From: a virus
IMG/VR virus record: IMGVR_UViG_3300043538_000030
Span: 1 to 48,939 of that record
DNA length: 48,939 nucleotides
Reading direction: 5' to 3' (one strand)
Of the stretch, positions 1 to 48,939 are shown piece by piece. Made by a program: the position numbers and the translations under genes. The notes beneath the pieces were generated by a model. It was given only the letters and a program-made list of their open reading frames with translations, ran no database searches and had not been told where the DNA came from. Position 1 is the first letter of the stretch. Each line of letters opens with the position of its first letter.

Positions 1-127
1 GATCCTGGTCGACGCCGATGACTAGAATCGCTGTCCTCGGTTATCGGCTGTCCGGGGTGCGCTCTGGCGCACACCGGACGCATCTCGAGCTGGGCGGCTT
101 CCTGGCCGAACGCGGACACGCCGTGAC
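1..127. repeat. Left copy of 127-bp exact terminal direct repeat
   Basis: Bases 1-127 are identical to 48813-48939. The repeat covers the last codons of the HAD phosphatase gene and the first 36 codons of the glycosyltransferase gene, so it is ordinary coding sequence and not a special end structure. This is the signature of a circular or circularly permuted molecule assembled as a linear contig with an overlap of one k-mer; 127 is a common maximum k-mer in short-read assemblers. The unique genome length is then 48,812 bp. Confidence 0.95.
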
Positions 128-1010
128 CTATGCCGCCCTGGCCGGCGAGACGCGGACGCGCTTCGGCGATCGGGTGCATGTCGGTCGCGACCACGTCCGC
201 GATGCGGTCGCTGGCGCCGATTGGGTGATGGTCCGCGACGAGCCGCGGGTGGGCGCGTTGCTTCCGTTGGTCGGCAGTCGGCGCCTGCTTTACACCTGCC
301 ACTCCCCGGCCGGCGATCCCGCCTCGCTGGGTCTGCGGCTTCCGGCGAACAGTGTCCTCGTCCGGGTCTCGGCAGCGCTGGAGGCGCAGACCACGCATCA
401 GTTCGGCCCCTACCGAGGTGCCTCCACGGTCATCGAGGGCTGCCCCCTCGAGGCGGCCCGTTACCGCAGCACGCCGGGGCAGAGCGTGTCGCTGGTCAAC
501 CTGTCGCTCCGAAAGGGCGGCGAGGTGTTCTGGTGGCTTGCCGAGCGCATGACCGACGTGTCTTTCTTGGGCATCGAGGGCTGGGGCCAACAAATCCTTC
601 GCGACCCGCCGCCGGCGAACGTCCGGCTGATGCGTCGGGTTGCAGATCCCCGGGAGTTCTACGGGAAGACGCGGGTGCTGCTGCTTCCGAGTGCGGAAAC
701 CCGCACCGTCGCGTCGGAGGAATTGCCGGCATGGGGCGAGGCGTGGAATCGGGTGGGCGTCGAAGCGGCGCTGAGCGGGATTCCGGCGATCGCGCATCCT
801 GCGGCCGGGATCCGCGCCTCCCTGGGCGACGCGGCGGTCTACGTTGATCGCGGCGATCTCGACGGATGGGAGCGGGCGGTGCGCCGGTTCGATGATCCCG
901 GGTATTGGAACGACCGGTCACGCATTGCCCAGGCGCGCGGCAACCTGATGGCGTCACGGTCCACCGCCATCATCGACGCCTATGACCAGCTGATCCGGAT
1001 GGCGGCGTGA
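18..1010 (+). CDS. GT-B fold glycosyltransferase (GT4-like), second of the cassette
   Basis: The product has 330 residues. The N-terminus (IAVLGYRLSGVRSGAH, then a hydrophobic strand/helix pattern) resembles the acceptor domain of GT-B glycosyltransferases, and the C-terminal half carries the donor-site pattern: a region ending ADPREFYGKTRVLLLPS, then EAALSGIPAIAHPAAGIRASLG near residues 245-275, which matches the conserved E-x-(A/G)-G-P family motif of GT4 enzymes. It probably transfers a sugar from a nucleotide donor; substrate unknown. The ATG overlaps the stop of the HAD phosphatase by 8 bases on the circle (48830-48837), and the next gene overlaps by 4 bases, so it belongs to the same transcription unit as the sugar genes and the neck genes. 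The first 110 bases are duplicated at the right end of the window. Confidence 0.75.
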   Translation: MTRIAVLGYRLSGVRSGAHRTHLELGGFLAERGHAVTYAALAGETRTRFGDRVHVGRDHVRDAVAGADWVMVRDEPRVGALLPLVGSRRLLYTCHSPAGDPASLGLRLPANSVLVRVSAALEAQTTHQFGPYRGASTVIEGCPLEAARYRSTPGQSVSLVNLSLRKGGEVFWWLAERMTDVSFLGIEGWGQQILRDPPPANVRLMRRVADPREFYGKTRVLLLPSAETRTVASEELPAWGEAWNRVGVEAALSGIPAIAHPAAGIRASLGDAAVYVDRGDLDGWERAVRRFDDPGYWNDRSRIAQARGNLMASRSTAIIDAYDQLIRMAA

Positions 1011-1405
1011 GCCGCATCGTCATGACGTCGGGCGTCTTCGACCTGCTGCACGAAGGGCACCTGAATCTCCTGCGTGCCAGCAAGGCGCTGGGCGATACGC
1101 TGGTCGTCGGTGTGGTGAGCGACGCTGGCGCCGCGGCATACAAGCGGCCGCCGATCCAGGATGAGCGGACGCGGCTGGCGGTAGTCCGCGCATTGCGCGG
1201 GGTGGACTTCGCGCTGCTGCAGCCGACGACCGATCCCTCGCCGCTGGTGGAGCTGATTCGGCCGAAGCTGCTTACGCACGGCGACGACTGGGAGCAGCTG
1301 CTCCAGGGCCATGAGACGCTGGGGCGGCTCGGGGTTGAGTTCGTGCGCCTTCCTTACACGCCCGGGATCTCGACGACGATCCTGGTGGAGCGGGTGCGCC
1401 AATGA
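1007..1405 (+). CDS. RfaE/TagD-type nucleotidyltransferase (sugar/alditol-phosphate)
   Basis: The protein has 132 residues, the size of a single cytidylyltransferase-like domain. It starts with a Rossmann strand followed by GVFDLLHEGHL, the HxGH nucleotide-binding signature (H15, H18). It continues with RPPIQDERTRLAVVRALRGVD and LIRPKLLTHGDDW, which follow the pattern of the C-terminal domain of HldE/RfaE and of TagD. An ISTT motif near the C-terminus is also family-typical. These enzymes join a sugar or alditol phosphate to CMP or AMP. The lysine usual before GDD/GGD is replaced by TH, so the substrate may differ. GTG start overlapping the upstream stop (GTGA); the downstream neck gene overlaps by 4 bases. 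Confidence 0.8.
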   Translation: MSRIVMTSGVFDLLHEGHLNLLRASKALGDTLVVGVVSDAGAAAYKRPPIQDERTRLAVVRALRGVDFALLQPTTDPSPLVELIRPKLLTHGDDWEQLLQGHETLGRLGVEFVRLPYTPGISTTILVERVRQ

Positions 1406-2013
1406 TCAGTGTCCTCAAGCTGCAGACTGCGATTCCCGCGCTGGCGCGATTGAACGACGCCGAGCTCGCCGCCGATCTCGAGGCGCGGGCGCTCGCGCTG
1501 GTGGCCACGCAAACCAACCGCTATTTCGGCGAGCCGGCGTCGGTCACGGAGTTCCTGATCGGGAACGGCAGCGACTATCTCCGGCTCAGCGAAACCGCGG
1601 TGGCAGACGATTCCTCGGACGACCTCCTGGTCGAGGAGCGCTGCCTGCCCTGCCGCCCGGGGGGCACCCTGCAGATCCTGACCATCCAACCGGTCGCCTA
1701 CGAACTGCGTGACGTCGAGCGTGGCAGCCTGCTCCGGCGCGTCGATGGCCGTCGGTGGCGGAACGGAATCGAATACGCGGTGACGTACCGGCGCGGCTAT
1801 CCGATCGATGGGGGCCCGAAGGACATCGAGCAGCTCGTCATCGACCTGATCGGGCTCCGGCTGAACCTGCTGGGAAAGGAAGGGCTGTCGGGCGAGCAGA
1901 TCGGGGGCTACAGCTGGACCAAGCGCGCCCTGGCCTTCGAGGATGGCGACCTGCGCTCCCTTCCCGGCGCGATCCGCACGCTCGGTGTCTGGCGGCGGCC
2001 GGTGCTGGCATGA
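1402..2013 (+). CDS. Head-tail connector protein (gp6-like)
   Basis: The product has 203 residues. It has a helical N-terminus (LNDAELAADLEARALALVATQTNRYFG) and a C-terminal helical stretch (DIEQLVIDLIGLRLN), the usual plan of HK97 gp6/SPP1 gp15-type adaptors that sit on the portal and form the first neck ring. It stands directly before the head-closure, gp10-like, tail-terminator and tail-tube genes, the standard order. Assignment rests on size, helix pattern and position. Overlaps both neighbours by 4 bases. Confidence 0.65.
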   Translation: MISVLKLQTAIPALARLNDAELAADLEARALALVATQTNRYFGEPASVTEFLIGNGSDYLRLSETAVADDSSDDLLVEERCLPCRPGGTLQILTIQPVAYELRDVERGSLLRRVDGRRWRNGIEYAVTYRRGYPIDGGPKDIEQLVIDLIGLRLNLLGKEGLSGEQIGGYSWTKRALAFEDGDLRSLPGAIRTLGVWRRPVLA

Positions 2014-2375
2014 GCTTCGAAGCGCTCTGCGATCACCGCGCCGTGGTCTACCGCGCCACGACGACGCGCGACGGCTTCGGCGACACGGTCGAAACTTTCG
2101 TCGCGTTGCCGGCACCTCCCGGCAACAACGCGCGCCCGAATCAGCTCTGGTCCGGCACGCTGCAGAACCCGGGACCGGGCGAAATCCAAGCCATGAAGCG
2201 TCAGTGGTTTCTGATCCTCGACTTCGACGTGAAGGAGCGCGACCTGCTGCGTGTCGTCGCCGGACCGGAGGCGCCAGACGTCTTGCGCATCGTCTCGGTC
2301 ACGCGTCCCACGGCCGGCGCCGTGCTTCATCACCTCGAGGTGAACGTCGAGCCATCGACCGTGGTGCTGCCATGA
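2010..2375 (+). CDS. Head closure/stopper protein (SPP1 gp16-like)
   Basis: The protein has 121 residues, starting MSFEALCDHRAVVYRATTTR, a pattern common in phage head-tail joining proteins of the head-completion family (short beta-barrel beginning with a strand after DHRAxVYR). It should cap the adaptor ring and stop DNA from leaking. The ATG at 2010 overlaps the upstream stop, so I prefer it over a longer in-frame start at 1755 that would lie inside the previous gene. Confidence 0.6.
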   Translation: MSFEALCDHRAVVYRATTTRDGFGDTVETFVALPAPPGNNARPNQLWSGTLQNPGPGEIQAMKRQWFLILDFDVKERDLLRVVAGPEAPDVLRIVSVTRPTAGAVLHHLEVNVEPSTVVLP

Positions 2376-2788
2376 GTCTCCGTATCGTCCTGGACGCGCC
2401 GGACAAGCTCGACCTGGCCGAGGAGCTGCAGGCCGAGTACTTCGCCCAGGCGAAAGAGGTCGTCGCCGCGGCGGCCGATCTCCTGCTGGCCGAGATCCAC
2501 CGACTGCTGCGCCTGCGCTTCGGGACGTTCCTGACCGCGGCTCCCGCGGGCCAGCCCCCCGAATGGGATACTGGCCAGCTCAACGCCTCGTTCCGGCGGC
2601 TGCCGGCCCGTATACAGGGCGCCGTCGCGTCGTCGGGTATCGGCAGCCAGGACCCCGGCGGCAATCGACTCGAGTACGGCTTCACCGATCTCCGCGGTAT
2701 CCGCACACTCCCCCATCCGTTTCTCCGGCCGGCGATCGCCGCGACGGAGGGGCCGATCAATGAGCTCGTCCAGGCGAGGCTCGGCTAG
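2372..2788 (+). CDS. HK97 gp10-like neck/tail-completion protein
   Basis: The protein has 138 residues. The N-terminal half is a long amphipathic helix (ELQAEYFAQAKEVVAAAADLLLAEI), the middle contains WDTGQLNASFR, and the C-terminus has LPHPFLRPAI, the closing motif of the HK97-gp10 family (small tail-completion proteins located between stopper and tail terminator). Role: joining of pre-formed tail to capsid. Start ATG overlaps the previous stop by 4 bases. Confidence 0.7.
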   Translation: MSLRIVLDAPDKLDLAEELQAEYFAQAKEVVAAAADLLLAEIHRLLRLRFGTFLTAAPAGQPPEWDTGQLNASFRRLPARIQGAVASSGIGSQDPGGNRLEYGFTDLRGIRTLPHPFLRPAIAATEGPINELVQARLG

Positions 2789-3201
2789 TGCGCTGGGATC
2801 AGCTGCTGCCGCCCTGGATTGCGCTGCTCGAGGACGACGGCGAGTTGGTGGCGTCGTTGGGCGGCTCGCATATCTATCCGGCGCAAGCATCACGAGCCGT
2901 TGTCATCCCGAGTATTGAATACCAGATGATCAGCGATCGCGAGGCGGAACTCTTCGGCACGATCGCGCTGCAGGTCGACTATTGGGCGCGGGGAATCGCC
3001 AAAGCCGGGGAGATCGAGCGACGCCTGCGGACGCTTCTCCACCACGACGTGGCGTTCGTCCTCGGCGGCGAGCGACTCTGGTCCCGGTACGTGGACAGTC
3101 GCACGCTGAGTTACCCGGCCGATCCTGGTGTGCTCCATCGAGCGCTGGATTTCGAGATCGAAGCAGCCCGCGGCAAATACGTTCCCCTAGAGGAGTCCTG
3201 A
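2788..3201 (+). CDS. Tail terminator protein (DUF3168/gpU-like)
   Basis: The protein has 137 residues with the pattern of tail terminators: LLPPWIALLEDDGELVASLGG at the start, a central Y-P-A strand, then a beta-rich domain ending in a paired-strand region (LDFEIEA). It should form the ring that stops tail-tube polymerisation. It lies just before the tail-tube gene. GTG start shares one base with the upstream TAG. An AGAGGAG ribosome-binding site for the next gene lies at its 3' end. Confidence 0.6.
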   Translation: MRWDQLLPPWIALLEDDGELVASLGGSHIYPAQASRAVVIPSIEYQMISDREAELFGTIALQVDYWARGIAKAGEIERRLRTLLHHDVAFVLGGERLWSRYVDSRTLSYPADPGVLHRALDFEIEAARGKYVPLEES

Positions 3202-3202
3202 C

Positions 3203-3868
3203 ATGCAACCGCTACCGGTCGGTAACCAAGACTACGACATCGGCAAATCCGTCATCTTCCAGGTCAATCCCACCTGGAACGGGTCCGACGACCTCTTCGC
3301 CTCCCTCACGCACATCGGAACGACGGAGGGTGACGTTGAAATGGCGATGAACCCGACGTATTCCGAGCTCACGTTACCGGAATCGTCCGGACCGGCGGCC
3401 CTCATTCGCTATCTGACCGGCGAGCGTCCGACGTTCAAGATCGGCGTCTTCCCGAATCCGGACAATCTCAAGATCTTCTCGCCGACCGGCACAGGATCCG
3501 CGGGCCAGGAGCGGCAGCGACGCGTCAAGGAATACACGCTCTGGATCGTGTCGGAGCAGCTCTTCCTTGCTACCGATCCCGTCACCGGCGTCGTCGGCAT
3601 CGTGCCCGTGACCTTTGACGGTTCAGTTTTCAAGAAGGACGGGAATGATCTGACGGCGGCCGAGCAGCGCCTGGTCGACATGTCGATGTTGATCTGGCGC
3701 GCGGATTTCGAGCGGCTCGCGCCGAAATATCACCATGCGGATGGCGGCAAGTCGATCGTGGACGTCACTGTAACATGCCAGCAGGACTTCACCAAGCCAG
3801 ACGGTTGCCAGATCGCGCTGATGGTCGGGGAAGCAGAGCTATTCGGCGTGGATTTCGTCGGCTCCTGA
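3203..3868 (+). CDS. Major tail (tube) protein
   Basis: The product has 221 residues and is beta-rich. It opens with a strand that names the structure of tail-tube monomers (DIGKSVIFQVNPT) and holds several Thr/Val-rich strands. Preceded by a strong ribosome-binding site (AGGAG, spacing 8), fitting a high-copy structural protein. Position between tail terminator and tape-measure region fixes the call; no catalytic motif is visible. Confidence 0.75.
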   Translation: MQPLPVGNQDYDIGKSVIFQVNPTWNGSDDLFASLTHIGTTEGDVEMAMNPTYSELTLPESSGPAALIRYLTGERPTFKIGVFPNPDNLKIFSPTGTGSAGQERQRRVKEYTLWIVSEQLFLATDPVTGVVGIVPVTFDGSVFKKDGNDLTAAEQRLVDMSMLIWRADFERLAPKYHHADGGKSIVDVTVTCQQDFTKPDGCQIALMVGEAELFGVDFVGS

Positions 3869-3871
3869 TCG

Positions 3872-4525
3872 ATGATCATCAAGCCCTTCGCGGAACTGGA
3901 GGCGTACGCCCACGCGGAATACGTGCGGAAATACGCCTCCATTCCGAGGCCGAATGTCGTCAACATCGACGCCGTGCTCGCCTTCGGGCAGCCGCGCGTC
4001 TTTCAGCTCGGCGGGGTCGGCTATCGGGCACCCCCGCTGTCCTTTCGTTTGGGCTTTCACTGCCTGGTCGTGGCCAACCTGCTGCGGGATGCCACCGCCG
4101 CCGGGCAGTCGACGATAGAACCGATTCGCGTGGCGCGCCGCCTGCTCCTGCAGGCGGCGTTTCCCGTGTCCCGATGGATGCGCTGGTTCGGTCGACGCAT
4201 TGCGAAGGCCCCAGCCGCAGACATTGAGCCGGCGCTCTGGTGGCTGCTCCATGTTCCCGATGCGTTGCCCCCGGCGCCCCCCACACAACAGGTCACCGTC
4301 GACTGGTCGGATCAACTCGCCCAGTTCGCCCGCGCGTTCCCTTGCTGGGCCGGATCGGATGGATTCCCGCTTTCATGGCATCACTACGTCGTCGGCATGC
4401 GGCATCTCAGTCGCGCCACGGCTCGGGAAGATGTGCGTCGTGCCGTCGCGGGGAGAATCGCCGGGGCAGACGTCAAGGAGTGGAAATCATGGAAAGCGGA
4501 ACTCAACGCCGCGGCGGGGTGGTAG
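3872..4525 (+). CDS. Probable tail assembly chaperone
   Basis: The protein has 217 residues. It has a short beta-rich start (FGQPRVFQLGGVGYRAPPLSFR), then a mostly helical body. It is the only gene between the tail-tube and the tape-measure genes, the place of the tail assembly chaperones (lambda gpG/gpGT) that coat the tape-measure protein. I see no second frame-shifted partner and no convincing slippery heptamer near the end, so if it is the chaperone it may act as a single product. The call is positional. Confidence 0.45.
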   Translation: MIIKPFAELEAYAHAEYVRKYASIPRPNVVNIDAVLAFGQPRVFQLGGVGYRAPPLSFRLGFHCLVVANLLRDATAAGQSTIEPIRVARRLLLQAAFPVSRWMRWFGRRIAKAPAADIEPALWWLLHVPDALPPAPPTQQVTVDWSDQLAQFARAFPCWAGSDGFPLSWHHYVVGMRHLSRATAREDVRRAVAGRIAGADVKEWKSWKAELNAAAGW

Positions 4526-6958
4526 ATGGCAGATTCGATCGTCAAACGCATCATCCGGATCGTATTCGATAGACAAAGTGCGGATCAGGCTAATGCGCAG
4601 CTGAACGATTCTCTCGGTCAGGCGGGAAAGAGCGGCGGCGCTTCATTCCTGAAAGAGCTGAAGGCGTCGTTCGATAAAGCCATCGCCGACTTGAAGGTGC
4701 AATTGGCGCGCGGCCTCATCGACCCCGCGCAATTCAAGCAACAGGCCGATCTCGCCGCCCAGCAGTTTAACACCGGGTTAGTAGCGGGTCTTGACAAGGC
4801 GCGCGCCGCCGGGACACTGACGAACGCCGAGTACCTCAAGCTGTCGAAGACGATCAAGGTCGTCGGCGATTCCGGGAAGGGGCTCGGCGATCAATTCACG
4901 GCCGGCCTGGCCAAAGTCGGCGCGTGGTTCGCGAGTCTCTTGGCCTTTCAGAAGATCGCCGGGTTTCTCGACAGCATCGTCAAATCCGGATTGGACGCCC
5001 AGACCTCCCTAACCGGTCTGACCGACGCCCTGGGGAGAGTCGGTCTCAGCTACGCCCGGGTGAAGCCACAGGTCGATGCGGCGCTGGCCAGCGTTCACGG
5101 ATTCAGCAGCATCGATGCGCGGACCGCGCTGACGAACCTGATCACGATCACCGGAGACTACAACAAGAGTCTCGGACTCTTCACGCTCACGGCGGACGTG
5201 GCGACGAAGCGGCATACCAGCATGGCCGAGGCGGCCGACGTGGTGGGCAAAGCCTCGCTGGGGCTGGCGCGCGGACTCGGAGACCTCGGCATCAAGACGG
5301 GCGAGACCGGGGACATCATCGCGAAGCTGCGGGTGAATATCGGCGGGCTGAACGAGAAGGAATCCAAGGTGCTCGCCGGTCGGATCCAGGACATCAATGC
5401 GTTGTGGGGTGAATTCAAGGAAAGAGTCGGCCTCGCAATTCTGGGGAGCAACAATCTCAGCGGCTCGGTCGGCGGTTTACAGAAGGCGCTTGTCGACCTG
5501 AACGCCTCGGTGGAGAAGAACAGTGGGGCGATCAGTTCCCTCATCGACAAGCTGGTCGTCGGGGCCACTGCCCTTGCCAAGTTCGGCCTCTTCATCGTCA
5601 ATCACACGCCCAATATCTACACCCTTTCCAAAGCCATCGATTGGCTGACCAGGAAGACCAAAGCCAACGCCGATGCGACCGTCGCGGCCAATGATCAGAT
5701 CACGGCGTCCAATGCCACGCGCCGCACGCTGACCGCAACCGAACAAGCGGCGCTAGTCAAGCTGATGGGCGACGGCTCCGGCGAACGGGTAGCGCTGACC
5801 GGTGCCGAGACCGCCGCCATCGATCGGACTTACCGGGATGCCGCCGCGGGCCATCTGACGCTCACCAAGGAACAGGATGCCGCGATCGCGGCCTTCCGGA
5901 AAGAACGGACCAAGGCAGCGCAGCAAGCCGCGAAGGATGCCGAGAAGACCTTCACGGAGATTCAGGCGCTGGCAGAAGCCGATCGCGTCAAACAACTCGA
6001 CAAGAACTCGCAGGAGGCCATCGCCACCCGCGAGAAGTACGACAAGCTCATCCTGCAGCTCGAAACCGACGCCGGGAAGGGCCGTAACGCCGCCTTGGCC
6101 GCCGAAATTGCTGAAGCGAAGCGGCTGCGCGACAAGGCGGTCGCGGACGTGGTCGCCGGCCAGATCCAGCCGAGCACGGCCACGACCCCCAGTTTCAGTC
6201 CGGTGACCTTGCCGGCAGGATCGACGGCCCCGGACAATACAGCCGAAACGCAAATACTCCTTGCTAATCTGGCGGCCCGCAACGCCGCGACGGAACAAGG
6301 CACCGAGGCGATCAAGGAATACAATCGCCAACAGGAGATTGAAAAGCTCGACACCGAGGCGCTCAACGAGGCGCGGAAGCGCGGTATCACGATCACGCAG
6401 GATCTGATCGACAAGATTCACAAACTGTCGGTGGCGCAGGTGGATGGCGCCAAGAAGGCGAAAGAGCTCACCGCCGGTCAGTCGGCGATGCTGTCGGTGA
6501 TCGATCAGCAGTTGGAGGGCCTTGCCAGTGCGTGGACCCAAGGGGGCTTTGCCGGCATTATCGCGTATGCGAAGCAGGAAGCGCGGTTGCTGTTCGCGCA
6601 GGCGCTCGCGTATGAAGCAGAATCGCTGGCGGCGTTCGCATTCGGACAGGTTGACTCGGGCGCGAAGTTCCAGGCAGCCGCTATTGCCGCCGGCGCTGGG
6701 GCTGTCGCCATGGCCGCTATCGGCGGGGGGGTATCGGGGCCGAGCGGTGGCGGCGGCACCGGATCCAGTTCGCCGGCTGCAGGAACAGGGACCTCGGCGC
6801 AGGCTCCCAGCCAGGAGGTCACGATCGTCCTGTCCGGCCCGGGCTTCAATGCGCTGAACCCCGCCGTGCAATCCGTGGTATACGGAGCGCAACAAATGGC
6901 GCGCGAGCGATACGGGGATAACGCTCATATCAGAGTAGTCGGAAGGAGCGCCGGATGA
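4526..6958 (+). CDS. Tape measure protein
   Basis: The product has 810 residues and is the longest gene of the tail block after the lipoprotein gene. It is Ala/Lys/Asp-rich and mostly helical, with long coiled-coil-like stretches (residues about 1-130 and 440-560) and a hydrophobic, Ala/Gly-rich segment near 700-750 (FQAAAIAAGAGAVAMAAIGGG). This is typical of proteins that set tail length and are ejected with the DNA. With about 0.15 nm per residue it would suggest a tail of roughly 120 nm. It starts directly after the chaperone stop and overlaps the next gene by 4 bases. Confidence 0.9.
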   Translation: MADSIVKRIIRIVFDRQSADQANAQLNDSLGQAGKSGGASFLKELKASFDKAIADLKVQLARGLIDPAQFKQQADLAAQQFNTGLVAGLDKARAAGTLTNAEYLKLSKTIKVVGDSGKGLGDQFTAGLAKVGAWFASLLAFQKIAGFLDSIVKSGLDAQTSLTGLTDALGRVGLSYARVKPQVDAALASVHGFSSIDARTALTNLITITGDYNKSLGLFTLTADVATKRHTSMAEAADVVGKASLGLARGLGDLGIKTGETGDIIAKLRVNIGGLNEKESKVLAGRIQDINALWGEFKERVGLAILGSNNLSGSVGGLQKALVDLNASVEKNSGAISSLIDKLVVGATALAKFGLFIVNHTPNIYTLSKAIDWLTRKTKANADATVAANDQITASNATRRTLTATEQAALVKLMGDGSGERVALTGAETAAIDRTYRDAAAGHLTLTKEQDAAIAAFRKERTKAAQQAAKDAEKTFTEIQALAEADRVKQLDKNSQEAIATREKYDKLILQLETDAGKGRNAALAAEIAEAKRLRDKAVADVVAGQIQPSTATTPSFSPVTLPAGSTAPDNTAETQILLANLAARNAATEQGTEAIKEYNRQQEIEKLDTEALNEARKRGITITQDLIDKIHKLSVAQVDGAKKAKELTAGQSAMLSVIDQQLEGLASAWTQGGFAGIIAYAKQEARLLFAQALAYEAESLAAFAFGQVDSGAKFQAAAIAAGAGAVAMAAIGGGVSGPSGGGGTGSSSPAAGTGTSAQAPSQEVTIVLSGPGFNALNPAVQSVVYGAQQMARERYGDNAHIRVVGRSAG

Positions 6959-7374
6959 GGCGCCGCTCGCAGTTCAACTATGGCGCCGGCGTGTTCGTGG
7001 CGAGTCTCAGTTCGCCGGCCTGGACACCGAAGGATGCCACGGTCGGCGGGATGCGTGTCGCGGCCGCCGGCGTGCCCGCCACCTACGTGGTGCGACGGGA
7101 CGCGTTGCTCGACCTGGTGCTGCGCTTCACCGAAGACGAGTGGCCCGACGTCCTCGCGCTGATTCAGTTCGGGCAGAGCGGCCAGGCGATCACGTGGACC
7201 CCCGACGTCGACGAGCTGGCCACCTTCGATGTCTATCTCGACGCGCCGGCCGCCGGCACCTCTTGGGCGCCGGCGCGTGATGCGGCGTTCCCGCGCACGT
7301 TGACGGCGACGTTGACGCTGCGCGGCGTGAATGGTCTGCCGCCCTGGGTCGGGTACTTCGCCGATGACGACTAG
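6955..7374 (+). CDS. Minor tail protein, distal-tail-like
   Basis: The protein has 139 residues and follows the tape measure directly, where siphophages encode the distal tail protein or a small tail-tip protein. It is beta-rich, with repeated V/L strands and a central aromatic turn. No conserved motif lets me name a family. Overlaps the tape-measure gene by 4 bases and the next gene by 11. Confidence 0.5.
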   Translation: MRRRSQFNYGAGVFVASLSSPAWTPKDATVGGMRVAAAGVPATYVVRRDALLDLVLRFTEDEWPDVLALIQFGQSGQAITWTPDVDELATFDVYLDAPAAGTSWAPARDAAFPRTLTATLTLRGVNGLPPWVGYFADDD

Positions 7375-7759
7375 GGCCTTCCAGTTCGAGGCGGACTTCG
7401 AACGGCCCGGCCACCAGGTGCTGCGCGCGTCTACGACGCTCCGCCCCGACGCCGTGACGCTCGACTATCTGACAGCCTGGTCAACCGGGCCCGTCGCGGT
7501 CGGCGACATCTCGCAGGGATACGAAGCGCGCTGCTGGTATGCCGTCGCGCGCGGCCAATCGATCTATCTCGCCCGCGCCGACGCGACCAATCGGAAGTGG
7601 GAAACGGAGCAGCTTCTGTACACCTACACCGGTGCGCCGGCGACGGAGATCAGTCTCGCCTTTACGCGAGCTGGCTGGCCGATCGTTGCCATGGAACGGC
7701 CGACCGGTACCGCCGGCGCGCCGCAGATCTGGATCCTCTGGCGTGACCCGCTCTTCTAG
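7364..7759 (+). CDS. Minor tail protein of unknown family
   Basis: The protein has 131 residues, beta-rich, starting MTTRAFQFEADFERPGHQV. It lies in the tail-tip block and overlaps the previous gene by 11 bases; an upstream in-frame ATG at 7331 exists but would lengthen the overlap to 44 bases. The middle (YEARCWYAVARGQSIYLARA) looks like strands of a small beta sandwich. Role inferred only from position. Confidence 0.45.
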   Translation: MTTRAFQFEADFERPGHQVLRASTTLRPDAVTLDYLTAWSTGPVAVGDISQGYEARCWYAVARGQSIYLARADATNRKWETEQLLYTYTGAPATEISLAFTRAGWPIVAMERPTGTAGAPQIWILWRDPLF

Positions 7760-7773
7760 GTCTAGGAGAGTTC

Positions 7774-7800
7774 ATGGAACTAACACTCACGGAGTGCTAA
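7774..7800 (+). other. Possible 8-codon leader ORF
   Basis: An ATG preceded by TAGGAGAG opens an 8-codon frame (MELTLTEC) that stops 3 bases before the ATG of the next gene. It may couple translation of the next gene by re-initiation, or it may be chance. The GGAG inside it (7791-7794) is a good ribosome-binding site for the next start. Confidence 0.25.
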
Positions 7801-7803
7801 CCG

Positions 7804-8196
7804 ATGGCCTATCGCCTGAAGATTCTGACCGCCAATGCCGGACTGGATGCAATCGCTGCGCTCTTTCCCGCCGGATCGATCCTCGAGATCTACAAGGACA
7901 CGATCCCGACCAATGCGGACACAGCGGTTGGCGCTCAGACGAAGCTGGCGTCGATTACGCTCCCGGCTACGCCCTGGGCTGCGGCTGGTTTCCGCGCCGT
8001 CGTATCGCAGGGCGTCTGGTCTGTCGCAGCCGCGGCCGGCGTGGCCGATACGCCGACTTGGTTCCGGCTCAAGAATGCTGCGGACACGCATCGCATCGAT
8101 GGGACCTGCGGTATCGGCTCCGGCGATCTCAACTTCGATGGCACGATTACCTCCGGGCAGACGGTGACCATTACGTCGTTCACGATCACGGACTAG
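7804..8196 (+). CDS. Phage virion structural protein (small beta-rich family)
   Basis: The protein has 130 residues. The order of motifs (ILEIYKDTIPTNAD, LASITL, TWFRLKN, DGTCGIGSGDLNFDG, GQTVTITSFTITD) matches a small structural protein seen in many phages, often near capsid or tail-tip genes, with a closing strand G-x-T-V-T-I. Exact role unknown; decoration or tail-tip subunit are both possible. Confidence 0.55.
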   Translation: MAYRLKILTANAGLDAIAALFPAGSILEIYKDTIPTNADTAVGAQTKLASITLPATPWAAAGFRAVVSQGVWSVAAAAGVADTPTWFRLKNAADTHRIDGTCGIGSGDLNFDGTITSGQTVTITSFTITD

Positions 8197-8202
8197 AGTA
8201 GC

Positions 8203-10137
8203 ATGGCGATCGCTCCTGATACCGTCGTCAACGGTGGAAACAACGGCGGGACGACCAATAGTCTGACGTGGTCGCATACCTGCGCGGGGTCGAACCGTCG
8301 GATCGAGGTCGGCATCGTCGGCGACGCCGCATCTGGCGGCCATGACGACATTACCGGCGTGACATACGGCGGCGTCGCGCTGACGCTGATCGGGAAGAAC
8401 GTCAACACCAATCTCAATCGAATGATGTACGTCTATGCGCTGCTCGGGCCGGCGACGGGATCGCATAGCGTGGTCGTCTCCTGTACGAACAACCACCTTC
8501 TTTGCGGTGCCTCGGTCAGCTTTACCGGCGCCTTACAGACCGCGCTTACAGACAATACCGGGATCACGACGACCGCTCTGGCCGCGCACACGATGGCCTG
8601 CACCCTGACGTCCGTTGCTGACAATTGCTGGATGCTGGTGTTTGCGCACTCTAGCGGCTCGGTAGGACAGCCGACCGCCGGGGCCGGCACAACACAGCGC
8701 ACCCCGGCGTTCAGTTTTTCGATTGGCGCGTTTCTCGACAGTAATGGGGCGGTTCATCCTGCGGGACCAACAACGCTCAATGTCAACTGGACCGGCAACA
8801 GCGCCGCCATCGGCGGCATCGCCTACACCATCGCCCCGGCCGCCACGGTGGCTAACGGTGTTGGGTCTGGTGCAGCCGCCTTTTCGGGCGGTCCTGACAC
8901 GGCGACCGTCAAGGTCCGGACAGCGGCCTCCGGCGGCGTTGCCTTCGGGGGAGCCGGAGCGGCGAAGGGTACGGTGGCCGCGTCCGCGCACGGTGTCATC
9001 ACGGTCAACGGATCGGCCGGTGGTACAGTGGAGGATGCGGCGCTCAATCCATATACGCTCGAGATGCTCGAACCGGGTGTCAGTCCCCGCGTGGTACGGG
9101 ATTTCGAAACTCTCTGCTTCCCAGGTCCCTGGGTGCAGCTGTTCTACGGACAGACCGGCGCCGGGACGGTGCGCCGCGACGAGGACGAGCGTTTCCGGAC
9201 GGTGCACAACACGACGCTGACGGACAACAACGTTCACCGCCGCCTCGAGGAAGCCTTCCGTACCACTGATCGCCGACTCACGGTCCTGCACTCGATCCAC
9301 GATCCGGTACATGGCACCTACGCGCTGCAGCGGTTGAATACCGGGAAGTACACCGACAAGATCCCGCGCCCGCTCCGACCCAATTTCGTGCCCAATGTCG
9401 GGAACGTGTCCGATCTCTATTGGCTCGGTGGCTTTTTCTGGCGCAACCCGATGAATGCAACACCGACCAACTCGCTCCAGCTCACCGTGCGAGCATCGGA
9501 GGCCGTCACGGCCATGCAGGTCGCGGCGTTGAACAGCTACCCAGGCGGCTATCGGCCGGTCTTCGATCAGCAGGTACAGGAGTACGCGCCTGGCGGCGGG
9601 ATCGCCAGTGGTGGCTCGCATACGTTCAACTTCAACGTCGTGCACGGCGGGCTCACCATGAAGCCGTGTACCTTCCGCGCCAGGACGCGGATCGGCACTT
9701 GTTACGGGCCGTGGCGGTACTTCATCGCCGCCTTCCAAGGCGATCCCGATGCGGCGTGGGCCGAGGTGCATACCTCGCTGGTCAACTGCGGCCGGGATGT
9801 GTTCGTCCAGCTGCCGCCACCGGGGACCCTCATTTATCCGTTCCGCTACGGCGGGCATCATCCCAGCCCTTGCGACAGCGAAGCCCCGCCGCACGTGGGA
9901 CCGAACGACTTCCTGGAGGGCGGATACACCGAGAGTAGCGTGTTCCTGATCAAGCATCAATGGACCGTGGCCGTGCGCAGCCAGATAGGCATCAGCTTCG
10001 AGGATGAAAACGGGGACGTCCATACCTTCGTGCAATACGGCGCCATCTTCATCGACGGCGGCGAAGCGCCCGGCGGAGGGGTGGGCAACGTCTTCCTCGC
10101 CACGCACGGCCCGCAGCTGCCAGAGCAGTTCCCGTGA
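8203..10137 (+). CDS. Large tail tip/adhesin-like structural protein
   Basis: The product has 644 residues. Residues about 1-210 form a beta-rich, Thr/Ser/Gly/Asn-rich domain (VVNGGNNGGTTNSLTWSHTC ... IGGIAYTIAP), like carbohydrate-binding or Ig/jelly-roll domains found in surface proteins. Residues 211-270 are a Gly/Ala/Ser-rich linker. The C-terminal half (270-644) has a different composition, with many aromatic and His residues, and I do not recognise it. A domain on a flexible linker in the tail-tip block suggests host binding. The stop overlaps the next start. Confidence 0.45.
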   Translation: MAIAPDTVVNGGNNGGTTNSLTWSHTCAGSNRRIEVGIVGDAASGGHDDITGVTYGGVALTLIGKNVNTNLNRMMYVYALLGPATGSHSVVVSCTNNHLLCGASVSFTGALQTALTDNTGITTTALAAHTMACTLTSVADNCWMLVFAHSSGSVGQPTAGAGTTQRTPAFSFSIGAFLDSNGAVHPAGPTTLNVNWTGNSAAIGGIAYTIAPAATVANGVGSGAAAFSGGPDTATVKVRTAASGGVAFGGAGAAKGTVAASAHGVITVNGSAGGTVEDAALNPYTLEMLEPGVSPRVVRDFETLCFPGPWVQLFYGQTGAGTVRRDEDERFRTVHNTTLTDNNVHRRLEEAFRTTDRRLTVLHSIHDPVHGTYALQRLNTGKYTDKIPRPLRPNFVPNVGNVSDLYWLGGFFWRNPMNATPTNSLQLTVRASEAVTAMQVAALNSYPGGYRPVFDQQVQEYAPGGGIASGGSHTFNFNVVHGGLTMKPCTFRARTRIGTCYGPWRYFIAAFQGDPDAAWAEVHTSLVNCGRDVFVQLPPPGTLIYPFRYGGHHPSPCDSEAPPHVGPNDFLEGGYTESSVFLIKHQWTVAVRSQIGISFEDENGDVHTFVQYGAIFIDGGEAPGGGVGNVFLATHGPQLPEQFP

Positions 10138-12293
10138 GCTTCCCCGTCAGTTGGGAACTCGACACGGTTGTCGTCACGTCGCTGCCCGAAAAGCGGCTGC
10201 TGCCGAAGATCGCCCTGGCGACGTGGGACGACTCGCGATCGCTCGGCGGGTTCGGACAGGAGATTGCCGCGGTCACGCGCGTGCTCGGTGCGTCGCGCTG
10301 CATTGTCCGCGAAATCGGCGATGCGGTCGAGGCGACCTTCCGGCGACCCGAAGTGTTTGGCACGGTCCTGCTCGACAGCTTGGTGGCCGACCTCGGCGCG
10401 CCGTGTGCGCTCGTGCTCGATGTCTTCGACGATGACCGCGTCACGATCCGCTGGTCGGTCGGTACGGCAGCCGGCGATCCCTTTCCCTATCTGATCGAGC
10501 CCGACAACTACGCGCAGCAGGAAATCGACGTGGCGAGCGGGAGTGCCACGGTGGGGACAATCTCGGTCCTGATCATCGACCCGGCCCAGACGCCCGGCGA
10601 CCAACAGAGCGGGTGGATGACCCAACGGCTGTCAGATCTCGGCCTCGCGGACATCCAGGGACGCCGCTGCCGGCTGCGGCGCTTCATCAGCGAGGCCCTT
10701 GGGTTCACGGTGATCGCCGATGGGCCCGCCGGCACGCCGACCCTCGACAGCAGCTACGCCGCGTTCGGGTTCGAGATCCGTGATACCCGCGACACGGAAC
10801 GAAAGATCACGGCGTTCAATCATGGTGGCGGGATCGAGGGCGGCGGCGATGGCGGCGGGCTCGATCCGACCGGCATGAAGAGCCTGGTGCCGGATGGTGT
10901 CGTCGGAGGGTATGGCCTCAACCCGGACACCGGGCTCTACCTGCTTAATCCCGCGGTCCCGGTCACCGCTCTGTGGCATTACAACACCCTGACCTACCCC
11001 GGCGAGCCGAAACATGGCCATTTGGCGATCGCGCCGACGCTACATCTCACGGATCCGGTCATCGCCGCGTTGCAACCGACGAAGAGCCTGGCGGTCGTCC
11101 AGACGTTCTTCGACGTTGGACTCGGTCACTTCATCCGGGATTTTGTCTACAGCGTCTCCCATTTCACCAACATCGCGTTCCTCTGGCGCGCCGCCGGCTC
11201 GAGCGATGCCTGGCACGAGCTGACCGACCATTTGATCACCGTGCATATCCGCGGCGAGACGGATCCATCGTTCACGCCAGTGCAGGGCATCTCTTCGGCC
11301 GACCTCTCCACCATTCACTCGATCGAGATCGGTGACGATCGGAAGCACGTCGACCTGCCGACCGAGGGCCAATCGATCGAGTGCTTCATCGTCTCCCGTG
11401 CGGCACCGACGCAGGACCTGCCGGTCTACCTCGAGGGGATGACCGCGGGCCAGCTCGCAAAGGATCTCTACGACGGCTTGTATTCCGATCGGGACGTCCA
11501 CGGCAACGTGAAGCCATCGGGCATCATCTACGATCCGGAGGCCGTGCTCGCGATGACGACGCCGGTGCGGGCCCGCCTGATCACCGCGGTGACCGATCTC
11601 CGCGACTGGCTGGAGAAGTATCTCTATGCCCCACTGGGGATGGCGCCTGCCCTCGATCGCTTCGGCCAGGTCTCCCCGGTCTCGCAGGTTCCGCCGATCG
11701 AGCTCAGTGCGTTGCCAGTCATCGCGAACGCGATCACGGAGTCGAGTTCCGACTGGAACGCCGGAGATCGCATCATCAACATCCTCCGCTTCACCTACGG
11801 CCGCGACTACAAGCCAGGCATCGGTGGCCCGACGCCGGACGCGGATGGATTACTCGAGCGATCGGTCCTGGATGAGTTCCGCGACGAAGTCTCGATCGAC
11901 CGGAACGGGGAACAGATCCTCGAAATCACGTCGCTGCTCTTCACCGCGATCGGGGCCTCGACGGGCAAGGCGCGCACCAACACGGTGACCGGCTTGCCCG
12001 ACGAAGGGGCCGAGCTCGGCAACCAGCTGGCCCAGCTGCGCGGCGCCAATATCCTGAACCGGTATTCCCTCGGCGCGGCCGCGGTTTCGGTGGCCTGCAT
12101 GCGCTCGGCGACCGCCCTGCTCCGCACCGGAGACTGGGTGCTGCTCGATCTCAGCTGGATGCCGGACTACCTCACCCAGCGCCGCGGCCTCCTCGCGATC
12201 GGCCAGATCGTCTCGCTCGGCGATCTCGATTGCGCCTGGCGCCAGCTGCTCGTTGAGCAGGTCGTCCCGCTGACCGCGCCCGGATACAGCTGA
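10134..12293 (+). CDS. Tail hub/baseplate-like protein
   Basis: The product has 719 residues and is the last gene of the tail block. An N-terminal half with strands typical of hub proteins (residues 150-175 and 190-225) is followed after a Gly-rich stretch (GGGIEGGGDGGGLDP, about 231-245) by a middle domain; the C-terminal third (from about 480) contains long strands and ends in a beta region. Large size, position and Gly linker fit a tail hub with attached central fibre or receptor-binding part. I saw no peptidase motif. Confidence 0.45.
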   Translation: MSFPVSWELDTVVVTSLPEKRLLPKIALATWDDSRSLGGFGQEIAAVTRVLGASRCIVREIGDAVEATFRRPEVFGTVLLDSLVADLGAPCALVLDVFDDDRVTIRWSVGTAAGDPFPYLIEPDNYAQQEIDVASGSATVGTISVLIIDPAQTPGDQQSGWMTQRLSDLGLADIQGRRCRLRRFISEALGFTVIADGPAGTPTLDSSYAAFGFEIRDTRDTERKITAFNHGGGIEGGGDGGGLDPTGMKSLVPDGVVGGYGLNPDTGLYLLNPAVPVTALWHYNTLTYPGEPKHGHLAIAPTLHLTDPVIAALQPTKSLAVVQTFFDVGLGHFIRDFVYSVSHFTNIAFLWRAAGSSDAWHELTDHLITVHIRGETDPSFTPVQGISSADLSTIHSIEIGDDRKHVDLPTEGQSIECFIVSRAAPTQDLPVYLEGMTAGQLAKDLYDGLYSDRDVHGNVKPSGIIYDPEAVLAMTTPVRARLITAVTDLRDWLEKYLYAPLGMAPALDRFGQVSPVSQVPPIELSALPVIANAITESSSDWNAGDRIINILRFTYGRDYKPGIGGPTPDADGLLERSVLDEFRDEVSIDRNGEQILEITSLLFTAIGASTGKARTNTVTGLPDEGAELGNQLAQLRGANILNRYSLGAAAVSVACMRSATALLRTGDWVLLDLSWMPDYLTQRRGLLAIGQIVSLGDLDCAWRQLLVEQVVPLTAPGYS

Positions 12294-12306
12294 CGCTGAG
12301 GTTGGT

Positions 12307-12350
12307 GGCGACGGTTTCGGGCCATTAGTACCATGCCCCGTCGCCCGAAA
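12307..12350 (+). promoter_or_regulatory. Interlocked inverted repeats before lysis genes
   Basis: In the 143-base gap 12294-12436, arm A GGCGACGG (12307-12314) pairs perfectly with CCGTCGCC (12338-12345), and arm B TTTCGGGC (12315-12322) pairs perfectly with GCCCGAAA (12343-12350). The order A-B-A'-B' gives a pseudoknot or two exclusive hairpins, since A' and B' share three bases. It could be a terminator or a control element for the lysis genes. The rest of the gap shows nothing clear. Confidence 0.4.
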
Positions 12351-12436
12351 TACCTCGCCCCAAGTCCGGGAGTTCGCATGGCTCGCGCTTCGGGTCCCGT
12401 CATCTGACCGCCATTGCCGCCCCGGGGGTTTCGCCG

Positions 12437-12808
12437 ATGGCGCTCATCAAGGACGTCGAAGGCGAATTCCGCGACGTGCCGACGATGGAAGATTTGCGGG
12501 TGGCGGCCGAGAAGGTGGACGCCGGCCGGAAATTCTGGATCAAGACCTTCGGCATGGCCATGGTCCTTGGCGCGATCTGGACGGTGGGATGGGGGATCAA
12601 GACCGATCGGCGCATCGACGGCGTGCAGCAGCAACGCGGTGTCGATAGCACCTACCTCGGGGGATTCAAGAACGTCCGGGATCGGCTGACGAACGATTCT
12701 ATCCGACTCAGCGCCATCGAGGCCGGCATGGCGGACCTCAAGGATGCAAGGCAGCTGCTGCAGGGGATCTGCAATTCGCTCCGCGGCTGCGTCAGGGCGG
12801 CGCGATGA
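12437..12808 (+). CDS. Single-TM membrane protein of the lysis region
   Basis: The protein has 123 residues. A charged N-terminal helix (1-33) is followed by one membrane segment (FGMAMVLGAIWTVGWGI, about 38-54) and a helical, coiled-coil-like C-terminal part with two Cys near the end. It overlaps the endolysin start by 4 bases, so it probably belongs to the lysis set (holin, antiholin or spanin-like). No family recognised. ATG chosen because nothing upstream is in frame and open without crossing the hairpin region. Confidence 0.5.
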   Translation: MALIKDVEGEFRDVPTMEDLRVAAEKVDAGRKFWIKTFGMAMVLGAIWTVGWGIKTDRRIDGVQQQRGVDSTYLGGFKNVRDRLTNDSIRLSAIEAGMADLKDARQLLQGICNSLRGCVRAAR

Positions 12809-13317
12809 TCGCCATCACCAGTCCGAGCGGGCTCGGACTCATCCACCAGGCCGAGCAGTGCCGGCTGGTGGCCTACCTCGATACCGGCGGCATCCCGACG
12901 ATCGGATGGGGGACCACGCGCTATCCGACGAATGCCAGAGTGGCCCTCGGCGATCGCTGCACCCAGGCGCAGGCCGATACCTGGTTTGCTCGGGATCTGC
13001 AGTGGACGGAACGCGCGGTCGACCTGCTCTCGACGGACCTGTTGCTGCCGCGGCAATTCGATGCACTGGTCAGCTTCACCTACAACGAGGGTGAAGGCGC
13101 CTACCGACGCTCGCAGCTGCGCCAGAAGGTGAATGCCGATCCGAACGATCCGAGTATCCGCGCCGAATTCATGAAGTGGTATTTCGTCGGTCCCGCGCCG
13201 GTGTTGGGCTTGTGGCGCCGTCGGCATGCCGAGGCCGACCACTACTTCAATGTTGCCACGCTCTGTCCCGTGTTTCCGCCTGACGTCGCCTCACCCCAGC
13301 CGCCTGTGGCGGCGTAA
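12805..13317 (+). CDS. Endolysin, GH24 lysozyme
   Basis: The protein has 170 residues. It shows the GH24 (T4/P22-type) catalytic pattern: E17, then D26 and T32 in the spacing E-8-D-5-T, inside AEQCRLVAYLDTGGIPTIGWG. A second conserved part follows (QFDALVSFTYNEG). It cuts the glycan backbone of peptidoglycan at the end of infection. There is no signal peptide and no cell-wall binding domain, so it needs a holin for export and points to a Gram-negative host. The last 20 residues are Pro-rich. Confidence 0.92.
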   Translation: MIAITSPSGLGLIHQAEQCRLVAYLDTGGIPTIGWGTTRYPTNARVALGDRCTQAQADTWFARDLQWTERAVDLLSTDLLLPRQFDALVSFTYNEGEGAYRRSQLRQKVNADPNDPSIRAEFMKWYFVGPAPVLGLWRRRHAEADHYFNVATLCPVFPPDVASPQPPVAA

Positions 13318-13329
13318 CCCGGAGCCTCT

Positions 13330-13605
13330 GTGAACCCGTTCAGCAAGCTGACATCGATCATCGGATACATCCTGACCCTGCTGCAGGGCGCCACGCATGA
13401 CAGCATCGTCGCATTCCTGACGACCGGCTTTCTGCATCTGAGTGCGCCGCTCGCGAGTGTCCTCGCCTATGTCGCTCTGGCCGCGACTGGAGCCGTGAGC
13501 CTGTTCGGTCACGCGGTGAATGGCAACGGGCCGCCGACACCGGCGACCAACACGGACATCAATCAGCCGATCGCGGCGCCGGCTATCGCGGCAGCCAAGT
13601 CCTGA
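13330..13605 (+). CDS. Candidate holin
   Basis: The protein has 91 residues, starting at GTG after GGAGCC. It has two hydrophobic stretches (about 8-19 and 38-60) and a polar, Pro/Ala-rich tail. Size, membrane segments and position just after the endolysin fit a holin, but neighbouring membrane proteins (12437, 13700, 17176, 17886) are rivals for that role. Confidence 0.5.
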   Translation: MNPFSKLTSIIGYILTLLQGATHDSIVAFLTTGFLHLSAPLASVLAYVALAATGAVSLFGHAVNGNGPPTPATNTDINQPIAAPAIAAAKS

Positions 13606-13607
13606 CG

Positions 13608-13703
13608 ATGCGTGCGCCCGGCCCACCAGCCTCCCTGATGAGGAACGGTAGCTGGATCGCTGTTCGGTGGGTCGTGGCGTGCGCGCTCCGGGTGTCGCCA
13701 TGA
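13608..13703 (+). CDS. Possible 31-residue ORF
   Basis: An ATG five bases after the previous stop codon opens a 31-codon frame whose TGA overlaps the ATG of the next small gene (ATGA). The product (MRAPGPPASLMRNGSWIAVR...) is not clearly hydrophobic and no ribosome-binding site is obvious. It fits the overlapping style of the genome but may be chance. Confidence 0.2.
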   Translation: MRAPGPPASLMRNGSWIAVRWVVACALRVSP

Positions 13704-13801
13704 AGACGTGGATGTGGGTCGTCCTGGCCGTCGTGGTCGTGGTGCTCGTGCTCGCCGCGATCGCGGCGTTCGGAATCGTTCACCAGATGGAGAGTATCTG
13801 A
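13700..13801 (+). CDS. 33-residue single-span membrane peptide
   Basis: The product MKTWMWVVLAVVVVVLVLAA is followed by 13 more residues: one strongly hydrophobic helix with a short polar tail. Its TGA shares one base with the ATG of the lipoprotein gene (TGATG), suggesting translational coupling. Could be a small holin or a regulator of lysis. Confidence 0.5.
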   Translation: MKTWMWVVLAVVVVVLVLAAIAAFGIVHQMESI

Positions 13802-16533
13802 TGCGTCGCCTCGCGCTCGTCGCCCTGCTCGCTGCCTGTACCGCGCCACCGAAGGCCGCCGTGCCTGACAGCGCGGTCGCGGTGACGCCGCCGATCGAGG
13901 CCATGAAGAAGCCAGCTCCTCCGCCACCGGCTCCAGCACCGACGACGATCAACAACTGGTGCGTGCCGGGGCCGATCACGTGGATCTGCTCGACCACGAA
14001 GCCGACAACGATGCCCGCGCCGATTCACGACACGGTCCCGCCGACACGTCTGGCCTATTGCGTGCCGTCGAGTTCGTCGGCCGATGGCTGGTTCTGCTCC
14101 TCCACGAAGCCCGCACCACCGCCGGTGGTCACGCCGCCTCCACCACCGCCCGTCGTACCTCCGCCGCCACCGCCCCCACCACCGGTTGTGCCGCCGGCGC
14201 CGCCTCCCGCGCCGCCGGCCCCTCCGCCTGCGCCACCACCGGTCGCAACATTCCCCTACGAGCTGTCGATCTACCCCGGGAGTTGCACCTGCAACGTCGA
14301 TACGTCGCAAGTCGCCGGGTACGCGATCTGGGAGGTCACGAACCCGGACGGCGGTTCCTACACCGTCCAGGTGAAGGTTCGCTCGACGCAGCCATGGCTG
14401 GTGCTCGATTCATCGCATGTCTACCAGGGCAACGATCGCGGGATCAATTGGACGATCCGGCCGGCCGGTCTCATCACGGGCACCTATCTCGACACAGTCT
14501 CGGTAACGCCGGTCAATCCGGCGACTGCCGCGCCCATCACGTTTGTCGTGACGCTGCGGGTCGGAGTGATCGCGCCGCCGGCACCGCCCCCGCCGCCTCC
14601 CGGAGCACCTCCGCCGGTCCTGGCACCGCTTCCGCCCACCGTGGTCAACCTGGTGCACGGCATCGGCGATCCGATGTTCATCGTGACGCCGGCGCGTCGC
14701 GCCGTGTGGGTGAACATGAAGTCCACAAATCACTTCCTCTATAAGCTCGCCGAGAATGTGTGCAGTGCGACCGGCACGCCAGGTGAGCGGTATGGTGACG
14801 ACGGATTCGCCTGCGCCTGGGTCGCGCAGGTGGACAGCAGCCCTGCGGCTGCGCAGAAGACGATTGCCAAGCTGGAGCAATACGGGAGCGGCACAAAGGG
14901 CAACGACGCGGTCCGCGCGACGCTGGTACCGGCTGCGATCATGACGGACTGGGTGTGGCATTGGGCAGACTCGACCCAGCGGGATTCTCTCTATTCCGGG
15001 ATCCAGAGCTGGACGCGGCTGGCACTCGGCAAGGGCACGCCGATGTACGTCGGCGGCTGTCGCACCAGCGACGCAGACCAGGGGACGCTCGGCTGCTTCT
15101 TCGGCCCGACGCTGGTCGACCTGCTCTTCCGCGGCCGGCCCGATGCCCCGCGCTGGCTCGACTCGAGCATGACCACCGGCGGCTTCACCCCGGTGCTGGT
15201 CGGCGGACTCACGTCGACGGATACGATGAACTCGACGGCGCGGAACGAAGTCACGTTCTTCATGCAGACGAAGTCGCGCGGCGGCCAGGAGGTCGAATCC
15301 ACCGACTACAATCCGGGGACGTCGGCCGTCTGGCTGCTCGGGGTCGAGGCGCTGAAAACGGCACTCGGAACCAATCCGATTCCGGAAGCCGATCGGTATT
15401 TCAGTGACTACGCGAAGTGGTTGCCGTTCGAGTTCACGCCGGACATGAACCAGACGGTCGAGTGGGGGGATACGGAACACCCGCACGACGTCTCTACCTG
15501 GCTCTATCGGCGCATCGACATGTTGATGGGCTTGACCGGCACCACGCGCGAATGCACCACGCAGGCCACCCTGCAGGCGCTGTGGGCGAAGTTCGGCAAG
15601 GTCGGCTACGGCTCCGCCGAGCCGATGTACGACGCGATCCATGCACTGGCCTTCTACGATCCGGCGGTGCCGGCGTGCGCGATGCCGACCGGCACCTGGT
15701 ACAACAGCGGCCGCGGTCATCTCACGATCAAGGATGCGACGACGAGCGTCTCGATCGAGGCGCAGCCACCGACCGACGAGGATCATCAGGTCCGCTACTG
15801 GACCAACGTCACGATGTATCGCAACGGCGAGTGGGTGCTCGACCATCCCTACGGCTACGGTGGCGACGCGGTCGGACCGCTGGCCACGAACGGCGTCAGC
15901 TACCGCGGGTTCGGCGCGATGGCCCAGAAGGGTGTTACTCGAGTCGATAGTGGCGCCGGATGGTGGGCCGTCACCGGCAGCACGGGCGGCGAGCTTGGCG
16001 GCTGCACCTACAACTGTCCGGCGCCGTTCCTCACGTTCGGACAGCGCAGCACGCTCTACACCACCGTCAACGGCTGGAGCGTCGTCGCCACCTTCGATAC
16101 CGTAGCCCTGGTCGATCCGGGTGACCTCACGCAGTACCGCGCCGACAGCGCGACGCTGCTCGCGAATCCGGGCTGGTTTTCGGTGTGGCATCCAAACGTC
16201 GTACCGACGCGCACCCCGACGGGATGGACCTGGACGACTGCCGGTGGCCAGACCGTGCAGCTCTCGGCATTCGGCGCGAACATCGCCGGCACCGTCTATG
16301 ACGAATACGCGCAGCTCTGGCCGGATCCGCCGCCGCCGGCGAAGCGCTCCTCTGGGATCCCGGTGCCATATACGCTCGCACAGCAGCTGCGCGTGGCCAC
16401 CATTGGCCCGACCCTCCTGCAGGTCGTGCTGATCGGCACCGGCACGCCGCCGGCGGTCACGCGGACGGCGGGCGGAGTGCAGGTCGGATCCAAGCTCATC
16501 GCGCTGACCGCCGGCTTCGCGGGCGTGCAGTAG
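13801..16533 (+). CDS. Giant proline-rich putative lipoprotein with BACON-like and possible lyase-like regions
   Basis: The product has 910 residues. The N-terminus MRRLALVALLAAC carries an LAAC lipobox at C13, so it may be lipidated; 12 residues before Cys is short for a signal peptide. Two related Cys motifs follow (CVP...WICSTTKP near 54-68, CVP...WFCSSTKP near 87-104), then a poly-Pro stretch (about 105-148). Residues 153-256 look like a BACON-type beta domain (PWLVLDSS ... GTYLDTVSVTPV). A second Pro linker (258-280) leads to a C-terminal domain of about 630 residues. Its helical first half and later part (EDHQVRYWTNVTMYRNGEWV) recall heparinase II/III-like polysaccharide lyases, but weakly. 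The GGAG at 13788-13791 supports this start over an earlier in-frame ATG at 13708, which would overlap the membrane peptide gene. Confidence 0.6.
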   Translation: MRRLALVALLAACTAPPKAAVPDSAVAVTPPIEAMKKPAPPPPAPAPTTINNWCVPGPITWICSTTKPTTMPAPIHDTVPPTRLAYCVPSSSSADGWFCSSTKPAPPPVVTPPPPPPVVPPPPPPPPPVVPPAPPPAPPAPPPAPPPVATFPYELSIYPGSCTCNVDTSQVAGYAIWEVTNPDGGSYTVQVKVRSTQPWLVLDSSHVYQGNDRGINWTIRPAGLITGTYLDTVSVTPVNPATAAPITFVVTLRVGVIAPPAPPPPPPGAPPPVLAPLPPTVVNLVHGIGDPMFIVTPARRAVWVNMKSTNHFLYKLAENVCSATGTPGERYGDDGFACAWVAQVDSSPAAAQKTIAKLEQYGSGTKGNDAVRATLVPAAIMTDWVWHWADSTQRDSLYSGIQSWTRLALGKGTPMYVGGCRTSDADQGTLGCFFGPTLVDLLFRGRPDAPRWLDSSMTTGGFTPVLVGGLTSTDTMNSTARNEVTFFMQTKSRGGQEVESTDYNPGTSAVWLLGVEALKTALGTNPIPEADRYFSDYAKWLPFEFTPDMNQTVEWGDTEHPHDVSTWLYRRIDMLMGLTGTTRECTTQATLQALWAKFGKVGYGSAEPMYDAIHALAFYDPAVPACAMPTGTWYNSGRGHLTIKDATTSVSIEAQPPTDEDHQVRYWTNVTMYRNGEWVLDHPYGYGGDAVGPLATNGVSYRGFGAMAQKGVTRVDSGAGWWAVTGSTGGELGGCTYNCPAPFLTFGQRSTLYTTVNGWSVVATFDTVALVDPGDLTQYRADSATLLANPGWFSVWHPNVVPTRTPTGWTWTTAGGQTVQLSAFGANIAGTVYDEYAQLWPDPPPPAKRSSGIPVPYTLAQQLRVATIGPTLLQVVLIGTGTPPAVTRTAGGVQVGSKLIALTAGFAGVQ

Positions 16534-16576
16534 TGGCCAGGCTGATGCACGCATCGATCCCAAGGGAGACCACCCG

Positions 16577-17179
16577 ATGAGCCGTCGCTACTACCTCACG
16601 GCTAGCCTCCGGCCATCCACCCCCGCGGACAATCACATCCTGCCTGGCGAATTCTTGGTCGCCGTCGACGTGGACGCCGAGGGCAAGCTGCGGTTCCCTG
16701 ATGGCGTTGCCGTGGAGGACGACGGCTCCGGGACCCTGACCGCCACGAAAACGCTGATCCACGCCGACATTCTCGCGTTGCCGGATCAGGGCACGGTGGA
16801 GCTGTTCCCCGCAATTGCGGACCAGTGGTACGACCTGGTGGGTGGCTACGTCGTCTCGCATATCGTCGCGCCCTATACGAATCTGGACGCCATCAGGGAA
16901 TTCACGATTGGCTATGATGACGACAATGTCGACGTGGCTGACCCGGAGGGAAATTACGCACACGGCTGGGCTGGACTGACGCAAAGCCGGGTGGCCCCAC
17001 TCGTGCCATTGATAGTCCCCGACAATACCGCCAATCTCGTCCAAGAGTTTGCCCTGTCCGAAGTGCTCGGAAAAAACCTCGCCCTCTACTTCGATAACGA
17101 CGGCCACGGCAGCCCCGACGGCGGCCATCCGGAGAACTACATCAAATTCGTCCTCCGGTATATCGCTGGCACGCCGTGA
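16577..17179 (+). CDS. Unknown protein, late region
   Basis: The protein has 200 residues with a good ribosome-binding site (AAGGGAG). It is acidic, without membrane segment or signal peptide. Strand-rich sequence (RRYYLTASLRPSTPADNHI at the start; YIKFVLRYIAGTP at the end) and late-region position could fit a minor structural protein, but I do not recognise a family. The stop overlaps the next GTG. Confidence 0.4.
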   Translation: MSRRYYLTASLRPSTPADNHILPGEFLVAVDVDAEGKLRFPDGVAVEDDGSGTLTATKTLIHADILALPDQGTVELFPAIADQWYDLVGGYVVSHIVAPYTNLDAIREFTIGYDDDNVDVADPEGNYAHGWAGLTQSRVAPLVPLIVPDNTANLVQEFALSEVLGKNLALYFDNDGHGSPDGGHPENYIKFVLRYIAGTP

Positions 17180-17889
17180 GCTCGAACGTCAAGGGAGTCC
17201 TCGCTGGCCTGCTGCTGGCGGTGCTCGCCGGCGCTGGCGGCTGGTGGCTCTGCCACGCGCAGGGGGTCAGTGCGGCGCACGTGGCGGCGGATAGCGCGGC
17301 AGTCCAGCAACGCCGGGCCGACAGCGTCAACGCGGTTCTTCGGCTGGCCGCACAACACAGCGACTCGCTGGCCCGACAGGACAGCACGCGCGCCGAAACG
17401 CTGAGCCGTCAGCAGATCGTGGAGCATGTCCGGCGCGTCGCAGCGGAGTTGTCGGCCGCCTCCGCAACGGTGCAACTCGGCCAAGCGCAGACCGCGGCGG
17501 ATTCGCTGCCGATCTATCGGGACTCGCTGGTCCCTGCCCTCCACGCGGAAAACGCCTCACTCGGACGCGAGCTGGCCGTCTCGGATTCCGGGCGGCTGGC
17601 ATACCGGGACGCGTTCCAGCAGCAGCGAGCCGCGAATGGGACACTCCTGCAGATCCACTATTCAGATTCGGCGCTCATCTTTTCGCAGCGCCAGGCATTA
17701 TTGAAGCAAGCTGCGGTAAGCCCGATCGTGTTCGATGTCTGGCAGAAGCTTGGCTACGCCGGCGAGACCGCTGGGTTCGGGCTCGCGACGGTGACGGCGT
17801 GTCAGGCGCACGTCGCCTCGTTGGGTTGCATCGTCGGCACCGCGCTGACGGTGCGCAGGCTCATTGCAGCCAAGGGGAGGTTCCTGTGA
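17176..17889 (+). CDS. Membrane-anchored coiled-coil protein (spanin-like)
   Basis: The protein has 237 residues. A membrane helix at about 7-25 (GVLAGLLLAVLAGAGGWWL) is followed by a long Ala/Gln/Asp/Ser-rich coiled coil (about 33-185) and a second hydrophobic stretch near 198-222. N-terminal anchor plus periplasmic coiled coil is the plan of inner-membrane spanins (Rz type), which fuse the two membranes of Gram-negative hosts. The C-terminal hydrophobic part is unusual for Rz. GTG start overlaps the previous stop. Confidence 0.45.
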   Translation: MSSNVKGVLAGLLLAVLAGAGGWWLCHAQGVSAAHVAADSAAVQQRRADSVNAVLRLAAQHSDSLARQDSTRAETLSRQQIVEHVRRVAAELSAASATVQLGQAQTAADSLPIYRDSLVPALHAENASLGRELAVSDSGRLAYRDAFQQQRAANGTLLQIHYSDSALIFSQRQALLKQAAVSPIVFDVWQKLGYAGETAGFGLATVTACQAHVASLGCIVGTALTVRRLIAAKGRFL

Positions 17890-18293
17890 GCCGCCGCATC
17901 AAGTGGGGCGCGATGGTCCGCGGAGTTGTCGGCTACGGCGTCTTCATCTGGGTGGTCGAGCATTTCCTCAATCATCCCGAGCCCTACAATACCGCCGACC
18001 TTATCCGCGTCGCGCTCGGCATCTTCGGACTACAGGCGGGACTCGGCAAGGAAAGCATCGTCAGCACCATCGACGCGGCCAGCCGCTTCATGCAGGCCAT
18101 TCCGTCCTGGTGGCGTCGAAAGACGATGACGACCGAGCATCCTGTCCCGCTGTTCCCACCTCGCGAGCAACCTGCCGCTCCAGCTCATCATCCAAAGCCA
18201 AAACGGAAACGTCCGCCGAAGGGCTCGATCGCGCATCGATCGACAGCCAAGGGAAAGGCCACGCCGGCCAAGGACCGAAAAGAGAATCGCTGA
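17886..18293 (+). CDS. Small membrane protein with basic tail (holin-like)
   Basis: The protein has 135 residues. Two likely membrane segments (about 9-26 and 39-54) are followed by a very basic, Pro/Lys/Arg-rich C-terminus (PKPKRKRPPKGS onward). This topology is seen in many holins. GTG start at 17886 overlaps the previous stop; a longer in-frame start at 17799 would sit inside the spanin-like gene. It is the last gene before the terminator. Confidence 0.45.
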   Translation: MSRRIKWGAMVRGVVGYGVFIWVVEHFLNHPEPYNTADLIRVALGIFGLQAGLGKESIVSTIDAASRFMQAIPSWWRRKTMTTEHPVPLFPPREQPAAPAHHPKPKRKRPPKGSIAHRSTAKGKATPAKDRKENR

Positions 18294-18339
18294 GCATGAC
18301 GCAAGCTCGCCGGTGAAGATCAACGGCGGATCAAAACGA

Positions 18340-18366
18340 AGCGCCCCGACGACGAGTCGGGGCGCT
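18340..18366. terminator. Bidirectional transcription terminator
   Basis: A perfect 11-bp stem (AGCGCCCCGAC / GTCGGGGCGCT) with a 5-base loop (GACGA) lies between the end of the late genes and the converging minus-strand genes. On the minus strand the stem is followed by CGTTTTGAT; on the plus strand by ATCTGTTTC. It probably stops transcription from both sides. Confidence 0.85.
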
Positions 18367-18389
18367 ATCTGTTTCGGAAGATTGACCCG

Positions 18390-18704
18390 CTATGCCGGAG
18401 ACATCTCGGGAAACCCAACTAGATGCATCGTCTCCGATTTGTTGTCGCACTGAATCTCACCCGGAATCCAGCCAGCCAAACCCATTGCCTCCGGGACCTT
18501 CCGACCGGCTGCAGCGTACGCACTTAGGTGCGTGCGCAACGCAGGCGTGAGAAGATGAATCGCTTCTTCTTTTGTTTCTGCCGCGACGAGAAATCCTGGC
18601 AGTTCCGCGATCTCGATGACGAACGCGCCAGATCCATCGGGATCCGGCTTCGGCCCGTCGATCGACCATTGCGCGAACACCATTTGCTCGAGGGTTCTAT
18701 TCAC
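18390..18704 (-). CDS. hicB: HicB-like antitoxin
   Basis: The protein has 104 residues. The core FVIEIAELPGFLVAAETKEE followed by AIHLLTPALRTHL matches the HicB-type pattern (strand, LPG turn, then ET-x-EEA helix). It would bind and block the HicA-like product encoded just upstream. A C-terminal DNA-binding domain, common in HicB, is not evident. GTG start at 18704 overlaps the HicA-like stop by 8 bases; an ATG at 18683 is an alternative start. It is the promoter-distal gene of the minus-strand cluster. Confidence 0.65.
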   Translation of the reverse strand: MNRTLEQMVFAQWSIDGPKPDPDGSGAFVIEIAELPGFLVAAETKEEAIHLLTPALRTHLSAYAAAGRKVPEAMGLAGWIPGEIQCDNKSETMHLVGFPEMSPA

Positions 18705-18975
18705 CGGGATGTGTCCCTTCTAGGATCGAGAGGGCGGCCCTGGCCGCTCGCTTCACGTACACCGGCAACAACTGGCCGGATCCCTTATTCACTACGGAGA
18801 CGATCGACCGGCAGTTCCCATGCCACCAGGATCGATGGGACCCGTCCTTCCCGGTCCCCGAAACCTCTTGCCAGCCGAGGCAGTGGAGGACCGCCGACAG
18901 CTCATTATACCTCACATTCGTCGCCTTGCCAGCGAGCCAGTCCCGAAGCTGCGCGGCGGCCCGATCGGGCTTCAT
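18697..18975 (-). CDS. hicA: HicA-like mRNA interferase toxin
   Basis: The protein has 92 residues from the ATG at 18975, which overlaps the upstream stop (ATGA). The pattern CLGWQEVSGTGKDGSHRSWW with GSH resembles the HicA double-stranded-RNA-binding-like fold, where the His of G-S-H is catalytic, and the end (LLPVYVKRAARAALS) matches the closing helix. HicA toxins cut mRNA. The protein is slightly longer than usual. Toxin-before-antitoxin order is normal for hicAB. Confidence 0.6.
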   Translation of the reverse strand: MKPDRAAAQLRDWLAGKATNVRYNELSAVLHCLGWQEVSGTGKDGSHRSWWHGNCRSIVSVVNKGSGQLLPVYVKRAARAALSILEGTHPGE

Positions 18976-19388
18976 GGGCCCGTCGGAAGAATTCGGGTGA
19001 ATGCCGTGAGGCGTGTGCGCTTCACCATAACGCCGTCGCACCACAGGTCGAAGCAGTATTTCCCCGTCCGGGGAACTGTCAAATTATTGATCGGCAGAAT
19101 GAGCGAATGGCTCTCAATTCCCCCAGGCACGTCAGGCCCGGCCACGCCGATCTGGAACGCGATCGGTGGAGCGATCGCCCGGCCGTCCTCGTCCGTGTAC
19201 CTCAACTCAATTTCGAAGCGGTGACCTCGATCCTCGTTGATGATCTCAATAGACGCGATGTAGCAGATGACAGGGTGACGGTAGGGATATTGGGCCGCGT
19301 GCACGGCGTTGAATTCCCCGAGGATGTTGAGCTTGCCCTCGCGCGAAATGTTCGCCGCGTCGGCGATCAGTGCGAATCGGACTTCCAT
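18972..19388 (-). CDS. DUF6941-like protein
   Basis: The protein has 138 residues. The pattern ADAANISREGKLNILGEFNA, then a central strand region and ENxLxxPGxYxFxxxxDG-type end (LTVPRTGKYCFDLWCDGVMV) matches a family of about 140-residue proteins of unknown function (DUF6941) found in bacteria. No catalytic residues are evident. Sits in the minus-strand cluster directly before the HicA-like gene, with a 4-base overlap. Confidence 0.6.
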   Translation of the reverse strand: MEVRFALIADAANISREGKLNILGEFNAVHAAQYPYRHPVICYIASIEIINEDRGHRFEIELRYTDEDGRAIAPPIAFQIGVAGPDVPGGIESHSLILPINNLTVPRTGKYCFDLWCDGVMVKRTRLTAFTRILPTGP

Positions 19389-19407
19389 GCGACCCCTTTC
19401 GTTGTGC

Positions 19408-19824
19408 TCATTTCCCTCTCCTGCGGAGCGGCCGAGACTTGCTCTCCGCCAGCCGCAGCAGGTTCACGCCGTGCATCGCCGCCAGGCAGTGCGACGCCGG
19501 CGCCGGCGATTTGATGAACAGGATCTCGTACCCCTTCTCGGCGTGCGTGACCTCGATCAGGACCTGGTCCTTCAACCGCGCGATAGCAGCGACGCCACCG
19601 CTGACCTTCCACTCGAGGCCGAGGCGCTCGGATGCTTCGAACCCGATGGCCGCGATCGCCGCCGTGCGCGGGATCCGGTGCTCGTTCGCGCTGCCGACAA
19701 AGGCGTCGTTCGCCAGGTCGAAATAGCTGACATGCGGCCCAGCCGAGATCATCAGCTGCTCCTCGAGCGGCCGGATCATCCAGGGGAGTTTGGCGAGAGA
19801 GCGGAGGGAGGCCAGTGGCGTCAT
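19408..19824 (-). CDS. Unknown protein, prophage-expressed cluster
   Basis: The protein has 138 residues from the ATG at 19824, which overlaps the upstream stop (ATGA). Soluble, no membrane segment. Alternating strands (LEWKVSGGVAAIARLKDQVLIEVTH) suggest an alpha/beta fold; the C-terminus is basic (SKSRPLRRRGK). I do not recognise it. A longer upstream frame is rejected because it would overlap the zinc-ribbon gene. Confidence 0.55.
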   Translation of the reverse strand: MTPLASLRSLAKLPWMIRPLEEQLMISAGPHVSYFDLANDAFVGSANEHRIPRTAAIAAIGFEASERLGLEWKVSGGVAAIARLKDQVLIEVTHAEKGYEILFIKSPAPASHCLAAMHGVNLLRLAESKSRPLRRRGK

Positions 19825-20174
19825 TGAATGAGCCGCGCGCCGCACGCTCCGCAGACGGCGGCCGTCCGGTCGGGCAGCTTGTTCTTGCATCGCGAGCATC
19901 GATGATATGTGGATAGCCGGCTGCCGTAGATCAGCAGTACCACGCCGAGCACCGTGCCGATCGGGAAAAAGAATAGCAGGGCCAAGCCGATGCCTTGAAC
20001 GATGCATCCTAGACCGGCGAACTCCGACTTCCGTTCTCGTCGCGCCGTCTGTGACGCCGGCGCCGGAGAGTACGCGGGGTGCGCTGGGCCGGCCATCGGA
20101 CGACCACATCCAATACACGTCACCGCGGAGTCGGAGACTTCACGACCGCAATCCGGGCAAGAGACTAGCGGCAT
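19821..20174 (-). CDS. Double zinc-ribbon membrane protein
   Basis: The protein has 117 residues. An N-terminal zinc ribbon (C6, C9, C20, C23) and a C-terminal zinc ribbon (C93, C96, C108, C111) flank two membrane helices or one hairpin (about 54-84). Such proteins are common but their job is poorly known; the paired ribbons would lie on the same side of the membrane if the hydrophobic part is a hairpin. Part of the minus-strand cluster. Confidence 0.65.
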   Translation of the reverse strand: MPLVSCPDCGREVSDSAVTCIGCGRPMAGPAHPAYSPAPASQTARRERKSEFAGLGCIVQGIGLALLFFFPIGTVLGVVLLIYGSRLSTYHRCSRCKNKLPDRTAAVCGACGARLIQ

Positions 20175-20196
20175 CGCGGCGGTGTGCGGAGGGAGA

Positions 20197-20397
20197 TCAC
20201 AGTTGGCCCGAGTCCTTCAGTTCACGCTTCAGTTTGGCCAAGGCGTCTTCCGCATCGCGGGCATGTCGCTCGGCGCTTCCGAGTTTGCTGCCCGCATAAC
20301 TCGGATCGTTGAGGTGCGCGCATGCCGTATGAATGTCCTTCGCAGCCGCGCCAATCGCGGACTCGAGTTCGCGGATGATTCGTGGGATGTCGATCAT
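20197..20397 (-). CDS. Small helical protein of unknown function
   Basis: The protein has 66 residues from ATG 20397, just after the lipoprotein stop (20405). It is almost fully helical and charged (IRELESAIGAAAKDI ... ARDAEDALAKLKREL), like a short coiled-coil protein. No family recognised. Confidence 0.5.
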   Translation of the reverse strand: MIDIPRIIRELESAIGAAAKDIHTACAHLNDPSYAGSKLGSAERHARDAEDALAKLKRELKDSGQL

Positions 20398-20404
20398 GCG
20401 AAGC

Positions 20405-21169
20405 TTAGTGAGCCTTGGCAATCGACATTGTGGTGGCCTGGCCAAGCTCTTTCACGAGCTCGCTCAACCGCCAGCAGTCCCGGAGCGCGGCCCTATCCGA
20501 TTCGGTAAAGGTCGCGAGACGGTAGGTCTTTTCGTTCTCCTGCTGGATGATCACTCGCGCTCGCGGATCAGAAGCCACCAGGGCTGCGAGGAGACCGTTG
20601 TCCTCTCCCGGTCGAAAGGTCACCGTCTCCCAAACGACGTCGGTGTTCTGATGGTCAATGCGCGACGAAGGCTGCGGGCCGGCTTCGATGACCCGATCGC
20701 CGACGCGTGCGGTGATTCGATCATGAAAGAGCCACGAATCGCCGTGATAATGACTCTGAAGCCAGATCTCTCCATCGGAGGCGACCATCGCTCCGATAAA
20801 ACTGCGGCTCCAGGATCTGCCGACCGCCTGCGAGCGCGGTGTGAACCAGGCTGAGGCTCGGACCTCGTCGATGTTCGCCTCGAACTTGCGCATGAGCGAT
20901 CGCAGCTCTTGCTCGTCATGCCCGTGGCGCTCCGACTTGGCGGAATCAGAATTCGCCAGCAGAACGCCGAGGCGAGCGGCGGCGCGTGTCGAGCCTGGAC
21001 TGTCCGCGAGGAATCGTTGCAACTGCGCGACCGAGAGACCGCTCAATTGGTCGCGCGCGGAATCCACCAGGGTCAGCGCCGCTGCCGGCTTTTGGGGCGC
21101 CCCGCCGCAGGCCGTCGACGCCAAAACCGAAAGACTTGCGAAGAGCCGGAATCGGTGCGATTGTCTCAT
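20405..21169 (-). CDS. Putative lipoprotein of unknown function
   Basis: The product has 254 residues from ATG 21169. The N-terminus (RFRLFASLSVLASTACGGAP) is a signal peptide ending in a lipobox-like site with C21; position -3 is Ser rather than Leu, so lipidation is likely but not certain. The mature part is a helical segment followed by a mixed domain without known motif. As a surface or periplasmic protein made from the repressor side of the genome, it may change the lysogen's envelope, for example to exclude other phages. That role is inference. Confidence 0.55.
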   Translation of the reverse strand: MRQSHRFRLFASLSVLASTACGGAPQKPAAALTLVDSARDQLSGLSVAQLQRFLADSPGSTRAAARLGVLLANSDSAKSERHGHDEQELRSLMRKFEANIDEVRASAWFTPRSQAVGRSWSRSFIGAMVASDGEIWLQSHYHGDSWLFHDRITARVGDRVIEAGPQPSSRIDHQNTDVVWETVTFRPGEDNGLLAALVASDPRARVIIQQENEKTYRLATFTESDRAALRDCWRLSELVKELGQATTMSIAKAH

Positions 21170-21211
21170 CGCTTCGGTATCCTTTCGGGTGCATGACTGG
21201 TCGAGGTCGAG

Positions 21212-21517
21212 ATGCGCGAGCCCTATCAATTCGAATGCCCTGACGGCATTCCCGAACTCGGGATACCCGAGAAGACGGTAGTGCTTCTATGGATCTCGCA
21301 GATGCGTTTCGCGTTCTACGGCGAGCGCGGCTACGATCACGGCGTTCTACTCAGCGAGGAGATGGCCGGGAAGCTGCTCCCTATTGACCGCTCGCCGGCG
21401 GCAGCTGCTGTCCTGCAGCAGGTCGTGGGATCGCCGCCGCCAGCAGTGCCGCCCCTGCCCCGTCCCGCATGGAAGTCTCAACCGCGCGTCCTACCTTTCC
21501 GGCGAGGTCCGCGCTAG
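21212..21517 (+). CDS. Possible small protein, partly antisense to the repressor gene
   Basis: The frame encodes 101 residues with GAGGTCGAG before the ATG. Residues 1-57 look like a real globular protein (PEKTVVLLWISQMRFAFYGE), while the rest, which lies antisense to the 3' end of the repressor gene (21381-21517), is Pro/Arg-rich and low complexity. It starts 42 bases from the divergent lipoprotein gene. Either a real gene with an overlapping end or chance. Confidence 0.4.
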   Translation: MREPYQFECPDGIPELGIPEKTVVLLWISQMRFAFYGERGYDHGVLLSEEMAGKLLPIDRSPAAAAVLQQVVGSPPPAVPPLPRPAWKSQPRVLPFRRGPR

Positions 21518-21881
21518 CGCCCTGCGCCAGGGCCTCGATCTCGGCTGCCTCGCCCAGGATCTGTGCGCCGAGGCGCCGCAGCTCAGCCGAGATCGACGAT
21601 AACCCACCGCCGTCGCCATACCGCACTCGTTCATCCCTGACCGTCGTTGGCGCCTTGCCGATCGAAAACTCGGGCGGCTCAACCCCCAACGCCTTCGCCA
21701 CTCGACTCAGGGTAGGGTCGCTGGCGTCCCTGTTGGCGCGCAGAATGCCGTAAAGCGTTTCACGTGACACTTTGGACGTTCTGCCCAGTTCGGCGACGCT
21801 GACGCGGCGCCCGAGCTTTGGGCTATTTGCCAGCCCAGCATCGAGCCAATCGGCGATTGCCTTCCGCCTGGCGGCCGTCAT
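21381..21881 (-). CDS. C1/Cro-family transcriptional repressor
   Basis: The protein has 166 residues from ATG 21881. Residues about 28-70 form an XRE-type helix-turn-helix (SVAELGRTSKVSRETLYGIL, then DPTLSRVAKALGVEPPEF). The C-terminal half is helical and Ala-rich and lacks the S24/LexA-type peptidase motifs, so induction by RecA-type autocleavage is not expected. Its place opposite the early genes, with a promoter/operator between, makes it the likely lysogeny repressor. The start is set by the beginning of the HTH-containing domain; longer starts would run through the control region. Confidence 0.8.
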   Translation of the reverse strand: MTAARRKAIADWLDAGLANSPKLGRRVSVAELGRTSKVSRETLYGILRANRDASDPTLSRVAKALGVEPPEFSIGKAPTTVRDERVRYGDGGGLSSISAELRRLGAQILGEAAEIEALAQGASADLAGKVGRAVETSMRDGAGAALLAAAIPRPAAGQQLPPASGQ

Positions 21882-21903
21882 TTGGTCGGATAGCTTGCGC
21901 GTG

Positions 21904-21937
21904 CCACTTGACAGAAGTGGTAGCCTCGCCGTAGAAT
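21904..21937 (+). promoter_or_regulatory. Early (PR-like) promoter with overlapping operator palindrome
   Basis: A consensus -35 box TTGACA (21908-21913) and a -10 box TAGAAT (21932-21937) are 18 bases apart and point to the early genes. The palindrome CCACTT-GACAG-AAGTGG (21904-21920) covers the -35 box, a natural repressor site, and it lies 23-39 bases upstream of the repressor start. A direct repeat AAACCGG occurs further downstream near 21955 and 21976. The whole divergent gap is 21882-21993. Confidence 0.75.
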
Positions 21938-21993
21938 GTGTCACGCGGCCACGGAAACCGGCGCCGCTATCAGGTAAACCGGAGTCGTTGAAT

Positions 21994-22224
21994 ATGGCCG
22001 ATTCCCTTGGGAACGGTACCGAAGGCGAGGAAAAGGAGTCGAAGACTGAGACGATCTCGGTGAAAGTCACGCCGACCGTCAAGCGCCAGGTCCAGTTCGT
22101 GGCCACGCTGCATGACTGCGATGCTGGCCCCATGCTTTACGAGCACAGCCTGAACGACCTGCTCGCCGAATACCGCGACGTGAAGGAGCAGCTGAAGCCA
22201 GAGGCGGCGGGAGCGGCGTCATGA
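21994..22224 (+). CDS. Small putative ribbon-helix-helix regulator (Cro position)
   Basis: The protein has 76 residues and is the first gene after the PR-like promoter. After an acidic start, TISVKVTPTVKRQVQFVATL has the strand-helix look of ribbon-helix-helix proteins (ISVKV followed by helix), and a second helix follows (EHSLNDLLAEYRDVKEQL). In this position a Cro-like regulator is expected. The fold call is tentative. ATG 21994 is chosen because earlier in-frame starts lie upstream of the promoter. Confidence 0.45.
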   Translation: MADSLGNGTEGEEKESKTETISVKVTPTVKRQVQFVATLHDCDAGPMLYEHSLNDLLAEYRDVKEQLKPEAAGAAS

Positions 22225-22658
22225 CGACGAGGCTGTCGCCCGGACCGCTGCCGCGCTACGGGGGAACTCCGCGTTCCCCCCAACCCTCCCACACCGCGAG
22301 CGTGCACGGCGACGTCGCGCGCCGGCTGGGTCCGCAATGCACCGACAAGGCCGTCGAGCACAAGCTCGCGCGCGCGGTGCTCCTCCTCGAGCTCCTGATC
22401 GAGGAAGCCTACCGCACCGGCAAGATCGCGCAGTGCGACAAGATCTTCGCGCGGCTCAACGCGCACCGGCACATCCATCTCACCAACGCGGCGAACGCGC
22501 TCCGCCGGCACGTGGTCGCGGATGCCACCGAGCACATCGAGCTCGCGACTTGGCAGGAGCGCCAGGACGCCGCGGCGCGGCGGCGGGAGATTGACGCGCT
22601 CGCCGAGGAAGTCGCCGGCGCCGAGCTGCTCATGGTCCAGCTGGAGGTGGCCAAGTGA
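22221..22658 (+). CDS. Unknown early protein
   Basis: The protein has 145 residues. A Pro-rich start is followed by a helical region with many Ala, Arg, His and Glu (KLARAVLLLELLIEEAYRTG ... EIDALAEEVAGAELL). No family recognised. Overlaps both neighbours by 4 bases, so it is part of the first early operon. Confidence 0.5.
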   Translation: MTTRLSPGPLPRYGGTPRSPQPSHTASVHGDVARRLGPQCTDKAVEHKLARAVLLLELLIEEAYRTGKIAQCDKIFARLNAHRHIHLTNAANALRRHVVADATEHIELATWQERQDAAARRREIDALAEEVAGAELLMVQLEVAK

Positions 22659-22858
22659 CGATGCACTGCCAGACCGTCCCTGCGCTCGACGCGCACCTGC
22701 TCATCCATTTGGCGAAGGAAGCCGCCGCCGAAGGCGTCAAGGTGAGCGAGTTCCTGGCGTACAAGTCGCCGGCGGAGCGCGCGGCCCTTCTCGCCCAGAC
22801 GCGGCAGCTCGAGGCCGACGTCACGGCGTTGCGGATGGCGCTGGAGGCGACCGCATGA
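22655..22858 (+). CDS. Unknown small early protein
   Basis: The protein has 67 residues from a GTG that overlaps the upstream stop. Helical (LIHLAKEAAAEGVKVSEFLA; AALLAQTRQLEADVTALRMA). The first part could be a short DNA-binding helix pair, but this is not certain. Confidence 0.45.
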   Translation: MTMHCQTVPALDAHLLIHLAKEAAAEGVKVSEFLAYKSPAERAALLAQTRQLEADVTALRMALEATA

Positions 22859-22953
22859 CGCACATCGGTGGCGTGATCCTCGTCTCGCTCTTCATCTGCT
22901 GGTTGCACGATGTCGAGCGCCGGGCGCGCGCAAAGATGGGGCGTGGTCGGTGA
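22855..22953 (+). CDS. 32-residue membrane peptide
   Basis: MTHIGGVILVSLFICWLHDV is followed by a basic tail (ERRARAKMGRGR). One short membrane span with positive C-terminus. First of three consecutive tiny membrane genes joined by 4-base overlaps; role unknown. Confidence 0.5.
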   Translation: MTHIGGVILVSLFICWLHDVERRARAKMGRGR

Positions 22954-23159
22954 ACCATTCTCTCTGGCAATCGGTCCTTGACGCCCCCGCGAGCGGCCCG
23001 GTGATCCTCAGCCGGACGATTGAAGTGTTCGCGGTCATCGGTATCGTCGCGACGTTCGAGGTGTTGCGGCGTTGGGAGCGGATGCGCTCGGCGTGGCAGA
23101 AGCAGTGGCAACTGGATCGCGCGTTCTTCGAGAACGTCGGCACGAAGTCGTGGCGGTGA
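22950..23159 (+). CDS. 69-residue membrane protein
   Basis: GTG start overlapping the previous stop. One membrane span (about 18-38, ILSRTIEVFAVIGIVATFEV) and an amphipathic, aromatic C-terminal half (RRWERMRSAWQKQWQLDRAF). Second of three tiny membrane genes in a row. Confidence 0.5.
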   Translation: MNHSLWQSVLDAPASGPVILSRTIEVFAVIGIVATFEVLRRWERMRSAWQKQWQLDRAFFENVGTKSWR

Positions 23160-23269
23160 AGACCGCCGCCGAAGTCGCCGCCTTCATCCTGGGCGCGTTC
23201 GTGCTCGTGATCCTGGCCGCGAGCTTCTTCGGCGGCGATGACGATGGCGATGCCGGAGACAGTCTGTAA
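23156..23269 (+). CDS. 37-residue membrane peptide with acidic tail
   Basis: GTG start overlapping the previous stop. One membrane span (VAAFILGAFVLVILAASFF) and an acidic tail (GGDDDGDAGDSL). The opposite charge of its tail to that of the first peptide (22855) hints that the three could work together, which is inference. Confidence 0.5.
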   Translation: MKTAAEVAAFILGAFVLVILAASFFGGDDDGDAGDSL

Positions 23270-23276
23270 AACCGAA

Positions 23277-23329
23277 CGCCGCCCTGGAAGGCGGCGCTGG
23301 CAGAACAAGCATCCCGAGCGGGGATGCTT
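23277..23329 (+). terminator. Two tandem hairpins (possible terminator or attenuator)
   Basis: Hairpin 1: CGCCGCC (23277-23283) with GGCGGCG (23290-23296). Hairpin 2: AAGCATCCC (23307-23315), loop GAGCG, GGGATGCTT (23321-23329), both perfect. No T-run follows, so termination is uncertain; it may protect or pause the early transcript before the Sak4-like gene. This fills most of the 96-base gap. Confidence 0.5.
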
Positions 23330-23365
23330 CCAACATCACCCCTTGATCCATTGGAGGCAAGAGGT

Positions 23366-24268
23366 ATGACCCATCCCAATCCATTCGCCCCAGCGACCCG
23401 CGTGGCCGAGAAGCTGCGCATCGGCATTGCCGGCCCTTCCGGGTCCGGCAAGACGCTGGGCGCCTTGGCGCTGGCCCGCGCGATCGTGGGCCCGAAGGGC
23501 CGCATCGCCGTCATCGACACCGAAGCCGGCAGCGCGGCCCTCTACGCCGATCGATTCCAGTTCGACTCGCTCAAGATCCGGCCGCCCTATCTCACGGCAA
23601 AGTTTGTTGAGGCGCTTGCCGCGGCCACGACCAACAAATACGACCTGGTTGTCGTCGATTCCATCTCGCATCAGTGGGATGGCGAGGGCGGGATCCTGCA
23701 GCGGAAGGAAGAGACCGATGCCCGCGGCGGGAATCACTTCTCCAACTGGGCGCCGTTCACGAAGGAGCACAACGAATTCCGCGCGGCGCTCCTCAACTGC
23801 CCGATCCATCTCATCGTGACGATGCGATCGAAGCAGGCATACCAGATGAGCGAAGGCGACGGCAAGAAGGCCGCGCCCAAGAAGATGGGCATGGCCCCGA
23901 TCCAGCGCGAAGGGATGGAATACGAGTTCACCGTCACCTTCGACCTGCAGATGGATCACAAGGCGGCCGCCAGCAAGGACCGCACGGGGATGTTCGCCGA
24001 TCAGTTGACGGATCTCCTCAAGCCGGAACCCGGTCGCTCCCTGGCGGAGTGGCTCGACACCGCGGTGCCGGCGGTGACCCAGGAGCAGGTCGATCGCCTG
24101 ACCGGCATCCTCGGCCTGGCGTGCTGGTCGGAACGCGAGCGGGCCGGCATTCGTCGGCGGGCCGATGCCATCACGACCGAGGACGCGATGGACGCGTTCC
24201 TTGAGGGTGCTGCGAGCACCGCCGGCGAGCGCGCGCCCAAGCCGGAAGCCGAGGCCGCCCATGTCTGA
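23366..24268 (+). CDS. Sak4-like RecA-fold ATPase (AAA_24)
   Basis: The product has 300 residues. Walker A is GPSGSGKT (23-30), and Walker B lies in KYDLVVVDSIS (D98). The block VDSISHQWDGEGGIL and the later MRSKQAYQM/KMGMAPIQREGMEYEF region are characteristic of phage AAA_24/Sak4 proteins. These are core-only RecA-type recombinases that promote annealing or strand exchange with a phage SSB. A good ribosome-binding site (TTGGAGGCAAGAGG) precedes the ATG at 23366. Confidence 0.85.
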   Translation: MTHPNPFAPATRVAEKLRIGIAGPSGSGKTLGALALARAIVGPKGRIAVIDTEAGSAALYADRFQFDSLKIRPPYLTAKFVEALAAATTNKYDLVVVDSISHQWDGEGGILQRKEETDARGGNHFSNWAPFTKEHNEFRAALLNCPIHLIVTMRSKQAYQMSEGDGKKAAPKKMGMAPIQREGMEYEFTVTFDLQMDHKAAASKDRTGMFADQLTDLLKPEPGRSLAEWLDTAVPAVTQEQVDRLTGILGLACWSERERAGIRRRADAITTEDAMDAFLEGAASTAGERAPKPEAEAAHV

Positions 24269-24315
24269 GCGCGCGGCGCAGCTCACCGCCTCATCCTCCA
24301 CGCCCGAGTTCGATC

Positions 24316-25227
24316 ATGTCTGAGACCACGATGCAGCTACCGACGTCGCCGAAGTTCCGGCGCCCGCTCCCCGAGGGCCTACGCCTCAGCGTGGGGAAGC
24401 ATGGGACCTGCAAGGATGGGCTCTGTTTCAACGAGGCCGTCGACTTCGTGATGGTCGCCGACTTGGCCGTGAAGGAATGGCGGGCGTACCGCCCGACCGA
24501 CCATCCGAAGGATGTCCCACCGAGCATCAATCGATTCACCATGCGGCTCAACGACTATTGGTCGGATGACGACCGGCAGCTGCTGGTGCAGTACATCCCG
24601 AAGGTCGTCGGATTGTCGCAGTCGGACGCCGACGAACAGACGCGCCGGTACCTCGCCCTCGACTGGTGCTATCGCACCGCGGTGCCCGCTGCGTTTCGCC
24701 TCGCGAAGCTCGACGCGTACGCGGAGCGCCTGGCGATCATCGCCCCGATCGTCGATCAGGCCAGCTGGAGTCTCGCGTGGCCGGTGATGAACGGTCTCTA
24801 TGAAGAGACGCGGGCGCGGCGCACCGCCTGGCGCGAGGATCTGCGTAAGCAGATCCGAGCGGCGGCGGCGGAGGTGGTGGCGGTGGTGGCGGCGGAGGTG
24901 GCGGTGGAGGCGGAGGAGGTGGCGGCGGAGGTGGCGGCGGTGGAAATTATTTCGCGAACCCTCGCTGGCGCGGCCAGCAAGGGTTCGCTCTGGCCGGCGC
25001 CCATCGTTGAGATCGTACGCGCGGGCCTGGCAACACTCCCGAAGGATCCGTCGTACGGTCAGGTCCAGAAAGCCGTCTACGGCCCGGTGCGCGACAAGAT
25101 GCGCGAGCTGCTCACCGCCGCCGCAGGCCCAGACTACGTCGCGTATCGCCGCACCATGCGAGACGGCGCGCTCGATCTCCTCGATCGGATGATCGCGGTC
25201 GGGCAGCGCGAAGGCGTCGCCGCATGA
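24316..25227 (+). CDS. Phage/bacterial conserved protein of unknown function with Ala/Val/Glu linker
   Basis: The product has 303 residues. The N-terminal domain (about 15-165) has a pattern I recognise from many hypothetical proteins of GC-rich bacteria: CxxGLCxNEAVxF, then DHPxxxxPSINRF, LND and YIPKVVGLS. Function unknown. Residues about 178-207 are an Ala/Val/Glu low-complexity linker encoded by GNG codons; the same DNA read one frame over gives about 28 glycines (see findings). The C-terminal domain (about 210-303) is helical. Lies between Sak4-like and ParB-like genes. Confidence 0.55.
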   Translation: MSETTMQLPTSPKFRRPLPEGLRLSVGKHGTCKDGLCFNEAVDFVMVADLAVKEWRAYRPTDHPKDVPPSINRFTMRLNDYWSDDDRQLLVQYIPKVVGLSQSDADEQTRRYLALDWCYRTAVPAAFRLAKLDAYAERLAIIAPIVDQASWSLAWPVMNGLYEETRARRTAWREDLRKQIRAAAAEVVAVVAAEVAVEAEEVAAEVAAVEIISRTLAGAASKGSLWPAPIVEIVRAGLATLPKDPSYGQVQKAVYGPVRDKMRELLTAAAGPDYVAYRRTMRDGALDLLDRMIAVGQREGVAA

Positions 25228-26804
25228 CCTCTATCATCGCCCGCCCATCGCTGCAGGAGATTCCACTCCGCTTTCTGATTGAGTCCGAGCACAACCCGCG
25301 GACACGGTTCGATCCAACGGAGCTCGCCGAGATGGCGGAGTCGTTGCGCCAGAGCGGCCAGCTCAACGCGATCCTCGTCCGGCCGCATCCCGAGAAGCCG
25401 GGCTGCTTTGAGATTGCGGCGGGCGCCTGCCGTCGCCGCGCCGCCGAGCTGGCCGGCCTCTCGCATCTGACCGCGGTCGTGCGCGAGCTCGACGACGCGA
25501 CGTTCGTCGAGTTCGTCAACGTCGAGAACCGCCAGCGCAACAATCTCGAGGCCCTGGACGAGGCCCGCGGCTTCGCCGACTGGATGAAGACGGCCGGGCT
25601 CAAGATCCCGGACATCGCCGCCCGCATCGGCCTCTCGGAGAAATACGTCTACGACCGGCTCAAGCTGCTGCAGCTGATCAAGCCGGCGCAGAAGCTCCTG
25701 GCCGATCGGATCATCACGGCCGGGCACGCGATCCTCCTGGCCCGTTTGTCGAAGGCCGATCAGGAGCGCGCGATCGGCGACACGGATGGACGATGGGGGA
25801 AGGTCGAAGGACTGTTCACCACCGATTACGGCCGCACCGATGCCGAGCTCGAGCTGGCGGACGATGGACCGCGGAAGCCGGTCAGCGTCAGGGAATTCTC
25901 GAAGTGGATCGACGACCACGTCCGCTTCGTGCCGGAGCGCGAGGATCTGCCGAACCTCTTTCCGGAGACCGCCGTCGCCTTGGCAGCGGCGAAGGACGAG
26001 AAGTCCAAGGTCGTGATGATCACCCGCGACTATCGCGTCCAGAATGATGCGAAGGACGAGAAGCACCGCACCTACGGCAATGCCAGCTGGCAGAGGGCCG
26101 ACGGCGATTCGTACGAAGACGAGGGTACTGGCAAATGGATGCAGAGCAAGCCCTGCGAGTACTCCGTCATCGGCGTGGTTGCCGCGGGCCCAGGCCGGGG
26201 TGAGGCGTTCCCGGTCTGCGTGAACAAGGACAAGTGCGCCGTGCACTGGGGCACCGAGAAGCGGCAGCGCGCGAAAGCGGCGACACAGCGGACATCTCCC
26301 GATCCGAAGGCCCGGGAGAAACAGGCTGCGACCGACGCGCGCGAAGCCGCCAAGCGGAAAGAGGCGGAACGGGAGTCGGCCCGGTGGAAGAAGGCCATTC
26401 CGGCGCTGCGCGACGCGGCGATCGCGGCGCTCAAGTCGGCAGCGGCTGGGCCGACGTCGCCGGCCGCCGTCCTCGTCCTACATGTGATCCAGCTGTCCTT
26501 CCGCCGCAAGAGCGGCAACCTCAAGCTGGCCGACTTCGGTACCGGGCCGGAATCGGTCATTCGGCTCGCGGCACTGCGAGCGCTCGAGGAGGACGCGCTC
26601 GACGAATGGCGCGCAGAGCACACCGCGCCGGAGATGCTGAAACCATTCGGGATCGACGCCCAGTCCATTGTCGACCAGGCGGTGCCGAAGGAGAAGCCGG
26701 CGCCGGCGAAGGTGCAGACGTCTGCAAAGAAGAACGGCAAGAAGAAGCTCGCCGGCGACGTCCGCCGTGCCGAGGCGAAGAAGAAAGCAAAGACCAGCCG
26801 ATGA
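25224..26804 (+). CDS. ParB-like nuclease-domain/DNA-binding protein
   Basis: The product has 526 residues. The N-terminal domain has the ParB pattern: IPLRFLIESEHNPRTRFDPT, then the box FEIAAGACRRRAAELAG (about 62-78) and ENRQRNNLEALDEARG (about 100-115). A helix-turn-helix follows (IPDIAARIGLSEKYVYDRLK, about 127-147). The middle and C-terminal parts are unlike chromosomal ParB and end in a Lys-rich tail. Possible jobs: plasmid-like maintenance, or control of replication or transcription. There is no ParA gene in the window, which argues against a classical partition pair. Confidence 0.8.
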   Translation: MTSIIARPSLQEIPLRFLIESEHNPRTRFDPTELAEMAESLRQSGQLNAILVRPHPEKPGCFEIAAGACRRRAAELAGLSHLTAVVRELDDATFVEFVNVENRQRNNLEALDEARGFADWMKTAGLKIPDIAARIGLSEKYVYDRLKLLQLIKPAQKLLADRIITAGHAILLARLSKADQERAIGDTDGRWGKVEGLFTTDYGRTDAELELADDGPRKPVSVREFSKWIDDHVRFVPEREDLPNLFPETAVALAAAKDEKSKVVMITRDYRVQNDAKDEKHRTYGNASWQRADGDSYEDEGTGKWMQSKPCEYSVIGVVAAGPGRGEAFPVCVNKDKCAVHWGTEKRQRAKAATQRTSPDPKAREKQAATDAREAAKRKEAERESARWKKAIPALRDAAIAALKSAAAGPTSPAAVLVLHVIQLSFRRKSGNLKLADFGTGPESVIRLAALRALEEDALDEWRAEHTAPEMLKPFGIDAQSIVDQAVPKEKPAPAKVQTSAKKNGKKKLAGDVRRAEAKKKAKTSR

Positions 26805-26953
26805 GCGAGCGCCCGGAGCAGGAGAAGGAGAAGCCCGTCAAACCGCTCGACGGCCGTCTCGCTGTGCCGGTGACCGAGGAAGGCGGCTTGAGCAATGTCA
26901 TGCCGGTGGGCCACCACGCGCATTTCCCGCCGCGCGGACCGGAGCCGTTATGA
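26801..26953 (+). CDS. 50-residue unknown protein
   Basis: Short, charged (MSERPEQEKEKPVKPLDGRL) with a His/Pro-rich end. ATG overlaps the ParB-like stop, TGA overlaps the next ATG, so it fits the operon. No function visible. Confidence 0.45.
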   Translation: MSERPEQEKEKPVKPLDGRLAVPVTEEGGLSNVMPVGHHAHFPPRGPEPL

Positions 26954-27213
26954 CTGAGCGTGGCCCGACCTACTACGCCGTGCCGAAGACGGCGCGCGTC
27001 AGCGTCTGTCGCGAGCCGACCTGCGGAAAAACTCTTTACTGGATCCAATCACCGGCGACCGGCAAGCCGATGCCGATCGACTGTGAAGCGGACCGGAACT
27101 GCACGGCACCATTCAGCAACGAGGATGGCGTCGGCGTCAATCATGTCGTGACCTGCACCGTCGCGGGCCGTTTTCCACCAGCCACCGTAGGGGCGCCCGA
27201 TGCCGGTGCGTGA
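26950..27213 (+). CDS. 87-residue Cys-containing unknown protein
   Basis: ATG overlaps the previous stop. Contains CREPTCGKTLYWIQ and two later Cys (IDCEADRNC), enough for one zinc site. The motif CxxxxCGxxIxWxxxxxGKxMPID is common in small phage proteins that bind zinc. The next start lies 14 bases inside its end. Confidence 0.5.
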   Translation: MTERGPTYYAVPKTARVSVCREPTCGKTLYWIQSPATGKPMPIDCEADRNCTAPFSNEDGVGVNHVVTCTVAGRFPPATVGAPDAGA

Positions 27214-27795
27214 GCTCAACATCACCGTGTACGTGTTCGACGACGACACCTGCTGGACGCGCCAGGGCGATCAGATCCGGCAGCTGCCAACCGTGACCGG
27301 CTCCGAGCTGCTCGGCATCGAAGAGCCGCGCGGCGGCCGGACACCAAAGCCGAAGCGGAAGTACACCCGCCGCGCCCTCCCGAACACACGCGCGAAAAAG
27401 GCGAAGCGCGCGAAGACGGAAAAATCGGGGGGGGGGGCTCGGTCGGCCAGGTCGCGAAACCTCGCCGCGGAGGGCGCGACGTTGATTGGAACGCGCTCCG
27501 GAAACGCTACGACGGCGGCCGCGGCGACACGGCGCGGATCCTCGCCGAGGCCGCTGGCGTGTCGTCAGAGGCCGTCTACCAGCACGTCAAGAAAGAGGGC
27601 TGGCGCGATGACAAGCCGGCCAACGCCGCGCCGATCAAGCGGCTCGATCTCGCCGCGCGCGCGCCGAAACACAAGGGCATCCCGGACGGCGAACACCCGG
27701 TGGCCAACGGTCGACGGTACTGCAAGCACTGCGGGCAGACGAGCCCGGAGGATGTGGTGAAGTGTCTCCACTGCTTCGAGAAGTTCGCAGCGTGA
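27200..27795 (+). CDS. HTH/zinc-ribbon protein split by a -1 shift at an 11-G run
   Basis: Frame 1 (ATG 27200) encodes VRELNITVYVFDDDTCWTRQ and a Lys/Arg-rich region up to the run of 11 G at 27427-27437. After the run the original frame becomes Arg/Ser/Thr-rich nonsense (to 27760), while the -1 frame gives a sensible protein: GRDVDWNALRKRYDGGRGDT, then a helix-turn-helix (ARILAEAAGVSSEAVYQHVK) and a zinc ribbon (YCKHCGQ ... CLHC), ending at 27795. Joined product: about 198 residues. Either polymerase/ribosome slippage makes it, or the G run is miscounted by one (12 G would be in frame). Probably a DNA-binding regulator. Confidence 0.6.
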
Positions 27796-27802
27796 CCGCG
27801 CG

Positions 27803-28651
27803 ATGAAGGGACTGGACTACGTGGCCGTCGACCCGGGGATCGCCAGCGATCCGAAGGTGCTCGCCATTGCCAAGGCGCTCCGGAAGGACCGGTACCATGT
27901 CGCGGGCCGGTTCCCGGGATTCCTGGGCAAGGTGGCCGAGCACTCGGCCACGGGCTCGCTTGCCGCCGTGGACGACGAGACGCTCGACGTCTGGGCCGGG
28001 GACCTTCCGGGCTTCGGCGCCCAGGTGCGTGCGCTGATGTGCGACGCGTCCGGAACACTCACTGCGTGGTATCGATACAACGGCAAGGCGTTGGCGAAAC
28101 TCCAACGTGATCGCGATCGGAAGGGCGGGAAAAGTGACGGAGACTCCACGGACATTCCGCAGAAAGACGACGGAACATCCGAGGAAAATGGACGGACGTT
28201 CCACGCCGGTTCCGGCGCCTTAACCGACACCGACACCGGTACCGTAACAGAGACCAGCAGTGCCTCAGCCTCAGGGCCGACGCGCGAGGAACTCGAGGGG
28301 CTGGTCCGGGCCGAGCTCTCGCCCGACAGCCTCGAGGCACTGGACCGCCTACTGCGAGCCGCTGGCAATCCGGCCGGAATCGTAAACGATCTGGCGCGTC
28401 GGCTCGCGGTGCATCCCAAGCTCATCCCCATCGGGCCGGCCGGGCGCGGATCGGATCCGCGCGACGTGGCTGCCGCCCTGATCGATCTCGCCAACGGGGA
28501 TCGGCCCACCTGGAACCCGCGCTACTTCGCCGGCATCGTCGACAAGGCGCGCGAGCGCCGGGAGATGCCAGCTCGAGCCGCTCGCGCGCCGGCCTACGCC
28601 GGTCGCCGTGACACCGCGCCCATCACTCCCGGGAAGCGGCTCGATGGCTGA
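27803..28651 (+). CDS. Replication initiator-type protein (paired with DnaC-like loader)
   Basis: The product has 282 residues. The N-terminal domain (about 1-95) has the winged-helix look of phage replication proteins (DPKVLAIAKALRKDRYHVAG, LAAVDDETLDVWAGDLPGF). A Ser/Thr/Asp/Gly-rich linker (about 105-155) leads to a helical C-terminal domain. This plan, followed directly by a helicase-loader gene, is typical of DnaD/O-like initiators that bind the origin and recruit the host helicase. No iteron cluster was noticed in the linker DNA. Confidence 0.6.
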   Translation: MKGLDYVAVDPGIASDPKVLAIAKALRKDRYHVAGRFPGFLGKVAEHSATGSLAAVDDETLDVWAGDLPGFGAQVRALMCDASGTLTAWYRYNGKALAKLQRDRDRKGGKSDGDSTDIPQKDDGTSEENGRTFHAGSGALTDTDTGTVTETSSASASGPTREELEGLVRAELSPDSLEALDRLLRAAGNPAGIVNDLARRLAVHPKLIPIGPAGRGSDPRDVAAALIDLANGDRPTWNPRYFAGIVDKARERREMPARAARAPAYAGRRDTAPITPGKRLDG

Positions 28652-29339
28652 GCCCGAGCTGCTCGCGCGCGTGCTGATGGGACCGGCCCGTCCGCCGAAG
28701 ACGGTGAGCGAGGCCGAGTTCGCGCGCCGCCGTCGCGAGCGCCTGTTCGCGCTCCGGGTGCCGCCCAAGTACGCCGCGGCTGCCCTCGACACGATCCGGC
28801 TCTACGGCTCCTCCGAGCAGCAGCACGCCACCGCGAAGATGGTGCGCGTGGCCCGGCGGCTGGTCGGGGAATATCCGGAATGGTTGACCACGCTGGTGGC
28901 GTTCAGCGGAAGCGTCGGGACCGGCAAGGGGCATACCTGCTGGGCCGTGGCGCGGACCCTGGTGGAGGAGCACGCCGCGGCCGTGCGCTTCGTCGAGCTC
29001 GGCGACCTGGTGCGTGACCTCCGTGCCGCGTGGAACCGGGATGATCTCGACGAGCGCCACGAACTCAAATACTGGCGCGAGCTCGACGTGCTGATCATCA
29101 ACGACGTCTCGCGCCATGCGTTCCGCGGGGTGTCGATGCAGCATCTCTTCGATGTGCTCGAGCAACGGATCAACTTCGGCCGGCCGACGATCCTCACGAC
29201 CAATGAGCCCGACGAAGAGCTGCACGACATCCTTGGCCGCGCGCTCTGGGACCGGCTGACCGGCTTCGATGGCGGCCTGGTCGACTGCGGCGAAGAATCC
29301 TACCGCCAGCTCTCGACGAGTGAGCGGTCCGTTGCCTGA
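28644..29339 (+). CDS. DnaC-like helicase loader (AAA+ ATPase)
   Basis: The product has 231 residues from ATG 28644 (8-base overlap with the initiator gene). Walker A GSVGTGKGHT (89-98), Walker B-like ELDVLIINDVS (147-156; N before the catalytic D), sensor-1-type LTTN (TILTTNEPDEEL) and a C-terminal Arg (RALWDRLTGF). It should load the host replicative helicase on the phage origin together with the initiator. Confidence 0.85.
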   Translation: MAEPELLARVLMGPARPPKTVSEAEFARRRRERLFALRVPPKYAAAALDTIRLYGSSEQQHATAKMVRVARRLVGEYPEWLTTLVAFSGSVGTGKGHTCWAVARTLVEEHAAAVRFVELGDLVRDLRAAWNRDDLDERHELKYWRELDVLIINDVSRHAFRGVSMQHLFDVLEQRINFGRPTILTTNEPDEELHDILGRALWDRLTGFDGGLVDCGEESYRQLSTSERSVA

Positions 29340-29349
29340 CCCGACGCCC

Positions 29350-29812
29350 ATGCGCGAACTCCTCGTCGACGCCCTCGAGCGCATCGAGCATCCGCCGGGT
29401 TCGGGCGCCGAGACGGAATCGCCGATCGAGGAGATCTTCGCGCGACGCCTGGCGCAGCATGTGCGCCCAGGCACGACGATCGAGCAGCAGCGCTGGCTGC
29501 GACCACCGCCGGGCGCGCTGCGCGCCGACTTCTTCGTGGTGACCGTCAGCGGCCGGCGCATCGTCATCGAATGCGATGGCGCGGCGTGGCATGTGGAGTC
29601 CCGGGATCGCCAACGCGACAAGATTTCTCGACGAGGGTCTCGCGGATCGGATCTACCATTTGCCTGGCGCCTTCATTGTCGGCCGAGTGAATGCCTTGCT
29701 CGGCTTCCTGGCGGATCACGATCCGGAGCTCTTCACCGATCGCGCGCTGGCCGTCTTCGAACGCATGGACGAAGTCGCCGAGCGGGCACGTCCCGACGAG
29801 ATCGCGCCGTGA
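29350..29812 (+). pseudogene. DUF559/Vsr-like nuclease broken by a +1 frameshift
   Basis: From ATG 29350 (or GTG 29320) the first frame gives SPIEEIFARRLAQHV, then RADFFVVTVSGRRIVIECDG and AWHVESRDRQRDK, the core of a restriction-endonuclease-like fold (D-x(n)-E-x-D pattern). After the AAG at 29620-29622 the sense continues one frame over, skipping A29623: FLDEGLADRIYHLPGAFIVG to the stop at 29812. The joined protein would have about 153 residues. A single inserted A, an assembly error, or +1 slippage are possible. Uninterrupted it would be a small DNA nuclease of the replication block. Confidence 0.65.
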
Positions 29813-30192
29813 TCCGCCCCGTCGACCGCATGATCCCGCCGCCGGCGCAGCAGGCGACCGACCTGCCGCTGTTCGGATTCCCGACGATGCCGGCGGTGAC
29901 CGAGGCGGAGGATCGGTTCCTCGAGCTGCCGGAGACGACCGAAGGCCGGTATGCCGAATGGCGGAAGACCGACGACGGCCGGCGACTCTTCGAGATCATG
30001 CGGTGGCGCGCGGTGGCCCTGGTGCGCGCGGGAGAACAGCGTGTCGGAGCGAAGGCGCTCTTCGAATGGGTCCGTTCGACGCACCACGTCTCCATCGACA
30101 ACACGTTCACGGCGCTCGTCGGCCGCGAGCTGCTCGACTGCGAGCCGGAATTGAAAGACAAGATCCATCTGCGCGAGCGCAGGGCCGCATGA
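29809..30192 (+). CDS. Unknown early protein (phage helical family)
   Basis: The protein has 127 residues from a GTG that overlaps the nuclease stop (GTGA). The pattern ELPETTEGRYAEWRKTDDGR, ALFEWVRSTHHVSIDNTFTA and a closing R-rich end is like a small protein often found near phage replication and resolvase genes. Function not known. Confidence 0.5.
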   Translation: MIRPVDRMIPPPAQQATDLPLFGFPTMPAVTEAEDRFLELPETTEGRYAEWRKTDDGRRLFEIMRWRAVALVRAGEQRVGAKALFEWVRSTHHVSIDNTFTALVGRELLDCEPELKDKIHLRERRAA

Positions 30193-30356
30193 CCGCGCGC
30201 CCGGCGCGGTCTGCCCCGCCTTCGAAGGGCCTTGAGGTCCGAGCGGTCGCGAGCGCCGAGCCTTTGCCCGACCTCGATCGCTGGCTGGCGCTGTATGTTG
30301 CAGCCTTCGCTCGCCTCGAGGGCATTCCAGTGCCATCCACCGATCGCGCCGCCTGA
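30189..30356 (+). CDS. 55-residue unknown protein
   Basis: ATG overlaps the previous stop; its TGA shares one base with the integrase ATG (TGATG), so the integrase may be translationally coupled to it. Sequence (DLDRWLALYVAAFARLEG) is a short amphipathic helix. No family recognised. Confidence 0.45.
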   Translation: MTARPARSAPPSKGLEVRAVASAEPLPDLDRWLALYVAAFARLEGIPVPSTDRAA

Positions 30357-32062
30357 TGTACGACACGCTGGCCTACCTCCGGGTCTCCGATCCGCGCCAG
30401 GCGACGCCCGACAAGGTGAGCCTCGAGGATCAGCGGCTCGCGCTCGAGCAGCTGGCGACCTCCCTCGGTCGTACGCTCCCCGCTGACGCGATCTTCGCCG
30501 ATCCGGGCGTCAGTGGGGGCACGGCGAATCGGCCCGGCTTCCAGCGGTTGCTCGCGCACTGCTTGGCGCATCCGACGAAAGGCGGCCTCGTCCTCGTCTT
30601 CCGGCATGATCGCTGGGGACGCTTCGATGATCCCGACGAGGCCGGGCACTACACCTTTCTCGTCCGCCAATGCGGCTACGATGTGCGCTTCGCCGAAGGC
30701 AGTTCGACGGATCCGAATGTGCGATCCATTCTCGACGCGCTACAGCGCACCTCCGCCATGCAGGAACGGCAGAAGATCCAGTCGCGCGCGAAGACCGGCA
30801 TGCGCGGTGCTACAGCCAAGGGCTTCTGGGTGAATCGCGAACCCTACGGCTACCGGCGGGTCGCGATCGACGCGCTCTCCGGTGCCACGCGCGTGCTCGC
30901 GCCAGGGCAACGCAAGGGACAGAACGAAGTCCTGAAACTCACGCCGGGCCCGGACGAGGAAGTGGCCTTCGTGCGCTGGTTGTTCGGGCGGTATGCCACC
31001 GGGACCGCGAGCGTCACGGAACTCCATCGGCAGACCAGCACGCAGACGGCGCACCGATTCCATTGGAGTGCCCTGCTGCACATGCTCCGCAATCCGGTCT
31101 ACGCCGGCGATCTTCGCAGCGGATTCAAGGCGAAGCAGGTCGTCCTCGTCCGCGACGCGTTTCCCGCGCTGGTCGATCGCGACCTCTGGGACCAGGTGCA
31201 ACGGTGTCTCGCGCGGAATCGCAAGCATACCTCCCCCGTGCGATACGCCTATCCGCTCTCCGGGCTGCTGCATTGTGCGAGTTGCGGTGCGCCATTCGTG
31301 GGCGGCGGCCGCACCGGGAAACATCCCGCGGATCATCCGCAGGCGCAATTCTTCTACAAGGACGCCGGCTATACGAAGCAGCCACGGTGTCCGGGTCACC
31401 TCATGACCATCCAGCGGCGAGACATCGAGCCGCGCATCATCGGCGCCGTCGCGGATGCCATGGAACGCCACCAGCTCGGTGCACGTCTGGCGGTCGCGTT
31501 CGATCGACTCCTGGATCAGGGCGATCGTGCCGCGGCCGATCGACGCGCACGTGCCGTGCGCACGCGCCGGCAGCTGGAAGCGCGCCGTGATCGCCTGGTA
31601 GCTGCCGTCGGAGACGGCACGCTGCTCAAGGCCGAAGCCGACCCGCAACTGCGCACGGTGCGCGCGGACCTCGATCGCCTGACGCGGGAACTGGAGCAGC
31701 ACCGCTTCGATGGCCGGCGCCAGGCGCGCCTCGCGACGGAGCGCGATCGTCTCGTTGCCCTGGCCATGGACTTCCGTGCGCAGGCCGCTCGCCTCGAGGG
31801 CAATGAACTCCGCGAGCTGTTGCGGCCGTGGATCGCGTCCGGGCTCGTCGATAAGCACGCGCGCACCGTGACGATCGCGCTGCGCACCATTCCCGTCGAT
31901 TGCAGCTCGCTCGGCTCGGCGGGCCCAGCAGAGGAAGCTGAAACACTCCCTCCAATAGTCCTCTCCCTCAACAACCGCTCGGCAGCCTGCCGCGCCCGCG
32001 AAGCCCGCAAACGGGCTGCGCGAGCCGCGCTGGGTCACGCCCCACGGAGAAAGAGCGCCTGA
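30356..32062 (+). CDS. int: Large serine recombinase (phage integrase)
   Basis: The product has 568 residues. N-terminal resolvase domain: YLRVSDPRQ with catalytic S11 and R9, later LVLVFRHDRWGR (about 77-90). Recombinase domain in the middle (EPYGYRRV; ALLHMLRNPVYAGDL; about 160-260), then a zinc-ribbon domain (LHCASCGAPFVG ... CPGHLM, about 308-345) and a long coiled coil (about 375-470). This is the standard architecture of large serine integrases, which recombine attP and attB without a tRNA-type core. It shows that the phage is temperate. It needs no host factor but a small directionality factor for excision; several tiny neighbours could do that. Confidence 0.93.
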   Translation: MYDTLAYLRVSDPRQATPDKVSLEDQRLALEQLATSLGRTLPADAIFADPGVSGGTANRPGFQRLLAHCLAHPTKGGLVLVFRHDRWGRFDDPDEAGHYTFLVRQCGYDVRFAEGSSTDPNVRSILDALQRTSAMQERQKIQSRAKTGMRGATAKGFWVNREPYGYRRVAIDALSGATRVLAPGQRKGQNEVLKLTPGPDEEVAFVRWLFGRYATGTASVTELHRQTSTQTAHRFHWSALLHMLRNPVYAGDLRSGFKAKQVVLVRDAFPALVDRDLWDQVQRCLARNRKHTSPVRYAYPLSGLLHCASCGAPFVGGGRTGKHPADHPQAQFFYKDAGYTKQPRCPGHLMTIQRRDIEPRIIGAVADAMERHQLGARLAVAFDRLLDQGDRAAADRRARAVRTRRQLEARRDRLVAAVGDGTLLKAEADPQLRTVRADLDRLTRELEQHRFDGRRQARLATERDRLVALAMDFRAQAARLEGNELRELLRPWIASGLVDKHARTVTIALRTIPVDCSSLGSAGPAEEAETLPPIVLSLNNRSAACRAREARKRAARAALGHAPRRKSA

Positions 32063-32268
32063 TGGCCGACTGCAACTGCAAACACGCCCGCCTGGCTCGC
32101 ATCGAAGCCAAGGTCGACCTGCTGATCGAGGTCGCCTTCATGAACCTGAACCCCATCGGCGCGACGGATGGCGAGGCGCTCGCCGCGCTTCGCGGCCGGC
32201 TCGCCGATGCGCGCACCAAACTGACGGCCGCCGTGGCCGGGGCAACCGCCCAACCCGGCACACCCTGA
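32062..32268 (+). CDS. 68-residue unknown protein
   Basis: ATG shares one base with the integrase stop. Starts MADCNCKHARLARIEAKVDL, with a helical pattern after a two-Cys start. A small coupled gene right after the integrase could be a recombination directionality factor, but no motif proves it. Confidence 0.45.
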   Translation: MADCNCKHARLARIEAKVDLLIEVAFMNLNPIGATDGEALAALRGRLADARTKLTAAVAGATAQPGTP

Positions 32269-32300
32269 ACCACCAACATCACCCGAACAAGGAACACGCC

Positions 32301-32528
32301 ATGGATCCGGATCTCCAGAAGTTGACCGACGAAGTGACCGCCACGACGACGGTCGAAGCCTCTGCCGTGACGCTGATCGGTGGACTGGCCGACAAGCTCC
32401 GCGCGGCCGCGCAGGCCGCCACCGACCTCGCGTCGTTGAAGACGGCCGTCAACGCCCAGGCCGATGCGCTCGACGCGGGCGCCAAGGCCCTCGGCGACGC
32501 CGTGGCCGCGAACACCGTCGCCGGCTGA
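32301..32528 (+). CDS. Small helical phage protein (MDxDLxxL family)
   Basis: The protein has 75 residues. The pattern MDPDLQKLTDEVTATTTVEA, then a helix and LKTAVNAQADALDAG, is a common small phage protein of unknown function, often near lysis or integration genes. A ribosome-binding site (AACAAGGAAC) precedes the ATG. Confidence 0.5.
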   Translation: MDPDLQKLTDEVTATTTVEASAVTLIGGLADKLRAAAQAATDLASLKTAVNAQADALDAGAKALGDAVAANTVAG

Positions 32529-32551
32529 GCTGAGCGAAGCGGAACTGGTTT

Positions 32552-32625
32552 CGCGGGGTAGAGCAGCCCGGTAGCTCGCCAGGCTCATAACCTGGAGGTC
32601 GTGGGTTCAAATCCCACCCCCGCAA
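32552..32625 (+). tRNA. tRNA-Met, initiator type (CAT anticodon)
   Basis: A complete 74-base cloverleaf. Acceptor stem 32552-32558/32618-32624 has a C1-A72 mismatch, the hallmark of bacterial initiator tRNA. D stem 32561-32564/32574-32577 has A11:T24, also initiator-specific. Anticodon stem 32579-32583/32591-32595 keeps two of the three initiator G-C pairs (G30:C40, G31:C39) with A29:T41 in place of G29:C41. Anticodon CAT is at 32586-32588 in loop CTCATAA. T stem 32601-32605/32613-32617 is perfect. Discriminator A at 32625; CCA is not encoded. It lies 490 bases after the integrase. Confidence 0.93.
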
Positions 32626-32641
32626 TCACCAAGGAGAAGGC

Positions 32642-32986
32642 ATGAGCGAGCGGAAACACGTCCCGAGACTGACCGACTTCGATCAGCCGAGCGGCTGGTA
32701 CTTCGAGGACGAAGGGTGCGGTAAGCCCTTCGTCGAAAACCCTGACGGAAGCATGGTTGTCTTCAAGTGCCCGAATTGCCACATGCATGGCAGCCTGAGG
32801 CTCCATAACGTCGACGCCAACGGCGAGGTCAACGCCTCGGTGGGTTGCAACGGAAAGAAGAAGGTCCAGCAGGCTCCGAACGAGTGGGCGCGCGTCCCCT
32901 GCGACTACCACGAATACGTGATCCTCGATGAGTGGCCGACGAATTGCGCCAAGTTAGCGGGCGAGCTTGTCAGGGTCGTCTCGTGA
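32642..32986 (+). CDS. Unknown Cys-rich early protein
   Basis: The protein has 114 residues, with a ribosome-binding site AAGGAG directly after the tRNA. Contains CPNCHMHGSLRLH and further Cys (GC, VGC, PC, NC), probably a zinc-binding domain. No function known. Its stop overlaps the HerA-like GTG start. Confidence 0.5.
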   Translation: MSERKHVPRLTDFDQPSGWYFEDEGCGKPFVENPDGSMVVFKCPNCHMHGSLRLHNVDANGEVNASVGCNGKKKVQQAPNEWARVPCDYHEYVILDEWPTNCAKLAGELVRVVS

Positions 32987-34737
32987 AGCTGCGACTCGCG
33001 CCCGATTTCGGATTGCCGCTCGAGGCCGTCACCGAGAGCCTCGCCATGCTGGCCACGCGCCGCTCCGGCAAGAGCAACACGGCCAAGGTGCTCGCCGAGG
33101 GCCTGCATGCCGCTGGCCAGCAGATCGTCATCGTGGATCCGAAGGGGGATTGGTGGGGCATTCGCTCGTCCGCGGACGGCAAGCGCCCGGGCCTGCCGAT
33201 CGTAATTGTCGGTGGCGAGTACGGCGACGTACCGCTCGAGGTGAACGGCGGCGAGCTTGTCGCGAAGATGGTCGTCGAGCAGCGTGTGAGCCTGCTCATC
33301 GATCTGAGCGGCTGCCGGAAGCGAGAAATCCCGGTATTCATGACAGGCTTTCTGGAAACGCTGTACCGGCTCAAGGCGCAGGATCGGTATCGGACCGCGA
33401 TGATGCTGATCATCGACGAGGCCGACGCGATCGCGCCACAACGGCCAGACGATGGAGAGCAGCGGATGCTCGGCGCGGCGGAGGACATCGTGCGCCGTGG
33501 CGGCCAGCGCGGGATCGGGATCACGCTCATTTCGCAGCGCGCGGCCGTGCTCAACAAGAACGTGCTGACGCAATGCGGCGTGCTGATCCTGCTCCGTACG
33601 ATCGGCAGCCAGGACATCGACGCCGTCGACGAATGGATCAAGAAGCATGGCCAGCCGGAGAAGCGCGGCCAAGTCATGGCCGAGCTCGCCAGCCTCCCCC
33701 GCGGCACGGCCTTTGTCTGGGCGCCGGGCTGGCCGGACGAGCGCGGGATCTTCAAGCGGATCACGGTCGACCTCACCAGCACGTTCGACTCCGGCGCCAC
33801 CCCGAAGCCCGGACAGGCATTGAAGGCTCCGAAGACGCTGGCCGATGTGGACCTCGCCGCCTTCCGCTCCGACATGGCCGCGACCATCGAGCGGGCCAAG
33901 GCCGAGGACCCGAAGCTACTGCGGGCTCGGATCGCCGAGCTCGAGCGCGCCGTAAAGTCCAAAAGCGTACCGGTTGCTACTCCGCCGGCGAAGGTCGAGA
34001 CGAAGATCGTCGAGAAGCCGGTCATCACAGATAGGCAGATCGCCGGCCTAACTCACCTGGTGGATGTCGTGGGGACGCGACGCGAGGCGGAGACGAAACG
34101 ATGGGACTTGCTGCTGCATTCGCTCAGCGGGCTACTCGGCGAGGCGCAGCGGATCAATCAGGTGCCGAGAGTGTCCGCGCCAGTGTCCAGGGTTTCGGCA
34201 CAACCAACTCCGCGCCCCCCAACGACTTCCCGCGTATCTGACCGCAGGGTTGGCACGGCGGTTGACCGCGGGAATGGCGCCTCGATCGGCAAGGGTGAAC
34301 GCGTAGTTCTCATCGCGATCGCGCAGCACGCCGCCGGCGTCACGCGCGAGCAGCTGACGGTCCTGACCGGCTACGCCAGGTCGTCCCGCAACAGCTACCT
34401 GCAGCGACTGTCGGCGGCCGGGCTGATCGACGCCGGCGAGCGCGACATCTTGGCCACCGAGCACGGCCTCCAATTCCTCGGCGCCGATTTCGAACCGCTG
34501 CCGACGGGCGATGCACTGCGCGAGCACTGGCTGCAAGAACTCCCGGAAGGGGAGCGGCGGATCCTCGAGCTGCTCGTGGCCAGCTATCCAGATCCTGTCG
34601 ACCGCGAAAAGCTCTCGGAGGTGACGGGCTATGCACGGTCGTCCAGGAACAGCTACCTGCAGCGCCTCGGTGCCCGCCGCCTGGTCGTCTCAGCACGCGG
34701 CGGTGAACCGCGCGCCAGTGAGATGCTGTTCGGATGA
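32983..34737 (+). CDS. HerA/FtsK-like DNA translocase ATPase with tandem winged helices
   Basis: The product has 584 residues from GTG 32983 (GTGA overlap). Walker A ATRRSGKSN (24-32), Walker B MLIIDEADAIAP (141-152), and an RRGGQRGIGITLISQR motif typical of HerA (DUF87) ATPases. The C-terminal third has two copies of a winged-helix unit, each with TGYARSSRNSYLQRL (about residues 461-475 and 548-562). HerA proteins are hexameric DNA pumps for end resection, and they also occur in defence systems. In a phage it may serve recombination or packaging-linked DNA processing with the RuvC-like neighbour. Confidence 0.8.
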   Translation: MKLRLAPDFGLPLEAVTESLAMLATRRSGKSNTAKVLAEGLHAAGQQIVIVDPKGDWWGIRSSADGKRPGLPIVIVGGEYGDVPLEVNGGELVAKMVVEQRVSLLIDLSGCRKREIPVFMTGFLETLYRLKAQDRYRTAMMLIIDEADAIAPQRPDDGEQRMLGAAEDIVRRGGQRGIGITLISQRAAVLNKNVLTQCGVLILLRTIGSQDIDAVDEWIKKHGQPEKRGQVMAELASLPRGTAFVWAPGWPDERGIFKRITVDLTSTFDSGATPKPGQALKAPKTLADVDLAAFRSDMAATIERAKAEDPKLLRARIAELERAVKSKSVPVATPPAKVETKIVEKPVITDRQIAGLTHLVDVVGTRREAETKRWDLLLHSLSGLLGEAQRINQVPRVSAPVSRVSAQPTPRPPTTSRVSDRRVGTAVDRGNGASIGKGERVVLIAIAQHAAGVTREQLTVLTGYARSSRNSYLQRLSAAGLIDAGERDILATEHGLQFLGADFEPLPTGDALREHWLQELPEGERRILELLVASYPDPVDREKLSEVTGYARSSRNSYLQRLGARRLVVSARGGEPRASEMLFG

Positions 34738-35273
34738 CGTTCATCTCAATAGATCCAGGACTCGACGAGGTCGGAGTGGCCACCTGGCTCTGGACCCATC
34801 GGAACCAATCGCCGGCCAACGCCCTCTGCGGCGTGCATCTCATCCGCACACCGACCGACGCATCGATCAGCGATCGACTTCGGGCGATCGCTCGCGAGCT
34901 GACCGAGTACTTGGCATCATACGATCCCGAGCAGCTCCGCGGCATCGTCATGGAGAAGCCGGCGCGCGGCGGGATCTATCGCCGGAGCGAAGGCCGTGCC
35001 CAGGTCTCGATCATGGCGAACATGTATCACCAGAACCTGGCCGCCGGCGCGATCGTGCTCGCTTGTGGGCAGGCCGGATTCCAGGTCGAGCTGCTCGAAG
35101 CGCCGGCGATGAAGAAGGAGACGAAACAGGCGTTCGGCTTGCGGACGATCACCGCCGCCAATCTGGAACTGCCGGCGAAGCGCCGGGCCTGGTCACCGGA
35201 TGAGAAGGACGCCGTCGCCGTGGGCCTGCAGGCGATGCGGAATCCGACGTTGCGACATCTGGCGGCGGCGTGA
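34734..35273 (+). CDS. RuvC-like Holliday junction resolvase
   Basis: The product has 179 residues. It starts TFISIDPGLDEVGVATW (D7), has IVMEKPARGG (E74) and ends with WSPDEKDAVAVGLQA (D156, D159), the four acidic positions of the RNase H-like fold of RuvC. It should resolve branched DNA before packaging. Overlaps the HerA-like gene by 4 bases, suggesting joint action on DNA junctions. Confidence 0.75.
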   Translation: MTFISIDPGLDEVGVATWLWTHRNQSPANALCGVHLIRTPTDASISDRLRAIARELTEYLASYDPEQLRGIVMEKPARGGIYRRSEGRAQVSIMANMYHQNLAAGAIVLACGQAGFQVELLEAPAMKKETKQAFGLRTITAANLELPAKRRAWSPDEKDAVAVGLQAMRNPTLRHLAAA

Positions 35274-36271
35274 GCTTCCTCTCGACGGAAACCGTCCGGC
35301 TCATACGCGTCGACCTGGCTCGACTCGCGGAAGAGCGGGACCGCCTGATCCGAGCGATCACGGCATTAGAGGCGCTGTTGCCCGACGACGAGGCGCCAGA
35401 GGCACGGAAACGAGTCGGGAACGAACCGGCCAGCAATCGCGACACGGGCCGCGACATGGAGCCCCATAAGACGCTGCAGCGGTTGGATTTACGCCGCGAT
35501 ACGAAAGGCGACGAACCGGAAACGAACGCGCAACCCGACGGAGACGGCCACCGGACAGAAGCACAGCTCGACGCCGAACACTTCGCTCAGCGTCGCCTCG
35601 AACGTCGGGCGAAGGAACGGCGCGCCCAGGATCGATGGGAGACGACGGACGATTCGCAGACGGCGATTGCCGGCGCGGCTGGCTGTACGGTGCAGACCCT
35701 GCAGAGTTGGGCGCGCAAGTTCCAATGGAAAGCCCGACCCAACACCGCCCCTGGCAGTCGATCGCCGGTCACCGATTTCGAGACGATCGATCGAGCCCGC
35801 GTTCTCTGGCAGATCGGCGGTCCAGATCTCGCCTATACCACAATCGCCGAGGACGTCGGGTGTACCGTCGCCACGCTCAAGGCGTGGGCCGCTCGCTTCG
35901 GATGGGGAGAGCAGGGCTGCAGACACGCACCGGTCGAGACGGACGAACCGGAGCCGGCCGCCGCCGAGTCCTCTGAGGGGCCGGATACTCCTCGATCATC
36001 AGTTTCGCTGTCCGACTATGGCTCCGCCGATCGCCTGAAGATCGACATGCCATTCGAGGACGCCGTGAAGCACGCGGTCTCACTTCCAAAGCCGCCACCT
36101 GTTCGCTACACCGGCGCGATGGCCAATGCGGCCAATGCGAAGCGTTCGCGGGAACTGATCGCCAACCTCCCGGGGCAGAAGCGCCGCTGCCCGGACTGCC
36201 AGCAGCTCACGACGTCCGATCCCTGTAATCACTGCGGCGCCGTAATGTTCGCGAAGGAGGCCCTGGCGTGA
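35270..36271 (+). CDS. Protein with two HTH motifs and a zinc ribbon
   Basis: The product has 333 residues from a GTG (GTGA overlap). A short coiled coil (about 1-38) is followed by an Asp/Arg-rich part and two related helix-turn-helix units, AIAGAAGCTVQTLQSWARKF (about 131-150) and TIAEDVGCTVATLKAWAARF (about 190-209), apparently duplicated. The C-terminus ends in a zinc ribbon (CPDCQQL ... CNHCG). Probably binds DNA and may regulate the late genes downstream. No family name assigned. Confidence 0.55.
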   Translation: MSFLSTETVRLIRVDLARLAEERDRLIRAITALEALLPDDEAPEARKRVGNEPASNRDTGRDMEPHKTLQRLDLRRDTKGDEPETNAQPDGDGHRTEAQLDAEHFAQRRLERRAKERRAQDRWETTDDSQTAIAGAAGCTVQTLQSWARKFQWKARPNTAPGSRSPVTDFETIDRARVLWQIGGPDLAYTTIAEDVGCTVATLKAWAARFGWGEQGCRHAPVETDEPEPAAAESSEGPDTPRSSVSLSDYGSADRLKIDMPFEDAVKHAVSLPKPPPVRYTGAMANAANAKRSRELIANLPGQKRRCPDCQQLTTSDPCNHCGAVMFAKEALA

Positions 36272-36762
36272 AGTCTCCGTGGCCACGCCTGACTGACGAC
36301 CTCACCGGTCCGCGGCACCCATACCAATGCCAACGCTGTGGAATGGCGGGCTCGTCGGCGAACCTGAATCGCTGGCAGGAATGCGACGACATCGACCGGC
36401 CAGAACCGCGGGTCGTCGTTCTGTGCGGATCATGCTCCAAGGCGGTCATCGAGAAACATCCCCGCCTATATCACCAGCTGCACCGAAACGACCCGATGCC
36501 AGGGAGCATGGATCTCTGCCTCGGATGCCAATGGCGCGACGGTGTCCGCTGCACGCACTTCGACCTCAAGGCAAATGGCGGCCACGGACTCTCGATCACC
36601 CAATGCAAGCCTTTCGATGCGTTCGTCTGCGGGGGCAAGCATTCAGGGTTCTCCCGCACCTGGCTAGAGCCGCTCTCCGCTTGCGCCGGCCGAATAGCCC
36701 TGCGCCTCGTCCCATCCGATCCGGTCGTGCCGGCGCCCGACCAGGCTGAGCTGTCACTGTGA
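36268..36762 (+). CDS. Cys-rich zinc-binding protein of unknown function
   Basis: The protein has 164 residues from GTG. It has about ten Cys, in pairs such as CQRCG, CGSC, CLGC and single ones, which would bind two or three zinc ions. Part of a run of Cys-rich early proteins. No function known. Confidence 0.5.
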   Translation: MKSPWPRLTDDLTGPRHPYQCQRCGMAGSSANLNRWQECDDIDRPEPRVVVLCGSCSKAVIEKHPRLYHQLHRNDPMPGSMDLCLGCQWRDGVRCTHFDLKANGGHGLSITQCKPFDAFVCGGKHSGFSRTWLEPLSACAGRIALRLVPSDPVVPAPDQAELSL

Positions 36763-36965
36763 CACTCGACGCATTCACGGCCATTTGCGAGGGGTGCGGG
36801 TGCGACTGGCATCACCCCTGTCGCGACGGTTGCAGCTGGGAGGCCGGCTATTGGAAGAAGGGGCGCGCGGTCTGCACGACGCCGCGCTGTCTCGCCAAGG
36901 CTGGCCGGAAGCGGAAGCAGAGATCGAACCCATCTGGCCGTCTCGCGGCGAGGAGGGGTCGGTGA
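36759..36965 (+). CDS. 68-residue Cys-rich protein
   Basis: GTG start overlapping the previous stop. Cys pattern C-x2-C-x-C-x(5)-C-x3-C ... C-x4-C (AICEGCGCDWHHPCRDGCSW; VCTTPRC) and a very basic C-terminus. Resembles small zinc proteins that open with CEGCGCxWxxxC. Function unknown. Confidence 0.5.
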   Translation: MTLDAFTAICEGCGCDWHHPCRDGCSWEAGYWKKGRAVCTTPRCLAKAGRKRKQRSNPSGRLAARRGR

Positions 36966-37183
36966 ATCTGTATGGGAAGAGTGCCAACCGCTTCGCTGAG
37001 CGGACGGCCCGCTGCGGTCCGCCGGGGAACTTCGCCAAAGTCGCGGATGCCTACACGTTCATCGTGGTCAAGCTGGCCGTCGGCTGGACGAACGAGGACC
37101 TCGCGTGGGCCTTGGGAATGTCAAGACAGGCCGTCGGCAAGCGGATTGCCCGGTTGCGGAAGATTTCGTTGAGGGCGGCGTGA
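36962..37183 (+). CDS. 73-residue HTH protein
   Basis: GTG at 36962 overlaps the previous stop. The C-terminal half holds a helix-turn-helix (WTNEDLAWALGMSRQAVGKR followed by IARLRK), like the DNA-reading helix of small regulators. It may control the adjacent late genes. A longer upstream frame is rejected because it would lie over the Cys-rich gene. Confidence 0.55.
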   Translation: MNLYGKSANRFAERTARCGPPGNFAKVADAYTFIVVKLAVGWTNEDLAWALGMSRQAVGKRIARLRKISLRAA

Positions 37184-37590
37184 CCGAGTGCAACGGCTGC
37201 GGCGCCTGTTGCGAAGTGATCCCACTGGCGCTATCCCCTGCAGACATCGCCGTTTGTTGTGCAGCATATCCGGATGCACGCGACCGTCATTATTTCGAAG
37301 GTGGCTTTCTCGTGCCGATGGATCGGGCGGAGGCGCAACGAATCAACCACACGTTGGTTCACATCATGCCAGAGGACCGCCACTTCTATTCATGCCGCGC
37401 CTTTGATCCCACCGCGCGGCGGTGCACGATCCACGAGACCCGACCGAACATGTGCCGCGACTACCCATGGTATGGCGGGGCGCCGAACGGCGTCACGCTG
37501 TCGCCGTTCCCCAATTGCTCCTATCACGCGGACGTACCTGCGGATTGCGGGCCCTGGCTGGTACAGATACGTGGAAGGACGGCGGCATGA
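37180..37590 (+). CDS. YkgJ-family cysteine cluster protein
   Basis: The protein has 136 residues from GTG 37180. It starts TECNGCGACC (C4, C7, C10, C11) and continues with YSCRAFDPTARRCTIHETRP and MCRDYPW, the YkgJ (zinc/iron-chelating) pattern with eight conserved Cys. Such proteins probably bind a metal or Fe-S cluster; in phages the job is unknown. Overlaps the HNH gene by 4 bases. Confidence 0.75.
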   Translation: MTECNGCGACCEVIPLALSPADIAVCCAAYPDARDRHYFEGGFLVPMDRAEAQRINHTLVHIMPEDRHFYSCRAFDPTARRCTIHETRPNMCRDYPWYGGAPNGVTLSPFPNCSYHADVPADCGPWLVQIRGRTAA

Positions 37591-37967
37591 CCAAGCCACG
37601 CCGCATCTGTGCCGAGCCTGGCTGTCCCGAGCTCGATCCCTGCTCAGTGCACGGCAAGGAGAGAACAGAGGATCGACCAACTGCGGCCGAGCGCGGGTAT
37701 GGTCCAGCGTGGACGCAATACAGCGTCGAATATCGACGTGCGAATCCGTGGTGTCGGTCCTGTCAGCAGCAGGGGCGACATACTGAATGCGACGCGGTCG
37801 ACCACATTGCGCCGGTGACCGGCCCGGACGATCCGCTGTTCTGGATGCCGAGCAACCACCAGCCGATCTGCAACTCCTGTCACCGCTTCAAGACGGCCAG
37901 CGAGGGCAGGACGGCGCAGCACAAGCCATCCGCGAAGGCGCCGCGCGGTGCATGGAGGATGGCGTGA
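37587..37967 (+). CDS. HNH endonuclease (terminase-associated)
   Basis: The protein has 126 residues. It has the phage HNH pattern: CAEPGCP, AERGYGPAWTQYSVEYRRAN, PWCRSC and then CDAVDHIAPVTGPDDPLFW, SNHQPICNSCH and KT. DH and NSCH give the metal/catalytic site, and Cys pairs bind zinc. HNH genes next to terminase are a hallmark of cos-type packaging, where the nuclease works with the large terminase to cut cohesive ends. Confidence 0.9.
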   Translation: MTKPRRICAEPGCPELDPCSVHGKERTEDRPTAAERGYGPAWTQYSVEYRRANPWCRSCQQQGRHTECDAVDHIAPVTGPDDPLFWMPSNHQPICNSCHRFKTASEGRTAQHKPSAKAPRGAWRMA

Positions 37968-38056
37968 AGGCGAAACCCTCGTGAGAAAAATTGAGAATCG
38001 TTTAGGGGGTCGCTTCCAGGACCGTGCGCGCAGCATGATTTTTCCGTGTACGGATC
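37968..38056. other. Non-coding gap before terminase, candidate cos region
   Basis: This 89-base gap is AT-richer than its surroundings (GAGAAAAATTGAGAATCGTT; CATGATTTTTCCGTGTACGG). It lies between the HNH and small terminase genes, a usual place for cos. I see no clear palindrome or promoter pair, so this is position-based only. Confidence 0.3.
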
Positions 38057-38578
38057 GTGGCAAATTGGCCTCGGCCCGGAAGCGTACAGGAGCCGCAGCT
38101 GCCGAAGATCCCCAAACCGCCTGAACTGCGCCAGCGGCGCAATCGGTCGAGCACATCGGCGCAGCTGCCGAGCGAGGCCGCCTCGGCGCGCCGAAAAGTG
38201 CCCCCGTTGCCGAAACGCGAGGAGCTGACGGAGGTCTGGCACCCGAAGGTGATCGAGTGGTGGCGCGCCGTCTGGAAATCACCGATGGCCGGCGAGTATC
38301 TGGGCGCGGACATGAAGGGCGGCCTCTACCTCCTGGCCGAGTTGATGCAGCGGCGCTGGACCGAGAAGGATACGGCCAGCCTAGTCCGGATCGCCTCGGA
38401 GATCCGGCAGCAGGAGATCCGGTTCGGGCTCTCGCCCATCGATCGCCGCCGGCTGCAGTGGGAAGTCGAGAAGGCGGAGGAAGCCGAGGAACGGACGCAG
38501 AAGCGGCGGAAATCGAAGCGTCTTGACCGGATCGCTACCAAAGACCCGCGCGATGTCCTGAAAGTCGTGGGGAAGTGA
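38057..38578 (+). CDS. terS: Terminase small subunit
   Basis: The product has 173 residues from a GTG. The pattern PKPPELRQRR ... WHPKVIEWWRAVWKSPMAGE (about 61-80), then LAELMQRRWTEK and a charged coiled coil, is typical of small terminases in phages of GC-rich hosts. It recognises the packaging site and recruits the large subunit. The start is tentative, as there is no clear ribosome-binding site; the TGA overlaps the next GTG. Confidence 0.75.
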   Translation: MANWPRPGSVQEPQLPKIPKPPELRQRRNRSSTSAQLPSEAASARRKVPPLPKREELTEVWHPKVIEWWRAVWKSPMAGEYLGADMKGGLYLLAELMQRRWTEKDTASLVRIASEIRQQEIRFGLSPIDRRRLQWEVEKAEEAEERTQKRRKSKRLDRIATKDPRDVLKVVGK

Positions 38579-40233
38579 GTGTCATTCTTTACCCGCCGAA
38601 CGACGCCCGACCGTGGCCGACGCTCGGCCCGCAGGTCTGCGCCTGGATCGAGGAGACATTGGTGCACGGCCCGGGCGATCTGTTCGGCGAGCCGGTCCAG
38701 CTCAACGATGAGATCCGCGCTTGGCTGTATCGCTTCTACGAAGTCGAGCCGCCGCAGCTCCTGACCCGCAAGGCCGGCCGCACCGTGAAGTCACGGAACC
38801 CGCGGGCCGGCCGGCGGCGCTTCGAACGCTGCGTGCTCTCCCTCCGCAAAGGCTCCAGCAAGACCGAGTTGGCCGCCTGGATCGCCGCGGCCGAGCTGCA
38901 TCGCCACGCCCCGGTGCGCTGTGTCGGGTTCTCGAAGCACGGTCAACCGCTCCAGGGTACCGGCGTGACGGATCCCTACATCCCGATGATCGGCTCGACC
39001 GAGGAACAGGTGGAGGAGCTGGCGTATGGTGCGCTCAGGCGCATCCTCGAGGAGAGCACGGTCGCCGCGGACTTCGACATCGGCCTCAACCGGATTATGC
39101 GCCGCGCCGGCGACGGGAAGGCGGAGGCGGTCGCGTCGACGCCGAATGCGCGCGACGGCGCCCGGACGACCTTCCAGCACTGTGATGAATCGCATCGCCT
39201 CGTGCTCGATGGCCAGAAGCGCGCTTGGAGCGTGATGCTCGCCAACCTCGGCAAGCGCCCGATGGCGGATCCTTGGGCGCTCGAGACGACGACCGCGCCG
39301 GAACCTGGTGGCGGATCCGTCGCTGAGGGCACCATGGACTACGTGCTCAAGCTCATGGCCACCGCCGAGCCGGCCGACTCGCGGATTTTCTTCTATCACC
39401 GGGAAGCCTCGCAGAAGCACGACCTCGCGACGAAGGCGGGTCTGCGTGCCGCGATCCTGGAAGCGTCGGGCCCCTACATCGCGAAGTGGACGGACGTCGA
39501 TCGCATCATGCGGCGCTTCGAGGATGGCGACGCCGATCGCGCGTACGCCGAGCGCGTCTGGTTGAACCGCCGGGTGCAGGCATCGGCCAAGGCGTTCGAT
39601 GCGGCGCTCTGGGCGACGCTGGTGCGGCCGGAGTACGCGCCGAAGAAGGGCGCGATGATCGCGCTCGGCTTCGACGGATCGCGCTACGAAGATGCGACCG
39701 GGTTGGTGGCGACGGAATTGGACAGTGGGTATCAGTTTGTCGTCGGATCGTGGGAGAAACCGGAGACGCAGGCGGCCTGGGAAGTGGCGGTGGCCGAGGT
39801 CGATGGTGCGGTGGCGGATGCGTTCGCGCGATGGACGGTGGTGCGAATGTACTGCGATCCGCCGAAATGGGAGAGCTGGGTCGCGACCTGGGCCGGACGC
39901 TACGGCGACAAGAAGGTGTTCGAGTGGTGGACGAATCGTCGGAAGCCGATGGCCTTTGCGATCCGTTCCTATCTCGGCGCGATGCAGGCCGGCGAATTAT
40001 CCCACGAGGACAGCCCGGTCTTCGCGCGGCACATCGGGAATGCCTGTCGCTCCCCGACGAACCTAGTCGATGACCAGGAACAACCCCTCTGGGTGCTGCG
40101 CAAAGAACGGCCCGACAGTCCGCACAAGATCGACCTCGCGATGGCGGGGGTGCTTTCCTGGGAGGCGCGGAATGACTCGCTCGCAGCTGGGAGCCGCCCC
40201 CGTGCAGCCGGTTGGCTGCTGAATGCGAACTGA
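38575..40233 (+). CDS. terL: Terminase large subunit
   Basis: The product has 552 residues. ATPase: Walker A-like RKGSSKTE (91-98), then QHCDESHR (D204/E205 as Walker B/catalytic pair) and an adenine/coupling region after it. Nuclease: GFDGSRYEDATGLVA (about 360), CDPPKWESWV, and KIDLAMA near the end (metal-binding Asp). This is the packaging motor that cuts and pumps DNA into the prohead. Family resembles HK97-type terminases of the Terminase_1 group. Confidence 0.92.
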   Translation: MSVILYPPNDARPWPTLGPQVCAWIEETLVHGPGDLFGEPVQLNDEIRAWLYRFYEVEPPQLLTRKAGRTVKSRNPRAGRRRFERCVLSLRKGSSKTELAAWIAAAELHRHAPVRCVGFSKHGQPLQGTGVTDPYIPMIGSTEEQVEELAYGALRRILEESTVAADFDIGLNRIMRRAGDGKAEAVASTPNARDGARTTFQHCDESHRLVLDGQKRAWSVMLANLGKRPMADPWALETTTAPEPGGGSVAEGTMDYVLKLMATAEPADSRIFFYHREASQKHDLATKAGLRAAILEASGPYIAKWTDVDRIMRRFEDGDADRAYAERVWLNRRVQASAKAFDAALWATLVRPEYAPKKGAMIALGFDGSRYEDATGLVATELDSGYQFVVGSWEKPETQAAWEVAVAEVDGAVADAFARWTVVRMYCDPPKWESWVATWAGRYGDKKVFEWWTNRRKPMAFAIRSYLGAMQAGELSHEDSPVFARHIGNACRSPTNLVDDQEQPLWVLRKERPDSPHKIDLAMAGVLSWEARNDSLAAGSRPRAAGWLLNAN

Positions 40234-40260
40234 TCGTTCACCTCGACGGCAAGGGAGCCT

Positions 40261-40503
40261 GTGACCTCGGCCACGGCATCTCGATCTCCGACCCCCCGCG
40301 CCGCCGGCGCCGGCGAGCCCACCGCCTGCTCGGCGGAAGAACTGTCGACCGCGCTCACCCAACTCCTGGATCATTACGCGCCATCTGTCCGACTGAAAGC
40401 CCAGGCCGCAGCACTGCGGCTCGGGCGCGCGGATCTCCGGCGGCCGCTGGCGGAGTTGCTCGCCCGCTATCGGGCAGCAACGGAACGAGCCGTCGCCGCA
40501 TGA
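40261..40503 (+). CDS. 80-residue unknown protein, packaging region
   Basis: GTG start with AAGGGAG before it. Pro/Ala/Thr-rich start, then a helical region with many Ala, Leu and Arg (STALTQLLDHYAPSVRLKAQ; RPLAELLARYRAATE). The place between terminase and portal often holds small accessory genes. Overlaps the next gene by 4 bases. Confidence 0.45.
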   Translation: MTSATASRSPTPRAAGAGEPTACSAEELSTALTQLLDHYAPSVRLKAQAAALRLGRADLRRPLAELLARYRAATERAVAA

Positions 40504-40676
40504 CGCAGTTCCGCCTCGCCCTGCAGCGGCTGATTCCGTGGCTCCCCGACGCGCGCGATTTGCACGTGTACGGCGGGGGACTGCTGATCGCGATCGGCGC
40601 CTGGCAGCTGCACCCGGCCGCGGGATGGATTGTGATGGGCGCGCTGCTGGTCGGCCTCGGGTTGCGGTCGCGATGA
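40500..40676 (+). CDS. 58-residue membrane protein between terminase and portal
   Basis: Two hydrophobic stretches (about 22-35 and 41-55; HVYGGGLLIAIGAW and AGWIVMGALLVGLGL). Small membrane genes at this place occur in many HK97-like phages, role unknown. ATG and TGA overlap neighbours by 4 bases. Confidence 0.55.
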   Translation: MTQFRLALQRLIPWLPDARDLHVYGGGLLIAIGAWQLHPAAGWIVMGALLVGLGLRSR

Positions 40677-42025
40677 GCTGGCTCGCGCGGATCGAGAAGA
40701 AGGGCTTGACGATCGATCGGCCCACCAGCGACGGCTTTATCCCGGCGAGCTCTGCCCTGACCGGGTTGTTCGAGGGACTGCATTCACCGGCCTACGGCCT
40801 CGATGCCAACGTCGTGATGGCGCCGGTGTCCTGGATCATGCGCAACTTCACGGAAGCCGATCCGGTCATCGAGCGCCGCGTCAACGACCGCTGGGAACTT
40901 GCCGTCGATCATGAGGTCAGTGAATTCCTGCAGGCGCCCAATCCGTTCTATGGCTGGGACGCCCTGGCGAAGGCGAGCATCCTCTCCTACGTGCTCGCCG
41001 GGAACGCATACTGGCGCAAGATCCGGAATCGGTTCGGCGAGGTCGTGGCGCTCTGGTACATCCCGCATTTCATGGCGTCGCCGGTCTGGGCGGTCAACGG
41101 GACAGAGTTCATCAGCGGGTACCAGTGCATGATCGTGCCCGGGCAGCCGGCCGAGATCATTCCGGTGCGCGACATGGTGCACTTCCGGTTCGGCATGGAC
41201 CCGCGGCAACCACGGCTCGGTTTTGCCCCGCTCCACGCGTTGCTGCGCGAAGTGATGTCCGACGAGGAGGCCGCGAACTTCACGGCCGCGATCCTCAGCA
41301 ACATGGGTGTGCCCGGCGGCGTGATTGCGCCCAAGGAAGGGACGGCCCTCCCGTCACAGGATGAAGTGGACGAGATGAAGCGGTACATGAAGGGCGGCTT
41401 CACCGGCAACCGCCGCGGCGAATGGCTCGTGCTCGGTCAGCCGACAGAAATCGCGCAGTTTGGCTTCAATCCCAACCAGCTCATGCTCACGAATCTGCGC
41501 GACATCTCCGAGGAGCGCGTCTGCGCCATGCTCGGCGTGCCGGCGGCGGTCGTGGGATTCGGTGCCGGCCTCCAAGCGACCAAAGTTGGCGCGACGATGA
41601 AGGAGATGGTCCGACTCGCCTGGAGTTCGTGCATTACGCCGATTCAGCGTTCGTTCGCGAAAGAAATCACGCGACACCTCCTCCCGGATTTCGTCAGCCA
41701 GACCCGGCGATTCCGGATGCGGTTCGACAACTCGCAGGCATCCGCCTTCCTCGAGGATGAGAGCGAGAAGGCCACGCGCACCGCGCTGCTGGTAACGGCC
41801 GGCGTCCTGCGCGTCGATCGCGCGCAGGAGATGCTCGGACTCGAGGTCGATCAGAGCCAGGCGATCTATCTGCGCCCCACGAGTTCGGCACCGGTGCCGG
41901 CCGAGCAAGACCCGAACGCGGCGCCCGACGACCCGGCGCGTGAGCCCGGCTCGACGGCCGGCGAGGATCTCTCAGACGCGCAGGACCCGCTGAATCCACC
42001 GCAGAATCCGGAGACCGAAACATGA
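40673..42025 (+). CDS. Portal protein (HK97 family)
   Basis: The product has 450 residues from ATG 40673. Portal pattern: SPAYGLDANVVMAPVSWIMR, FLQAPNPFYGWDAL, YVLAGNAYW, PHFMASP, IIPVRDMVHFRFGMDP, LGFAPLHALLREV and later ISEERVCAMLGVPAAVVGFG, all in the order of HK97-type portals. It forms the 12-fold ring for DNA entry. The acidic, Pro-rich C-terminus is variable in the family. Confidence 0.92.
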   Translation: MSWLARIEKKGLTIDRPTSDGFIPASSALTGLFEGLHSPAYGLDANVVMAPVSWIMRNFTEADPVIERRVNDRWELAVDHEVSEFLQAPNPFYGWDALAKASILSYVLAGNAYWRKIRNRFGEVVALWYIPHFMASPVWAVNGTEFISGYQCMIVPGQPAEIIPVRDMVHFRFGMDPRQPRLGFAPLHALLREVMSDEEAANFTAAILSNMGVPGGVIAPKEGTALPSQDEVDEMKRYMKGGFTGNRRGEWLVLGQPTEIAQFGFNPNQLMLTNLRDISEERVCAMLGVPAAVVGFGAGLQATKVGATMKEMVRLAWSSCITPIQRSFAKEITRHLLPDFVSQTRRFRMRFDNSQASAFLEDESEKATRTALLVTAGVLRVDRAQEMLGLEVDQSQAIYLRPTSSAPVPAEQDPNAAPDDPAREPGSTAGEDLSDAQDPLNPPQNPETET

Positions 42026-42849
42026 TCGAGACGAAGACGTTCCGCGGCGTCGAATTCAAGGCGGGCGACACGGGCGCGGTGGTCGCGCGCTTCGCCACCT
42101 TGGGCGTAATCGATCTCGACGGGGACATCATCCCACCTGGCGCGATCGGCGTCCAGCGCGTGAAGGTCTCGGCGTACGGTCACAGCAGCACGTTCGGCGG
42201 AAACCTGCCGGTCGGCCGCGGCGCCACGCGCGAAGACGGCGACCAGGCGCTCGCCGATCTCCAGTTCTTCATGACGACCAACCAGGGGAAGGACCATTTC
42301 GAGACGATCAAGTTGCTCGAGGACCTGGGGGAATGGTCGTTCGGGTATGAGGTGCTGGAATGGGCCGCGCCATCGGACGAGCAGCGGCAATGTGGGTGCT
42401 ACCGCATCCTGAAGAAGTTGCGCGTGTTCGAAGTCTCGCCGGTGATGGAAGGGGCCGGGATCGGCACCCAGACGATCAGCGCCAAGTCGGCGGCCCGGAA
42501 AGCGGCTGGCTTGCCCGAAGACGCGCCGATCGCGGCGACGGAGACGACTGCAGTCGAGAACCCACCGGAACAGGATCCGGCCTTGGCCGCCGGCGACCCG
42601 ACCCTCGAGGAACCAGCTGCCACGGTCGAACCCGAGGACGAGGATGAGGAGACCGACGCGGTGCTGGTGGAATCGCGCCGCCTCGAGGACCATGTGCAGA
42701 AGAGCCGCGCGCTCGATGCGCGACTGACTGCGGAGCGCCTGGCGGCCGAACTGGCGGTCAAGCGGCAGCGCGACGATGATGAGCACGTGGCGATGCGTGC
42801 CGAGCTCGGCCGGTTCGAGCAGACGCGGAAGCGCCTCGGGTTCGGGTGA
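42022..42849 (+). CDS. Prohead protease (HK97-type serine protease, S78) with scaffold-like tail
   Basis: The product has 275 residues. Catalytic His in AYGHSS (H54) and Ser in EWSFGYE (S106) match the S78 family; the FEVSPV motif (about 137) follows. The C-terminal 95 residues are acidic then coiled-coil (SRRLEDHVQKSRALDARL), like an attached scaffold. It should cut the N-terminal delta domain of the capsid protein during maturation. Confidence 0.88.
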   Translation: MIETKTFRGVEFKAGDTGAVVARFATLGVIDLDGDIIPPGAIGVQRVKVSAYGHSSTFGGNLPVGRGATREDGDQALADLQFFMTTNQGKDHFETIKLLEDLGEWSFGYEVLEWAAPSDEQRQCGCYRILKKLRVFEVSPVMEGAGIGTQTISAKSAARKAAGLPEDAPIAATETTAVENPPEQDPALAAGDPTLEEPAATVEPEDEDEETDAVLVESRRLEDHVQKSRALDARLTAERLAAELAVKRQRDDDEHVAMRAELGRFEQTRKRLGFG

Positions 42850-43076
42850 GCTATGAGCTGCGGTGTCATCGCTGTTCGGCATGGCTCGGAGAGACGTCGC
42901 GGCCGATGGAATTGATTGGCATGTTCCGCCGTCCGCGCGATCGCGAACAGATCCCGGCGCCGCGCGACACCTGGCGATGCAAGGGATGCGGATGGGTCAA
43001 TCTGTTCGAGAGCGTTCAACCTGGTCGATCGCTCGAAACGAAGGGGTTGGTTGCGCGGGGAAAAAAGATCCCCTAG
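42846..43076 (+). CDS. Com-like small zinc-ribbon protein
   Basis: The protein has 76 residues from GTG. Starts SYELRCHRCSAWLGETSRPM and has WRCKGCGWVNLFE; the pattern RCxxC ... RCxxCxxxN resembles Com of phage Mu, a zinc protein that binds RNA and allows translation of mom. A similar regulator or structural role is possible. It lies between protease and capsid genes and just before the stem-loop leader of the capsid gene. Confidence 0.5.
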   Translation: MSYELRCHRCSAWLGETSRPMELIGMFRRPRDREQIPAPRDTWRCKGCGWVNLFESVQPGRSLETKGLVARGKKIP

Positions 43077-43078
43077 GG

Positions 43079-43181
43079 TTGGGCTGACGTAGTACTCGCC
43101 GGACAATTCACGACGGCCATTCTGACGGCCATTCCAATGCCACCACTCGGTGTGCTGGGATGGCCGTCTCGTTGAAGACGG
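43079..43181 (+). promoter_or_regulatory. Leader of the capsid gene: tandem repeat and alternative hairpins
   Basis: In the 129-base gap 43077-43205, two tandem 12-base units GACGGCCATTCT/C (43112-43123, 43124-43135) can each pair with GGGATGGCCGTC (43157-43168; one G-T wobble). The 3' arm of that stem also forms another hairpin, CCGTCT (43164-43169) with AGACGG (43176-43181). The two structures exclude each other. A weak promoter-like pair TTGGGC (43079-43084) and GACAAT (43102-43107), spacing 17, lies upstream. May tune capsid expression. Confidence 0.45.
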
Positions 43182-43205
43182 ATTCCCGCACCAAGGGAGC
43201 CCGTC

Positions 43206-44450
43206 ATGAAGCCCGCCCTCCGTGAGAAGCTCGACGCCTTCAAGACCAAGCAGACCGAACTCGCCAACATCATGGAGCTCGCCAAGGATGGCGATCGCTT
43301 CGACCTGAGCCGGCCCAAGGTCCTCGAAGGGCTCGGCGCCGCCGATCGCGCCGACGCGCTCGACAAGGTCAAGGCCCGCAACCGCGAGCTCGATGACTTG
43401 GGCTCCGAGCTGGAACAGGCCGAGCTCCGCGAGGTGAAGGATTCCGCCCGCGAGCGTGAGGATGCGCGGAACGCCCCGACGCGCGGTGGCACCGCGCTCG
43501 TGTCTGTCACCGACGAGCGCGAGACGCTCGGTACCCGCTGGACGAAGAGCGCGGCGTATCAGGCATACAAGAAGAACGGTTCGTTCGGCATCACCGCTTC
43601 GGTCGACATGGGCCTCAAGACGCTCTTCCAGACCTCGGCTGGCTTCCCGCCGGAATCGATCCGGTCGGGACTGATCGTGCCCAAGGCCGATCTGAGCCTG
43701 GCCGAGATCCTCGATCTCGTCCCGGCATTCCCGCTCGCCCAGCCGGCCTTCGTGTACATGGAGGAAACGGTCCGGGTACACGCGGCCGCCGAAACCGCCG
43801 AAGGCCAGACGTATCCCGAGAGCACGTTCGAGTATGCGCAGAAGAACAGCCCGGCACAGAAGATCGGTGACTCGCTGCCGGTGACCGACGAGCAGCTCGA
43901 GGACGAAGGGACGATGGCGAGCCTGCTGGATCAGCGGCTGCGGTACGGCGTGCGGAAGCGCCTGGCCAGCCAGATCATGGCTGGCAACGGCGTCGGGACC
44001 AACCTGCGCGGTGTGCTCAACACGGGCGGCATCCAGACCCAGGCCAAGGGCGGCGACAGCACGATGGCCGCGGCCTTCAAGGCGCTGACGAAGGTGCGCT
44101 TCACCGGCGATGCCGAGCCGAGCGCGTTCGTCTTCCATCCGAACGACTGGCAGGACGTGATCCTCGCCCAGGAAACGACCGGCGCCTTCATTTGGGGCCA
44201 CCCGGCATTCGCGCCGCTGACCCGGCTCTGGGGCCTAGCCGTCGCCGTGTCGACGGGCATCACGGAGAACACCGGCCTCGTCGGCGACTTCCCGAACTTC
44301 AGCCGTCTCGACGAGAAGCGCGGGATCGAGGTCCAGATCGGGTTCGTGGCCGATCAGTTCAAGCAGGGACAGAAGACGATCCGCGCCGATGTGCGCACGG
44401 CGTTCACCGTGTTGCGCCCGGCCGCCTTCTGCACCATCACCGGGATCTGA
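43206..44450 (+). CDS. Major capsid protein (HK97 fold)
   Basis: The product has 414 residues, with a strong ribosome-binding site (AAGGGAG). The N-terminal 95 residues are a charged coiled coil (delta domain, removed by the protease). The mature part has the HK97 pattern: RSGLIVPKADLSLAEILDLV, EGQTYPESTFEYAQK, SLPVTDEQLEDEGTMASLLD, NGVGTNLRGVLNTGGIQTQ, AFVFHPNDWQDVIL and VQIGFVADQFKQGQKTIRAD. It builds the icosahedral shell. Confidence 0.95.
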   Translation: MKPALREKLDAFKTKQTELANIMELAKDGDRFDLSRPKVLEGLGAADRADALDKVKARNRELDDLGSELEQAELREVKDSAREREDARNAPTRGGTALVSVTDERETLGTRWTKSAAYQAYKKNGSFGITASVDMGLKTLFQTSAGFPPESIRSGLIVPKADLSLAEILDLVPAFPLAQPAFVYMEETVRVHAAAETAEGQTYPESTFEYAQKNSPAQKIGDSLPVTDEQLEDEGTMASLLDQRLRYGVRKRLASQIMAGNGVGTNLRGVLNTGGIQTQAKGGDSTMAAAFKALTKVRFTGDAEPSAFVFHPNDWQDVILAQETTGAFIWGHPAFAPLTRLWGLAVAVSTGITENTGLVGDFPNFSRLDEKRGIEVQIGFVADQFKQGQKTIRADVRTAFTVLRPAAFCTITGI

Positions 44451-44509
44451 TCACCGGAGCCTGAGCACGGGGATTTGATCTGCACCACCACCGGTTCTGA
44501 GGAGCGGCC

Positions 44510-44731
44510 ATGGCAACGATCGAGCGGGGCAACATCATCGACGCGGCATCTGGGGCCTTCGCCGAATTCACCAAGGCGGGCGCCCTGGCGAACGGAGATC
44601 TCAACGGCGTCGCCGAGAAGGGCACGCTGGCGCGGGACACGACCGACGGCGGGCTCTATCAGAACACCGGCACGAAGGCCGCGACGATCTGGACGCGGCT
44701 GGCGACGGTGGACGACCTCGAATCGTCCTGA
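44510..44731 (+). CDS. Small capsid-associated protein
   Basis: The protein has 73 residues with a good ribosome-binding site (GAGGAGCGG). Beta-rich, with GGLYQNTGTKAATIWTRLAT, a motif seen in short strand-hairpin units of phage virion proteins. Directly after the capsid gene, so a decoration or head protein is likely. Its last base overlaps the next ATG. Confidence 0.5.
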   Translation: MATIERGNIIDAASGAFAEFTKAGALANGDLNGVAEKGTLARDTTDGGLYQNTGTKAATIWTRLATVDDLESS

Positions 44732-45144
44732 TGGGGCTCACGGTGCTGACGGGGCAGCCGGCGCTCGGATCGCTCGTCGCTGATCGCCGGTTGTACGAGA
44801 ATGCCAACGGCGTGCCGGTCGAGGACGGAGATCCGGGAGCCGCGTACCTGCTCGCCACCCCCGGCGAGGTGCTTCCACCGGCCACAGTCAAGCGCCTGGG
44901 ACTCCGGCTCGACGCCGAAAGCCGGGTGCGATGGGGAGCCGAGGCGGCCACCGCAGCTCCGGCGGCTCCGGCGGCAGAAACGGCGTCGCTCGTCGCCCTG
45001 CCTGGTGGGTGGTACCAGTGTCGCGAGTCCGATGGCACGCTGCGCAGCGAGAACGGTGAGCCCATGAAGGTCCGCGGAAAGGCCGCGGCCCTAGTCCATT
45101 TTGGTCTGCGCGAGGCAGGCCCTTCCGAGGAGCACGACCCATGA
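44731..45144 (+). CDS. Unknown head-region protein
   Basis: The protein has 137 residues. Two small beta regions are joined by an Ala/Pro-rich stretch (EAATAAPAAPAAETA, about 71-85). The second part (GGWYQCRESDGTLRSENGEP then MKVRGKAAAL) looks like a small substrate-contact domain but is not identified. Position suggests head completion or decoration. Confidence 0.45.
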   Translation: MGLTVLTGQPALGSLVADRRLYENANGVPVEDGDPGAAYLLATPGEVLPPATVKRLGLRLDAESRVRWGAEAATAAPAAPAAETASLVALPGGWYQCRESDGTLRSENGEPMKVRGKAAALVHFGLREAGPSEEHDP

Positions 45145-45395
45145 TCATCGGCGCCCATTTTCCCTGCACGGAATTCAGCACGGCGGGCAAGGCCGCGACC
45201 GTGGCGATTCCGGTTCCCGGCATCCGCACCGGGGATCAGCTGCTCTATGTGATCCTGCACAACGCTGCCACGGGCTTGCTCGAGCCCAAGGATCCGTCGG
45301 ACTTCGTCGTGGCGAACGACACGATCACGTCCGCCTCGGTGAACACGTCGACCGGCTTTGTCAGCGGCGCCTTCACCCCGACGCACGACGCCTAA
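45141..45395 (+). CDS. Small head-region beta protein
   Basis: The protein has 84 residues, beta-rich and Thr/Val/Ala-rich (GKAATVAIPVPGIRTGDQLL; FVVANDTITSASVNTSTGFV), a plan usual for capsid or tail decoration proteins. ATG overlaps the previous stop. It is the last head gene before the sugar cassette. Confidence 0.45.
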   Translation: MIIGAHFPCTEFSTAGKAATVAIPVPGIRTGDQLLYVILHNAATGLLEPKDPSDFVVANDTITSASVNTSTGFVSGAFTPTHDA

Positions 45396-45448
45396 TCCGG
45401 GCGACTGAGCGACCGACGCCAGCAGCTACCTCGCGGGGGTCCGACACG

Positions 45449-46126
45449 ATGCAACGCGCCCGCGAGGTTCGCACCGGATACGATCGGCACGACCCGGAGC
45501 ATCGCGCGATGGCTCTCACCGGCGGGTGCACGCGGGACACCGATCGTTGCGCCGACGCCCGAGATTACCAGGTCGACCTTCGTGAGTGCTGCCGCGGGCA
45601 CCTGCGCCAGCTCATGGTCAACGCGGTCGCGGCCCTGCGTGCCGCCGGCATCACGTTCTGGCTGGACTACGGCAGCCTGCTCGGCGCCGTGCGGAATCCC
45701 CTCCTCGGTTTACCAGCCGGCCTCATCCCCCATGACAAAGACGTCGACCTCGGCATCTTCGGCTGCGGCTTCGAGGCAATGCGTCGCGTGCAGCAGCAGG
45801 TCGAGCAGCAGGGCCACCAGGTGCTGCTGCGTCCGATGGGCCGCTCCCTCAAGGTCCGGCTCTCCGCGCGTAATCATACCAACCTCGATCTGTTTCTCTG
45901 GCGCGAGCGGGCGGACGGCAAGCTGCACCGCGACCGGTATATCGCCGTCGACGATTTCAAGGGGCGCGAATTTCCGAAGACCGCGCTCTTCCCGTTGACG
46001 ACGGTCGAGTGGGAAGGCATGTCGCTGCCAGCGCCGCGCGATCCCGCCGCGTTCTGTGCGTTCCGATACGGCCCCGACTGGATGACGCCCATTCGCGCGA
46101 ATAACGATGGCCAGAGGCGCCCGTGA
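45449..46126 (+). CDS. LicD-like phospho-ligand transferase, first gene of the glycan cassette
   Basis: The product has 225 residues from ATG 45449. The pattern ITFWLDYGSLLGAVRN (75-80 as GSLLGA) and IPHDKDVDLGIF (HDKDVD, 95-100) is the nucleotidyltransferase-fold signature of LicD/fukutin-type proteins, which move phosphocholine, phosphoethanolamine or sugar-phosphate onto glycans. D97/D100 and nearby residues would bind the metal. An upstream part with several Cys (1-55) has no known role. The stop overlaps the next GTG. No choline genes are present, so the ligand is unknown. Confidence 0.7.
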   Translation: MQRAREVRTGYDRHDPEHRAMALTGGCTRDTDRCADARDYQVDLRECCRGHLRQLMVNAVAALRAAGITFWLDYGSLLGAVRNPLLGLPAGLIPHDKDVDLGIFGCGFEAMRRVQQQVEQQGHQVLLRPMGRSLKVRLSARNHTNLDLFLWRERADGKLHRDRYIAVDDFKGREFPKTALFPLTTVEWEGMSLPAPRDPAAFCAFRYGPDWMTPIRANNDGQRRP

Positions 46127-47136
46127 GGCTCTTCCTCACCTGCCCGACCTTCGCCGCGCATGGCGGGATCCGCGTCATCCTCGAGTGGGCCAACCGCCTC
46201 AGCCGGCGCGGGCACCTCGTCTACCTCCGCGCCGACGACCGCCGCGGCTGCGGGTGGTTCGCCATCGATCCATCGGTCCGGATCGAGCACACGGACCGGA
46301 TGCTCGCGCGGTGCGACGCCTTGGTGGTGACCTCGCCGCACGCCGTCGATTACTTGAGCCGGGCGGAGGCGCCGGCGCGCCGCTTCGCCTTCATGCAGAT
46401 GGCCGAGCACCTCTTCCGCCCACGGGATCGGCGCTGGCAGCGCCAGTGCCAAGCGTTCTACCTGACGCCGGCGCCGCTGCTCCTGATCAGCCGATGGAAC
46501 TGGGACATGGTGCGCCAGGCCGGCCGTCGCAGTCCGGTGCACTATCTCAGCAATGCGGTGAATCTCGACGACTTCCCGCTGGAGACCACCGCGAAGGATG
46601 GCCGCACCGTCCTGGTCGAGGGCTGGCTGCCGGACAACCCGACGAAGGACTGGAACCGGATCGCGGCGAAGGTCGCATCGCGGCTCGCCCGCGATGGCTA
46701 CCGTGTCACCGCCTACGGTCGGCATCCACTGCCGCCGGAGGATCGCTACCGGTCCGTCCCAGCTCGCTATGTCGCACAGCCCACCCTGGAGCAACTCAAC
46801 GCACTCTACCGCGACGCCACCATCCTGGTCAAAGCCTCGCACTGCGACGCGCGGGCGTGCGCGCCGATGGAAGCGATGACCAAAGGCACCGTCACGGCGC
46901 GGGCGATCGACTACGGCGACGACGATCTCGTCCACGAAGTGAACTGCCTCCGCTGCCCGTATGACGAGAAGGCGCTCTATCTGGCCGCGCTGCGGCTGCT
47001 GCAGAATGTGTCGCTCCGCGAACAGCTCGCCGAGCGCGGCCGCGCCCATGTGGCCGACGCGACGTGGGATGATATTCTCGACCAGGTCGAAGGCATACTC
47101 GGCGCCGGCGCGCCGCTGCTGGAGATGTCGGCATGA
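46123..47136 (+). CDS. GT-B fold glycosyltransferase (GT4-like), first of the cassette
   Basis: The product has 337 residues from GTG. Start: RLFLTCPTFAAHGGIRVILE, with the GG loop of GT4 enzymes, then donor-site region LVKASHCDARACAPMEAMTK, matching the E-x-M-x-x-G acceptor of the nucleotide-sugar phosphate, and a closing helix. It should add a sugar from a nucleotide donor. Start chosen at GTGA overlap. Close in type to the gene at 18-1010 but not an obvious recent duplicate. Confidence 0.75.
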   Translation: MRLFLTCPTFAAHGGIRVILEWANRLSRRGHLVYLRADDRRGCGWFAIDPSVRIEHTDRMLARCDALVVTSPHAVDYLSRAEAPARRFAFMQMAEHLFRPRDRRWQRQCQAFYLTPAPLLLISRWNWDMVRQAGRRSPVHYLSNAVNLDDFPLETTAKDGRTVLVEGWLPDNPTKDWNRIAAKVASRLARDGYRVTAYGRHPLPPEDRYRSVPARYVAQPTLEQLNALYRDATILVKASHCDARACAPMEAMTKGTVTARAIDYGDDDLVHEVNCLRCPYDEKALYLAALRLLQNVSLREQLAERGRAHVADATWDDILDQVEGILGAGAPLLEMSA

Positions 47137-47771
47137 TCCCGGTCGCGATTGTCGCGGTGGCCTACCTGGAGCCTGAGTACCGCGCCGTGCGCGAGGCGAT
47201 CACCCGATGCAACGTGCCGGTGGTCTACGTCGACCGCCAGGGCGTCGGCAGCCTCGCGGCGGCCTACAACAACGGCGCGCGGCAGGCCGATGCCCTGCAG
47301 CCGGAGTTCCTCTGGTTCGTGTCGAATGTCGGATTCGGCCCGACGATGCTGCCGCGGTTGCTCGGCGCCATCGCCACCCGCGCCGACTTCGCGGCCATCC
47401 ATCCCGCCTTCGCCAGCGATCATCTCGCCTGCCAGCCGGACGGATCCGGCGCCGTCAAGGCGGTGCCCTTCCTCGAGTTCACCTGCCCGCTCGTTCGCGC
47501 CGCGGTGTTTCGTCGCTATCCGCTCGACGAGCGGATGCCGTATTGGGGTCATGATCTCGATTGGGGCCATCGGGTCCGAGCGGCCGGATGGAAAATCGGC
47601 GTCGATCACGGCGCGCCGGCGATCGAGCACGCCTATATCCGACACGCCGATCGCAGACACCCGATCACGCGACGTCGCCACCAACTCCGGAAGGCGGCGA
47701 ACGCGTCGACGACAGACGCGCTCGTGTCGCTCTACGGCCCCGACTGGCGGAGGGCGCTCGGATGGCTCTGA
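47133..47771 (+). CDS. GT-A fold glycosyltransferase (GT2-like)
   Basis: The product has 212 residues. Start PVAIVAVAYLEPEYRAVREA, then GSLAAAYNNGARQA (the N-x-G loop of GT2 enzymes) and PYWGHDLDWGHRVRAAGWKI, the ED-like region with GHDLDWG. A standard DxD is not evident (FVSNVG lies at its place), so metal binding may differ. Overlaps neighbours by 4 and 10 bases. Confidence 0.7.
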   Translation: MIPVAIVAVAYLEPEYRAVREAITRCNVPVVYVDRQGVGSLAAAYNNGARQADALQPEFLWFVSNVGFGPTMLPRLLGAIATRADFAAIHPAFASDHLACQPDGSGAVKAVPFLEFTCPLVRAAVFRRYPLDERMPYWGHDLDWGHRVRAAGWKIGVDHGAPAIEHAYIRHADRRHPITRRRHQLRKAANASTTDALVSLYGPDWRRALGWL

Positions 47772-48406
47772 ACGCGATGGACCGGGCCGCGGTCGATCAT
47801 GAGGTGGGATTCTGGAAGGGTTTCGTCCAGACGCCGCGGTTCCTTGACGGCTGGCTCTCGCGCACGCCGACGCCTGAGCTGCAGCCGATCGTGCGCGACT
47901 TCCTGCTGCATCGGCCGCTGGCACTCGTCCTCGATGTCGGTTCCGGCGTCGTGAGCCTGCTGACCGGGACCGTGCCGCGCGCGCTGCTGGTGGCCACGGA
48001 TCCGCTGAGCGAGTGCTATGCGCAGATCTTCGATTACGCCGCGCACGACCAGCCGGCGCCGTTTCCGATCGCCGCCGAGGATCTCATCTACACGCGGGCG
48101 TTCGACGTCGTGCACATGAGCAATGCGCTCGACCACAGCCAGGATCCGGCGCTCGCGTTGGACCGGCTCCGGGCGGCCGCGCGACCAGGCGGCTGGGTCA
48201 TCGTGCAGGGATTCGAGATGGAATCGACCGCGATGGGCGGCGCCGGGCTGCATCAGTGGGATCTTGCGCTCGACGACAACGCCTTGGTGCTCTCCAATCC
48301 CGCGTCAGGTTCGCGCGTGGACCTGGGCACGGCCGACGAGGCCCACACCGTGACGCTGCCTGACGGCCGCCGCTGGCTCATCTGGATCCAGCAGAGGCCG
48401 GCATGA
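47762..48406 (+). CDS. SAM-dependent methyltransferase (class I)
   Basis: The product has 214 residues from ATG 47762 (10-base overlap with the GT-A gene). Motif I ALVLDVGSGVVSLLTG (SAM-binding), then FDVVHMSNALDHSQDPALAL (motif IV-like) and AARPGGWVIVQGFEME. It resembles small methyltransferases of glycan clusters that cap or modify sugars. Substrate unknown. Its stop overlaps the HAD phosphatase ATG. Confidence 0.75.
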   Translation: MALNAMDRAAVDHEVGFWKGFVQTPRFLDGWLSRTPTPELQPIVRDFLLHRPLALVLDVGSGVVSLLTGTVPRALLVATDPLSECYAQIFDYAAHDQPAPFPIAAEDLIYTRAFDVVHMSNALDHSQDPALALDRLRAAARPGGWVIVQGFEMESTAMGGAGLHQWDLALDDNALVLSNPASGSRVDLGTADEAHTVTLPDGRRWLIWIQQRPA

Positions 48407-48837
48407 CGAGTCGCCAGATCTACGTCGACTGCGACGGCGTGCTGACCGACGGCATGCTGACGATCGACCACAAGGGCGAGAAGCTCTTCAAGCGTTTCCA
48501 CACGCGCGACGTGCGCGCGATCCGCGAGCTGGTGGTCCGTGGCTACGAAGTGACGCTGGTGAGCGTCGATGATTGGGGCGGCTTGGCCTGCTTCGCCGAG
48601 AAGGTGGGCGCGGAGGTCATGGTGGCTCGCGACAAGGGCGCTCTGCCGCAGCCCTACGTCGCGATCGGCGACGATGCCTGGGATGTCCCGATGCTCTCGC
48701 GCGCCGAAGCCGCGTTCTGTCCGCTCGACGCCGATCGATCGGTGCTGGATCTGCCAGGGATCGTGGTGCTCAACGCCAAGGGTGGAACCGGTGTCGTCGC
48801 CGCGCTGCTCCGGATCCTGGTCGACGCCGATGACTAG
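48403..48837 (+). CDS. KdsC-like HAD phosphatase
   Basis: The product has 144 residues. HAD motif I DCDGVLTDG (D9, D11), then FKRFHTRDVRAIRELVVRGY, a conserved K near 78, motif III AIGDDAWDVPML (89-94) and the KdsC end (KGGTGVVAALL). KdsC removes phosphate from Kdo-8-P; related enzymes act on other nonulosonates or hexose phosphates. It is shorter than bacterial KdsC (about 170-190). With the nucleotidyltransferase (1007) it may prepare an activated sugar. Its end overlaps the glycosyltransferase start by 8 bases across the join. Confidence 0.75.
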   Translation: MTSRQIYVDCDGVLTDGMLTIDHKGEKLFKRFHTRDVRAIRELVVRGYEVTLVSVDDWGGLACFAEKVGAEVMVARDKGALPQPYVAIGDDAWDVPMLSRAEAAFCPLDADRSVLDLPGIVVLNAKGGTGVVAALLRILVDADD

Positions 48838-48939
48838 AATCGCTGTCCTCGGTTATCGGCTGTCCGGGGTGCGCTCTGGCGCACACCGGACGCATCTCGA
48901 GCTGGGCGGCTTCCTGGCCGAACGCGGACACGCCGTGAC
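48813..48939. repeat. Right copy of 127-bp terminal repeat (includes start of the GT gene)
   Basis: Exact copy of bases 1-127. Bases 48830-48939 are the first 110 bases of the glycosyltransferase gene whose full copy is at 18-1010; this second copy is not a separate truncated gene but the assembly overlap of a circular genome. Confidence 0.95.

Follow-up and report, generated by a model that had tools for sequence, protein, structure and literature searches.

A modular phage glycan cassette set among virion genes, with a proposed role in virion-protein glycosylation

Bacterial capsule and O-antigen loci keep conserved genes at their edges and hold type-specific genes inside. FKRP, the human muscular-dystrophy enzyme, is a ribitol-phosphate transferase that takes CDP-ribitol as its donor. 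In mycobacteriophages, phage enzymes glycosylate capsids and tail tubes (PMC12363180), and virion glycosylation has been described for Che8, Corndog and Myrna (Freeman et al. 2023, via PMC12363180 and PMC10877033). Phage virion glycosylation has so far been linked to one or two glycosyltransferases in a few isolates. We analysed a viral contig of 48,939 nucleotides (the window), for which an earlier note had proposed a seven-gene glycan cassette inserted between head and neck genes.

Layout and inheritance of the cassette

The open reading frames, their family matches and the flanking genes confirmed this arrangement. Seven overlapping plus-strand ORFs encode, in order, a LicD-family phosphotransferase, two glycosyltransferases (GT-B1 and GT-A), a methyltransferase (MT), a HAD phosphatase, a further glycosyltransferase (GT-B2) and a cytidylyltransferase (NT). 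Head genes lie on the left and a head-tail adaptor gene on the right. The left context consists of the HK97-type major capsid protein (MCP; 43206..44450, plus strand; phrog_10, 2.5e-28) and three small head-region genes (44510-44731, 44731-45144 and 45141-45395, plus strand), which precede the cassette and are not specific to it; the last of them stops 53 bp before LicD, with no overlap. On the right, the start of the adaptor gene (1402..2013, plus strand; phrog_442, 1e-9; 52% identical in the independent contig L002) overlaps the NT stop. From LicD through the adaptor, the overlaps measured 4, 4, 10, 4, 8, 4 and 4 bp, which is the range of 4-10 bases that had been reported. The window ends in identical direct repeats of 127 bp (1..127 and 48813..48939), indicating that the contig is circular and that the apparent join, across which the genes had been said to continue, is a real, normal circular closure. 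Because the genes overlap and no plus-strand promoter-like or terminator-like site was found from 43000 to 48939, the cassette is probably co-transcribed with the virion genes, in agreement with the expectation that it is made together with virion proteins. The GC and GC3 of the cassette are in line with those of its flanks. A serine recombinase gene at 30356-32062 suggests that the phage is temperate.

The unusual position of the cassette could by itself point to a chimeric assembly in which a bacterial glycan locus was joined to the phage, or to genes decaying after a chance insertion, and the former had been set beforehand as one outcome that would overturn the proposal. However, we found all seven genes in identical order in L002, at 61-78% identity and with the same NT-adaptor junction. 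The neck genes of L002 are the same as those of the window and its head module is unrelated. Furthermore, purifying selection acts on all seven, with dN/dS of 0.17-0.26, at or below the neck and tail values (0.25-0.56). Cassette dS equals the dS of the terminase and neck genes, indicating long-term co-inheritance; the core tree resolves only the pair of window and L002. Since L002 repeats the whole arrangement and the seven genes are under purifying selection, with GC3 matching the flanks and partial homologous cassettes held by many contigs, we reject an assembly chimera, and consider either form of this explanation to have next to no chance of being right.

Predicted enzymes and their active-site residues

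The first gene (45449..46126, plus strand) encodes a 225-aa LicD-family protein that matches Pfam LicD (3.2e-10) and human FKRP (PDB 6kaj, 2.5e-12). Its zinc-finger pattern residues are C27, R33-C34 and C47-C48, those of FKRP being C289, R295, C296, C317 and C318, and its acidic residues D96-x-D98-x-D100 and D147 align to FKRP. The two proteins are therefore alike in the C4 zinc finger, the arginine before the second cysteine, the DxDxD motif and the fourth aspartate. Unlike FKRP, the phage protein has no stem domain, and its match covers only FKRP chain residues 248-436. The zinc finger, arginine and aspartates are kept in all nine phage homologues, each of which has C-x6-C with an arginine ahead of the second cysteine, followed by C-C. 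The LicD of L105 is without the C4 zinc finger and was not placed among virion genes. Structure prediction, for which only two sequences were available, gave a pLDDT of 35, and the model was set aside. As read from its residues, LicD is of the FKRP type: it keeps the zinc finger, the arginine for the acceptor phosphate and the aspartates of the catalytic site.

GT-B1 (46123..47136, plus strand) is a GT4-like protein whose match to Pfam Glyco_trans_1_4 (0.002) is below the cut-off; its profile matched the PDB entries of WlaC (4e-5) and a group-1 glycosyltransferase (7ec7, 1e-4), and a D242-x7-E250 motif is invariant in the alignment columns. GT-A (47133..47771, plus strand), with the signature LDERMPYWGHDLDW, had no match in Pfam and was assigned by AlphaFold and Foldseek. 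The model (pLDDT 85.7) has a GT-A fold, with GalNAc-T2 in the PDB (E=2.1e-6, TM 0.57) and a viral GT2 (E=1.2e-9) among its Foldseek matches. None of the close relatives of GT-B1 and GT-A is biochemically characterised.

MT (47762..48406, plus strand) is a SAM-dependent methyltransferase (Methyltransf_23, 1.5e-8), with a homologue in L067 that is 45% identical and likewise lies between GT-A and HAD. The HAD phosphatase (48403..48837, plus strand) is of the KdsC/YrbI type (KdsC, PDB 1j8d, 3.5e-13) and carries the DxDGVLTDG, Lys and GDDxWD motifs in the alignment; a Pfam search of the cassette genes gave no Kdo synthesis partner for it. GT-B2 (18..1010, plus strand; its start also lies at 48830 in the repeat copy) matched Glyco_trans_1_4 below the cut-off (5.7e-5) and phrog_26352 (8e-43), and has an E241-x7-E249 motif. 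The last gene, NT (1007..1405, plus strand), encodes a cytidylyltransferase of Fom1/TagD type (CTP_transf_like, 1.4e-15; Fom1 domain 5x3d, 2e-22; TagD 1coz, 5.5e-13). Its HxGH motif (H15-x-G17-H18) is invariant in the alignment, and its YTPGISTT has tyrosine in place of the arginine of (R)TxGIST(T/S), as in Fom1. No transmembrane-like stretch was found in the cassette proteins, the maximum 19-residue hydropathy being 1.79, in MT. In addition, none of the seven genes encodes, by Pfam, a flippase, polymerase, transporter, initiating or lipid-carrier transferase, or membrane glycosyltransferase, as Gtr- or capsule-type systems do.

Exchange of cassette genes among uncultured phages

We found LicD in nine phages. 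In eight of them it lies among the head and neck genes, and NT is present in all six whose contig extends far enough. The exception is L100, in which LicD and NT directly follow the terminase, apart from capsid and neck genes. The genes between LicD and NT differ, and include GT2, a sialyltransferase-like GT29, pyruvyl transferase, TupA and sulfotransferases. Judged by these gene contents, the cassette is modular, with LicD and NT as conserved bookends and inner genes that vary. A second lineage, with contractile-tail genes, has the GT-B1/GT-A/HAD core together with a Stealth phosphotransferase in the interval that separates its adaptor and neck genes; its close relatives are without the cassette and have the site intact. 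The site is also uninterrupted in the relatives L004, L087 and L091-L093, as the earlier note had supposed for this gene order in general. The reading of these genes as a glycan cassette stood, and it has now been extended by the conserved LicD/NT frame, the FKRP type of LicD and the second, structurally unrelated lineage with the core.

All cassette carriers are metagenomic contigs. Among 50,697 phage records we found no relatives of GT-A, GT-B1, LicD or MT, and a single relative of HAD (26% identity). A divergent LicD query from L103 had no relative among isolated phages, and the major tail protein had none in isolates. Pattern scans of bacterial genomes with GT-B1 and GT-A returned no relatives, which is weak evidence given the few short patterns used, and plasmids gave LicD matches only in Shinella (26%). 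NT homologues occur in cyanophages and in phages of Streptomyces (29-40%); the marine contigs L069-L077 also have them but showed no match to LicD.

Proposed role and known systems

From the genes observed, their order and coupling, their conservation and modular exchange, and the active-site motifs, we infer the following substrates and reaction order. NT would convert a small phospho-compound of the host into CDP-X, where X might come from glycerol-, ribitol-, ethanolamine- or choline-phosphate, or from a phosphonate. The glycosyltransferases between the bookends would assemble a short oligosaccharide, HAD would remove phosphate from a sugar phosphate and the methyltransferase would cap the oligosaccharide. 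The FKRP-type LicD would then move X-phosphate from CDP-X onto the glycan, which would probably be phosphorylated. Every step would be cytosolic and timed with the production of virion parts, which makes a virion protein the likeliest acceptor. The small head proteins had been suggested for this part, and we rejected them as dedicated acceptors: homologues of 44731-45144 and 44510-44731 are present in the cassette-less L003-L006 and L024, and neither was found in the cassette-bearing L002. A shared neck or tail protein is the better candidate. Decoration of the virion thus appears to be the likeliest role of the cassette, perhaps for masking of the particle or for surface binding, and we give a modular cassette in the late virion operon that runs such a glycosylation pathway somewhat better than an even chance.

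The same genes could instead modify the host envelope late, during assembly, and block superinfection or the binding of progeny to debris. Bacterial surface polymers are the usual targets of LicD and Stealth proteins, and an amidase gene adjoins the cassette of L064. The LicD of Flandersviridae, and a Gratiaviridae glycosyltransferase that is encoded close to a kinase in the interval from portal to MCP, have been interpreted in this way (PMC8008677). However, the cassette brings no transporter, polymerase, membrane glycosyltransferase, lipid-carrier transferase or transmembrane segment, and late expression alone would not require it to be linked as tightly to virion genes as it is in two unrelated lineages. 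The missing membrane proteins are only suggestive of decoration of the virion, since lipid-linked intermediates at the membrane of the host are also within reach of soluble glycosyltransferases. We consider envelope modification rather unlikely, although it carries real weight.

Expression from a prophage, altering the surface of the lysogen, would fit a temperate phage with a serine recombinase, but the position of the cassette inside the late operon, its overlap with the adaptor gene and the lack of a promoter-like plus-strand site of its own make lysogenic conversion improbable. Some phage glycosyltransferases glycosylate hypermodified bases, and the enzymes might modify phage DNA or another small molecule. 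Against this, LicD, Stealth, sulfotransferase, GT29, pyruvyl transferase and TupA partners are enzymes of polysaccharides and glycans, and no base-hypermodification genes were seen beside the cassette genes; we regard it as more improbable still.

Returning to virion decoration, exchange of inner genes between phages would change the sugar structure. A bolder and tentative form, to which we give less than an even chance, is that uncultured tailed phages have 'virion serotype' loci that can be exchanged. In these, a capsule-locus-like head-neck cassette, framed by a CDP-polyol-forming NT and an FKRP-type LicD, would make a phosphodiester-linked glycan coat whose structure is swapped by recombination. 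The same swappable kit at the head-neck spot in otherwise unrelated uncultured viruses suggests that a custom sugar coat, put on the particle by the virus itself, may be shared by many viruses. If particles are decorated, phage surface chemistry would be genetically exchangeable, which would matter for how phages adsorb, how they persist in soil and water, and how antibodies recognise them. The cassettes also offer minimal sets of soluble enzymes with which phosphodiester-linked glycans could be made, and their LicD proteins could serve as phage models of FKRP.

Like capsule and O-antigen loci, the cassette combines conserved edges and a variable inside with the same enzyme classes, its inner genes varying as in a bacterial serotype locus; unlike them, it sits among virion genes and is without genes for export, polymerisation and lipid linkage. 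In Flandersviridae gut phages LicD also adjoins a cytidylyltransferase, but there the insertion of LicD and IspD is in the replication module, the enzyme is of IspD rather than TagD/Fom1 type and glycosyltransferases are not mentioned alongside (PMC8008677). Gene 20 of Streptomyces phage TurkishDelight, a glycosyltransferase homologous to GT-B2 (42% over half the protein), lies between capsid and major tail protein, a position comparable to that of the cassette; it is one gene with two GT-B2-like stretches, and the annotated stretch holds no LicD/NT cassette. The mycobacteriophage systems share with the window phage-encoded glycosyltransferases, which there modify capsid and tail-tube proteins. 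Whereas one or two glycosyltransferases are named for those systems, the window has a multi-enzyme pathway with a nucleotide-activating enzyme and a phosphotransferase, in a recurrent operon place and with exchangeable inner genes. In several unrelated phage groups, the virion operon itself contains a whole pathway, from donor activation to an FKRP-related phosphotransferase.

Layout and surroundings of the cassette

A 127-bp direct terminal repeat lies at the ends of the 48,939-base IMG/VR record, so the window ends form one circle and genes across the join are contiguous. Between 45449 and 1405, spanning the join, the plus strand carries seven genes: LicD (45449-46126), GT-B1 (46123-47136), GT-A (47133-47771), a methyltransferase (MT, 47762-48406), a KdsC-like HAD (48403-48837), GT-B2 (18-1010) and a nucleotidyltransferase (NT, 1007-1405). 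Successive overlaps are 4, 4, 10, 4, 8, 4 and 4 bp, the last between NT and the head-tail adaptor gene at 1402, confirming the earlier note, which had placed seven overlapping glycan genes between the head genes and this connector gene. The 5' side of LicD holds the genes for terminase, portal, protease and an HK97-type capsid protein, along with three small genes; adaptor, 2342-2788, tail terminator and tail genes lie 3' of NT. At 0.82-0.87, cassette GC3 is the same as in adjoining genes. We found no plus-strand promoter-like or terminator-like site between 43000 and 48939, making a single late transcript of the cassette and its neighbours plausible.

Elsewhere in the window, the product of 38057-38578 matches phrog_226, labelled minor tail protein. 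Because it lies just 5' of the large terminase, it looks like a small terminase, and the label may be wrong here. The gene at 13708-16533 encodes a 941-aa proline-rich protein with an apparent lipoprotein signal and no Pfam match. A large serine recombinase (30356-32062), a tRNA-Met (32551-32627) and a ParB-like protein (25224-26804) suggest that the phage is temperate.

Descent of the cassette and its core in other phages

An independent metagenomic contig, L002 (IMGVR_UViG_3300036830_000277, 60.5 kb), contains all seven genes in identical order (61-78% identity), followed by adaptor, neck and tail genes matching those of the window; its terminase is 75% identical. Its head differs in kind, with a 651-aa protease-capsid fusion (phrog_617), a portal (phrog_2271) and a 389-aa portal-associated protein, in that order. 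An unlike head beside the same terminase, cassette and neck indicates that the head module was exchanged and the cassette kept with terminase and neck. In the window-L002 comparison, the seven cassette genes had a dN/dS of 0.17-0.26, as against 0.18 in the terminase gene and 0.25-0.56 in genes of neck and tail; on these values the cassette is constrained at least as strictly as most neighbouring genes. The dS of 0.75-1.4 across cassette and neighbours indicates joint inheritance. Chimeric assembly with a bacterial glycan locus, raised in the earlier note, is ruled out by the same gene set, order and 3' flank in L002 and by selection on all seven genes.

We also compared related genomes with and without the insertion. 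Contig L004 has related flanks (terminase 72%, portal 56%, capsid 53% and adaptor 42% identity) and only short genes in its capsid-adaptor interval. None of 58 contigs with a related capsid had a LicD or NT match.

Alignment scans with GT-A revealed eight contigs (L063-L067 and L082-L084) whose GT-B1, GT-A and HAD are 42-61% identical to those of the window. This core is accompanied by a Stealth-type phosphotransferase, often also by another methyltransferase and a sulfotransferase, and has a DUF4054 adaptor gene on one side and a Neck1-type gene (phrog_222) on the other. The capsid is unrelated to that of the window, and L064 (14904-16430) encodes a putative contractile tail sheath, so read from its sequence. 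Since this lineage has no related structural proteins, the core sits at the adaptor in two separate lineages, with LicD and NT of the first replaced by another phosphotransferase class in the second. In five contigs with capsids 71-77% identical to the second lineage (L087 and L090-L093), adaptor and neck genes are adjacent, with gaps of 0-310 bp. A GT-B1-GT-A fusion in L084 (8996-10622, one 542-aa reading frame) and a sulfotransferase-KdsC-like HAD fusion in L064 (11232-12275) suggest that the enzymes act together. L064 also has a peptidoglycan amidase gene (13009-13443) between the Stealth and neck genes.

LicD, NT and the enzymes between them

Searching the PDB with the LicD profile gave human FKRP as the sole significant match (E=2.5e-12). 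FKRP has a zinc finger (Cys289, 296, 317 and 318), Arg295, which binds the acceptor phosphate, and catalytic aspartates (PMC6965139). All these residues are kept in 9 of 9 phage LicDs, the window equivalents being C27, R33, C34, C47, C48, D96, D98, D100 and D147. The LicD of contig L105 has no zinc finger, and its gene lies outside recognised virion genes. NT matched the Fom1 phosphonate cytidylyltransferase domain (2e-22), as well as ethanolamine-phosphate cytidylyltransferase and TagD; the matched entry, PDB 5x3d, is titled phosphoenolpyruvate phosphomutase, and we take it to be Fom1. The HAD matched KdsC. GT-A had no Pfam family; its model shows a GT-A fold (pLDDT 86), whose closest PDB structures are polypeptide GalNAc-transferases (TM 0.57), too weak a similarity for naming a substrate. 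Matches of GT-B1 and GT-B2 to GT4-type enzymes were weak; the D/E-x7-E motif is intact in both. GT-B2 also matched phrog_26352 (8e-43), a family of function listed as unknown that is likely a GT-B glycosyltransferase.

A LicD scan found eight more phage contigs beyond L002, seven of them (L098-L104) with the same LicD type. NT lies downstream of LicD in all six carriers reaching far enough (window, L002, L099, L100, L102 and L103); L098, L101 and L104 end before the NT position. LicD and NT are the bookends of a modular cassette. The inner genes are a GT2, a nucleotide-sugar transferase-like protein and a TupA-like ATP-grasp in L099, a pyruvyl-transferase-like protein in L100, a methyltransferase and a GT2 in L102, and a GT29 (sialyltransferase family), a pyruvyl-transferase-like protein, a sulfotransferase and others in L103. 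LicD is fused to a GT29 in L101, L104 has a CMP-sugar synthetase-like gene, and L098 has a GT2. The head of L098 is L002-like, yet another gene follows LicD, indicating that inner genes vary among close relatives. Both contigs encode a portal-adjacent protein (L002:5451-6620; L098:6333-7115) with a C-terminal carbohydrate-binding-like WxxGxYxxG domain, LicD being the next gene.

The cassette lies 5' of the adaptor in the window, L002 and L102, directly 3' of the capsid gene in L101, L103 and L104, between the adaptor and the next neck gene in L099, and 3' of the portal genes in L098, which stops within the cassette. The positional exception is L100, where it follows the terminase.

Candidate acceptors and known systems

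NT would make CDP-X, and LicD would move X-phosphate onto a glycan assembled by the GTs, a scheme drawn from known family chemistry and the NT/LicD pairing. No cassette protein contains a transmembrane-like stretch, and the seven include no flippase, polymerase or lipid-carrier transferase. These features and the location in a virion operon favour an acceptor that is cytosolic and produced alongside the enzymes, namely a virion protein. The main rival is late modification of the host surface. Host-surface modification is the published reading of a LicD in a phage replication module and of a phage GT that neighbours a kinase gene in the portal-capsid interval (PMC8008677).

The small head proteins proposed earlier do not serve as dedicated glycan acceptors: homologues of 44731-45144 and 44510-44731 occur in the cassette-less phages L003-L006 and L024, and neither was found in the cassette carrier L002, which contradicts the proposal. 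Beyond cassette and terminase, what L002 has in common with the window is its neck and tail proteins, which would therefore be better candidates than head proteins. A further possible acceptor is a 930-aa fibre-like protein in L102 (2927-5719), located between NT and adaptor and overlapping NT by 4 bp; it has a CBM5/12-like domain (below the Pfam cut-off) and tail-fibre repeats.

Mycobacteriophage enzymes are known to glycosylate capsids and tail tubes (PMC12363180). No relatives of GT-A, GT-B1, LicD or MT were found in 50,697 phage records, nor any relative in pattern scans, of low sensitivity, of 84,980 genomes. GT-B2 has one relative among isolates, gene 20 of the Streptomyces phage TurkishDelight, which likewise sits between capsid and tail genes. 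We class the cassette as a variant of phage glycan modification, which as such is known already; compared with open-licence papers, we class as new a modular, phosphodiester-type, multi-enzyme glycan cassette at the head-neck junction.
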